A stretch of DNA of 64,000 bases from Maylandia zebra (Eukaryota > Chordata > Actinopteri > Cichliformes > Cichlidae). This document shows positions 1 to 64,000 of the stretch, one piece after another. The notes beneath the pieces were generated by a model. It did not search any database, had not been told where the DNA came from, and saw only the letters and a program-made list of their open reading frames with translations. Position 1 is the stretch's first letter. The number at the start of each line of letters is the position of its first letter. The translations under genes were made by a program, and so were the position numbers. Location: contig NC_135175.1 of NCBI RefSeq assembly GCF_041146795.1, positions 25,251,075 through 25,315,074 of the forward strand, written 5' to 3'.

Positions 1-611
1 TCTCAACAAGGTCCTCTCGTGATTATCTTGCTGCAGCAGAAAATAATCACAATCCAGCCGTGAATACTCTCATATTGCTAGAGCTGATCCGTTTATGACT
101 ATGGTTTGTAAATTCCAGGCATACATTCAATTTCATACCAGGAAATATCAGGATTGCGGTTTTATTAACTGATTTACTCACCTTTCCCAGGAGCTCTATC
201 TTTCCCAGAATGACAAGCCATATTTTTGATAACTTTACTGTGAATTATATGTGCAGCTAGGTAGAAATGGGAAAACATTTATTTCTGAATAACCAGTCAT
301 GAAGGCCACTACTGACTGAGAGTACACGTTCGTCTTCTGCCGTTGTTTTCAGTTTTTCACGGCAGATCCAATCGAGGAAATCCCACCTTGAGCCTAGCTT
401 TGGACTTCATTTCAAATGTTGCAACTACTCGGGAACTAGACAAAGGTTGAATCACCAGGCATACACACTTCGAAGTCGAATCTCACTAGTTAACGCAGAG
501 AATTAGAAGCATTTAGATGAAATTCGATCCACTAAACGCAATTACTGATCTATCTATTGAGATGTCTAATGATAAATACAGATATAGAGAGATAGATATA
601 GATATATATTC
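1..611. other. No gene recognised; AT-rich flank
   Basis: No exon, long ORF or recognisable transposon was found here. The last 50 bases (about 565-611) are a degenerate GATA/TATA-type simple repeat. Confidence 0.5.
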
Positions 612-711
612 CAAGGTGTTCCCAAGCCAGCTAAGAGATGCAATGTCTACTGTATGTCCTTGGTTTGCCTAGGGGCCTCCTCCCTGCAGGACGTGCTTGT
701 TTCCCCTCACC
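612..711 (-). mobile_element. RTE-type LINE fragment, left part (split by insertion)
   Basis: This stretch, read together with 4062-4480, matches the antisense of a common teleost RTE-clade LINE. The same family recurs at 8830-9605, where the words GTTCCCAAGCCAGCT and GGCTCC appear in the same order. The younger LINE at 712-4061 separates the two parts. The family is recalled from general knowledge, and the copy is too decayed to translate. Confidence 0.55.
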
Positions 712-3700
712 TAGAATCAGAATCAGAATCAGAATACTTTATTGATCCCTGGGGGAAATTATTTTTTGTTACAGTGCTCCATTTTAAACCAACATTAAGA
801 CAAGACAGACAATACGCTAACTAAGAATAGTACAATATATACATATATATACATACATACATACATACATAAGTCACTTATAAATAAATATTTGGAAAAG
901 AAACATGTGTAGTTGTAGCAGCAAACAGTGTGTTAAGTGGATGCGTTGTACAGGGAGATGGCCACAGGCAGGAATGATTTCCTGTGTTGTTCAGTGGTGC
1001 TTTTCGGTAATCTCAGTCTCTCACTGAACGAGCTCCTGTGACTGACCAACATGTCATGGAGTGGGTGGGAGGTGTTATCCAACATTGTCTTTATCTTGGA
1101 CAGCATCCGCCTCTCCGACACCACCTTGAGGGAGTCCAGCTCCATCCCCACAACATTGCTGGCCTTACGGATCAGTTTATTAAGTCTGTTGGCATCTGCG
1201 ACCCTCAGCCTGCTCCCCCAGCATGCAACAGCATAGAGGATCGCACTGGCCACCACAGACTCATAGAAAATCCTCAGCATTTTCTGGCAGATGTTGAAGG
1301 ACCTCAGTCGCCTCAAAAAATAGAGACGACTCTGGCCCTTCCTGTAAAGTGCTGTGGTGTTTTTAGCCCAGTCCAGTTTATTGTCAATGTGTACTCCAAG
1401 GTATTTATAGTCCTCCACAATGTCAACACTGACCCCCTGGATTGAAACAGGGGTCAAGTGTTTCCTGGTCTTCCTGAAGTCCACGATCAGTTCCTTGGTC
1501 TTTGCCACGTTGAGCTGCAGATGATTCTGCTCACACCACGTGACAAAGGAGTCGACCACAGCCCGGTACTCTGTCTCATCATCCCTGCTGATGCATCCAA
1601 CCACCGCAGAGTCATCAGAAAACTTCTGAAGATGGCAGGTCTCTGTGCAGTGGCTGAAGTCTGTGGTGTAGAGGGTGAAGAGGAAGGGGGAGAGGACAGT
1701 CCCCTGTGGTGCCCCTGTGTTGCTAATCACCTTGTCAGACACACACTGTGGGAGACGTACATATTGTGGTCTTCCTGTCAGGTAATCAACAATCCAGGAC
1801 ACCAGAGAAGCATCCACCTGCATCGCTGCTAACTTATCACCCAGGAGGGTCGGCCTGATGGTGTTGAAAGCACTGGAAAAGTCAAAAAACATGACCCTCA
1901 CAGTGCTCGCCGGCTGGTCCAGATGGGTGTAGACACGATTGAGCAGGTAGATGATGGCGTCCTCTGTTCCGAGACGAGGCTGATAAGCGAACTGAAGGGG
2001 ATCCAGATGTGGTCTTACTATGGGTCGCAGCTGGTCCAGGATGAGCCTTTCCAGGGTCTTCATGATGTGGGAGGTCAGTGCCACGGGCCTGTAATCCTGG
2101 GGGCCACTGGGACGAGGCGTCTTTGGTACAGGGACGAGGCATGATGTCTTCCACATCACCGGGACCCTCTGCAGACTCAGACTCAGCATAAACAGTTTAT
2201 GAAAGACTCCACACAGCTGGGGGACACAGGCCTTGAGGACAAGGGGACTCACTCCGTCTGGTCCAGCAGACTTGCCTGAGTGAAGTCTCCTCATTTGCAT
2301 CTCAACCTGGTATTGAGTGAAGGTGATGGGTGGGGGAGGGGTGTCAGGAATCTCACAGGAGGCAACATGTGAAGAGAGAGGCTGGCACAGTGGTGTGGCT
2401 CTGGATTCCAGGCTGACTGCAGGTGAGGTTGTGGGGGTGGGAGCAGACACTGTGGTGTCGAATCTATTGAAAAACAGATTCAACTCATCGGCTCTATTCT
2501 CACCTCCCTCAGCTCCCCTGCTGTTGGTTGGCCTGAATCCAGTGATGGTCTTCATGCCCCTCCACACCTCTCTCATGCTGTTCTGCTGGAGTTTCCACTC
2601 CAGCTTCCTCCTGTAATTGTCCTTAGCCTCTCTGATCTTGTCCTTTAGTAACACCTGGACCTTCCTCACCTCCTCTTTGTTGCCCCCTCTGAAAGCCCTC
2701 TTCTTGTTGTTGAGGAGGGCTTTGATGTCCTTAGTCACCCACGGCTTGTTTTTTGGGTAACAATGAACAGTCTGAGCTGGAACAATGGAGTCGGTGCAGA
2801 AAGTTATGTAGTCTGTGATACACTCAGTAAGCCCATTGATGTCCTCGGCGTGAGGCTCACAGAGTGTTTCCCAGTCGGTCACCTCGAAACAGCCCTGTAG
2901 TTCCGCTATTGCCTCCTCTGACCACCTCCTAACAGTCCTGGTGGTCACAGGTTCCCTCCTCACAATTGGCACATAGCGGGGGGTGAGGTGAATCAGGTTA
3001 TGATCTGACCTACCAAGTGGGGGGAGGGAGGAGGAGCTGTATGCATCCTTGACGTTAGCATACAGTAAGTCTAAAGTTTTCTCTCCCCTGGTGGGACAGT
3101 CCACATATTGTTTGAATGTTGGTAGTGTATTGTCCAGTGATACATGGTTGAAGTCACCCGAGATCACAATAAAGGCACTCGGGTGCTGAGTCTGTAGCCG
3201 AGCTATGGCAGAGTGGATAGTGTCACATGCAGCTGTGGGGTTAGCAGAGGGGGGAACATAAACAGCCACCAAGATGACGTGAGAGAATTCCCTGGGTAAA
3301 TAATACGGCCTGAGTCCAACAGCACACAGTTCAGTGTCCGGGCAACAAATCCTTTCTTTGATTGTTATGTTGGCAGGGTTACACCACCGGTTGTTAACTA
3401 AAACAGCAAGCCCACCTCCTTTACGCTTACCGCTAGCGATGCTGTCCCTGTCCGCCCGAACAGTGTGGAAGCCTTCCACGGAAGCATTCTCATCGGGAAT
3501 GACCTGGTGCATCCATGATTCGGTGAAACACATCAGGCTACACTCTCGGTATTCCCTCTGACTCCGTACCAGTGCTGAGAGCTCGTCGATTTTACTTGCC
3601 AACGATCGCACATTTCCCATCACGATAGACGGCAGACACGGTTTAAACCTCCTCCTCGCTTCGAGCCTCCGCTGTCTCACCGTCACCTTTTTTCTTCTCT

Positions 3701-4061
3701 TCTGTCCTTGACCTCTGCATCCCCGATGTGTTTTCCTCCAAATTTCAGCTGGTACTTCTGCGGGCACTTCTGCGGGCCTGGCCAGCGAGCCGGCCGGCAT
3801 CAGGGCGATCAGCTGATCTCTGGAGTAAACAGTCCGTGCGTGTAGGAGATGTGCCGCGGTCCCGTTCCATGATAAAAGTAACAGTTCCACGGCCACCAGA
3901 AGAACAAAAACTCTCTCAATCCACATGATTGAGTAAGAGATAGAAAACGGAGGAAAATACAAGTCAGAAAAAAAAAAGAATACGTAAGAAAAAAGAGCTA
4001 AACTAAGAGAAAAGCAGGAGCGACTGTAACAGGCTGCACGCTGGTTGGCGCATGCGCACTT
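712..4061 (-). mobile_element. Full-length young LINE (CR1/L2/Rex1-like group), ORF intact
   Basis: The element is about 3.35 kb on the minus strand. Its 3' end (plus-strand 712-760) is a short (ATTCTG)n-type tail next to an AATAAAG signal, and its 5' end lies near 4061. It holds one uninterrupted reading frame (separate entry). A simple CATA/TATA repeat at 833-871 is part of its 3'UTR. The flanks resume an RTE fragment on both sides, so the insertion points are visible on each edge. No clear long target duplication was found. The open frame and near-complete length suggest a recent insertion. The exact clade is uncertain. Confidence 0.8.
933..3926 (-). CDS. LINE ORF2: endonuclease-reverse transcriptase
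   Basis: This is a complete frame of 997 codons from the first ATG (3924-3926). It encodes the single polyprotein that drives retrotransposition: an N-terminal APE-type endonuclease that nicks target DNA and a C-terminal reverse transcriptase. Visible signatures, in order, are the endonuclease start IVMGNVRSLASKIDEL, the GDFNHV block, the SDHNLI catalytic-His block, the RT palm entry FFDFSSAFNTI, TGAPQGTVLSPFLFTLY, and the active-site box FSDDSAVV. This family uses FSDD rather than the usual FADD or YADD. The frame remains open upstream to 4064, but only through non-ATG codons that run into the flanking DNA, so ATG at 3926 is the better start. No stop or frameshift was seen, so the protein could be functional. 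A separate ORF1 was not found. Confidence 0.85.
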   Translation of the reverse strand: MWIERVFVLLVAVELLLLSWNGTAAHLLHARTVYSRDQLIALMPAGSLARPAEVPAEVPAEIWRKTHRGCRGQGQKRRKKVTVRQRRLEARRRFKPCLPSIVMGNVRSLASKIDELSALVRSQREYRECSLMCFTESWMHQVIPDENASVEGFHTVRADRDSIASGKRKGGGLAVLVNNRWCNPANITIKERICCPDTELCAVGLRPYYLPREFSHVILVAVYVPPSANPTAACDTIHSAIARLQTQHPSAFIVISGDFNHVSLDNTLPTFKQYVDCPTRGEKTLDLLYANVKDAYSSSSLPPLGRSDHNLIHLTPRYVPIVRREPVTTRTVRRWSEEAIAELQGCFEVTDWETLCEPHAEDINGLTECITDYITFCTDSIVPAQTVHCYPKNKPWVTKDIKALLNNKKRAFRGGNKEEVRKVQVLLKDKIREAKDNYRRKLEWKLQQNSMREVWRGMKTITGFRPTNSRGAEGGENRADELNLFFNRFDTTVSAPTPTTSPAVSLESRATPLCQPLSSHVASCEIPDTPPPPITFTQYQVEMQMRRLHSGKSAGPDGVSPLVLKACVPQLCGVFHKLFMLSLSLQRVPVMWKTSCLVPVPKTPRPSGPQDYRPVALTSHIMKTLERLILDQLRPIVRPHLDPLQFAYQPRLGTEDAIIYLLNRVYTHLDQPASTVRVMFFDFSSAFNTIRPTLLGDKLAAMQVDASLVSWIVDYLTGRPQYVRLPQCVSDKVISNTGAPQGTVLSPFLFTLYTTDFSHCTETCHLQKFSDDSAVVGCISRDDETEYRAVVDSFVTWCEQNHLQLNVAKTKELIVDFRKTRKHLTPVSIQGVSVDIVEDYKYLGVHIDNKLDWAKNTTALYRKGQSRLYFLRRLRSFNICQKMLRIFYESVVASAILYAVACWGSRLRVADANRLNKLIRKASNVVGMELDSLKVVSERRMLSKIKTMLDNTSHPLHDMLVSHRSSFSERLRLPKSTTEQHRKSFLPVAISLYNAST

Positions 4062-4480
4062 CAAGGAGGTGTCCAGTCACCACAGCTGGCTCCATTCGAT
4101 GTGGAGGAGTAGCAGCTCTACTCTGAGCTCCTCCTGAATGACTGAGTCTCTAAGGGCCCAGACAGCCCTTAGAGGAAGATCATTTCCGCTGCTTGTTTCT
4201 GCAGCCTCATTCTTTTAATCATTCCCCTCAGCTCGAGGCAATAGGTGAGGGTAGGAACGTACATCAAAACACAAAAGTAAAGCTGTCGATTTATCGGTAA
4301 AAATCGGCAGTTTCACTTTTACACTCGGCTCTCTCCACCCCAACAGACTGATTCAGCATCCACATCACTGCAGATGCTGCACTAATCTGTTAGTCTCCTG
4401 CTTGCACATTAACAAGACACTGAGATACTTGGAACACCAACTCATTGAACTGCACCCATTTCCAGGTGTGGCCTTGAGAT
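4062..4480 (-). mobile_element. RTE-type LINE fragment, right part
   Basis: This continues the RTE fragment at 612-711 after the younger LINE. The plus strand reads as the antisense of the RT-region sequence of RTE elements: a GTGGAGGAGTAGCAGCTCTA block, then AATGACTGAG and GGTGAGGGTAGGAACGTA. It is decayed and untranslatable. Confidence 0.55.
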
Positions 4481-5179
4481 TGGAGGTAATAGTTCTACAA
4501 CTGTAATGGGCGGATTTTTTATTTATTTATTTATATCCAACTCTTCCTTGAGTTATGCTACTAAGGCTTAAATTTAGGGATGTTGCTGCTTCGATTGACA
4601 GGCATGCCGACTTGGGCAACCTTTGCCAGTCAGTGAACTGGACCTCTCAACCATGTTTGTGCTGCTGCTTCATTTAAGCATTTAAATGAAGTCATCTGAC
4701 TAATATTACACCCCGCTGTGGATAGATGGATGCATAGCTTTGCGTATGACTGTTTATCTTACATCCTGCACAGCTCACATCTAATCAGCACTTCAGGATC
4801 AGATTATTCCCTTGATCAAAATCATAACTAAATAATAATAATGATAATAACTAAATAAACTTTCTGTTCCTGACAAAGCGAAAAAGGTAAAATGCTGTTT
4901 ATTTAGAAGCAGTAAATTCCTAATACAGTGCTTTTAGATGCACAGATATTCAGTTTGTGTATAATACCAAAGACATTAGTTGCTATGAAGAACATGGTGC
5001 AAAGGGCAGAGCTCCTGTGTTCATTTACAGCACTCTGCATGTCTTTATTGTGTTTGTACTTAGTAGGTTTATGGCAGTCAACTGAGCCTGTGATCCATAA
5101 TTTCTTTTGGCTGTGATGAGATTTGCCAGTTGGTAGCACAAAGATAAAAAAAATTCTGGGTAAATGATTAACTCCTGAG

Positions 5180-5210
<31 letters not shown>

Positions 5211-6340
5211 GTCAAGGAGTGGTCAGTTACTCCACTCTGGATTTTATGTGCTGACATTTTGAAACTAATGTCAGTGGTTGTCGTCTTCCTGCCGTGAAGA
5301 TCTGCCCTGGTCACGTGACTGAGGCAAACTGAAATGGAAACGCGTTGCCTTCTAGGAAAGGAGCCAGCACTACCTTGATACAGGAAAACCAAAACTGTCT
5401 CTGAGGTTCACATCGCAAAAACGCCTGTAATGTCATTTGATGGACTTCCTGTATAAGGTGAGTTTGTCACCTTTGTGCTTAGGCTGTTTGTGTGACATTT
5501 TGGCTTGATGTTATCTTTCCCCGCTTTCCCCGAACAGAGATTGTTCCAAATGTTGTCTGACTTTGCTTCTTAAGGTAAACCTAACCTCAGCACGACCCCT
5601 GCAGCTGTTTAATGTTCAGTCTTGTTCTTGAGGGTTTTTTTTTTTCTATGCCCAGTAGCTCATTTCCTTTTCTCCTTAAGCTGCAGAAATAGAAGTTAAT
5701 AATTACTTCCTTATGTCATCTTAATGCGCGAGTAGTTGCACATAGTCACTCCTCTGATGGTCAGCAGTGAGATTATGGGTTTTCTTCACAGGGGCTTACA
5801 GAGATTTTTTTTTTTTTTTTTTTTTTCTTCAGTGGTTGTAACCAAACCACAACGAGTTAACTGTTAAATTGCAAAGCAAACAAGGAAATGAACTTCCTAC
5901 AAAAAATAACGGGGCAAGTGTTGTGGCAGTATTCTCTGTTACTTCTCTCCTTGGAAATGAAACTCTGAAGTCACGGTTTCTTACAGAACATCTGCTGGTT
6001 GGTGACCCTAAGCTAACTCCCTCCATTCTCTCGGGGTGCAACACATGCTTCCTTCTGCCCCTGCTGCTGCGTAGGTCACCTTATTAGGAATGTAAACAGA
6101 GTACATGGAGAAATGGCTTAATCAGTCCACATTAGCAAATTAGCTGAGTCAGTGTTAGAATTATTGGGGAGGATCCTTTATTTTCTCCCCTGTAATAGTT
6201 GTTATAGTTTACACGTCTGTGAGCCTCGTTGGGTCCACTTTAGTTTAAGTGACGTAAAATTTGTCATCAGTGATTTTGAGAACTGCAGGTTTAGACTATT
6301 AAACTTTGTTTTTTAATGGGAAATGTTACACTTAACTGAC
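4481..6340. other. No proven gene; CA/GT microsatellite; possible upstream exon
   Basis: No coding exon was recognised. A (GT)n run lies at about 5181-5210 and a poly-T at 5804-5826. A CACGTG E-box near 5313 is followed by a good donor (TATAAG then GTGAGT at 5458), so an untranslated first exon of slc4a2 could end at 5457. That is only a suggestion. Confidence 0.3.
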
Positions 6341-6348
6341 ACTGGGAC

Positions 6349-7499
6349 TAGGGCTGCTCAATTAATCGAATTTAAATCACGATTACGATCTGGGCTTTCA
6401 ACGATCATTAAAAATGACTGAGCCGATTATTAGCCCCTCCCTCGTTTATCCGCGACACCTTAAAGGCCGGTCCGTGAAAATATTGTCGGGCATAAACCGG
6501 TCCGTGGCGCAAAAAAGGGTGGAGACCGCTGATTAAGAGGACCCGAGGGAAGCCCGGAAAGCTAAGCAGAAGTTATTTGGAGAGTGACTGCCGTTGGTTG
6601 AAAAGAGAGTTTAAAAAAAAAAAAAAAAACTTCAGTGGTGTTGCACACTATTTTATATTATTATTTTAAAGTCATTGTTAACCCTTTAAAGCCGGTCAGA
6701 GCAGCACGCTCCGTTTTGCGTAACTATTTTTAAATCCCTGTAGAACCTGAACCGTGTAAGCTAGCGCAATAATTTGTTTTGCATATGAAACCGGAGGAGT
6801 TGTACTTACATCTGATGCCATCAGCTTGTCCTCGGTCACGGTTTCGTTCCACATATAGCTTTGCAAAAATTGCATAAAAAGCGCTTGCAGGAACAAAAAC
6901 ATAATATTCCAGAAACACGCTTTGCCGTTCCTATCAGCTGTTCGTAACACTTCCCACAGTGAAATGATGCACCTGCTGTTTTCTTTGCAAATTTGCATCA
7001 TAGGATTGTTTTTTGTTTTTCCTGCAGTATATAAAAATTGGTGTATCTCCAAAATAAAACTATGAAGACACTCAAAATAAATTTCCTGTGGTGGGAAACT
7101 ATTTTTTGCAACTTTATTGTATTTAAAGTTTTGAGGGATAAACCTCTTAAATTTCTCCAAGTAGAAATATATGTAAACAAAACAAAAGCGATTTTCAATT
7201 TTTTTTGTAGTTTATTGCACTTTTTTGCAATTAATGTAATTACTATGGACTTAATGCATACATATTATTAAAATATGGGCTATAACAGTTGTATTGATGT
7301 ATAGCAACTTGAAATGCTCCCACAAATGGCACTACAGCATGTAAAAAAAAAAAAAAATAAATAAAAATAATATAAGCTCTGGTGGACTTGGTTCTATAGT
7401 AGGTCTTAAAGGGTTAAATAAATATCGTCAAATAATCGTGATCTCAATTTCAGTGAAAATAATCGTGATTATCATTTTTGCCATAATCGAGCAGCCCTA
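6349..7499. mobile_element. hAT-type non-autonomous DNA transposon (host of a nested element)
   Basis: The ends are inverted repeats that start TAGGGCTGCTC and finish GAGCAGCCCTA. They are flanked by a perfect 8-bp duplication, ACTGGGAC, at 6341-6348 and 7500-7507. The 8-bp duplication and the terminal sequence point to the hAT superfamily. No transposase frame is present. Without the nested piggyBac-type element the original unit would be about 411 bp, so this is a MITE-like deletion derivative. Confidence 0.8.
6682..7413. mobile_element. piggyBac-type non-autonomous element nested in the hAT element
   Basis: The 732-bp unit is flanked by TTAA on both sides (6678-6681 and 7414-7417). It begins CCCTTTAAAG and ends CTTAAAGGG, which gives the TTAA plus CCC/GGG ends typical of piggyBac elements. 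Reading frames inside are short and not transposase-like, so it is non-autonomous. Confidence 0.75.
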
Positions 7500-7507
7500 A
7501 CTGGGAC

Positions 7508-8829
7508 TGTTGTGGAGAACGGCATCAATAAGCTAATAAGGAGAGAAAACTTCTACTGAGTAGAATTATTTCAGCTTATTGGTGCTGCCCTCCATGACTG
7601 TGGCATTTCTCACGAGGTTCCATTCCCGCTTTACAGGTTTTAGTATGTAGAGCTTTATAAACATGGTACACGTGATTCCAATTGTTATGTTAAGGGATGC
7701 TACAAAAATCTTAAAAAATCAGCTTTAAACAGGATAGATGGCCTCTTGTTGGAGGTTAAAATAAAAATATTCTTTGCCTGTTGACTATTTCACAATCGTA
7801 ATCACGCCCCCCTCTTTGATTCCTTTTAGGGAGTCTCACCCTTGAACTTCACGTTGAGATTGAAATGCACACTTTGTCTTTGCGGCATTGAACTTTGATC
7901 TTTCAGTGAACTCTTTCAGTGAGCTGTTGGTCGTCCGTGATTGGGATCAGCCCTCTGTGGTTTGCACTACCTCCTCTTTCACACTTTTTAAAAAAAAATT
8001 ATTATATATCATTCTAGCTTCATTCTTCCTGTGACGTGTATCTGACTCCCTCTGTATGTGACTCATCTCACTTAGGTTTGTAAACTGAGTTTGTCAGTTG
8101 GACATTTTAAAATAAAATGAGGCGTAGAAACACGACCCCAGGCTGTGTATACTACCAAATTGCGTCAGACTGATGGCTGGGAAAAGCAAAACTTTAAACA
8201 TGGCCTTTTTTAATGCATGATGCAACAGGGAGGTTGTTGAAATCAATGTTTGTAATAGAAATTTGGCTGAGGTAAGACCTGGGTTACAACTCTTCTGCTT
8301 TCACACACTGTTCTGGAAAACTGAGCACAATCTGCACTGGGATTTCCTTGCAGTTGATTTACTTTAAAGATATGAGTTAATACAGCGACACATCAGCCAC
8401 GATGCACGACATGATCACTACAGTGTCTGCACCCCCGCCTCCACTTTGCTTCCAAGTGCTGACTGTGGAGGATTTGCGACTGCCTCACCACACAAATAAT
8501 CTCCTGCAGCCTCCACATGCTGAGTGTTGGTTTCTTTCTACAACAGTCTCTGCACATGCATGCCACTTACTAAAACCTGCATTAAAAATGGATGCATTAC
8601 ATGTTTCAGCAGTCTTAGTGCGGCAGATACAGTAAACTAATGTTGAAAGGAAATCTTTCACAAGTGGATAAAGGTTTTAAAATTGGCAAATACAGTATTT
8701 GATAAACCCTGTTAGCTATTTGAAAATCGCTTTTAACAAAATATATATTTTTTGAGGAAAAGCTAACTAGACATGCCCCTTTTAAAATTATCCATCCATA
8801 TTTCTTTTGCCGCATATGTGGGATCAGCT
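7508..8829. other. No gene recognised
   Basis: Unique-looking intergenic or intronic DNA. No splice-bounded ORF, RNA gene or clear repeat was recognised. Confidence 0.4.
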
Positions 8830-9605
8830 CAGGCAGACTTTGCTCGCCCTGGCCACGTCTTCCAGCTCATCCAGGGGGATACAAAGTTGTTCCCAAGCCA
8901 GCTGAGAGAGATAATATCTTCAGAGTCCTAGGTCTTTCCCAGGACCTGTTTCCAGTAGGAAATACTTGAAATACATGCCTAGGAATTGTCCAGGAGGCAT
9001 CCTAGTCAGATGCCCAAACCACCTCAACTGGCTCCTTTTGACACAGACAGCCCTCCTCACCCTATTTCTAATGCGTGACTCATGCTTCGAAGGCAAATCT
9101 ATGATGTAATTTACAATGTAATTGTGAATTCATTTTAACCTTATGCTATAACCTTTGATGTGCACCTCCTGAGAAATGCAACTACACATCAGACTGATGC
9201 AGCTCACAACGGTGTGAATGGCGTGGAGAGTTGCGGTGTAGGGTCAAGAGTGACTTCTGGTTTCGTCATAAATCAGATTTCCCAAAGAAGTCCAAATCAA
9301 GTTTAACACAGTCCAGGACACTTCTAAAGGAAACTCCTTTCTGTGGCTCACGCTTCACTCTCCCCTCACTCATGAAAAAGACCCCGATACTTAAACCCCT
9401 CCACCTGGGGTAGAAACGTTCCCCTGACCAGGAGAGGGCACGCCACCCTTTTCCAGCTGAGAACCATCATCTCGGACTTGGAGGTGCTGAATCTCATTCT
9501 CGACGTCTCATACTTGACCACAAACTGCTCCGGTGCAAGCTGGAGGTCACCACCTGTTGAAGCAAACAGAATGACATCATCCGCAAAAAGTAAAGATGAA
9601 ATCCA
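8830..9605 (-). mobile_element. RTE-clade LINE fragment with RT active-site box
   Basis: On the minus strand, 9603 downward translates as LLFADDVILFAS, then STSKSEMMVLSWKRV, then LPQVEGFKYRG. These are the palm box (FADD) and downstream blocks of RTE-clade reverse transcriptase. About 9103-9340 does not match the family and may be a later insertion or a heavily diverged part. The remaining frame is broken by stops and shifts, so the copy is dead. Confidence 0.7.
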
Positions 9606-9940
9606 GCCACTACCTCGCTACTTTTATCTTGGTGTTAACTTCTGCTTGACTGATGATTTAACTTGCGTTATAACATTTTATATGTAACGCGAGTGGATGG
9701 GCTCCTGTCAGGTTGCACCAACACAAAAGAGCTGAGCCTAAGATAAACAGGCCTTAATGTGGGTAAATAACTGAAATTCGCTGAATCACACATGACTCAG
9801 TTGGCACTGAATTAATATTAAATGCTCTAACCTTAGGTATATGCTTTAAAGTGCTATCAAAGCAGTGGAATGGTAATTCCTTGAAGAGAACAGCACGGTG
9901 CAGCTATGAACACTCCTTCAGTATCCAGCCTCACATACAA

Positions 9941-12472
9941 GGCAAGGCAAGGCAAGTTTATTTGTATAGCACAATTCAACAACAAGGTGATTCAAAGTGC
10001 TTTACAGAGACATTAGAAACAAGAACAAATAAAAAGCATGATTTAAAATTGATTAAAACAAGCAAATAAACTAACTAATTAACTAACAAACAAACAAACA
10101 AACAACAGTATATAAAATCAAAACAGATAAAATCAGAACAGTAGATAAAATCAGTAGTTAATGTAAGTTTTGAAATTTAAGCTTAAAGTGTGGATTTGGT
10201 GCTTTATTCAAATGCAGCTGAGAACAGGTGAGTCTTCAACCTGGATTTAAATAAACTGAGTGTTTCAGCTGATCTGAGGCTTTCTGGGAGTTTGTTCCAG
10301 ATATAAGGAGCATAAAAGCTGAATGCAGCTTCTCCGTGTCTGGTTCTGACTCTGGGAACTGATAAAAGACCGGATCCAGATGACCTGAGGGATCTGGATG
10401 GTTCATACTGGGTCAGGAGGTCATTGATGTATTTTGGTCCTAAACCATTCAGAGCTTTATAGACCAGCATCAGAACTTTAAAGTCTATCCTCTGACGGAC
10501 AGGCAGCCAGTGTAAGGACCTCAGAGCTGGACTGATGTGGTCCACTTTTTTGGTCTTAGTGAGGACTTGAGCAGCAGAGTTCTGAATGAGCTGTAGTTGT
10601 CTGACTGATTTTTTTTAGGTAGACCTGTAAAGATGCTGTTACAGTAATCAAGCCTACTAAAGATGAATGCATGGACTAGTTTTTCCAGGTCCTGTTGAGA
10701 CATCAGATCTTTTATCCTTGAAATATTCTTGAGGTGATAGTAAGCTGACTTTGTTATTGTCTTAATGTGTTTTTCTAAGTTTAGGTCTGCATCCATCACT
10801 ACACCCAAATTTCTCGCCTGGTTTGTGGTTTTTAGATGTATAGATTGAAGTTCTCTGGTGACCTGTAATCGTTTTTCTTTGGCGCCAAAGACTATTACCT
10901 CAGTTTTGTTTTTGTTTAGCTGGAGAAAATTGTGGCACAACCAGTCATTGATTTCCTCAATGCATTTACCAAGAGCCTGTACAGGGCCTCGGTCTCCTGG
11001 TGACATTGTGATATATATTTGTGTGTCATCTGCATAGCTGTGATAGTTTATTTTGTTGTTGTTTATAATCTGTGCCAGTGGGAGCATGTAGATGTTAAAC
11101 AGAAGGGGTCCCAAGATGGAACCTTGGGGAACTCCACATGTGATACTTGTCTGCTCAGATGTGAAGTTACCTATTGATACAAAGTATTTCCTGTTTTCTA
11201 CGTATGTTTTGAACCAGTTTAGTACAGTTCCTGAAAGACCTGCCCAGTTCTCCAGTCGTTTGAGTAATATGTTGTGGTCAACTGTATCAAATGCTGCACT
11301 GAGATCCAGTAAAACTAAGACTGACATTTTTCCACTGTCTGTATTCAGACATATGTCATTGAACACTTTGGTCAGAGCGGTTTCAGTGCTGTGGTTCTGT
11401 CTAAAACCTGACTGGAAGGCATCGTAGCAGTTATTCTGTTTTAAGAAGTAACTAAGCTGTTGAGAAACTGCTTTTTCAATGATCTTACTTAAAAACGGGA
11501 GATTTGAGATCGGCCTGTAGTTGTTCATTTGTGTCTTGTCAAGATTGTTCTTTTTCAGTATAGGTTTGATTACAGCAGTTTTTAGTGATTCTGGAAACAC
11601 ACCTGATAATAAAGAAAAGTTGACGATCTGTAACAGGTCTGACTCTAAAGTCTTTGAGACCTTTTTGAAAAAACTTGTTGGCAGGACATCTAAACAGCAG
11701 GAGGAGGAGTTCAGTTGACCTAAGATGTCCTCCAGGTCTTTGCTGTTAATAGGGTGAAACTGTTTCATGGTGTTTAAACAGTTTTTTGGTGGACACAGTA
11801 CATATCCTGGATCTGCTGTTGATGTACCAATTGCTTGTCTAATTTTTTGGATTTTTTCAGTGAAGAATTTGGCAAAGTCATTGCAGGCCATGGTCGAATG
11901 AAGTTCAGCTGCCACTGACACAGGAGGGTTTGTTAGCCTGTCAACTGTAGAAAATAAGACCCGAGCATTATGGCTGTTTTTAGTGATGATGTCAGAGAAG
12001 TAGGACTTCCTTGCATTCCTCAGTTGTAAATTATAATTGTGAAGTTTCTCTTTATAAATGTCATAATGAACCTGGAGGTTTGTTTTTCTCCATCTGCGCT
12101 CAGCTTTCCTACACTCTCTTTTTTCATTTTTCACCAGTGTGGAGTTTCTCCATGGAGACTTTTTCCTTCCAGAGATAACCTTCACCTTAATGGGAGCAAT
12201 AGTGTCCATTACATTTAACATGTTAGCATTGAAGCTATTGACGAGCTCATTGACTGACCCTCTGGACAGGTCAGGTGTTAATGGGAAGACCTGGTTAAAA
12301 ATTGCACTACTGTGTTCAGTTATACACCGTTTTGTGATCACTGTTGTTGATATATTTGTGTGGGCTGAGATTTTACTTTCAAAGAAAACACAGTAATGAT
12401 CAGACACGCCCACATCAGACACAGTAACCTTTGAAATGCTCAGGCCTTTGGAGATCAGTAGGTACAACTCAC
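9941..12472 (-). mobile_element. 5'-truncated L2-clade LINE
   Basis: The 3' end on the plus strand (9941-9957) is the repeated GGCAAG tail typical of teleost L2 elements. The main frame (10521-12467, minus) carries the end of the endonuclease (SDVGVSDHY), YRPISNLPFLSKIIEK, LLDLSAAFDTVDH, CGVPQGSILGPLLF and the active-site box YADDTQIYI. The C-terminal domain continues in another frame at 10204-10545 (DHISPALRSLHWLPV). The switch lies at an A8 run (T8 on the plus strand, near 10609-10616). Most of the endonuclease is missing at the 5' end, so the copy is non-autonomous, but it is otherwise well preserved. Confidence 0.85.
10521..12467 (-). pseudogene. L2 LINE ORF2, reverse transcriptase part
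   Basis: About 640 codons of L2 ORF2 remain open, from the tail of the endonuclease domain through the whole RT palm (YADD) into the thumb. A homopolymer shift near 10610 puts the conserved C-terminal domain (10204-10545) in a different frame. The copy is therefore a broken ORF rather than a gene in use. Confidence 0.8.
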
Positions 12473-12480
12473 TATAAACT

Positions 12481-12790
12481 TTTTCCTTGTCTTTACCACC
12501 TCTCGTTCCTGTACACCTCGCTTCCCAGTACTCCTGTCTACTTTCTTAAACATCCTGCCTATCCCACTTATTCTCTGTCAACCTCTTTCTTTGAACACTT
12601 TCTTGTACTCCCTCATTCCACAGCCAAGTTTCTTTGTCCTCTTTGCTCTGTCCAGAGGACACACCGAACACCTTCTTGGCACTACTGCTGAACTTTCCCC
12701 AGTCATCTGATAAGTCTTCCCTAGCACCCAGACCCCGTCTCAAGTCCTCCCAGGACTCTGTGCACTGTTCTTCCTTCTTCAGCTCACAAC
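12481..12790 (-). mobile_element. RTE-type LINE fragment (endonuclease-RT linker)
   Basis: The minus-strand frame at 12546-12743 reads KEDKETWLWNEGVQES, then KRLTENKWDR. This is the WNEEVQ-type linker between endonuclease and RT in RTE-clade LINEs. It directly abuts the truncated 5' end of the L2 copy. Confidence 0.5.
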
Positions 12791-13808
12791 AATTGAAATC
12801 CTAAACTGTTTTTTTTCTCTGTATTGGATCCATTAGATTGCATTACCGTACATTAGCTCCCTCAACTGCTAATTCTCATACATGAACATAGATCATTTGT
12901 TGAAATAGCTGAACCACTTAAACAGGATTGATGAAGAGTGTGCTTAGATTGAATTATGTTACTAATGCATTTAAACTTCTCTCATTTTCTGGCTAAAGCT
13001 AAAATATTAAAATGTCTTAAACTCAGTTTTGCCGGGTCTCAAACCGCACATCTCTAGCCCCGGTCTACACATTTGGATCATGCAGTGCAAATTCAGTATT
13101 AAGAGCGTGCTTTATTGTCTGACTCAACCTTTCAGGCTTTTTCACATGTTTAAAAAAGCATTGACTGTAAAATGTCTAACTTAACAGTTCTAGCTCAAGC
13201 TAAAAACTGGAAATGCTTATGAAACAAACTGCGTTGTGTGTTTAAGATGGGTCACACTTTTGTTTTTCTTTTCGCCGTAATGAATATATTTGAGCAACGT
13301 GCATAAACTCGAGCTCTTGGAAAGAGTCTATTTTCACACTGCTCTTTGGTTCCATGTCAAGTTTAATTAGTTTCATTTAAAGTAGAACCCAAATAAGTAG
13401 ATTCTGTTCATCTCTTTTCAGTCTGAGAAAACGTGTCCAGCTTTTTTAGGTTTTCCTTACCTGGATGATTGAGCGTGCATCAAAATAATTTAATGTACTG
13501 TTAAAAAGTCTTAAATGTAGCTGTAGATATGTGGTGAAAACAGCTGCATTTGTTAGTTTCTGTAATTGAGACAGACTGTAATTCACAGGTCAGATTTTAG
13601 TCACTTTTGAGTCTTTCATGTTTCTTTTCAGCCCGTTGCTTAACATTACTTCTGTCAATATTAGCCTTCAAAAAAAAAGTGTAAGAGGTTTAGATCATAT
13701 GCACTTAAAGCACCCAGGTAAATATTTAGACTTTATGTGGAAAACGTGGGGATGAATGTCAGCGTCGGGTTTTGTTCTTGACTGTTTAAACACGGCTTGT
13801 CCTTTCAG
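12791..13808. other. No gene recognised
   Basis: AT-rich DNA with no recognisable exon or repeat, lying just upstream of the putative first coding exon of slc4a2. Confidence 0.4.
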
Positions 13809-14070
13809 GCCACACTTGTCCTCAAAGCGAGAATGCGAGTCTTGTTTGTTCGGCCTCGGCACAATACGCAACCTGGTGAAGGTGGCAGGCTGGGCGATAG
13901 GGCTCTGATTATGGCATCACGAGGCTTTGATAAGCAGGGGGAGAGGGATATCTCCTGCCTGCAGTTCTTTAATAGAGGTGCTGAGTGAAGTAAGAGATCC
14001 AGTTTTGTCATGGTGGAGGGCGCTGACGCTTGTTGTCACCAAAAACCGTGCTTTTGATAAAGCTCACGTC

Positions 14071-17000
14071 ATGAGTGAGGTAAGTCACTGAAACTGCAGA
14101 AGAAGTGTTGATCTTATTCAATTTACTCGTTTTTTTTTCTGCTCTCTTTTTTTCCCTACTATGCTTCCCTCAGCTTGTTCTCATACGTGCCTTCGGTTGT
14201 GGAAAATTCTTGCACCCCTTCGAGAATCCTTCACACGTTGCTTCCACCTCGAGGGATTCACCGTGAAACCATGATATGAATGAGGGCCCTGTAAAAACAA
14301 ACAACGAGATCATTTAGCTACACTCTGAGGGCTTCACTCGTCTGGATAATGCGCTGCAGGGTTTTGGATCAGTAATTAAGTGCTGAACGGTTGATGGTGA
14401 TGTGGATGCAGGCTGATGCTTCAGTTCATAGCAAAATAGCACAGATCTGCTTGGTTATTGGTCCTTAAAGCTTAATTCTTGACTCTGGAGGTCACTGAGG
14501 TGCAGTGAGTCTGCTCACTCCTGTTTTTAGGCACTTGTTTAAAAAAAAAAAAAGGGCGTGGAGAGAGATCTGAGAAATTGAACCTTGGGTCAATATTGAA
14601 CGTTTTCTTGAAAGCCTTTTATTTTCAGCCCGTCCTCCGTTCAGCAGAGGGCTTACCGCTGCTGTCACCTTTGTGTGGCATGCAAAAAGAAGCATGGTGT
14701 TACAGGCTATGGGAGTCAGTTTTCCACACTCTTCCTGCACATGCCTGCATGTCTGATCATCTGTTGACCTATAATTATTATTAACCAGAAAGTTTCCCGC
14801 TTAAATTTTCTCATCTCGATGGACTTCATAATCTTCGTGTGTCTAGGGGACCTTTGTACATCACACAGGTGCTGTAGAAGGTGTAGAAAATGTGATGTGA
14901 GCTATAAAAAAACGATAAAAATATTTTACAGCGTGCTTGTAAGTAACGACATTTTTATTGTCGTTTTAATTGAATTACTAGTAGTTAAACTGAAGTTTTG
15001 TAGTTTAAACCCATCAGAAAAGTATTTGATAACAATAAGAGTACAGTACCATCTGTGCTAAAACTTTGAGCCTAGACACAAAACTATCATCACGTTTGCT
15101 GTTGCTCCCTGCAGCACAGGAAAGCCTAGTGTAGGACCACCATGTTGGGAACATTTAACAGGGTGTCAAATGACTTGCGATCCCCGAGTTTTGCCACCTG
15201 CTGAATGGTGTCTGAGCAGGTACTCTTGTCATATCGCTGCAGTCCATCCTTTTCTCAATATCTCACCGGGAGAGACGGAGCAGGGCTCAGCGGGTTACTG
15301 CGTCGTGCTGCAGGAAAACAGATCTCTTATCACCCATGTGATCCCTGTTGGAACTGATCAAAGCTCATGGCTATGGTTTCTGACTTTAAAGCTCATGTTG
15401 AAGAAGAGATGACCTAACTGATGTGTTCACAGCTAGGACAGATCGCCCTCTAGTGGTGGTTTTAAGTGAGGCGCACACTTGTTCATTCTGAGCTGGGTTT
15501 TCAGCATGCACTCTTAGACATATGCATATCTCTTCTAACATAGGGCGAGAGGCGGGGTACACCCTGGACAGGTTGCCAATCTGAAGCATTTCCTCATTCT
15601 TATTTCACTGCTGTCTTGTTTATTTTCATCTTTTGTTGCAGCCAGAAGCTCCTGCTGCTTCATCACTACACGGGTCTCCGCGCCCAGAAGAGGAGGATGA
15701 TGGGGACCTGAATAAAGCCTTGGGTGTCCAGCGCTTCCAGCAGATCCTCACGCCTGCTGCTGCCGTGCCTGATAAGGAGCACCACATTTACCATGACGAA
15801 GACATTGAATGTGAGCGTGCACAGAAGCTTCATAAAGCATGGAGATGCTTTCAGTTGTGTGCGAACAGCTCTGAAATTGATGTATTTATCTGTGTTTCAG
15901 ACCACCGACACTCCTCTCACCACATCCACCGGCCTCTGTCCAAACTGCCCTCTGACGTACGCAGGAGGAAGGGCAGCAAGAAAAGGAAGAAGGATAAAGA
16001 TCACAAAAGCAGCCATCCTCTCTGCAGTGTCCCCATAGAGGAAGGTGAAGATGAGGAGGAAGAGGAAGAAGAGGGGACAGAGCTAAATTCTGTTCTGTCA
16101 GAGCGATCTGAGTCAGAGAGAACCAAAGATGTGGAGGTAATCATTTTATTATTAGATTCATTTGAGTCTTTTTAACACAGTGTTTGGGAGCAAATAAGAT
16201 AAAACCCCACGAGAAGCGTTATTTGATACAAAAATTGATTGAAAATGGGTTTTAAATACAAATTTGCTTCGAGAAAATGGAACAATGTGATGTAACTTTT
16301 CTCTTTTAAACCAAATTGAAACCTACTGTGTACCTTTTAGGCTTGTTCTAATTTCGGGAGTAATTAAAAGCTTGAATTATGTTGAATTCTGGGTTTTGCA
16401 ATTGTCTGACAACTTTTCACCTTTGATTTTCTACTTTAAGCATAAAGAGACTTTTTTTTTTTTTTTGATTTGCTGACCAAAGCTAGACCAGAATAAATGT
16501 TGATGGGTTCCTGAGGCTTGGTGGAATTTGAGAAGAAACTCTATACTCTTAAACAAACACTAATCAACACTGGGCAGGAAAAATCCCCCTTTTTAATAGA
16601 AGGGAATGTCAAACAGAACCGGACTCGGAGTGGGTGGCTATTTGCCTCAACCCACTTGAATGAGTTCGCATAAAATCAACAAGTAATAATCAAACGATTG
16701 CATGAAACTTTTTGCTCCCTTTGAATTCATACTGAAATCCAGCAACATCTAAATAACTCTGATTTATGTGCAAAAGTCTCCACAGGCTTTGTTTCTCCAT
16801 TGTCTGGATGTGAGAGACGTTAGATTTATCTGATTTATTTATTTTTGACCGTGTTACAGGAAGCAGCACTCTCACGCTTCCTTTTCCCTCCACAGTTCTT
16901 CGTTTCCGAAGATGACCATGTATCCAAAAGTGTCAAAGAGAGCCCACACTCGGTCCGAAAGCTCGACATCGTACCGCAGTCCGGTGTGGGAGGTGAACAT

Positions 17001-20000
17001 GAAGACGCAACTTCCACAGAGTGAGTCAAGTGTGCTTCATAGACTTCAAAAAGAAGTGAAAAAGGGCGTGATTGTTAGGTTGGTAATCATGCCTTACCTG
17101 CCGCGATGACTGCTTAATGCATGTTTTTGTCTTTTTTGATGAAATGTCCTCACAGCCATCCTGTTTGGGTGAGAGCACTGAGGCTCACGCCTGTTCGGGG
17201 GGCGGGGGTGTGTGATGCACTGTACGTTACCATGTCTCAGGCATCCAGTGAGCCTGCTGGGCATGATCAGATGGACCAGAGGAATCCTGTCCTCAGAGAC
17301 CCATATATCACCTGTTGCTACTCAGCAGCCCTGACTCCACCTGTGACATTTACTTTGTTCCTTTTTAAAGAAATCTGAGCTTGAAAGAAGCTGCACATAC
17401 ACCTTTTGCTTATTTTGAGTCGATTAGAGATCAGCTTAACCGCAGAAGATTTGTCTTTTAAACCATTCTTACCTAAAGTGGAGGAAGTTGACTTAAAGAC
17501 GAGGTTGTAAAGTAGCGTTTACGCTAGACGGTAAGTTAATTATGTCTATTTTTGCTGGATGTGTTGTTAAAATTCTTTGTCCTCTGTCCACTTTTTTGCT
17601 TTTTGCAGCTAAATGTGTAACTTGCACCGTGAATGCATTTATCAGAGTAGGAGAAGCAGTAGAAGGCTGTAATACTTCGACAATGTTAGTCCTGTTAAAA
17701 CGAAATAACTATTGGGAGGATTTTTATGTGTGGTTGAGTGTGCACAGTTCCCAGTTTTTAAAGGGGGAAATGTTCAATCCTAAAGATAAAAGATGAAAAA
17801 CAATCCTTTTTTTACTTCTAATCTTTCTGCTCTTCTTTAGTAAACTGCCTTCATCTGAGCCCTCCAGCCCCACTGCCCAGTCAGTCCCAGCCGAGCACAC
17901 GCCACTGACCCGCGTCTCCTCCGCCAGCCGCAGTTACGACCTGACAGAGCGTCGACGCACGGGCAACATGACGGGTGCCGAGCAGGCCAAGTACCAGCGC
18001 ATCCCCACTGATGAGAGCGAAGCTCAGACGCTGGCCTCTGCTGACCTGGACGGCATCAAGAGTGAGTGCGAATCATTTGGCAAGCAGATACTAATCGTGG
18101 CTTAAGTTCAAGCCTACACAGACTAAAAGTGTAAAGGGGTATTTGACATAGGTGCCCTCCAACTAGCCTTCTGTGGTTGTGTTTGAGGGGTGTTTTTGAA
18201 GGAAACGCACTTTGAGCGTTGATTGAAGTGAGATGTAATGTGAGCAATAAAGCGTTTCTCTCCTGCTTTTTATTGGCTGTTGATATTGTTAAAAGAGGAC
18301 TCGTTACCTCTTTATGTTTTGTGTATTCTGGTAAATATGTAGCATTCTTTTTATCTGTATTCTGGGATCACCAGTGGCTCACATGACTGCCTGTATGTAA
18401 AATGAGCTCCTTGTAATGATAAACCCAACAGATAATCATCTCCTTACTCTGCAGTTTCTGTCTGCTTTACAAAATGATGATTGTTACAGCTTGCAAGGTT
18501 GGACAAAAAATAGTACAAAGTATACTTACCTGCTCAGCAGTACATAGTGGCTTATTGTTAAACATAGAAAGATGTTTTCTTAAAAGAAAACGACGGTGAT
18601 TAAACAGCATAATCCACCAAATCTCAGGCTGTAAAGGTTTGTTATTGTTTCTGCATCCTTGAGCCTCCGGTGGGCCATATGACTTCAATTTCGTCATCAG
18701 GTGAAGAGTGCAGGGCTTTGTGTGCACAAAAGAGTGCTTGCTAGCTTTTTGCGCATGTCCAGACTCTTATGAGGAGAGACAATAGACTACAGTACATCAA
18801 CTCTGCACACACTCTTCAGGTGGATTCCAGAGAAAGCACAACAGGTATGACTACTCATCTGTGGTGTCTCCAGCTGTCTGTGTCTGCTTTGCTCTTTGCC
18901 TAAGACTAAGTATTTATATGCAGTTTGTGGGCAAAATGTCTGAGGTGATGGATCTATTAGAGTATTTTATTTATTAGTAAAAAATCCAACCATTGCTTTT
19001 ATTGATTTATTCAACAAAACTAAGGTTGTCATAGGTAGAGAGGTGGGATACAGGTCATTGTGATACAGATAATCACATATTTACAATCATCAGTTTGTCT
19101 CTGGACTGTGAATGCAAAAAAGAAAAAAGTCCCATTGATGGTCAATCAATGGGACTTCACTTTTTTTGTTTTTTATCCTGGTTTGAAAATGTTTCATGGA
19201 TAATAAAGATAAAGGCCCTACATTTCCTGCTTCTAAATTCATATGAAACTGATGTTATTGTAGTCTTCGGCTGATTCAAAATCCCGCGGCGAGAATATCA
19301 CCCCATTAGAGCACTTCACTGTCAGACTGTGGGCTTACTTGTTGGATCATAGAGTAACTAAAAGTAAAATGGGAGGAAGAGCTTTCAGGCTCAAACTGTG
19401 AATTTGGGAAACAGACACCCTCTTTACTTTTAAGAACAGGCTTAAAACTCCTTTTTGATAAAGCTTCAAGATGGGGCTGGATTAGATGACCCTGAACCCT
19501 CCTGTAGTTGCGCTGCAATAAGCCTAGGCCTCTGTGGGCTTCCCACGGTGCTTCTTCTTCACTCATTTCTTTTCACTGTATTTGCATTAGCAGTTATTAA
19601 ACTCTGGCACTCCACATTGTGTCTTTCTCCCGTCCGTCTCTGCTCACCCTAACTGTCAGATGGCCCCTCCTCCCCGAGCCTGGTTCTGCGGAAGATTTCT
19701 TCCTGTTAAAAGGGAGTTTTTCCTTCCCACAGTCACTAAGTGCTCGTTCAGAGGGGCTGTGTGATTGTTGGTTTTCTATCTAATATTTTAGGATCTTTGC
19801 CTTACAATAAAAGTGCCTTGATGTGAGTAGATTATTCTTTTGTTTTCAGGAAATCTCCTAACTACACCTTTTACAAAAAGTTTAAAACACACTGTTGGGA
19901 ATGTCATTTTAAAAATATGGTATTATTCACGCGTTACTCTTTCTTGTAGATATCATTTGCTGTTAATCTTCACCAGCATTAACACAAACTTTGTACTTTG

Positions 20001-23000
20001 CACTAAAACATGTTCTGCGTGTTAAAGAAGCTGGAGAAATGATTAAATACAGCTGAACTGATAGCTAGTCACTTTGCTTAGATTCCTTCGCAAACATCAG
20101 GGTGAAGGTGTGGGGCCCTTCTCTGTTTGACTGCAGACTGCTTTCCACTGCCCTGTGACATTCCCAGCCCCAAGCCCAGCGTGGGGTAGTGTCCAGGGCC
20201 GAGGTGATTTGCGTCAGGGAGCCGACTCCTCCGCAGAGAGCAGCAGCTTATCAGAAACTGTGGCAGACAGGCCTGCATTATTAAATTAGCTGTTCCCGCT
20301 GTCAGATGAGGGCCCTGGACTCGGGCCTGAGCCAACATGGTGGCTAATTGTTAAATCCGGACCTCTGTTTCCAACCTTTAATCATTAAAGGAGTGAAACC
20401 AGAGGAAGAATTAAGTAGACCCGAGGGCCAAAACAAGGCAGCTGAGGATGGAAGTGTGGGCGTGATATTTGGTCATTATGAAAGAGGTGAGCCTGCAAAC
20501 AGGTTCACTGTCACATACTTTCTGTCCTCTTTTATCTACCTCCCGCCACCCTAAATCATCCTGGGAAAGTGTCCGTCTCTGGCTGCCGCTCAACAATAGG
20601 AATTATTAGATCACTGTCCCTCCCCTTTTGTTCGACCCGAGCAAATTAGCACCTCTGCTCACTGATGCATTCTGAAAGCTTCAGCTCCGGCGGGGGTCAG
20701 GAGCCGGTCAAGAAGTGGCGACTTTTTCCAATTTGTCAAAACAAGTCCAACACTTAAGTTTGAGCAGCGAGGAGGGTTGGGGTCACGCAGTAAGGTGGCT
20801 GCGCCAGCGCCAGATGCTCTCGATGCCTGCAGCAGAAACCCTCCTCTTCCTTAACGCCAGCCAGGGCTCATTTTTTTTCCAGGTTCTGCCCCAAAGTGCA
20901 GGCAAACATCATGTAGTGACCTGACAAGGGGCCCTCCCAATAAAACCTGAAGGTTGTACGAGTGACGCGAGAACCAATGAGTCAGTTCTGGACAGAATTT
21001 CATCTTTTGTCCTGGCGAGGCCTGCCCGGTTATCAGATAATGAGTTAAAGCCTTGATGAAGAACCAGAAAAGCCTCAGTGTTTTTTACATAGGATATGCA
21101 AGCTCTGATAATGGTAAGCTTTGATATTTTTTTAAGGAAAATTTCACTCGTTTTTGTGTTGAATGTGTTTTAACTTATTAACAGATCAATTTAGAATAAA
21201 CAGGATGTCACAAAAGGTTGTAGTAGAAGTCCTGAAAATATAATAAACTTGGATGTTGTGGTTGTATGTTTGAGTGAGCTCAGAGAAAAGATGCTTGTTC
21301 AACAGATGCAGACTGTCATTTAAGGTTGATGTGAGCTTTTCGGGGTTTGTGTAGGCTTTCCTGTTCAATGATCCGGTTTTCATGGCCACAGTTAATGCAT
21401 TTAAATGTGAGATTGAGTCGAGGCTCCCTTATGGTCTCAAAAATAGTGTTTTAGTGTTAAAACCTAAGTAATTGGATGTCTGTTGCATATTTCTTGTTGA
21501 AGAGCAGGCCTGTTCATTTTCTCAAGTTTATTTGTCAGTGTGAAGCTGTCATCTCCTCGGTTTCTGAATTCAACTTGAATGAATCAGCGGATCTGTTGAT
21601 CTTTGAACTTCCAACACCTGACAGAACCATTTGTCTCTGTCATCATGTTTCTTTCTCCTCATCCTTTCAGTGGTTGGTGTGTTGCCAGCATGAGTAACTC
21701 TACTCCCTTAGATACAAAGCGAAGAGGCCTGTGATTAAATGGGTTGAGATTTAAAAGGGTGGAAGGTCAATGTGTGCCATCTCTGGGCTAAAGAAACAAA
21801 ATGTGCCATACAAACTAAAGACCTGATGCTGTTGTGTTGCATGGAGCTACAGTTTGCTGCATGTTTATTTCCGTTACTCCAGGTCATCGCTTTGAAGATG
21901 TTCCTGGCATGCGCCGACACCTGGTCCGGAAGAGCACCAAGAACCAAGTGGTGCACATCGGCAAGGACCACAAGGAGCCGACCACTCGCAGTCGCAAGCA
22001 GGATCGCACCCCCCATGAGGTGAGACAACACCTCACACTGACGTCGCACAGGTGTCTTAAATTGATGTTGTTAGTAAGCACTGCATTTTAAGAAACTGCA
22101 TAAAAATCTTATTATAGCACATTTATAATCTACTGGGCTGAATTAAGAATAAGGTCTTAAATTAGCTTGTGTGTGGTAGTCTGAATGACCCTAATTGAGA
22201 TAAAGATGTCGAGATAAAACTGAGGAAAGTCAGAGTTTGAATTGGAAGCTGTCACCTCAGTGAAAGTTTAAGAGTTTCTTTGATTTTTCAAATTATTTCT
22301 TTACCTCAGGGATCTTTGGAAGAGATGAGTTTAAAGACGAGCAGCTTTTAAAAGTGAAACTCTTCCACTTTTGTAGTGGAAGTAAACAAACAAGTTTGTG
22401 TGGTGAGAAAGTAAATAGCAGGGCTTTTAAACCCAGTCGTAATTGGTTGGCTCTGTTTTCTACTTCAGATTTCAAATCCTTCAAAGTCCAGGAAATGTTT
22501 TCTCTTCTTTCGCTCTCAAATTTAGCAGTGGCTCGACTCTTTTGCCGATGGGCTGGGGAGAGAAGGAGACAATTAAAAATGAATGAGTTCGTTCTTTCCT
22601 TTCACACACGGAAAGGAAAAAAGAGGGGAGCTTGGGTAACCAGACACTGGGAGCTCCTGAGAAAGGGGGAGCTATGTTTTATTAACACGCACACACAGAT
22701 TCCCATACGCAGCTCCGAGCCCCCAGCAGCCCCAGTAAACAACAGGTCCCTGTCAGGTGTGTGTGATGAGGAAGAACTACTTGTGTGGGGATGTGTGTGA
22801 AAGTGAAGGTCCCGTCCTTTGTGGCACTGTCGGTCGGGTCAGCGTTTGAGTCGTTTCCTGCACCGTTTGCAGCCGGTGGTTCTGTACCGCTCTGCCTCGT
22901 GGACAGAAGGCGTCCACAGATGCGGACAGATGGCTCGTCAGAAGGTGAGGCTGGATGGCCGGCAAGAGTCAGGTTTGATCCTGTGTGAGCGTGACTTCAC

Positions 23001-26000
23001 AGGCATGCAGCAGGGAATAAGGGAATATTTTGCAGCTTGTTTTTTTTTTTTTTTTTTTTTTGGACATCATTACTCGGAGGACTTCGACTGACCCAGCATG
23101 GCGTAATTAATCTCTCCCTAACAGATCCTGATCCTGGCAGCTGGGAGACTGCTGCTGCTGATGCACAGCAGTCTTTGTAGTTGCTTGTTTTTCAAGTGCA
23201 GCTGGATGTGTAAATTGTTTAGTTTGTAATAGTTGTAAACACATTTTAAGCATGCTTGAAGTGGTTATTAACATTGTAGTTGCTGCTTTTAAGCTATATT
23301 TTGGCATCGAAAGAAGCTTTTTGACAAATGTAGTTGTAAAAAGCGCATCCAGCTACATCACATTTTGTTGGAAACTACAAATTTGTACAGTTATAAAAAC
23401 TGCTTTTGGATGCTCAAGGGGAAGAAAGTTAAGGCTGTACAGATTCTACTCTTAAAACTTAGATTAAGGATTAACAACACTTATCTTTGTGTGCTGAGTA
23501 TGTTTTTTTTTTTTTTAGATAGCTCACTTCTGGAAAGCATGACATGAATCACTAAATTTCCCCCTCCTCATTTCTTAAGTTTTGAGCAGATATGTGAACG
23601 TATGAGTCAAGGCAAGAGGAATCAGAAATGTTAGCGCCAACATTTGTTAGGTCCTCCTGCTGTTATTTGTGTATTCTAGCTTTATCCTGTGCCTCTTTTA
23701 ATATGCTAAAGTGAATGATGGGTTTCTTCATCCACCACCATAGCTCCTTTCTCCTTCAGGTGTGGAGACATCCTCGAGCGTGGCATTTGAGATTGATTGC
23801 AGGATCAAGGGCAGATGAGATGAGGCACAAAACAGAAATGAGAAAAGTTGGACAAAATGACCAGTCAGAGTGCTTTACTCACTGTTTCTGTGTGTTTGGC
23901 ACGGATGTGCAAGTGATGACGTGTGGACCGTATGCATGTAAACCACCTCAGGTCTTTGTGGAGCTGAACGAGCTGACAATGGACAAGAACCAGGAGCTGC
24001 AGTGGAAGGAGACGGCCCGTTGGATCAAGTTTGAGGAAGATGTTGAAGAGGAGACGGACCGCTGGGGGAAGCCTCACGTCGCTTCGCTGTCTTTCCGCAG
24101 TTTGCTGGAACTCAGAAGGACCATCTCCCACGGTAAAGAGAGAGACTGAGTGTGTTTGTGTAAGCTGTATGCCTGAAAGTCTCTCGTCTGGTTCATAGAC
24201 GACTGAGCTCAGCTTGCTTGTGTATTTGCAGGTGCGGTGCTGCTGGACCTGGACCAGAAGACCCTGCCTGGCATCGCCCACCAGGTGGTGGAACAGATGA
24301 TTATTTCTGACCAGATCAAAGCTGAGGACCGGGCCAACGTCCTCAGAGCCCTGCTGCTCAAACACAGGTGATTGGCAGCGCCTCAGTGCTACAAATAAGC
24401 TAGCAGAGATTTCATCTTACAGAGGCATTCAGTGCCATTTGAGGTGAACCTGTTCTTGTTAATGATCTGAAAAAATGTGGCACATGCTGTGCACTGCAAT
24501 GGCGATGATGTCTCAAGGTAGTTAAATGATAAATTGCAAGGTGTGGAAAATGGAGACCGGATATATGTATGTGCACAAACAAATGGAAGCTGGTTAAACT
24601 GTGTTTTCTTTTCCTCACCGCTACACACTTCCTGCTATTAGATGGCTTCATGCTTGGTCACTACCTCTCCTCCTCCTGTTCAACCTCTCTCTCCCCACCT
24701 CTGCCTCCCCTAGTCACCCGAGCGATGAGAAGGAGCACAGTAGCCATTTCCCCAGGAACATCTCCGCAGCCAGCCTCGGCAGTCTGATAGCGCATCACCA
24801 CAGTGTCAACCACACCAACCAGACAGAGCCGTCAGTGACCGACCCCCTCATGGGCACAGTTCGCGTTACGGGGGACACAGACACGCACATCGACATGGAG
24901 AAGAATGAAGTGCAGGTAAGTCCGAGTCTGCAGAGTTTGCAGAATATCACAGGGATCTTTACCGTCCTTATTTACACTTCCTGTGTTGTTTCCAGCAGAG
25001 AGAGCCAAGCATTGGACCTGGTATGCATCGGTCCAAGTCCAAACATGAACTGAAGCTGCTGGAGAAGATTCCTGAAAATGCCGAGGCTACAGTGGTCCTC
25101 GTGGGTAAGTTACTCATCTGTCCATGAACTTCTCTTGCAGCATCAGCAGTTGTGGCACACAGGTACATCTTAGGCCCCTGAAGGTTCTCATCTATATCAC
25201 ATAATATGGCATCACATTGCCTAGCAACCATCAATCAACAGGCTAAGATTACCCATTTATAGGTTTTTATGCACCTACAACACTTTTATAAAAGCATGGT
25301 ATAAATTTAATGTCATGATTGTAACATCTAATTTATACCCAGAAAAACTTGAATTATATATGAAATCATCATGTTCCCCAGCAACCACCTAGCAACAGAC
25401 TAAAATCACAGGCCAGGTAATGCTGTACCACTAGTTGTTTTTTTGTTTGTTTTTTTATAACTACAGTTAGTCTAAAAACCGGTTACTACTTACAAAACTT
25501 TGCCTTTGGTTGCATGTAGCGCTTTCTGCACACTGACCATCATGTCCTGTGGTTTCCCAGGCAGCGTGGACTTCCTGGAGCAGCCCACCATGGCGTTTGT
25601 GCGGCTGCAGGAAGCGGTGGAGCTGGAGTCCGTCCTGGAAGTGCCAGTGCCGGTCAGATTTCTCTTTGTTTTGCTGGGACCCGCCACTACAAGCATGGAC
25701 TACCACCAGATAGGACGCTCCATCTCCACCCTCATGTCTGATAAGGTGAGTGGTGGTGCTGATTTAGACAAGGGGTGTCAAAAATAAGCCCCTGCAGCCA
25801 GGATTGGCCCAGCAAAGGCTCTAATCCGGACCACTGGTCAACTTTGAAAAATGTGAAGGAGGACATAGAAGAATTTTACATTTATATGAAATAAAATAAC
25901 ACCTGTAGGTTTCTGTTGGCACCAATGATGTTGGGTAAATTGGTTTATTTCTGCCATCATCTTTCAGCAATTCCACGAGGCGGCCTACCTGGCAGATGAC

Positions 26001-29000
26001 AGGCAGGACCTGCTGAATGCCATCAACAGCTTCTTGGACTGTAGCATCGTGCTGCCACCTTCAGAGGTGGGAGGTGATGAACTGCTGCGGTCTGTCGCCC
26101 GCTTTCAGAGGGAGATGCTGCGGAAGAGGGAGGAACTCGAGGTCAAACTAATGGCCAAAGAGCCTAAAAGCCTTGAAGAAAAAGGTAAGTGTTTCCGTTT
26201 CAATTAGGAATTTCACTCGATTTGATTTTAGGTGCCTTCTCATGGGTTTTAACGTAAAGCTCTGTTGTCACTCAGAGGCACTCCTCAAACCTTCGAAAAA
26301 GTCAGATGACCCCTTAGAGCGTACTGGGCGGCCTTTTGGTGGGCTGATACGAGACGTGCAGCGGCGTTACCCAAAGTATGTCAGCGACTTCAAGGATGCC
26401 CTGAACAGCCAGTGCATGGCCGCAGTTATCTTCATCTACTTCGCTGCCCTCTCTCCGGCCATAACATTTGGAGGTCTGCTGGGTGAGTCTGTGTGAGGGA
26501 ATTGAGAGCGTATTCACGCCTCATATCGCAAATCCTCTCCGTGTTTTGGTAATAGTGGCCTCTTGATTAACCTTTTAACCCCGGGTCTGCCTCCAGGTGA
26601 GAAGACAAACGGCCTGATCGGTGTCTCTGAGCTGATTGTGTCAACATCAGTGCAGGGGGTGGTCTTCTGTCTGCTCGGGGCTCAGCCATTGCTGGTTGTG
26701 GGCTTCTCTGGACCTCTGCTGGTCTTTGAAGAAGCCTTTTACAGTGTAAGTTGCATAAAAACATATGAAGTTAATTTCAAAAATGTTAAAAATGCTGGTG
26801 ACTTACTAAATAGGCAAACAAATGTGCTTAATGTCTCTGTGCTCACAGTTCTGCACATCAAACAACATAGAGTACCTGACGGGCCGCGTCTGGATCGGCT
26901 TTTGGCTCATCATCATCGTGGTCACCATGGTGGCCTTCGAAGGCAGCTTCCTGGTGCGCTTCGTCTCCCGCTTCACCCAGGAAATCTTCTCCTTCCTCAT
27001 CTCCCTCATCTTCATCTGCGAGACCTTCATCAAGCTTGTCAGGGTACACATGAGACGTGAAAAGCTCCTGATTAGAAAAAGTTTTTGTTGGCACGCTGTG
27101 TGTTTGCGCCGCTGACGCTAAGCAGAGCAGGCTAATCTCTGGACAGGGTTCAGAAGTCGGGGTCGAAATGAGCGTGTTTTTCTAACAAGCACACCTGAAA
27201 TCTTTTCTGATTGATGGAGCCTGAATCCTAAATGGATTTAGAGTTTTAATTATGGTCCAGACTTATGATTTTTGGAAGATCTGCTATTTTTAGAGTTTTA
27301 TGGCACGGACTTAAAAGGCATTTTGCTACGAGCTAATCTCATTTCAAAGAAAGAGTGGTTGCGATACCTGTTAATCTGTCTAAGAAAAGTAATCACAGCG
27401 TGTTTGCGTGAGCACCTTTTTATAATATGAAACTCTGTGTGCAGATTTTCAAGGAGCACCCGCTGAAAAGCTGTTCCCTCAACGGCACCGATGCAGACGA
27501 CTTGGCGGAAAACATCACCCTAATGATGAAAAACAGCAGCCAGCCGTCGACTGTGAAGGTCAGCGGGGAACCGAACACGGCGCTGCTCTCTTTGGTTCTC
27601 ATGGCGGGGACGTTTTTTATCGCTTTCTACCTGCGCAAATTCAAGAACAGCGCTTTCTTCCCTGGAAGGGTGAGGAGCTGAAATCTGTAATTAAGATCTG
27701 CAGCAAATATTTGATCTTGTTTGATGTGACACATTTTGCAGTCTTCTTTAAACCGCGCCGTCTGTGGTGTTTAGATACGCAGGATTATTGGAGACTTTGG
27801 GGTACCGATCGCCATTCTCATCATGGTTCTGGTGGATTACTCCATAGAAGACACATTCACACAGGTGAGACTCAGTGGACTGTGCAGTGTGTTTATCATG
27901 CAAAATATTGGAAAAATAAGGAACCTCCTTATCTCAGAGGTTGATGGGAGTCTGTCTCGTGTCTTCCTTACAGAAACTGAGTGTCCCCAGTGGATTTTCA
28001 GTGACGAATTCCGACAAGCGCGGCTGGTTCATCAGTCCGCTTGGATCAAATGGGGAATTCCCTATCTGGATGATGTTTGCCTGCTGCTTGCCCGCTCTGC
28101 TGGTTTTCATCCTTATCTTCATGGAGACTCAGATCACCACGTGAGTTTTGCTGGAGCCGCATCACACAGGCAGATGTTTGAAGAGTTGCTGGTGTACATT
28201 TATACGCTGCTCAAAAACTCCTTAAGGAACACTTTTTATTTTTTCCCCTGTGGACACTATCAAGTCAAAGTCCTGGGATATTGATCTGGTCAGTGTAGTA
28301 GCAGAGGAGGTTGTTAATCGGTTTCAGCTGCTTGGATGTTAATGAAATTAACAACACGCACATTAGAGGTGCAACAACAGAGAGAGGGACAGACCCCAAA
28401 CCAGGAATGGTTTTACAGGTGGAGGGCACTGACAGTTTTTCAATAGTTTTGTATGAACGTCATTCCGTAATCAAATAAATAAAATCTGTTACGTTTTTAA
28501 AAGTACAAAACTATCAGATTCATATCCAAATGTGGGGTCAAACAAGTTTAGTAGAGAACTATTTGTAACTTTTTACTAAGAAAGAAATAAATGCACCTGG
28601 TCATTATTTATTTCCTAACTGATATTTCTAAACAGCCAGATCATTTTTTAATTAAACACAGTTGTACAGAGTAGACTGCACATTTAATAACCTCCTTCCA
28701 AAAACAGACAAACACCCTGTTACTGAAAGAAGGCAGATAATGTAACAGATGAAACACGGGGAAAATGTCACTCAGCTTTTTTTATGCAGGATATTAAAGT
28801 ATAAAGATATTTATTTCAGTTTAACACTTTCTACAATGGCCTGCTGGGGGCAGTATTCCTTTATTTTTTTCCATTATTTTCTACATTTTTACCATAACTG
28901 AAATGGTAAACTACAGCAACAAAACATCAGCCGAGTTCTTTAGTGACCAACATTTTATTGAATCAGGAGATTCTCTGGAAGTTTTGTGTATTTTAGTCGT

Positions 29001-31134
29001 GATGCACAGTACCGTGCACAAGTTTAAACGTTTAACCACTGTTCATTTATTTGTTTTTCTTCCAAGGAGCCAGAATTTCTTATCATTTTTTCATCTTGAC
29101 CAAAATTTCTGGCCGAGTTTTGTTGGACATTGGCTGCTTTTACCACTCATGTCCAGTCCACTCCATGTACCTGACCATTTTCAGAGGAATATTTTGTTTG
29201 TTTATTTAAATTGCTCAGCACTGCCCTCATGAGACATTCAAGCATAAAATAAACTCCTTACTCAAGGGATGAACTTCTGTTGTGTCTACACATAACCAAC
29301 AATTTAGCAAAGAGCCAGTGTGAAATGATATCTTTAGGGATTTTGTTACTAGCAGCCTGTCACAAAAACACACAATTAGTTCTGATTCCTTTAGTTGAAT
29401 CTATGAAACTAGCAGGGTTGTCTGCAAAAAACTATTAGTCAAATTGACATGGTGTGCAGTGTGTCCTTAAAAAAGTTGAGGACAAAAGGAGTAAGTTTAC
29501 CCAGAGTGAAGAATAAAGGTGGTCATACCAAAGATTGAATTTTCCAGCTATTTCCCAGTTTCAACCCATCAGATGTTTAAGCTGTTTTCTAAATGATGTG
29601 TTTAGTGTTTTAGCTTCTGTAACGCATCAAAATGCAGATAAACAAGCACACACACACAAAAAAAAAATGCCGTACCTCATCATATGTGATTAATCTGAAA
29701 TGTGTTTCTTACGTTTGGCTCTGTCCCGGCTTCCTGCAGGCTGATAGTTAGTAAAAAGGAGCGCATGCTTGTCAAAGGTTCTGGTTTCCATCTGGACCTG
29801 CTTCTGATCGTGGTGCTGGGCGGCACCTCAGCTCTGTTCGGCCTGCCGTGGATGGCCGCTGCGACCGTTCGCTCGGTGACCCACGTCAACGCCCTCACCG
29901 TCATGAGTAAGGCCGTCGCTCCCGGAGACAAACCTCGCATCCAGGAGGTGAAGGAGCAGCGGGTCACTGGGCTTCTGGTTGCAATCTTAGTTGGTGAGTT
30001 CCAGACTTATCATCTTTTCTTTCCTCCCGTGGCTGTGTCCTGTGTGAACTTTACCCTTTAACGCTCTCCTCCGTTAGGCCTGTCGATCGTGATCGGCGAC
30101 CTGCTGTGTCAGATCCCCCTCGCCGTGCTCTTCGGGATCTTCCTCTACATGGGAGTGATGTCGCTCAACGGTATCCAGCTAACGGAGCGGATGATGCTTT
30201 TGCTCATGCCACCAAAGTATCACCCTGACCACACCTATGTACGCAAGGTGAGAGGAACATGAAAACACACTTTTACAGCCAAAGTAAAGGACGTGAGGAT
30301 GGAGATGCTCTGCTGTAGCAGAAACAAACAGAAAAAGAAGTTTCAGGATTTTTGCGGTCTGTCACAAAAAAGATGTTTTGCACACTTAAAAACGCCGGAG
30401 TTCCCTCAGAGTGGTTTCCAGCTAGGGGAGACTTTATCTATGTTAATCCACACAACCTCTAAACGTTTATTTAAACCCCTAAAATAGTTTGCAAAGGTTA
30501 TACGTATCTACATTTGGGAATTTTTTTGAGCGCTCCCTGCAGAAACTGTTGTCCTTGTCAGATATGTGAGCGACCTCTCTATCCTTCAGGTCCGCACGCT
30601 GCGCATGCATCTCTTCACCTGCATCCAGCTGGTGTGTTTGGCGGTGCTGTGGGCCATTATGTCGACGGCGGCGTCTCTGGCTTTCCCCTTTGTCCTCATC
30701 CTCACCGTCCCCGTCAAGATGTTTGTGCTGCGACGGGTCTTCACTGTCAAAGAGATGGCATGCGTAAGTTAACCACAGGGGGGCGCAGTGCCCTGCTTTA
30801 CGCTGACACACACTGTAGAGGTAAAAAAGGAAACGTAATTTAAATGTTATGATTAGAACTGATTGATAATATCGATAACATTTATGGCTCTGATGTTGAT
30901 CCACAGAGATGGGTAGCACAAAACATCAGATCAAAATTTCACTAATTTTTAAAAAAATAAAACAAATTTGCGATAAAATAGTCATTTAAATGAGTCACAG
31001 CTGTTTCGGAGTTAGTTCAGGTTACTGAATGTGACTTCTTGTCTTTCTTTTAGCTGGATGCTGACGACGCAGAGCCAAAGTTTGACGAGCGCGAGTGTCA
31101 CGACGAGTACTCGGAGATGCAAATGCCGGTGTGA
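14071..31134 (+). CDS. slc4a2: Anion exchange protein 2 (SLC4A2/AE2), complete, 22 coding exons
   Basis: The encoded protein is an electroneutral Cl-/HCO3- exchanger of the plasma membrane that controls intracellular pH and volume. The joined exons give 1212 residues (human AE2 has 1241), and all splice phases agree. The cytosolic N-terminus includes [44 protein letters not shown] and the AE2 pH-sensor block [12 protein letters not shown] (about 317-328). The membrane domain starts near residue 690 ([21 protein letters not shown]). An extracellular loop carries three N-glycosylation sequons (N839, N849, N856). The C-terminus has LDADD, a carbonic-anhydrase-II binding motif known from AE1, and ends in EMQMPV. 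Similarity to AE2 is clearly greater than to AE1 or AE3. The first coding exon is inferred as only Met-Ser-Glu (14071-14079): its GAG/GTAAGT donor is in phase 0 and fits the next exon, but this start is less certain than the rest. Which teleost duplicate (a or b) it is cannot be told. Confidence 0.95.
19127..19157. repeat. Perfect 13-bp inverted repeat (hairpin) in slc4a2 intron 5
   Basis: AAGTCCCATTGAT at 19127-19139 is followed after five bases by its exact complement at 19145-19157. Poly-A-rich and poly-T-rich stretches on either side extend the possible stem. No function is assigned. Confidence 0.7.
19263..19830 (+). mobile_element. 3' end of an L2-type LINE in slc4a2 intron 5
   Basis: The start resembles the last ORF2 codons of an L2-type LINE. 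It is followed by the familiar teleost 3'UTR words CCTAGGC, TTCTTCCTGTTAAAAGGGAG, TTTTTCCTTCCCAC and CTTACAATAAA. It is heavily 5'-truncated and has lost its frame. Confidence 0.65.
28203..28445 (+). mobile_element. Terminal fragment of a Tc1/mariner-like DNA transposon in slc4a2 intron 18
   Basis: The fragment begins GCTGCTCAAAAACTCC and AAGGAACACTTT, the terminal sequence of a widespread fish Tc1-like family. It continues into the matching internal 5' region (GTTAATGAAATTAACAACA). A related piece starts at 40863. No transposase remains. Confidence 0.5.
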
Positions 31135-32903
31135 TCCACAGCGAGCCCTCGCATCGTCAAATCGCACCGAAAATCTGTCAGTTATCACCAGTTAGAGTTC
31201 TGGGACGGCGTCCTTCAAGCGATGTCCCTCTTCATCATCATCATCAAGACATTGAAATGCAGTATGTCAAAGGTTGCTTTGGCTTTTAACTTTTCACTAT
31301 TTAAGAAGCTTTTCTGCTGCTTTAATAACAGTTTGTGTCTCAAATAATGGAAAAGCAGCTGGAAACTCTTCGCTTAGTTTATTTGTTTTTATTTTAAACA
31401 TTTCAGGGGACAGGAGATACCGAATCAAATGACTTTATCTCGAGCTCGAGTTAAACATGTTAACAGTAGATAGACGTGTACGATTGATTTTTAGCCCTGA
31501 AAGTTGCTCTGATTCACATTGAATATGTGGAAGATATACGGGATACATTCCTTTATGCTTTATGAGTTATTGCTATTCACACTCTTTTCTTCACATTTTA
31601 AGATCACCAAGCGCCTTACGAAGGAAATATAAAGGTATTAAGATTTTTTTTTCTTTATTTTGTCTTATTTTAGACAGCTGATCACTTTACACGAAAGCTT
31701 GTAGCACTTTTAACATAACAAAATCTGAACAATGACTGTATTTTATGTAATCAGTGTTGCTTTAGTTTGCTTCTTAAATGATCTGTGAGTGATTTTTAGC
31801 CTACTTTAACTATTTGTTGTTTTTGTGCAGAAGCATTTTAAATGTTTATATTTCACCTGTGGTGAGTGAAGATCACCAGCAGGGGGAGATCTTGTGGGAC
31901 TGTTATGACGTTCCATAAGAAAAAAGAAAACTGTACAAAAAAAATGCTATTTCTCTCTAAACTAATGACATCGTATCACATTTCTCATCGTGCAAACACT
32001 TTTTTTAAAACGGAAAATGACACTGTGGCTTATTAAGTGTACTTTAAAATGTCTCCACACACATATATAGACACACACCCGTACACGTGTAGGGCACTAA
32101 TGTAGTTTGTTCTGAGGTCTCATTTCTCCTGTGGTCGGTTAACGGTGGTTTCTTTGTGCCAAATGTCTCGTGTAAATAGTTTTGTGGTCAGAAAAATAAG
32201 CTGCACTTCAGTCACGTTAGATCTCCTCTAACTTGAAGGATTTTCAGCCTAATTTTAAATATTTTCACAGCAGGACATTCCTCGTTTTTAATATGTCACT
32301 CGCGATTGTGTCAGCCTGGTCGACAAAATTTCCAAACAACCTGTTTAGACAATCTCATGGATTGGTTAAAGCTTTGACTGTGTCAAATAGTTTAAATATT
32401 CAGCCCCTGTTACTCTCACCTACATGTTTCAAGCACTACGTTTCCCTCCAGGCGGGCCAGTTTCACTGTTGCTGTGATCTTGTTGCCTTTTTCATGTCAC
32501 AGTCGCACAAAATCTGAAGTGTCTGTGGGACCATGAAGTGATCTGTGTCTCCTGTGTTTTAAGGATGGCACACGTTACAGTAGTTTGCACATTTGAGACA
32601 TGCATAAATCAAAAATCTCTGTTATTTATCTGTTTATAATCTGTGGAGTAATTGCTGCTTTAGAAGCCTTAATCGGGTTACGTCACACAATATTTTTTTT
32701 CTTCTGTACACACACGTTCAGCTGCAGCACGCCCACGGCAGTGAAGGCGATATTTATGAGAGGTTGGATTTGAGTGTCAGTTTTGTGTCTGCTTCTTGTG
32801 CCTGTGATTGAAGTGAAGGCAGTCTGTGTATGTCAAAGTATGCTGATGATTAAAAGTATGTGGATTCATTTCAAAGCAATAAAGTCTTCAGGCTATTGCT
32901 GAT
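31135..32903 (+). other. slc4a2: slc4a2 3'UTR with polyadenylation signal
   Basis: Non-coding sequence after the slc4a2 stop. The best poly(A) signal is AATAAA at 32878-32883, with a second AATAAA at 32941-32946. No other gene was seen in this 1.75 kb, so it is most simply the 3'UTR. Confidence 0.65.
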
Positions 32904-32949
32904 GTTCCCGTGTACAATAATGGTTCAAATATTGATGATGAATAAAAGT

Positions 32950-34176
<1,227 letters not shown>

Positions 34177-34203
34177 CTGTGTCAACATACCCGAATAACA
34201 TGA

Positions 34204-37122
34204 TTAGTTCATAACCAGGCCCCCTGGAGAGGTTTAAGACGTTTTGAGGAGGTAATTTAGTCAGCTGTGTTGGATTGAGGACAAATCTAAAACCTGTAGG
34301 ACACTGGCCCTCGAGGCCAGGAGTTGCCCACCTGTGGTCTAGGTGTTTTCCAGCTCAGGGCTTGTTGAGCGGACAGTATGACGCTTAAGAAAACAGTACA
34401 GCCTTTTAGCACATCTGATTCATGGCAGCTGACTTCATTTGCTGTGCAAACACGTTTCTACCCTCATAGAGCACTTGACAGGTGGCTAGGGGGTTGAGCA
34501 GATCATCTGCTAGCTGGAAGTTGGAAGTTTGGTCCCAGTCTGCATAATTCTTAGTGGGCAAGATGCTAAACCCCACTTTGCTTTCCAATGTGTTCAGCGT
34601 GAATGTGTGTGAATGTTAAACAGAATGCATTGTAGAAATATGTGATGTATGAATGAGACATGACATATAAAACACTTTGAGTGCTCAAGTATAGTAGAAA
34701 AGCCCTGTTTACCATAGTAACTTGGGACAGGCTGAGTTGTATTTGTAACTGAACTGATTGGAGCCTGAAAGGGGGTGTACATGTAGGAACAGGTGTTTGT
34801 GATATTTAGAAACTTGAAGCAAGACAGGAGTTAAATATTTAAGGGGAGAAACGAAAAGCAGTGTTAGTGAGTGACAGATGAAGGAGTCGGATACATTACA
34901 ACAGGGGCATCAAGCTCTTTGTACTGTAGTTCATAGGGCAGATGCAGCTCCACTTAGAGCGACCAGGTCCCAACAAAATAGATGTGCTTAGTTTTTTGTG
35001 TGGGACACATCACCAATTTGAATTTAAGTTATTGCTTAACCGTCAGAGGCCTCTACAGACACACTGTAGTTTGGACAGGACACAGAGGATATGTGAGTAC
35101 ATACTGCTGATTCATTTTCTCAGTGATAGTTTCATCATATTCAAAAAATCTGCTAAGCTTGTATGTTTTTGGTGAGCTGTATGACTCCAGAGATGTGGGA
35201 CGGAGGAGGAAGAATAAAGATGCGATGCAGTCCCACTTAAAGAGGAACGTCGCCCTACCACAAGACTTACAGATGATTAATGTAAAATGCCCAAAATCAG
35301 ACCTGTGATGTGTTTTTAAATCCTTTATATTACATATTTATGAATGTTACACTGCTTCACATTTACATGGATGGACATTTACTCAGCTGTTCCATCCATC
35401 TGTCCGTCTTTTCTCTTCCACTTATCCAATTCAGGGTCGTGTGTGTGTCTATTAATGGATAGTTTGCTTTAATAAAAATCTCTAGCTTAGATGATGATAA
35501 ACTGAATTTGTATCATGTGTTTATAAAGAAACAATGGAAAGTTTGGAATCTTTTGTAAGACACATTTTCAAATTATAGCCAGTAACAAAAAATAAACATG
35601 TATAATAAAAAGTAATATAGTCTCCTCTTTCATAAGCCCACCAGAGGTTGCCACACACTGGTTCAGCTTTTACTCGTGACGGTCTGTAAACATGGACGAC
35701 AGTGGCTGCATATGGAGGTTTATTTCCTTTATTTACACTGATGTTAAGGGCTTTGTGTTTATAATATGATCCAGAATATTCGAGCACGTTTAGTGGAAAG
35801 AGACAAATTATACTTGCACATAATTTTTCATTTTGGATACAGAAATAACAAAGCATGGAAAACCTGGATCTTTTCTTCCTGAGTCATTTTAATTGGTTAC
35901 TGTCCAAAATAATAAATCACTGGGTTAAAGTGAGTAAACCTGCGTCTGATTCTGTTTGTTTCATGTGTTTCCAGGGATGTCCCACTGCCATTCAAACACA
36001 TTTGGACTCTGACGTGTTCCTGTGTTTTAAAGGGACTTTTTATAATTACACAGAGAATTAAACTAAAACTTTAACCACCAGGGGGCAACATTTTATCAGT
36101 TGAGTGATCCCCGTTTAACGTCATCTTTTCTTTTTAGCCTAAAAATGTGTTGAAAGCTTACACAGGCCCACTGCATCATCTGGTGGTACAAATGGAAATT
36201 GCATGAAATCGCAGCCCAGGCCTCATTTAACTTTAATTAGGTTCTTTACAATATAATGCACAAATCTGACTTTAAGCTCTCAAAACTATGGTGAACCTAT
36301 TAACTAGTAAAATTCCTTTATATGGTCACTGAGTCATACAAAACAGCTGCGGCTGCCATGAGACAAATATCTGTTTTTGAATTTGCATCAATTCACATCT
36401 TTGCATATGGAGGTTTTGCAGGCATGTGACCCCTAACCATGTGACATTAACCTATTTGCCATTTTGGATGTGTTACAATCATGGTGACAATGTCAGGCCT
36501 AAGTCACATAGGCCTAACGACCAGTCTGCACTATGGTCTAAATGTCTAACCCCTGATTGGTCGGTAAAAATTTCCTTGCAGTTTCCTGCGATCGCCCATT
36601 GTTTCAATGGAAGATGATGACTTGTCTATGCTGAAGAAATGCTGAAGAATAATTATTATGCACATAGGTGTTTTAACATGAAAACACAGTGGATAGTTAC
36701 AACAACATATGGTTAGAAAGGCTGGGACTGAATACCTGTCCACTGGGTTGCAGAGGTAGAAGAATCAGGCTTTGACACAGACAGCATCTCTTCTGTCTTC
36801 ACTCATGAGCTCATCGGCTACCAAAGACAAGCAGCTAGAATGAGGAGTGAAATGGTGCAATGATGATAACATGGAGCAGAACTTGCAGGGAAAGTTTCCA
36901 GGTTTGAATCTGGCCATCTTCAAGCAGTTTATCAGCGAGCAGGATATTTTTACACATTTAGTATTTTTACATGTTATTCTCCGCTTTTTATTTGTATGGT
37001 TGTTAAAGTATCTGTTTTCAATTAATTTCAGTTCCTGACTTGATCTGAAATCTTAATAGACAGGGACTGAAGATGAGCTTTTTTTTACCTGTTATGTGAG
37101 GAAATTATAACACTCATTTCCA
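34204..37122. other. Gene-free spacer with dispersed repeat traces
   Basis: No exon recognised. About 34280-34340 and 34560-34730 resemble ends of common teleost dispersed repeats (the latter has the AAAACACTTTGAGTGCT word, seen again near 50430). About 35385-35440 resembles one end of the repeat family found at 51953-52225. Confidence 0.35.
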
Positions 37123-37445
37123 CAGACTGTATATAAAGGATGGATGTATGCTTGCTGGTCTGAAATTGGTATCTAATGCAAAAGTACCTAAAACCTACAT
37201 TCTTTTTAATTGCAACTGGGGGGGGGGGGGGGGGGGGGGGGTGTGTGTGACTGCTGTGGCGCCATAAAGACTTTGACTGTTTTTTAAAAATGGCTGTTTG
37301 GATCCACTGAGCTCAATAGAAACCTTCCCAACGAGTTTGCAACTTCACTCACTTTTTCTAAAATGCTCAGATCAAAACCTTTGAAAATGGGCAAACAAGC
37401 CAGTAATATCACAATGGTTAGTCAATCCTTTATATACAGTCGGTG
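37123..37445. mobile_element. MITE with ACTGTATATAAAGGAT inverted ends
   Basis: The left end reads GACTGTATATAAAGGATGGA and the right end is its near complement (CAATCCTTTATATACAGTC). The family is common in teleost genomes. A G24 homopolymer (37218-37241) lies inside. Superfamily not assigned. Confidence 0.6.
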
Positions 37446-37926
37446 GTCAGTTCAGCTAATATTTACGACTAACATTTAAAATTATGCCAAGAATTATTAT
37501 ATTTGTTTTACATTATTTATAGTATAAAACTATAAAGTTGTTAAATAAAATGAGGACCAAGAATTGAACCCTGTGGAGCGCCAACAGATTTCCCTTCAGT
37601 AAAATAATGTAAATCAGTTTAGTATGTGTTCTCTTTGTTACTTTATCAATCCAACTTTATTTTGTGATTTTCTACATGAAATTCAGTACTACTTTATTAT
37701 CATTGTGCTGATAGAAAACTAAAACTACTTTTTAAATGTCAAAAATCTTTCTGATAAAAGAAAGAAGTTGGGAGGATGCAGACATCTACTCTGGATCAAC
37801 ACTGAGGCATAATCAAAACAGAAACGCCTGTTTTTCTCCCTTGTAAGGGCAGGGTGTTCTTCTGTCTTTGAGTAAACAGTACAGAAGGGGGTGGTCTGTT
37901 GCTCTTTCCACATCACCCTCACTCTT

Positions 37927-38831
37927 ATGGCCACAAGGAGAACAATGGCTGCTCTGTTGGTTTGGCTGTTCAGCGTCGGAGCTTTCTTCTTGTCCTCGAA
38001 TGCACAGGAACTCCCTGAAACGTATAGGAAAGGAGTAGATCTGGCCTTAGCGAAGCTCCACTCTCTCGCTGGAATCCAAGATCATTATGTCTTCTTAAGA
38101 AGTGTCTCAAAGTCGGACTATGAGGTACTGAACAGCAAATCCAGTTTTATTGCTCAATTTTTATCATTTATTTTGTAAGACCTGGTTATTAGTTTATGGT
38201 TTATGGTGTATTTGGATTAAAATCATCAGGAAATGTGCTATAAGCAACAAAGAATATGATGCTTTCATGAACTAAAACTCATCTGGGTTGCTTTGCTTCT
38301 TTCTTCTCAGATGGGTTTTGATGTAAGCTTCTTCTATCACCACTTCTACCTTAAAGCCACCACTTGTGAAAAAGGGACCACTGACTCCTCAGCGTGTGAG
38401 CCTAGAAACGACAGAGTAAGTTTTTGGCAAGTTACTCGGCTCAGGACTGTGGAATGTGAGGATAATGGCCTGCCCTAACTTGTCTATGCTGTTTTGCTCT
38501 TCTGCATTCATGCAGCCGCTGATGGACTGTGCAGTCTGCTACAAAATGCACAGAGGAGAAATCGAACCAGAGCCCAAACCGTATATTCACTGCCTCCGTA
38601 AACCGGCCATCACACAAGTCAGTATCTCCTGCTTTACCTTTAATACAGTCTCTCCCAAAGTTCTAACTGTGGCCTGTCATAAGTGATGAAACCGCACTGC
38701 AATGATAAACATGTTTATCTTTACTTGGTTATGAATGGCAGGCAATGACAGCAGGCAGACTGGAGCACTGCAATACACTGGGATACAGCAGCGGGTCAAC
38801 AGTTCTTCTGGGATCAACAGGCAAAGAGTGA
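37927..38831 (+). CDS. rarres2: Chemerin (retinoic acid receptor responder 2), copy A, six-cysteine form
   Basis: The product is a predicted secreted cystatin-fold protein. Chemerins are proproteins that act as chemoattractant, adipokine or antimicrobial factors after C-terminal cleavage. Exons are 37927-38124, 38311-38415, 38516-38617 and 38742-38831, all phase 0, giving 164 residues (human 163). A signal peptide (second Met at 37945, hydrophobic MAALLVWLFSVGAFFL) ends near SNAQ. The mature part begins ELPETYRKGVDLAL. Six cysteines have spacings 9, 10, 2, 17 and 17, against 9, 10, 2, 15 and 17 in human chemerin, which is the strongest evidence for identity. The C-terminus (GYSSGSTVLLGSTGKE) has no counterpart of the mammalian active peptide YFPGQFAFS. 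Exon 4 was placed by homology, and its acceptor (GGCAG) has a weak pyrimidine tract. A poly(A) signal lies at 39117-39122. RARRES2 and SLC4A2 are on the same human chromosome band (7q36), which supports orthology. Confidence 0.85.
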
Positions 38832-40275
38832 AAGTTTTGTTAGAAAACATGCAGCATTTAGTGTCTTTGCTTCTGAAAATATCTAAAAAACTACAATCAG
38901 ACAGGTAAATTCTTGTCAGTCTGCACTTAACCTTTCTGTAGTTTGGTAGATGTACGTATGATGTTTGCATCTTGTCTTTTGAAATGTTATCAAACTATTA
39001 TTATATATTTTATTATTCACTCTGAGAGGCATTCATCATGTGAGGAACATATTTCATTCAAATGCAACCTCCCTAGCTCCCTTGCTAAGTAAATGTATGC
39101 ATTCTTTTTATATTCTAATAAACTTTGAATCCAAAATTTTATCTGCTTTACTTCTGATTATTTTTTAACTCTCTGAAAATGGGGGGGGGGGGGGGGGGAC
39201 TGTGTATAAAAATGGCTCTAATTCATAAACAGGTAATATAAAACTTTTATTAGAGCCTCTGAATTAAAGCTAGAAGTCTGTCCTTTGATCACATCTTACT
39301 TTTATTATTTTTAAAACCCACTGTGGTGGTAACAACAGGCAAAACTATAAATATAAATAAATGCATAAATAAATTATTCTGTCAGAACAGTGACGATTAT
39401 TTCACTTTTTTCCACTCTATTGATCTGATGACATGTATTTAATCTTCTGAACTGTTCAACTAGTCATTATTCTTGATGTTAAAGTTTTGCATTTAAAACA
39501 GAGGATATTGGCAAGTTATTAAACCAGTACTTCTCAATCTTTTTAGCCCACGAGCCTTTGAAAGGTCCCTCAGTGGGGCCTCTTGTCACATGGTGTCATT
39601 TGTGGTCCAGAAAAGTTACTGGATAAAAGCAATCTAATCCCCATAAAATGTTTATAAACATTTGTTACTTCTCTCCTTTACTATATTATTATGAAGCCTC
39701 TTTGGGAACTCTGATCTATGTAGTATATACGGCTACAACAGTGTAATACCTGTGCATTTACTTTTTCTTTGGTTTAAGTAGAATGAAATGAGTTTTCTTT
39801 GCTGTGATAATTTGCTGCAATGTGTGTGACTAACAAATGTTTATGAGTTGTGGTTTCATTGAAATGAAGTTGTTACGTAAGCATCCCCAGGTGTTATGTA
39901 ACCCCATCCCTGCAGAGAATGTTTCTGCTCCTAGAGCATAAAAGCTGAAGATGGTCGTCTTTAAATGTATCATTAGATTGTCAATGAGCTAATCCACAGC
40001 TTTAATCACACTTTAGATCGTATTCTGGATAAGTTAGTTATTGTAAGAACAAATTCTTATTATGACATTGACCATGTTTTCCATCTGAAAGTTTTAGTCT
40101 GTGGCCTCCTGGGTATTACAGGAAACTGGGGGATATAAACAGTGAGTGCAGCTGGTCTGTTGTTGATAGGTATGTTTAGTTTCACTTGTCATTCCTAAAG
40201 CCATAAAAGGACTTGTTTTGAACGCGGGTCTTTATTCTCCAAGCTGCCCTGCTCTCCTCCCAGACTCAGAGAAAC
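38832..40275. other. Spacer between chemerin copies A and B
   Basis: The spacer holds the copy A 3'UTR and AATAAA (39117-39122) and a G18 run (39181-39198). About 39480-40275 is homologous to the upstream region of copy D (about 48760-49620), which marks a duplicated promoter block. A TATA-like CATAAAAGG lies at 40202-40210, and AGTTTCACTTGT starts near 40178. Confidence 0.6.
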
Positions 40276-42079
40276 ATGGCTGCCGGCTTGCTGCTTTTGG
40301 TTTGTGCAGTTGCTGTGCTGTACTCCACCAAAGCTCAGGATTCTTACAATGGTCTGCCTGAAATCTACAAGAAAGGAGTGGATCTGGCAATAAAACAGCT
40401 CAGCACCCTCGATAAGGTCCAAAACCATTATCGCTTTTTGAGAACTGTGGAGAAGTTAGAACAGGAGGTAAGCATCATTTAGATTTGGCTGTCGACTCTT
40501 TTGAAAACTCTTGACCAGAATCAGTGTTATCAGTGTTTTTGCTTAACATTCTGTATAAAAACATCAGTATCAGATCTGTAATAGGGTGAGATAGCCTTGC
40601 TGATTGCAGCAACAGTCTTCTAAAGCTCTGCTGAAGAACATAAATGTTTCTAGCTAAAACTTAAAAGACAACATTGAATTATGTTAATAAAGAGAAAAAT
40701 ACTTTAAATTCTGCTTTCAGTGCTTTCAGCCGCAGTTCTCTGTGGCTCCGGAGAATTCAGGTTCAAACTTGTTTTCCCATCTCTATTGGATTATGTGAAC
40801 TTTGAAACTTAAAACATTCACAAGCATTTAGATTTATGTGCAGAAAAACAAAACAGTTACAGTCTGCTCAAAAAATTAAAGGAACACTTTGAAAATGCAA
40901 CAAATCTGAATGGGGCAAAAATCATGTTGGATTTTTAGACTGATATCAGGGGTATGAGTGGTGTACATGTGGCTGCATGTGTAAGGTAAGATGCAGGGTG
41001 CTTTGGGGGCCAAACAGACTAAACAAAACCAACAAAGAGTGTACAGATGTGAGACTGAGAGAGTAAGAAAGATAACTGAACTGCAGCAGATTTCATCCCC
41101 GGCTCCCCAGATCTGCTGATGACTTCAGCTGAGTATTGTTGCCAAGAAGACAGTGATGTTTGCTACGTATCTACAGACACTCATAATTACGCAGGGGCTC
41201 ATACAGTAAACATGTATCTGTTTATCTGTTGATGCACGCCAAGGGGCACAGCTGCAGTGGATTTAGTAAGCCTGAAACATACTAAAGCTAAAGTGTTTCC
41301 TATTACTGTAGTCTTCTTGCTTGTTTACCACTTTCTCAGACTGTTTTTGCAATTTGGCCCATAATTGTTGCCTTCCTGTACATGACCTCTGCAGTGCTTT
41401 GCGTGAGCTGACTACTACAGAAAAATCAGCGATGAAACCTGCTAGGTTTTAGTCCATGTTGCAATTGCACCTCATAAAATTTACCTCTATTTCTTTCAGG
41501 ATGTATTTCGTGTGAAATACTTGTTCCATCACGTTCACCTGAGACCCACCAAGTGTCCGAAAGGAACAACTGAGACTGACCCTCAGAGATGCCCCTTCAG
41601 GAATGATCGAGTGAGCGAATGCTAACATTAAAAAAAAAAAGTAGTTTATTGCCTATCAGAACTAAAGCTCTTTATGTTGTCATTGCTCCACAGCCTCTGA
41701 TGGATTGTGCAATTTGCTTCAAAGCATTTGAAGACCAGATACAAGATGAACCCAATCCATATGTTCACTGTATCCAGAGACCGAGACTCACAGAGGTAAT
41801 TTTACTCATGTGTTTAAAAAAATTCTTTTTTTTTCTTACATTTTATACTTTTTGCTGCATAAACCTTTTTTTTTTTTTTTTGCTGTTGATGGCTCAAAAA
41901 CCTAGATTAGATCTGGATGGTCTGTGGTGTCTGTTTAGTTTTCTGAGTGTGAATAATCACCAGACATCTTTTTGTGTTCTATCTTTATTCAGGAGATGAA
42001 GCAAGCCAGGCTGCAGCACTACAGAGAGATGATCTACCACACGGGCTCTCCTACACTTTTGTCTCGTACTAGCGGCTAA
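40276..42079 (+). CDS. rarres2: Chemerin-like paralogue, copy B
   Basis: Four phase-0 exons, 40276-40467, 41500-41610, 41694-41795 and 41993-42079, encode 163 residues. The signal peptide is MAAGLLLLVCAVAVLYSTKAQ, followed by DSYNGLPEIYKKGVDLA. Mature cysteines are at TKC, QRC, MDC, AIC and VHC. The sixth position of copy A and human chemerin, 18 residues after VHC, is Tyr here (QHYREM), which leaves an odd number of five. The tail is YHTGSPTLLSRTSG. The poly(A) signal is AATAAA at 42269-42274. Intron 1 contains a terminal fragment of a Tc1-like transposon from 40863. The gene has all splice sites and an open frame, so it looks functional. It is likely a chemokine- or antimicrobial-type secreted protein, but the lost disulphide makes ligand activity uncertain. 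Confidence 0.85.
40863..40965 (+). mobile_element. Tc1-like transposon terminal fragment in copy B intron 1
   Basis: The fragment begins CTGCTCAAAAAATTAAAGG and AACACTTTG, the same terminal family as at 28203. It is absent from the homologous intron of copy D, so it arrived after the duplication or was lost there. Confidence 0.5.
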
Positions 42080-43100
42080 TAAGATCCTAATTGCAGCACA
42101 AATATATCCACAAAACTATAAAGGCAATCTTTAATTACCTTAGTTAAGAGGTTGCATGTATACTCATCTGTAGTGTCACTTTTTTAATATTCACTTACTC
42201 ACTTGTGATAAACACGTGAAAGGAGGCTTCTTTCCTTTTAAACTAAATGTATTCCATGTGTTACATGAAATAAAAAGAGTAAAACAGCATTGTGTGTGCA
42301 ATAAGTCACCCCTCTGTTGCATTACCCAACAACAATGCATGACTGTGTTGTTTATATTTGTTGGAAATTCAGATTCTTTACAGGCCAAATTTTATTTTCA
42401 AACAAGCAACAAGAAAGATAATTGCAGCAAAGGTAATTGCTGCAAATGTGCTTCAGCAGAATATTAAGCAAAGGCTGAGAGTACATAAGGTACATATTAG
42501 TACATACATTTGCAAAAATTTACATGCAAACTTTTTTCACTTTGTCATTTTTTTGTGTGGAATTTTGAAGTGGAAAATGTGTTCAATCCATTTTGGAATA
42601 ACGCTGTAAAATGTGGAACAAGTGACGCACTGTGAATGTTTTCTGGATGCACTATACATGGATCAACGTTTGTTAAGTGTTCATAAGGCCTATGTTTGAC
42701 TCTGAAATCTTCACGAGTTTTCATTTCATGGAAATAAAATATTTAAATGACCATCCCATTTGCTTTCCTGGCCCAAATACAACTGTTTTTTGGTGCAGGT
42801 GACAACAAAGAGCCATCCAATGAAGTCGAAACAAAAAAAATTTGTACTAATTACTGCTAAACTTTATATCCTGTCCTGGTGCCAAAAGCTTGTCACCACA
42901 TGTTGGGCTTGTTTCCAGGATCTGGATTAGTGAACCAGGACTTAATTGTAATAATGCATTAGGATGTAGTCTAACTTCTCATTTGACAACCGTGGTCTTC
43001 TGTGATATTACCCACTGAGTGTGTTTTAATCTCCTATAATAGAACTTGGTTTGCACTCAGTGCTTGGTTTTCCCTGCTCTTCTCACGCATTTGGAGAAAT
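42080..43100. other. Spacer between chemerin copies B and C
   Basis: The 3'UTR region of B (42080-42390) is homologous to the 3' flank of copy D (55344-55660). About 42775-43000 matches the region upstream of copy D (about 49230-49400). No other gene. Confidence 0.6.
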
Positions 43101-45616
43101 ATGGCTGCTGGCTTGCTGTTTTTGGTTTGTGCTGCGGCTGTGCTGTATTCTGCTGAAGCTTGGCGGCCTTACAATGGGCTGCCTGAAATCTACAAAAAAG
43201 GAGTCAATCTGGTACGGCAAGAGCTCACCACTCATTCTAAGATCCGACACCGTTATCAGTTTTTGAAAAGTGTGGACAAGTTAGAAACTGAGGTAAGCAT
43301 CTTTTTGGTTTGGATGTTTGCTCTTTCACCAACTCTTCCCCTTTTTCTTTTATTTTCTAATGAAACCTGTAGCTGCCTCACTGATGGGGTGTGATAACCT
43401 TACCGACTGTGTCAACAGTCTCCTAAAGGTCTGCATAAGAACAGAAACAGCTAAAATTTAAAAGACAAATGTTAAATCCTAATGTTAAAGAGAGAGAAAA
43501 ACACTTGAAATGTTGGTTTCAGGTAACACCGATTTGACGCACTTTCCTCTCTCTCTTCCTCTCTCCTTTTTTTTTTGCCAAATAGCAGCTGTACAGAAAA
43601 AGGTTTGATAAAACTGAAACTGTTGACAGTTTATGTTTAGATAATGAGGTGCAAAGACTGGAGTGCTATTTAACAGACTGATGTTTCCACACAGCTGTTC
43701 ATTAGAATCAAAACTGATGTGTATTTGGTGAAAACTTGCAGGATTTCACGTTTCTTCCTGCAGATAATGAATGAGTTGCACAGCCACGACAGCATAATTA
43801 GACATTAAAGTTAAGAATAGCCAAAGGTGGCAAAAGTAGAGACATTCTTTGCTTAAGTAAAAATACAGAAAAAAATACTCCAGTAAAAGATTAAATACTG
43901 AATCAACTTCTTTACTAAAGTAAAAGTGAAAAGGTCCAGGCTCCGAAATGCACTCAAAGTAAAAAAGTAAATATCTATTTTGTGTTGCCTACATTGTAGA
44001 GGGTGAATTTGACTCTACATCTAAACAGGAATGAGTACAATAAGGGGTTAAAGTGGGATTCAGCAAGTGGGGGAAACCTAAAACTGGCTGTAGGGGCTCA
44101 GTGTGAGGAAAACCAATAATTTCTTAGTGTACAGACTGTGATCAGCTGACCTGCTGCTCTTTGTGGATTTACACAGCTGAGTTCAACAAGATATAAGCTT
44201 GATGAGCTATCTTGGCTGACTGCCATTTCCCACTTTAATACTGTTACTGTAGTATACTGTATATTGTCTTTATACTATAGACAGTGTTCAGTTGTTATTA
44301 AGGTGGAATTAAATGAATTAGTCTCTGAATCATTTGATGTAGTCGGACACTGACCATGAGCATCACAGCCTCTGTGCACCGGTCAAAATCACTGTTCTAT
44401 ATTTTGAGTTCACCACGGTGATATATTTTGGAATTTGGCCCTTGACTGTTTGTCTTCCTCTGCGTGATCTCTGCACATGAAGATTCATTTGGACTTTTAT
44501 TCTCCCTCCTGGCATCCTGCACTTGGGTCCTCTTTCCAGAAACGGTCTCATATTTTAGGAGGTGGAGCCATATGGAGGCCACAGCCCCTGCAGATTAAAG
44601 TGTGACCACCACAAACAACCAAAGAAAAGCCCTGTAGGCTGTTAGTGGGCTGTGGGCATAGACCTGGAGTTACGTTGAGTAACAGTTTTTTTCTGGCAGA
44701 TTTCTTTGTGGAACTTTTTCTCTGTGGTTGCATGAATTTGAATGTGTTTACCTTATAAAAACATTTCATTAATTTAAGCATTAATGTAAGCATGCATCCA
44801 TTCTCTGGGTTGGACTCCTTTTTGCCTTCAGATGTGCTTTAAAACTTCATGGCATAGATTCAACAAGTTGCTTGAAACATTCCTCAGATATAGTGGTCCG
44901 TATTGCAGTGATGCGTCGACCACAAAATCCCAGTACACGAGTAGTTTCTTAAATAGACCAGCCTGTCTGGCACCAACAATCATGCCATGTTCAGTGTCGC
45001 TTAATTCCCCTGTCTTCTTTCTGATGCTCAATTTGAACTTTGGCAGGTTTGCTTGACCATGTCTACCTGCCCAAATCCATTGACTTGCTGCTTTTCTTTC
45101 AGAGTGGATTTGACGGGAAATACATCTACCACCACTTTCTCCTGAAACCCACCATTGCTCCACAGCTTCTGATGGATTGTGTCATTTGCTACAAAGCAAT
45201 AGCAAACCAGATAAAAGGCAAACCCGAGCCATACGTTCATTGCATCCAGAGACAGAGACTCACAGAGGTATTATTGCTCAAATGTAAATGTTTAAAAAGT
45301 GTCTTACATTTTATGTTCTTCTCCTACATTAATTTCCTAGATATTTGACCTGTTATCAAAAAAATGTTGCAATAAGTCAATCTTTTTGTCTCAAACTGCT
45401 CTTCTGATGGCCCCCAAACCATTGAGCCTGGTGAAATGGCTTCATCGGTTTGGAATAAAGTTGGATCTCTTTGTTTAGTTTCCTTTGTGTGAATAACCAA
45501 ATGTGTTTATGTGTTCTTTCTTGATTCAGGAGATGAAGAAAACCAGGTTGGGTCACTACAGAAACATGATCTACTACAGTGGCGCTCCTACACTTTTCGC
45601 TTTGACTGCCAACTAA
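43101..45616 (+). CDS. rarres2: Chemerin-like paralogue, copy C, with fused exon 2/3 and lost first disulphide
   Basis: Exons are 43101-43292, 45103-45267 and 45530-45616, giving 147 residues. The signal peptide is MAAGLLFLVCAAAVLYSAEA. The middle exon begins like exon 2 of the other copies (SGFDGKYIYHHFLLKPT), then reads IAPQ and continues as exon 3 (LLMDCVICYKA). The four residues ATTGCTCCACAG are the 3' end of the former intron 2, including its splice acceptor. A deletion therefore removed the second half of exon 2 and nearly all of intron 2, and the frame is preserved. The protein loses the KCPKG...QRC cysteine pair, and the sixth cysteine is also Tyr (GHYRNM), leaving three cysteines. 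It is either a functional variant or an early pseudogene. No stop is present. The AATAAA seen in B and D is not conserved at the same place; one at 45618-45623 lies very close to the stop. Confidence 0.75.
43820..44000. repeat. Dispersed AGTAAAAGT-rich repeat in copy C intron 1
   Basis: The words TACTCCAGTAAAAG, TAAAGTAAAAGTG and AAGTAAAAAAGTAAAT recur and resemble the ends of a widespread teleost non-autonomous DNA element. Boundaries are not clear. Confidence 0.4.
44829..45090 (-). repeat. Dispersed repeat just upstream of copy C exon 2
   Basis: Contains CCTGTCTGGCACCAACAA and ATGCCATGTTCAGTGTC and ends a few bases before the exon 2 acceptor. A related copy sits at the same place in copy D (52300-52560), so the two were probably inherited through duplication of the gene. 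The family is common in fish, but its class is not settled. Confidence 0.55.
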
Positions 45617-46567
45617 AAATAAATTCCTCATTGCAGCACAAATATATGGTTTTTTTTTAGCTGTAAGAAAATATTTTAGTTACTAAGTTACCTTAGTTAA
45701 GTGGTTGCTTGCATACTCAACTGTAGTGTCACTTTGATTGCTACTATTTACTTACTAATGATAAATGTGTTGAAGATAATGATAATTGTATGCTTTCTCT
45801 ACTACACAATGAAAAGAAAATCAGATGTGTGTGTTATTTACGAGACAGGGGAAGCTAATCTGAACATGAACGAGTGACTATCTAAATAAAACAGGACATA
45901 AGACACAGAGCAAGATGTGAAAATGTGATACAGGGAACAGACATGGAGACATGACTGACACAAAAGAATGAAACACAGAGAGATGATCAAGGGAACAGGA
46001 AGTGATAAACACAGGGACCAGGACTTGAGAGGGAAACAAGAAAACAAAAGACGCAGGGCACGGAAAGACCAAACAGAGAAGAGACAAACTGGGCACAAAG
46101 AGGTGACTAACATAATCAAACAGGAACCAACAGCTAACTCAGAGGTATTAGGAAATACTAAACTCAAGACGAATTCATAGCTAGAACATGAAAATCTCTT
46201 GATTCCAAAGAGATGAATAATAAGTCCAGAGCAAACTCAAAACATTGGGTCAGCGACCAACAATGCATTAGTGTCTGCAAGATTTCCATGATGAGACCAA
46301 AATCCTTGTCATGGATAGCTGCCCTGGTTTGCACTGGTTTGGTGTTTAACTAATTAAGACTGCAGATACTGTAATAACAATAAATCCCAGTAAATCAGAT
46401 TCCATAATAACTCAAATACTAACCCAGGTCAGGCTACCATTTCACTTACCTAAGCTGATCTGGCTCATGGCTGAATCCTGAAAGTTTTCACTTTTTAACA
46501 GCATGCCATTATTTCAGCAATTAGGTAGAACAGAACAGTAAAATATATTTTTTTAGAAAAAAGGTAA
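45617..46567. other. Spacer downstream of copy C
   Basis: About 45890-46200 is a purine-rich stretch resembling an antisense retroelement UTR (not assigned). About 46330-46567 is homologous to 55735-55980 downstream of copy D, so it marks the 3' edge of the duplicated block. Confidence 0.5.
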
Positions 46568-46572
46568 AAAAC

Positions 46573-47159
46573 TGTCATGGTCCTGAGTCTGTGGACTCAG
46601 TGGTTTTGGTTTTAATTATTATTATCTTATGTTTCGGGTTAATTCTTAAGATTTTCTTGTTCTTAGGGTTTGGCTTCTCTTTTGAGCTCTGGTGTTCGAT
46701 CCCTGTTCCCATGTCTGATGTCTTAGTGTTAAGCTCATGTCTGGGTGTAACTGTTATATTTCCTACTTTACTTTGATGGTTCCTTTCCTGTGTGTAGCTG
46801 TGTCTGGTTTTCCTTGCCCTTGTCTCTTCAGCTCTGATTCCCCCCGTCTCCCATTCCCTGATTGCTCCTGTGAATATTTAAGCCCTGTGTTTTCCTCTGC
46901 TTGTGACTGGTCCATCTGTGTTACCTCTGCGTGTTATCCTGCATATCTTTCTGCATATAATTTCTGCATTTTCTTCTGCGATTCATGGTTTCAGGTTTGT
47001 TTCTTTAGTTTTTGCCAGTTTAGGTTTATATTAGTTTCTGTCCTTCCCATCTTCGCTCAGTCTGTATTCTCACCATTTTGAAAATAAAGCTTACTCACAT
47101 CAAAGCTAGTGCCTGCATTTGAGCCCTTCGTTCACCACTCTGCCACCGCAGCTGTGACA
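46573..47159 (+). mobile_element. Solo LTR of an LTR retrotransposon
   Basis: The 587-bp unit starts TGTCATGG and ends GCTGTGACA. It is flanked by a 5-bp direct repeat, AAAAC, at 46568-46572 and 47160-47164. A TATTTAAG promoter-like box near 46875 and an AATAAA signal near 47082 are in the expected order. No internal coding part is attached. It sits inside a segment duplicated between copies C and D and is absent from the D copy, so it is younger than that duplication. The family (gypsy-like or retroviral) is not certain. Confidence 0.75.
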
Positions 47160-47164
47160 AAAAC

Positions 47165-49620
47165 TGGAAACCCCCCCCCCCCCCCAATTCTTTTACTTTA
47201 ATTGCAAATACTAAGTGCTAATTTAACGAGGTTTAGCAGCAAAAACTTGAAGTAATCATCTTTGGTTTGACTTTATCAGCCTCTGACATCATTGTGGAGG
47301 AATTTTGGCCCTGTCTTCTTTACAGTGTTGCTTTGGGTCATTGAGGTTTTGTCATAAAACGGCTGTGTGCAGGCAGGAAAAGGACCCAAACCCAAATCTC
47401 GGACCCTTCAGCAGAGACAGGCAGCTGGAAGGGCGCTCCAGAATCCCTAGCTGACGTGGCACGAGTCTGGAGAGGTTCTCCTGAACCCCCAGCGAATGAG
47501 AAAGGTTGCTGGAGGGGCTCTTCTGGGCCTCCAGCAGGAACAGGCGGCGGCGTGGGAGCCACAGAGTGCTGAGCAGGTGACTGAGCAGCAATATTCCCTC
47601 TAATCTTTCATGTGTCTGAGCGAACACACAAACTCCCTGAGCGATCCCTTGGACCACTGTGAGCAACATTGGACGTGTGCACTGTGGTCACGCCAGCATC
47701 GAATCCATCCAAGTTACATGGTTTATTAAAATAATCAAATTACAGCATTTACATTTATGTTAGACTTTTAATTAAGTGCTTTAGCCCACTTACAATGAAA
47801 ATGTAAAAAAATCTTGTTCATGACCTGTGTAGTATTTTAACACTATTGGAAGTAAAAATAACTTGAACTCCAATTTTGAAAAAACTTTAAAAAAAAAAAA
47901 AATAAAGCTCTGACTTATTATGAGTCTGTGGTCTGGGAGAGAGTCCAGTAACTCTCTGTTTGCAAAATACAGTAAATAATGACCAATGTTGGGCAATTAA
48001 TTATATAGTTACTTCTTAAAAAAGTTACTGAGTTATGCAAACAACAAAGTTTTTTGCAGCGGTTTACCTAAAAATGCAGCCAATGTGTTTTTTTTTAAAT
48101 AAACATTTCAAACTATTTACAGAACAGTAAGGCCGTGATTGACAACGTGGTCAACAAGTGTTGCCCTAATTTCATTAGGAATCGGCCTATGTATTTGGCG
48201 TCTTCTCCCTCTTCCCCTGTTTTGTCCCCACCGCATCCTCACCCCTCTTCCACGATGCTGACCTTCCATTTCTGTGTCACAGAATCGTAGAAATGGTACA
48301 CACTATGTCCTGCTCGGTTCATATATGCTTGCCAATTGAGGGTTCATGGGATTGATTGATGAGTGACTGTGAACAAGTGGCTTATCATTGATTACAACTG
48401 ATACTTCACACACCTCCTCGTCAGTGAAAGCTGAAGTTCAGCATTTAAAAACTAATTCACCAATTTTGTATGCAATGATTGAAGACTATTAGTTTTATTG
48501 GGAACGACTATTCAGCATCTAAAAGTATAGTTCATTTTGACTGACATGACATAAGCGAATGATAATGTTGTCGACGGCAGAGAATTGTATGAAAGCAACT
48601 GATACATGTCCATGAGCATTTACAATTTGTTCAGAGGAAGGAGAAATTGCTACTATGATGTGCACAAATGACTAAATGTTGTGGAGGTTGCACTAATGGC
48701 TTTGAGAATTTTCATTCTGATCTGAGAAAAGCACCAAAGCGACTGAGAAAAACTGTAAAAACACAGAGAATATTTAATCCGTGAACTTGTTAAACCAGTG
48801 TTTCCCAACCTTTTTGGTCCATCAACCCTTGAAAGGTCTCTCAGTTAGATCTCTTGTCACATGATTTCTACTGTGGCCCAAAGAGGTTACTGGAGAAAAA
48901 TAATGTAAAAATAATGTAATCCCCACAAAATGCTTACAAACTGCTGCTTTTTTTTCTCCTTAACTGTATTATCATGAAACCTTTTAAGGAACTATATTTA
49001 TAAAGTGTGTAAAACTGGCTCTGCTACACTAACAAGGACATTTTTCTGTAATACCTGTGCATTCACTTTTTTTTTTTTTTTTGATTTAAGCAGAATTTTA
49101 AGTACTTTTCTTTGGAGTACTGAGCCTTTGATTTCTTTTGCCACCAATGTCCAACAAGGATCATCATGTTTTGAAGCCACCACAAGGCCTGTTTTGTGTT
49201 CTGCTGGCAGAAATAAAGGTTTTATTTTTTTGTTGGTAAAAACAAAGAGCCATCTAATGAAATGAAAATAAAACTTTTCATCTAATTACTGCTAACCTTT
49301 AGATTTGTCCTGGTGCTAAAAGCTTGGCACCACATGCTTAGCTTGTTTCCAGGATCTGAATCAGTGAACCATGGCTTGATTGTAATAATCTAAGTCCTCT
49401 TTTGGCACTGAGCATGTTTTCTGTTGGAAAGTTTTAAGCTATGACCTCCTGAGTGTTACAGGAAAGCGGGTGGGATATTAAGTAAATAGTGAGTACGGCT
49501 GCTGGTCTGTCAATGATCAATGTTTTTAGTTTCACTTGTGATTCCCAGAGCCATAATAGGACTTGTTTTGAACTCGGGTCTTTATTCTCTAAGCTGCTCT
49601 CCTCCCAGACTCAGAGAAAA
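47165..49620. other. Spacer between copies C and D, mostly old repeats
   Basis: A C-run lies at about 47171-47185. About 47230-47340 resembles an antisense Tc1-like fragment also seen at 57790. About 47345-47600 contains a proline-rich minus-strand frame like those next to fish LTR elements (weak). About 47590-47720 and 47990-48120 are dispersed DNA repeats. About 48760-49620 is the duplicated upstream block shared with copy B. Confidence 0.4.
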
Positions 49621-52600
49621 ATGGCTGCTGGCTTGCTGCTTTTGGTTTGTGCAGTTGCTGTGCTGTACTCTGCTGAAGCTCAGGATTCTTACAATGGTCT
49701 GCCTGAAATCTACAAGAAAGGAGTGGATCTGGCAATGCAACAGCTCAGCACCCACGCTAGGGTCCAACAGCATTATCGCTTTCTGAAAACTGTGGGGAAG
49801 TTAGAAACTGAGGTAAGCATCTTTTAGCTTTAGCTCTTTTACAAGCTCTTCGGGTTTTTTTGTTTCATAATGACACCCACTTTGAAAACATGTAGCGTCA
49901 CTGATGGGGTGAGATAAAGACCACACTCTCCCAAATGTGTGCAGGATATTTTCAGCCTAAATTTAAAAGACAAACATTGAATTGTAATCTTAAAAAGAGA
50001 AAAAACCCCAAAAGTCTGCTTTCAGTTAACACTGACTTGGCACACTTTTCCTCTCTCTTGCTCCGGGAAATTCTGGCTCATACTTGTTTTCCTATCTGTA
50101 CGCAAGATGTTAAATGTCAGGGAGGAAAATGTTTCCAGCAGAGAAAAAAACAGGATGAGGTGTGTCTCTGTGAGAATGTACACATTAAAGACTGCTTTCA
50201 CTCCTTTCTTTTTCAAATATAAGGCCTTACAGAGGAGGTTTAGCTAAAACTGAAAGTGTTGAATGTGAAACTTTCAAACACTGGAGCCTTTCACAGTCTG
50301 CATACCAAAGTGTCCTTGTGCAAGATACAGAAACCCAGAGTTGCCCTATAAAGGATTCATTGTGGTGTGAATGTGTATGAATGTTAGGAAGAGGCATAGA
50401 ATAAAACATGCTTTTTTGAATAGGTATTGTTGTATAGAGTGCTCTGAGTGCTCAAATAGAGTAAAAAAGCACAATTTAAGAAACAGCCCATTTACTATTT
50501 TCAATCAAAAAAGATGTATATCTGGTAAAAAGTTGTAGGATTTCACATCAGGATGTACATGTGGGGACATGTGAATGGTGAGATGCAGGGTGCTGTGGGG
50601 AGAGAGCGAGGCAGATAACTGAACTGCAGCTGGTTTTATCTCAGATCTGCTGATCACTTCAGCTGAGTATTGCTACTGTACCTGCACGTATACTGAAGAA
50701 CAGAGAGATATTTGGTGGATATCTCCACACACTCATAATAAAGCTCTGGCTGTCACCAGCGGAAGTGCAATTTATCTGGTGATGTACTTTCAAGCCAAGA
50801 GGCTCAGCTGCAGTGGATTATCTGCTATTTCAGGCAAATATGTTCTTTATTCTCCAAACTTTGATGAAAATGAGCTTGTGCATAATAACCTGCAATAAAC
50901 AGAAAATAAAATCAGTAGTTAGGTGTTGTTAGTTGCTTTAAATTACCCATATGCTACTATTTAGTACGCCAGTTTTCCATTTCACTTGTGTTTATAACAC
51001 TCATCACGTCTTCCTCGTAGTCCTTGGTTCCCTTATGTTCCCTTTGGCCTACTTACTTGTTTATCAGTTTGCTGTTTTTGGAATTTAGTCCTTGATTGTT
51101 TGCCTTGTTCTGCATGACCTCTGCGCATGAAGATTTATTTGGACTTTTATTCTGCCCCCTGGCATCCTCACATGTGTCCTCTTTCCAGAAACTATCTCGT
51201 AATTTAGGAGGTGGAGCGAAGTGGAGGCCACAGCCCCTGCAGATTAAAGTCTGACCATCACAAACAACCAAAGAAAAGCTCTGAAGCCTGTTAGTGGGCT
51301 GTGCACACTGAACTGGAATTACATCAAGAAACTACATTTCTAACAGATTTCTCTGTGGAACCTTTTCTCTGTGGCTGCTGTTCCCACACAAACACATTAA
51401 AGATTCAGTTTATTGCATTTATTTTATGGGCTTTATCAGCCATTAGGGATGAGAAAGATGATAAGGATTTTGTTATCGAATCAATAATTTTGTTAGAATT
51501 ATTGTTACCACTTATTGATTCTCATTGGGATGGCTCTATTTTGAGAGTCACCACAATTACTAGGCAGTATATTAAAGACATTACATTTGTGCAAATTAAT
51601 TGCCTGCTGTGTAGTCGAACACAAAGCTGAAAACACAAAGCAAAAATGAAAAACAGCACACAGAGACTTTAAAACTATCAACTTTAGAAACATGAGCAGC
51701 TAGAAAAAGAGGCAGCTGACTGCTCATTGGTTTGTTACCTCTTGAAGTTCAGGGTCTGGCTGCTGGGCTGGGGTCGGCATTCAGTCAACTTTAAAATCAC
51801 TCTGGGTTTTTGGCTAGCTTAACGTTAGCATCCTGTCTGGCTAGTTCAATGTTAGCATGCTGTGTGCAGATACTTGCAAAGAGCTGAAGTTGTCCTAGCA
51901 GTATAATGCAGCTGTTTCTGTCCAAGGTGCAGTTTCCACTTAACCATCGTGCTTTCGACCTTTTCAATCCATCAATTCTCTTCCATTTATCCTTATCAGG
52001 GTTGCGGGGTTTCCAAGCTAGCATAGGGCAAGAGGAAGGTCAGCAGCCTAATGTTGGGCTAACACTGAAAGACAAACAAAACAACCCAACAACATTCACT
52101 AGGGCAATTTAGAGTCACCCAAACCCACTAACTGCATGTCTTTAAACAGTGGGAGAAAGCAAGAGTACCCGCAGAGAACCCACGCAGACATGGGGAGAAT
52201 ATGCAAAGTCCACACAGTGCTTTGTTCTTTTGATACAAGACAGGATGGATCCATGGTCTCATCTAAATGTTGAGGTTGCAGGATAGTTTCTTTTTTTCAA
52301 ACCAGTTGTTGTAAACCCTAGAGATGGTTGTGTTGGAAAATCCCAACAGATCTGCATTTTCCAAAATACTCAAAGCAGCCTGTCTGGCACCAACAACCAT
52401 GCCAGATTTAGTTTCACTTAATTCCCCTTTCTAATGCTTTATTTGAACTTTAGTAGGTTGTCTCAGCAGTGTTTACATCAATTCAGTTGCTGCCATGTGA
52501 TTGTCTGTTAAGATATTTGCATTGACAAATCAGCTGAACAGACGTATCAAACAACGTGTTTGTAGCTCCCCATAAAATTATCCTATGTTCTCTTTCAGGG

Positions 52601-55343
52601 TGGATTTGGTATGAGATACTTCTACCACCACTTCCACCTGAAACCCACCAGGTGTCCGAAAGGAACAACTGAGACTGACCCTCAGAGATGCCCCTACAGG
52701 AATGATCGAGTGAGCAAATGTGTTTTTAAAAAAGGAGTGTTAACTTTACCGTCTATCAAAGCATCAGCACCACTGTTATGCTCTTCATGTTGTCATTGCT
52801 CCACAGCCTCTGATGGATTGTGCAGTTTGCTACAAAACATCAGGAGAACAGATAGAAGCCCAACCCAACCCATACGTTCACTGTATCCAGAAACCGAGAT
52901 TCACAGAGGTAGTATTACTCATGTGTAATAAGAACATTTTGGGTTGTTGTCCTTTTCTATGTTTTTGCTTTTGATGTTCTTCTGCTCTCTATTTTACTTT
53001 TAAAACTCTGGACATTTTTTAGCTTTCCGTGTAGTTTTCTATGTGTGAAAAATCAAAAAGGCATGTTCATTTGTGGGGATTTTAACATAGATCTATTAAA
53101 TCCAAACAAGCAGAGAACGACAGAGGAATTTATTAATACAATGTATAGCTTGGGACTTTTTCCAGTGATCACTAAACCCAGCAGGATTACAGCACAGTCG
53201 GCAACCCTAATAGACAATATATTTACTAATGAAATATAAAATAGAACCATAAGTGGTCTCCTAATTAATGACATCAGTGATCATCTACCTGTTTTTATAG
53301 TGTATAACAGCAATTACAGGAAGGTTAAACAGGAAAACACAATAAAATACAAACGAGTGAGAACAGAAGAGTCAATAAACGCATTCAAAAGTGATTTACT
53401 CAAGCAAGAATGGGAGATGCTGTATAAGGAAAAAAATATTGATAAAGCTTATGAGATTTTTTTAGGAAAATTTAAACTGTTATATAATAGTCATTGCCCA
53501 GTAAAGAAATATAGTAAAAAACAAAAATATGCAGAGTGCCCATGGATTACAAAAGGATTGCAAAATGCATGTAAGAAGAAAAATACCTTATACAGAGAAT
53601 TTATAATGAACAGAAGTACAGAAGCTGAAAATAAATACAAGAAATATAAAAATAAATTAACGAGTATTTTAAGGTCATGTAAAAAGGAATACTATGAAAA
53701 ATTACTGATTATGAATAAAAATAATATTAAAGGGATCTGGAAAACATTAAATACCATCATCAAAAAGGGCTCGGGGCAGGCAGACTATCCTTCGTATTTC
53801 GCAAATAATGATAGAAATATTACTAATATGAGAGATGTGGTAAATGAGTTCAATAAATTCTTTGTAAGTGTTGGGCCAGACTTGGCTGAAACAATTCCTG
53901 ATATAACAGATTCTGTAGAGAAAGAAACTAGACTCATTGACCGCAATCCTCATTCAATGTTCTTAACGGTGGTGGAAGAAATGGAAATCATTGATATTGT
54001 TGGGAAATCACAAACAAAAAACTCTACAGACTCTGACGACATTGATATGGAAATCGTTAAGAGAGTGATAGAGGGCATTTCCAGACCCTTAACACACATT
54101 TGCAATTTGTCCTTACAAACTGGTACATTCCCAAAACAAATGAAAACAGCTAAAGTAACACCACTGTTTAAAAATGGTGACAGACACCAATTCACAAATT
54201 ATAGGCCTGTCTCTCTACTTTCTCAATTTTCAAAAATACTGGAAAAAGTCTTTAGTAATAGACTTGACAAATTTATAGATAAACACAAAATAATAACGGA
54301 TAGTCAGTATGGTTTCAGATCAAATAGATCAACATCATTGGCATTAATGGAACTGATCGAAAATATCAACAACAATATAGATAAAAGACAATGTATAGTT
54401 AGTGTATTCATTGACCTAAAAAAAGCTTTTGACACAATTAATCATGACATATTACTTGATAAACTGGAGTACTACGGCATTAGAGGAGTGGTGTTAGAAT
54501 GGGTAAAGAGTTATTTGAGAGACAGGCAGCAATTTGTGAAAATTGGGGAATATCAATCAGAGTGTATGGACATTGTTTGTGGAGTTCCGCAGGGGTCAGT
54601 ATTGGGACCAAAGCTGTTTATCCTCTATATCAATGATATATGTAGAACATCAGATATACTACAGTTTATTCTATTTGCAGATGATACAAATATTTTTTGT
54701 GCTGGAGAGAATTTACAGCAGCTTTTGGAAATTGTCACACAAGAAATGATTAAACTGAAAACATGGTTTGATAGAAATAAGCTATCATTAAATTTGGAAA
54801 AAACTACATTTATGTTATTCGGAAATTGTAAAAAAGATGCAGGAGCAAAATTATTAGTAAACAATGTTGAAATAGAGCAAGTTTCGGATACAAAATTTCT
54901 GGGTGTGATAATAGATAACAAAATCTGCTGGAAACCTCACATAAAGCATATACAAGCCAAACTGTCAAGAAACATCTCCGTACTGAGTAAAGTTAAATAT
55001 TTTTTGCCTTCCAAATCACTCCGGGTACTTTATTGTTCACTTATATTGCCATATTTGGAATACCGTGTGGAAATTTGGGGAAACATATAAAACTGCACTT
55101 CAACCAATATGTAAAATTTAAAAAAAAGCAATCAGGATGATTAATAAAGCAGGATTTAGAGACCATACTAACATCATGTTTTTGAAATTAAAAATACTGA
55201 AGTTTACAAATACAAATAATATTCACACATTCATCTTTTTGTGTTCTTTCTTGATTCAGGAGATGAAGAAAGCCAGGGAGGATCACTACAAAAAAATGGT
55301 CTACCACAGTGGCGCTCCTACACTTTTGGCTGTGAAAGCATAG
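49621..55343 (+). CDS. rarres2: Chemerin-like paralogue, copy D, with a LINE in intron 3
   Basis: Exons are 49621-49812, 52599-52709, 52807-52908 and 55260-55343, all phase 0, giving 162 residues. The signal peptide MAAGLLLLVCAVAVLYSAEAQ and the start of the mature protein are nearly identical to copy B, while the next 30 residues differ. Five mature cysteines remain (TRC, QRC, MDC, AVC, VHC), and the sixth position is Tyr (DHYKKM). The tail is YHSGAPTLLAVKA. A poly(A) signal lies at 55528-55533. Intron 3 is expanded by a same-strand LINE (about 53057-55225), but the exon 4 acceptor (TTGATTCAG) is intact. The TATA-like box of B is CATAATAGG here, which may weaken the promoter. The gene appears able to make protein. 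Confidence 0.85.
50285..50495. repeat. Dispersed repeat in copy D intron 1
   Basis: Contains CCTTGTGCAAGATACAGAAACC and GAGTGCTCTGAGTGCT, words typical of a common teleost dispersed element. A related piece lies at 34560-34730. Confidence 0.35.
51953..52225 (-). repeat. Dispersed SINE-like teleost repeat in copy D intron 1
   Basis: On the minus strand this carries the very common fish repeat words GTGGGTTCTCTGCGGGTAC and AGACATGCAGTTAG and ends in an ATGGA-type tail. Related parts appear at 15540-15590, 35385-35440 and 59050-59190. Confidence 0.55.
52300..52560 (-). repeat. Dispersed repeat upstream of copy D exon 2
   Basis: Same family and same position as 44829-45090 in copy C (CCTGTCTGGCACCAACAA). 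It supports shared ancestry of the two introns. Confidence 0.55.
53057..55225 (+). mobile_element. Truncated Jockey-group LINE in intron 3 of copy D
   Basis: A 2.2-kb sense-strand LINE with little decay. The end of the endonuclease is seen (ICGDFNIDLL, TLIDNIFTN, NDISDHLPVF), followed by RT blocks (VFIDLKKAFDTINHD, CGVPQGSVLGPKLF, active-site FADDTNIF). One in-frame TAA at 53237-53239 splits the endonuclease end from the RT, and a one-base shift near 55087 breaks the C-terminal part. The element is missing its 5' endonuclease half and its 3' end. Homologous introns of B and C lack it, so it is younger than those duplications. Confidence 0.8.
53300..55090 (+). pseudogene. LINE reverse transcriptase frame in copy D intron 3
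   Basis: An open frame of about 596 codons covers the linker and the complete RT palm, with FADD as active site, and ends at a frame-shift stop within the LPYLEYRVEIWGN block. The frame starts in mid-protein and is separated by one stop from the endonuclease remnant upstream, so it is a LINE relic rather than a host gene. Base composition is much richer in A than that of the chemerin exons. Confidence 0.8.
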
Positions 55344-56405
55344 ATTTCCCATTGCAGCTCAAATATATCCAGATAGCTATAAGGAAAGAAATCTGTAGTA
55401 ACCATTAGTTAACTGGTTAAATGCATACTCCACATTAATTTTTATCATTCACTCACTCATTTGTGATAAACGTGTGAAAGAAGTGTTTTTTTCTTGTTGA
55501 ACTCATTGCATTCCATGTGTGACATATAATAAAAAAGAGGACAAACAGCTGTGTGTGTAATAAATTACCCAACCGTTGCATTACCCAGGAAACGTAACAA
55601 TGCATTACTGTGTTGTTTAAACTTGTTAGAAATCCAGATTCTTTACAGGCCATCATAGAAACATGCCCACTAACAAGAAAAACTGTCTCATCTAATAACC
55701 ACTTTTTTGCAGGGCTTCTAAGGAACACAGCAACGTTAAGCTGGTTAAGACTGCAGATGTCACTGTAATAATACGTACAAGTAAATTTAATTCTACAATA
55801 ACCTAAATACTATTTCACGTAATTAACATGATTTTTAAATTTGGCTCAAAGTTGAATCCTAAAAGCTTTAAAGGCTGTTTGAAAACCTTGAAGATTGTTT
55901 TTTTTTCTTCACCTTTTAATATCCTGGTATTACTTGAACAACTGAGCAGAACAGAACCGGAAAATAAAAATGTAAAAAGGTAAGAATGACAACCAGGTTT
56001 TTTCCCGTTAAACTGCACAGATTACATGTATTTTTTAATGTTATAGTCTTAAGAGAAAAGAGTGAGAAGACAGAAATGGAAATTCTTAACGTAGGTAACT
56101 CAAAGTACTACTTAAAATTACTCAAAGCACAGGGCTACCTAGAAAAGGATTTGCCCTTACAGGAGAAAACTTGTTGAAGAGGTATTTCGTAAAGTCCCTG
56201 AAGGCATGACCTTGAATGCTGCATGCTGTATAATCACACTTTTCTATACAAAGATGTTGACTGATTTGCCAAGATGGAAAGGTCAGAACGATTAAAGTAT
56301 AGTCTGTCAAATTTTAAATGTCAGACGAACAAAGGCGTAAAAAGGAGGGCTTATTGCCCCTTTCTCAGCCCCCTTTTCACTTTTTGTCACCGCCCTCATC
56401 TGTGG
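55344..56405. other. 3' flank of copy D and upstream region of the lectin gene
   Basis: 55344-55660 matches the 3' flank of copy B, and 55735-55980 matches the flank of copy C. From about 56000 the sequence is unique and leads into the lectin promoter. Confidence 0.55.
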
Positions 56406-56415
56406 TATATAAAAA
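56406..56415 (+). promoter_or_regulatory. TATA box of the lectin gene
   Basis: TATATAAAAA stands about 75 bases before a strong donor (CAAGCCT/GTAAGTAT, exon end 56487) that would end a short untranslated first exon. Spacing fits transcription starting near 56437. Confidence 0.6.
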
Positions 56416-56645
56416 TGTCAATTTTACCTCTCACACATCACCTCTCTGAATTTGCTGAACTCTCACTGGTCGAAGACATTCAAGCCTGTAAGTATACTTT
56501 AAAATAAACTCATTCTGTTAAATATCTGCAAATGAAGAGAAGTTTGCAATTGTTATCAAGTTTTTGGATAAAAATGAATGTAAGAAGAACAGGTTTCATT
56601 GATGTGCACAAATAAAATTCTGACTTTGTTGTGTGTTGCAGGATC

Positions 56646-57107
56646 ATGAGCAGGAACTTCTTGTCCAAAAATGATGAGCTCCGGAGGGGAGACTACCTGG
56701 TGTCCAACAACAAGCAGTACAAAGCTGTATTTCAGGTGACTACTTCAAATTTTCTCAGTTCAGAAGCTCATAAAAGCCTTGTTTTCCAGTCATGCGTGCT
56801 GACAGTTATCTAATGTGTGATTTCTTTGTGGTTGCAGGGTGATGGCAATTTTGTCATCTATGGCTGGAAGCCTTTGTGGACTTCAGACACTGAAGGATCA
56901 GACGCCGTCCGTCTGTGCATGCAGGCTGACTGCAACCTGGTCATGTACAACAAGTGTGACACGCCTAAGTGGCACACAAACTCTGCCAACTCTGCCAAAC
57001 CTGACTGCAACATGTGCCGTCTTCAACTGACCGATGACGGCAAACTGGTGTTGAACAGAGAGTGCGAAGAAATCTGGAGCTCTGAAAAGTCCAAAGGCAT
57101 GAAGTGA
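56646..57107 (+). CDS. Lily-type (B-lectin) mannose-binding lectin
   Basis: Coding exons 56646-56735 and 56838-57107 encode 119 residues. An untranslated first exon probably ends at 56487, and the second exon begins at 56642. The protein is a single bulb-type lectin domain, a beta-prism fold that binds mannose. Sugar-binding motifs of the form QxDxNxVxY are intact at residues 30-38 (QGDGNFVIY, across the intron) and 59-67 (QADCNLVMY). The third (95-103, TDDGKLVLN) has lost the Q, N and Y positions. There are six cysteines and no signal peptide. Related lectins of fish skin and gut mucus, such as pufflectin, have this domain. Poly(A) signals are at 57288-57293 and 57294-57299. It lies 1.3 kb downstream of chemerin copy D on the same strand. 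Confidence 0.9.
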
Positions 57108-57789
57108 TGCTTGTGTGCGACCATCCTTTGACATAAACCTTCAGCGATGCTGTTAAAGCAACATATACCAGCGCATAAACAAGCCGTTCCTTTTTCTTTC
57201 TGGTTAGCTTTGCAAGATTCTGAATCTTAGCTCTGAATGTGCATTTTTTCTCTGTAAAGCACAAAGTATTGTAACCAAGTGGCAAAAAATAAAAATAAAA
57301 TGAAAGGTATTTGACCAGCCTCTTGTTCCCTGTGTTTACATTCATGCCATTAAACAGATTTTCTTAAGTATTAATAAATAATAAAACTTTGAGGTATGTA
57401 GCTGATATCAAAACTAACACAGATTTTGTAGATGACTCTGGCCTGCATTGAATATTAAACATTCTTTCATTTTTCTTTCTTTTTCCCTGAATTAAGTATC
57501 TTCATGTTGTCGAGACCTAATAGCAACTGATATTTTTCCTTGGCCCAGTTCTTTTTTCAGTTTATATACTCTCCTTTGGCTCAGTTTACAAAACGAATAC
57601 AGTACCTCATTTCATCTGTGGCTCCAAAACTGTAGACAAGCTGTTGCTTCACATCAGGACATTCCCACCTTTAGACTCTTTAACCTGTTTGAAACACATG
57701 TTTTCCTTTGTTAAAGTAAGTACTAATGCCACAAAGACTGGCTGTGAGCAGTGCAGAAATAACTACTTTGAGCTTTTATTTTAATTGGA

Positions 57790-58308
57790 GGTACGGAGTG
57801 CATAGTAATCATCTTCAGTCTCTTACATTATTGTGTGGGAATTTTGGCACCACTCTTGTTCACAATGTGGCTTCAGTCCATTGAGGTTTGAGGACATTTG
57901 TTAATGTAACGCTCTCTTAAGCTTCCACTACAGCATTTCAAACTTGGACTGGGCCATTGCAACACCTTCATTCTTTCATTTTCAGTCATCCTGTTGGTGT
58001 TGTTGCTGCTGTGCTTGGGATCATTTTCACATGTGACAGTAGCAGGGGTGCAGGGGGGTAGTAGTTTAGCTATCAGACATCACATTTGAATCTAGAGTAA
58101 TTAGGCATATAGAGCTTATGGTTGACTCAATGACTGAAAGGCGCCCAGGTCTTGTAGGTGTAAAGCCAGCCTGCATCACCATCCCTCCACCACTGGGCAG
58201 CGCAGTTGTTATGAGGTGTTTGTGCTGATATGCTGTTTGGTTTTCTCCAATAACTTTAGATGTCAGGTACCTGGGTCTGAGGGACCCAGAATCCATGAGC
58301 AACTTATA
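57790..58308 (-). mobile_element. Decayed Tc1-like transposon remnant
   Basis: The plus strand reads as the antisense of a common teleost Tc1-like transposase region (words CTGGGCCATTGCAACACCTT, GCTTGGGATCATTTTCAC, GAGGTGTTTGTGCTGATATG). No open frame remains. Confidence 0.45.
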
Positions 58309-58310
58309 TA

Positions 58311-58513
58311 CAGTGGCTTGCAAAAGTATTCGGCCCCCTTGAACTTTCCCACATTTTGTCACAAACATGAATCTATTTTATTGGAATTCCACGTGAAAGA
58401 CCAACACAAAGTGGTGTACACGTTAGAAGTGGAACAAAAATCATACATGATTCCAAACATTTTTTACAAATAAATAACTGAAAAGCAGGGCCGAATACTT
58501 TTGCAAGCCACTG
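58311..58513. mobile_element. Tc1/mariner-type MITE, 203 bp, complete
   Basis: Inverted ends CAGTGGCTTGCAAAAGTATT and the exact complement face each other, flanked by TA on each side (58309-58310 and 58514-58515). The inverted ends extend about 26 bp, and the unit has no coding capacity. It is inserted at the edge of the decayed Tc1-like remnant. Confidence 0.85.
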
Positions 58514-59079
58514 TAGGTCATAGGAGGGTAGCCAATTCCTTGTCGAGTGTTTCCAGGCACCGAGTGCAGATCTGATTTCAGTTTTAAATTCATAAACTTT
58601 AATTTTCATGCCACATTAAGCAAATATGATACACATGAAATTCAAAAAGCTGGGAGAAGAGAAAAAATGTCATGTTGGTGGGCTCCACATGGTCCAGAGG
58701 CACAAAGTGATGCTTCTGAAGTCATATATGAAACCATCTTTGCATGTAAACCGTCATGTATGGTGATAAAATGTATGTTTTTATTAAATATGTTCCATCT
58801 ATTCGGGATGTTAAGGAGAACAAGTCCAGATTCAATTATGAATAAATAAACACAGAGTCAAAAACTTTTAAACAACCGTGTCTCTCACTCAGTGGAGCAG
58901 ACTGATTCCTAACAAGAGGACCTGCAGTGTTGCTGGAAATGCTGAAAAGGACAAAATTTGGGTTTAAAAAAAAGAAACAGCAATAAAATGTATGTTAAGA
59001 TGTTCTCTAGGCAATAAGACACTGTCCTCTAACCCATCCAAAGCATATAAGCATAAAGGTATAAAAACATGCAGGTACA

Positions 59080-59190
59080 GGGAGAACAGAACAACTCCAC
59101 ACAGAAAGGCTCCAGCCGGTGGGCGGATTCAAACCCAGGACCTTCTTTCTGTGAGCTGACAGTGATAAACGCTGCACCGCCATGTTTCAA
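59080..59190 (-). repeat. tRNA-derived SINE-like fragment
   Basis: The minus strand has an A-box-like GGTGCAGCGTTTATCACTG and a B-box-like GGGTTTGAATCC at tRNA spacing, as in the widespread teleost repeat that also occurs at 51953-52225. Confidence 0.5.
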
Positions 59191-59530
59191 AACACATTCA
59201 TACTGTTTTATAACCTACAATTTCTAAACGCTAACAACAGTGTTGTAGTTTTCTGCAACACACAGAAACACACAAACTCAGCTGCACTAAGAAATAAACA
59301 TCATGTAATCCTGAGCTGCGTTCATAGGCAGGATATTTAAGGACATTTTGTGGCTTATCCTGGGAAGCGTTTCAAAACTGCCAAGATCCATTCTTGAATA
59401 TTACTCAGCTTTGAGATTTCAGGGCCTGTTGTTTCATATTTTGCATTTTTAGTGAAATTGGAAAAGTTTGCTGTATGACTGGGAGAGCTTGACCCAAATT
59501 AAGGGTTCAGAAACAGGAGGGATAAACTGA

Positions 59531-60252
59531 AAAGCAGCTTTATTAACTTAAACTGAGAACAAATAATCCAGATTTTCAAAAGAGCCAGCCAAACAAAGAA
59601 TATTCAAACAAAACATTCTGCGAGGACGGACAAGACAATAAGCAAACAGCAATTTTGGACTTAAATACACACAAGGCAATTAGGGAGAGAGGAAACAGCT
59701 GGGGAAAAGACACAAGTGAACAGAATCCAACAACACAACAGGACACAAAACTAAAACACCATAAAAAAAAAAAAAAGACTAAGAAGACCTTTAAGTCAAA
59801 GACTTCGTAAGATTGTAAACACTCCATCTGCATTAATCACAGACGGCGTTGTTCAAACTGCACTTTGGTGTCATTGAATTCTCTGTAAATAAAGTCTGCA
59901 ACACAGTCAGCTGTGGTCACGCTATTTATTACTACATGCAGGAGAACACATCAAAACATCAGTTTCATGGTAATGAGCGTTCTGAAACAGAAGTGGTACT
60001 CCCACTCCTTTATGCATTCCAAGGAAGAGGGAGGAAGTTACAAATTGATCATACCACACATCACGCGCCTCGCTATGAAACCTAACTGAACAATGGGTCT
60101 ACTGTTTTACGCCCTTTGCGTTATCAGCACCAGTAAAGGGAGTTGTCTTCTCCAACTGCTGAGGCTGAAATAGGTTCATGTAGTTTTAGAAACTTTCACT
60201 GAACAGTCTATCGCAGTGTCACAACTAAGCATATGCACTTAAATACTTTAAA
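59531..60252 (-). mobile_element. LTR-like fragment, copy 1
   Basis: On the minus strand, a TATTTAAG box and an AATAAAG signal lie in LTR order. Both ends of the piece (AAGCAGCTTTATTAAC and AATACTTTAAA) are shared with copy 2 at 63019-63638, while the middle part differs. No coding part was seen. Family not assigned; an old LTR retroelement is the simplest reading. Confidence 0.4.
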
Positions 60253-60905
60253 TGAATATAATAGAAATTTTCTATTACATCCCACCTTTGATTATTTTAT
60301 AAAATCACCAAAACAAAATTTCCAATTCAACACCATTCAGCATCAACAGCATACTCAGAGAGGTTCACTATGTGCATCATTCTAAAGTGTTAGAGGGAAA
60401 ATTTTGCATGTTCATCCTCACTCTCACTAACCTCTTTTCTTCATCTAAGTCTAACATTTGTATGCAAAATGCAACCAATAAATTTTTTTATTTTTTTATT
60501 GCTACAACACTTTTAAACTCAGGACTTACCACCTGATGTGATCAGTGTCCCAGATAAGTGAATTTATAAGCCCATTGAAATCCGGAGAATCACACTTGAT
60601 TGTTTTCAATAAGAATATTTTATAGCGCTTTAGTATCAATTTTGCAGGCCTGCTGAAAAGAGAGCTGATTATTAAATCAACAACACACAAAATATCATTC
60701 CCTGGAGGGATGACACCTGACAGGTTTGATTTAAGTGCACTGTTTAGGACATGTCCAAGCATAAAACTGCCTTTCTCTTGGAAAGAGGAAACAAACCAAA
60801 ACTAGAAAAATTTGCATTTCCTGCGAAAATGCTGTGTGGATGCCTTAACGCTGAAGATGTCTGCTGAAAAATGCTGAAAAAATTGAAAAAAAAAAAAAGC
60901 AAAGA
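60253..60905. other. No gene recognised
   Basis: AT-rich spacer; no exon or known repeat seen. Confidence 0.35.
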
Positions 60906-60979
60906 ATGTTGCTCTGAGCAGGATTCGAACCTGGCCCTTCTGGTACTCAAGGAAGGTTCTCATCTCACTGCGCCAACAT
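60906..60979 (-). repeat. tRNA-like module 1 (74 nt)
   Basis: The minus strand carries A-box-like TGGCGCAGTGAGATGAG and B-box GGTTCGAATCC at tRNA spacing. It has an anticodon-stem-like pair CCTTC/GAAGG and closes with ATGTTG/CAACAT ends. The cloverleaf is not clean (oversized loop, poor acceptor stem), so it is a tRNA-derived repeat rather than a working tRNA. Confidence 0.55.
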
Positions 60980-61017
60980 CTTTCTGACAACGAAGAGGTG
61001 GAGAGACTGATAATTGT

Positions 61018-61279
61018 GCTGAAATGAGCAGAAGAGGCTGAGAATTGTGCTGATAAGAGGTGAATAAGAAGAATTTCTGCTGAAAAGAGTTTAATCAGCA
61101 CAATTTCTGCTGAAAAGAGTTGAATGAGCAGAATTTCTGCTGAAAAGAGGTTTTTTGCTGAAAACAGCTTAAAAAGCTTGGATTTGTGCTGAAAACATCA
61201 GAAAAAACTGAAAATTGTGCTGATAAGCGGTGAAAAAGCTGAAATTTGTGTTGAAAAGAGTTAAAAAAGTTTAACTGTT
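61018..61279. repeat. 30-31-bp minisatellite, about eight units
   Basis: Units begin GCTGAAAAGAG or close variants and end AATTTCT or AATTTGT. Lengths read as 31, 30, 30, 30, 49, 31, 31 and 30 bases. The middle units are most alike. The array lies between the two tRNA-like modules. Confidence 0.75.
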
Positions 61280-61290
61280 AAGTGAAAGAA

Positions 61291-61365
61291 ATGTTGCCAC
61301 AACCTGGATTTGAACCCGGGCCTCCCTCTCTGAGAACGGCTGCTTATCTCACTGAGCTAAAACAT
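61291..61365 (-). repeat. tRNA-like module 2 (75 nt)
   Basis: The minus strand carries A-box-like TTAGCTCAGTGAGATAAGC and B-box-like GGGTTCAAATCC and closes with ATGTT/AACAT. It is a diverged relative of module 1 in the same orientation. Confidence 0.55.
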
Positions 61366-62439
61366 GGCTCAGCCAAGCAAGCAAAACTTGTGATCACACT
61401 GATAATGTGGTCCTATTCAGCAAAATGGGCCAAAAAATGACATAAAAAGCTTAATATCTTTCGGCATCCACACAACTAACTGACAGAATCTGGGGTCTGG
61501 TGTCAACTGGCATAGTTCCACCTGCTGAATACAATAATAAATTTTTGTTAGCAGCTGCACAGTTCACACAACACTAATGTTTGCTGTCAGATGCTTACTA
61601 AACACCTCATTGTAATGTTTCATCCCAGGTTTGTACTGTTGCACTCAGTTTAGTCACACACCCAATCATTGTACTTAGCTTGTAAAATAAAAATGTTTGA
61701 GATTGCTGTCATGTATTTGACAAAGCCAGTTTGTTCCATTGAAGCAGGCGTGCGTGTATGTCTAGGTGCAAGCTTCACATACATCAGAAACAAGAAACTC
61801 CGTCTGTTAGTCTCCGCTCATTTGCAACATTCTATTCACTTGTGTTATGATCAAATGATCTTTCCCTGATCTAATAACAATCAACTAATTTATATATCAA
61901 TTCTTAACCAACTAAGTTGACAGGAAAAGATGAGGTAAACTGGTTTGCAATTTTTAATCATTCCTGCATCATATTTAGATGAGGCCCACAGGCTGTCAGA
62001 CACCAGTGCATGAGAGGAGTCTGCACAGGGTGTGACCTGCAATAAACAATTAAACCACCATTTTCAACTGAGCGAACACAGTGAACAGTATAACAATAGA
62101 CAGCATAACTGTTTTATAAGCATTCAGTTTTAGGGAGAACAACATTTTTGGCTCCTCCCTGACTTGCCAGTCACACGTTCTGTTACAATTGCGCACAAGT
62201 CTGCCCAGGTCTTCCCACCTGCAGTCAGTAGACCCAGTAAGGGAAATGTGTGGGGTGAATGCATCCATACAACTATTTTGTTCTTCAGTGAGTGAAATCA
62301 CAAGCACAGCAAATGTAAAGCTTCAAAATAAATATTTCACAGTTAGTTTATCATTTTCAACTCTGTGTCTGTGAAGGTACTATGTCATCAAGGTCATCGT
62401 AGTCACTCCCTAATTTATAGCCAAAGTATTCACTCATTG
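61366..62439. other. No gene recognised
   Basis: Spacer between the tRNA-like composite and the L2-type LINE; no exon or confident repeat seen. Confidence 0.35.

Positions 62440-64000
<1,561 letters not shown>

Follow-up and report, generated by a model that had tools for sequence, protein, structure and literature searches.

Mammals have a single RARRES2 gene, and mammalian work has treated its product, chemerin, as a single ligand with a fixed activating peptide. The six cysteines of the chemerin core form three disulfides. According to PMC9405667, this core is structurally similar to cathelicidins and cystatins, and the human stretch V66-P85 is antibacterial without cleavage of the tail. 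Fish lily-type lectins, among them pufflectin, SsLTL and OppLTL, lack a signal peptide, none being predicted for OppLTL, and carry the motif QxDxNxVxY twice, their third repeat being degenerate (PMC9549603). Neither a tandem rarres2 array nor lectin neighbours of rarres2 are named in the titles and opening abstract lines of the literature found, which lies outside most subscription journals; the array described here may well already be annotated.

The array beside slc4a2

In the 64-kb stretch of Maylandia zebra DNA that was analysed (the window), slc4a2 is followed on the plus strand by four rarres2-like genes (R1, R2, R3 and R4, in that order) and one lily-type lectin gene (L1), all head-to-tail. 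The original prediction had claimed this arrangement, and its span was reproduced by five gene models: position 37927 is an in-frame ATG six codons upstream of a second R1 ATG at 37945, and 57107 is the stop codon of L1. The features are as follows.

26281..26493, plus strand: slc4a2 exon stretch (flanking gene), HCO3_cotransp match, anion exchange protein 2
33877..34176, plus strand: CDK1-like fragment, a single open frame in the slc4a2-R1 interval, matching CDK1 chain positions ~39-138 (E 1.3e-51)
37945..38831, plus strand: R1, rarres2-like, 158 aa, spliced model; exons 37945-38124, 38311-38415, 38516-38617, 38742-38831
40276..42079, plus strand: R2, rarres2-like, 163 aa, spliced model and kinship; exons 40276-40467, 41500-41610, 41694-41795, 41993-42079
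43101..45616, plus strand: R3, rarres2-like, 147 aa, spliced model and kinship; exons 43101-43292, 45103-45267, 45530-45616
45103..45267, plus strand: fused exon 2+3 of R3, from the alignment of R3, R4 and R2; frame open
49621..55343, plus strand: R4, rarres2-like, 162 aa, spliced model and PDB match; exons 49621-49812, 52599-52709, 52807-52908, 55260-55343
53240..55087, plus strand: reverse-transcriptase frame of a retrotransposon piece in the last intron of R4 (RVT_1, E 1.4e-38)
56646..57107, plus strand: L1, lily-type (B-type) mannose-binding lectin, 119 aa, model and domain matches; coding exons 56646-56735, 56838-57107

The models contain three introns each in R1, R2 and R4, two in R3 and one in L1. 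All 12 introns are GT-AG and in phase 0 and all five frames are open, which bears out the earlier claim that splice sites and frames are intact. The accompanying claim of intact signal peptides could hold only in part: judged by eye rather than with a signal-peptide program, the N-termini of R1 to R4 are all hydrophobic, as in mammalian chemerin, but no signal peptide was visible in L1. R1 to R4 have the appearance of genes that function or did so until recently. All four predicted rarres2 genes are present, although they are unequal, as R3 has fused exons and R2 to R4 lack some of the chemerin cysteines. The intron of R2 that corresponds to the retrotransposon-bearing last intron of R4 is only 197 bp long.

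The best match of the slc4a2 exon at ~26.3 kb was human AE2 (E 5.2e-32), followed by AE3 and AE1; in human, SLC4A2 and RARRES2 share a chromosome arm. The CDK1-like fragment is probably a retrocopy remnant. A resemblance to a tRNA near 61 kb was rejected, there being no tRNA genes in the 64-kb window. When R4 was used to query the whole genome, all 14 matches fell inside the array, which excludes a chance origin for the array matches; with R1 the same was true of 12 of 12. No rarres2 copy was detected outside the array with these two queries, and the array is the sole rarres2 locus detected in the genome. No further copies were found in the 20 kb upstream of the window (a 74-base gap excepted), and in a search of the window plus 39.9 kb downstream the sole additional match beyond 58 kb at E <= 0.01 was a second lectin, L2.

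False multiplication of one gene by the assembly is unlikely: the window has no N and lies within a 37.9-Mb contig, R2 to R4 differ from one another at 14-23% of coding positions, intron lengths are unequal and R1 is far older; it is possible, however, that near-identical extra copies were collapsed into one. The idea that the block predates the teleost genome duplication was also rejected. The closest second copy of the slc4a2 exon is on C18 (77%) and a third lectin is on C13, but no paralogous block was seen, chemerin matches being absent from both C18 and C13 in the genome searches with R1 and R4.

Kinship to chemerin and divergence of the copies

Chemerin was the best PDB match of both R1 (E 0.0022) and R4 (E 0.035, weak taken alone), as it was of a profile built from all four sequences, for which cystatin C came third (E 0.69). 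In alignments to human chemerin, the scores of R1 (z 13.6) and R4 (z 9.0) were reached by none of 1000 shuffled sequences, whereas those of R2 and R3, weak alone, were reached by 10 and 17 of 1000, respectively. R2 and R3 belong to the chemerin family by their kinship to R1 and R4 in the alignment. The Pfam Cathelicidins model gave matches to R2 (E 0.0092, 16.7 bits) and R4 (E 0.013, 16.2 bits), below its curated cut-off of 21, and none to R1 or R3; the PDB searches favour chemerin.

The six cysteines of R1 are spaced 10/11/3/18/18, compared with 10/11/3/16/18 in human chemerin. R2 and R4 lack the sixth of these, leaving five in the mature part, and R3 lacks cysteines 1, 2 and 6, leaving three, such that the number is odd in all three proteins after a putative 20-residue signal peptide. 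The locus differs from mammalian RARRES2 in having four tandem copies rather than one gene, in the cysteines missing from R2 to R4 and in the tail YFPGQFAFS, which is altered in all four, while it shares the kinship of the cystatin-like core, the six cysteines (in R1) and a Tyr and a Gly in the tail. The designation as a rarres2 array is upheld by the PDB matches of R1 and R4 and by the cysteine spacing of R1, but calling the products four chemerins was an overstatement, given the cysteines lost from R2 to R4 and a known agonist tail in none of the four.

Coding divergence was 13.7% between R2 and R4 and 19% between R3 and R4. Judged from the sequences, R1 is far older than the others; dN/dS between R1 and the rest was 0.21-0.23, with dS saturated, and among R2 to R4 it was 0.80-1.09 (bootstrap ranges 0.52-2.08). 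The 489 coding bases of the pair R2 and R4 contain a single indel event (of 3 bases), whereas 719 aligned non-coding bases contain 14, a rate that predicts 9.5 for the coding part (Poisson P ~0.0008), so that indels are roughly tenfold rarer in coding than in adjoining non-coding DNA and the reading frames of this pair look to be held by selection. No such deficit was found for R3 and R4 (2 observed against 3.6 expected, P(<=2) 0.30), and their coding divergence was no lower than the 15-16% of the longer two among the non-coding pieces that could be aligned. The absence of stop codons was only weakly informative, because 28% of simulated neutral copies were still stop-free after 30 substitutions and 10% after 60. 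R2 to R4 are best seen as younger, fast-changing products of birth and death.

In R3, a deletion of ~145 bp relative to R4 has taken out the end of exon 2 together with its donor site and the greater part of intron 2, and former intron sequence is now translated in frame as I-A-P-Q. An in-frame outcome is expected for one such deletion in three. R3 may be decaying.

C-terminal tails and candidate receptors

Aligned to YFPGQFAFS, the tails of R1 to R4 read YSSGSTVLL, YHTGSPTLL, YYSGAPTLF and YHSGAPTLL. Given this alignment, all four keep Tyr-1 and Gly-4 and have Leu at position 8; a degenerate YFPGQxAF coding pattern had no match in the whole genome. According to PMC8429170, [Leu8]-chemerin-9 is fully active at human GPR1, whereas at CMKLR1 it no longer recruits arrestin and loses most of its G-protein potency. 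Besides Phe-8, the agonist residues Phe-2, Pro-3 and Phe-6 are changed, and since scrambled or shortened chemerin peptides are described as inactive in the same source, receptor activation may be lost altogether. In an antimicrobial-peptide screen (PMC8533284), chemerin scored 3 in the coelacanth and 0 in every one of the 11 ray-finned fishes, a result consistent with a strong divergence of teleost chemerins.

On the receptor side, a gene on C12 grouped with human CMKLR1 (support 99/97 and 98/96 in two trees) and one on C16 with human GPR1 (100/99 and 99/98), the latter join being flagged by the tree program in the second tree as a possible long-branch artefact. C11 carries at least 15 further CMKLR1-like receptors, in two tandem groups of seven plus one outlier; receptor counts are lower bounds, as 110 of 654 candidates were scored. 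Each tree held 26 of 28 rows, left several forks unresolved and drew long-branch warnings. In the first tree, three C14 loci and one C21 locus were in wrong frames, two of the four being omitted and two misplaced; the second tree has them in corrected frames and is without L058 and L059, both of which fall with the first C11 group in the first tree. At the ECL2 pocket positions 4.67/4.69, the C12 CMKLR1-type gene has K/H and the C16 GPR1-type gene M/L, and neither human receptor was matched.

The explanation that we favour, at a probability of about 0.48, is that the array evolves by birth and death and encodes secreted ligands of the chemerin type with shifted targets, a lectin pair lying downstream. 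The R1 to R4 proteins would be secreted, their cystatin-like cores would fold, and the tails, trimmed or untrimmed, would serve as ligands of CMKLR1/GPR1-group receptors. As [Leu8]-chemerin-9 is active at GPR1 and impaired at CMKLR1, the fish tails would be likelier to act on GPR1-type or C11 CMKLR1-like receptors than in the mammalian style on CMKLR1. The lectins probably have a role of their own as binders of mannose in mucus. As the genome retains genes that group with CMKLR1 and GPR1 whereas the tails all differ, the locus offers a natural test of what the receptors require of chemerin. PMC6504862 catalogues orphan fish receptors near CMKLR1, for which R1 to R4 are ligand candidates. We consider it unlikely, though worth stating, that ligand and receptors multiplied jointly, the array of rewritten tails feeding the C11 receptors in a many-to-many chemoattractant code; if true, the mammalian scheme of one ligand and few receptors would have become such a code in Maylandia zebra.

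Competing readings and the lectin pair

A less probable account, and the strongest of the competitors, is that R2 to R4, or at least R3, are decaying duplicates of little function and R1 is the sole working rarres2, which would make the locus a plain case of birth and death in an immune gene. The dN/dS values among R2 to R4 would suit this, as would the unpaired cysteines, the deletion in R3, the lack of a coding-indel deficit between R3 and R4 and the retrotransposon piece in R4. However, every splice site and frame survives, the R2/R4 coding indels are about tenfold rarer than those in the adjoining non-coding DNA, and the R3 fusion is itself in frame, though that carries the one-in-three expectation given above. 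We regard as rather doubtful, and slightly less likely than decay, a direct antimicrobial, cathelicidin-like role in which the core or its peptides would hit microbes and the tail drift freely. The below-threshold Cathelicidins matches of R2 and R4, the cationic mature R2, R3 and R4 (net +3, +10 and +7) and the antibacterial human V66-P85 all point this way, but the stretch aligned to V66-P85 is non-cationic here (net 0 to +1; the human stretch has +5), R3 retains only about two thirds of it, R1 is slightly acidic, and the screen cited above reported no chemerin-type antimicrobial peptide in any of its 11 ray-finned fishes.

The original prediction had proposed a single mucosal defence cluster in which chemerins and lectins are regulated together, and this we hold to be improbable. 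The genes are adjacent and on the same strand, two lectins lie in the neighbourhood, the lily-type lectins of other fish are proteins of the mucosa (PMC6100423 and PMC9549603), and in flounder an infection-time module had rarres2 as a core gene (PMC10417057). Yet L2 lies 10.6 kb past the window end and 17.5 kb from L1, with retrotransposon-like frames (judged by eye) in between; the third lectin of the family is on C13, and neither the slc4a2 exon nor the chemerin queries had a match there; and adjacency may be due to chance.

L1 itself resembles the described fish lectins in having two intact mannose-binding motifs (QGDGNFVIY and QADCNLVMY) and a degenerate third repeat as well as in lacking a visible signal peptide. 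It differs from them in adjoining rarres2 genes and in its cysteines, of which L1 and L2 have six and the C13 copy, found with a protein query, has one. Its matches to PDB were B-type lectins, down to E 5e-21, and those to Pfam B_lectin (E 1.4e-5, 25.9 bits; cut-off 32.4) and to an NCBIfam lectin-like bacteriocin model (E 1.1e-20) were both below the respective cut-offs.

Gene models and identity of the array

A tandem array of four rarres2-like (chemerin) genes, R1-R4, and one lily-type lectin gene, L1, had been proposed on the plus strand at 37927-57107, and gene models made by eye and by script from the DNA of the window confirmed it, with exact coordinates. R1, R2 and R4 each have four coding exons, R3 has three and L1 two; the frames are open in all five models, and every one of the 12 introns is GT...AG and in phase 0. 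For R1, in-frame ATGs are present at both 37927 and 37945. The flanking gene is slc4a2, as its exon matched AE2 better than AE3 and AE1. The observation was correct, and the locus is somewhat richer than had been stated; the function of the array genes we infer.

In Pfam, R1 matched no family, the match of R3 was at chance level, and R2 and R4 reached Cathelicidins alone, below its threshold. The best PDB match was chemerin for R1 (E 0.0022), for a profile of the four sequences (0.015) and for R4 (0.035). Scored against human chemerin, R1 and R4 lay 13.6 and 9.0 SD above shuffled copies, with 0 of 1000 shuffles reaching either, and R2 and R3 alone were marginal (10 and 17 of 1000 shuffles reached their scores). 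The cysteine pattern is the strongest support for chemerin identity: the spacing is 10, 11, 3, 18, 18 in R1 and 10, 11, 3, 16, 18 in human chemerin. On these matches, scores and spacings, R1 is read as chemerin and R2-R4 as its offshoots.

The copies are unequal. The sixth cysteine of R1 is aligned with Tyr in R2 and R4, and in R3 the first, second and sixth chemerin cysteines are absent. Aligned with R4 and R2, R3 carries a deletion of ~145 bp that removed most of intron 2 along with the donor site and the last part of exon 2, and fused exons 2 and 3 in frame. A piece of a retrotransposon, including a reverse-transcriptase frame, sits in the last intron of R4, whose splice sites are kept. If the signal peptide has 20 residues, the mature proteins carry net charges of -1, +3, +10 and +7 (R1-R4), against +5 for human chemerin.

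The window's own assembly (962 Mb, 63 contigs; window at C9:25251075-25315074) was searched for further copies. All 14 exon matches to R4 at E <= 1, and all 12 matches to R1 at E <= 10, fell within the array, so that these queries detected no rarres2 locus elsewhere, although a very diverged copy could escape. New here are above all the lost cysteines, the fusion of exons in R3 and the rewritten tails in this single detected locus, together with the presence of receptor-type genes and extra receptor arrays.

Receptor-activating tail and receptor genes

Human chemerin signals via the nonapeptide YFPGQFAFS close to its C-terminal end. This tail is rewritten in all four fish copies, the aligned sequences being YSSGSTVLL, YHTGSPTLL, YYSGAPTLF and YHSGAPTLL (R1-R4); Tyr-1 and Gly-4 are kept and Phe-8 is replaced by Leu in all four, given an alignment that has a gap immediately ahead of the tail. 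YFPGQxAF, searched as a coding pattern, had 0 matches in the genome; an intron-split or otherwise changed tail would escape this search. Among the peptides described in PMC8429170, [Leu8]-chemerin-9 retains full activity at GPR1, and at CMKLR1 it recruits no arrestin and keeps G-protein signalling with a 20-fold loss; scrambled peptides are inactive. The Leu8 result concerns a single change, the remaining fish changes lying outside those peptides.

A human CMKLR1 query gave at least 24 matches at E <= 1e-40 (110 of 654 candidates scored). In two trees a gene at C12:20.78 Mb grouped with human CMKLR1 with high support, as did one at C16:19.84 Mb with human GPR1, a join flagged in the second tree as a possible long-branch effect. 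Further CMKLR1-like genes lie on contig C11, the tandem groups being loci L050-L053, L056 and L058-L066 of this genome (G000):

C11:17836953-17936650 (17.84-17.94 Mb), seven CMKLR1-like genes in tandem
C11:7927644 (7.93 Mb), an eighth gene, related to this first group
C11:18463411-18574600 (18.46-18.57 Mb), second tandem group of seven CMKLR1-like genes

The C11 genes are 40-52% identical to human CMKLR1, and their branching order relative to CMKLR1 and GPR1 was not settled in the two trees. Expansion of these receptors is in itself no novelty, because PMC6504862 already catalogues fish duplicates close to CMKLR1 and GPR33 among its orphan receptors. At pocket positions 4.67/4.69 the CMKLR1-type gene has K/H (human A/L) and the GPR1-type gene M/L (human V/F), which leaves room for changed ligands and is no proof of them.

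Age and selection

R1 differs from the other copies by a saturated dS of 1.7-2.1, with dN/dS of 0.21-0.23. Among R2, R3 and R4, dS is 0.14-0.34 and dN/dS 0.80-1.09 (bootstrap ranges 0.52 to 2.08), which fits relaxed or diversifying evolution. Our best reading, to which we give a probability of about 0.48, is a birth-and-death array of chemerin-type ligands with shifted targets. That R2-R4, or R3 at least, are instead decaying duplicates seems unlikely. R2 and R4 differ by one in-frame indel in 489 coding bases versus 14 in 719 bases of six alignable flank and intron pieces (9.5 coding events expected, P about 0.0008, a rough value as some gaps are at piece ends), which argues against plain decay of these two. 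For R3 and R4 the same test gave no deficit (2 events, 3.6 expected, P(<=2) 0.30), and their coding divergence of 19% is not below that of the two longer alignable non-coding pieces (15-16%). Lack of stops is by itself weak evidence, since 28% of simulated copies were still without stops after 30 neutral substitutions and 10% after 60.

Direct antimicrobial defence in place of receptor signalling is a less probable account again: in Table 2 of an antimicrobial-peptide genome screen (PMC8533284), the chemerin score is 0 for all 11 ray-finned fishes. That screen may just fail to recognise diverged copies; flounder scores 0 there, yet a rarres2 gene is described for it in PMC10417057. The indel, divergence and stop-simulation results and this screen make the birth-and-death reading and the antimicrobial one slightly less probable, and decay slightly more. 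The same table lists three chemerin matches in coelacanth, so several chemerin-like genes may be present in non-teleosts as well.

Lily-type lectins and other features

Two QxDxNxVxY motifs of L1 are intact and the third is degenerate, the layout seen in the fish lily-type lectins of PMC9549603, and the nearest PDB relatives of L1 are B-type lectins from bacteria and plants; it is an ordinary lily-type lectin with additional cysteines. For the lectin studied in PMC9549603 no signal peptide is predicted, and a passage in PMC6100423 suggests a non-classical secretion route for pufflectin. The lectin query gave five matches in the genome: two exons of L1, two of a second gene, L2, and one on C13, in a gene whose spliced frame is open.

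C9:25325638-25326081, coding span of L2, 10.6 kb past the window end; 116 aa, open spliced frame

L1 and L2 differ by dS 0.11 and dN 0.04. Besides L2, no chemerin or lectin exons turned up in the 39.9 kb downstream and the 20 kb upstream of the window. The link between L1 and rarres2 is adjacency only, and the joint defence cluster is hypothetical.

Between slc4a2 and R1, coding sequence resembling CDK1 positions about 39-138 runs in one frame over 33877-34176, probably a retrocopy remnant. Two retrotransposon reverse-transcriptase frames were recorded:

936-4076, minus strand, 1047 aa stop to stop
10524-12545, minus strand, 674 aa stop to stop

No tRNA genes were found at 60880-61420 or elsewhere in the window; by eye, short, degenerate units built around 'gctgaaaag' follow one another through that interval. 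A duplicated stretch (59530-60252 and 63017-63639) consists of two blocks, 91% and 96% identical, with other repeats alongside.
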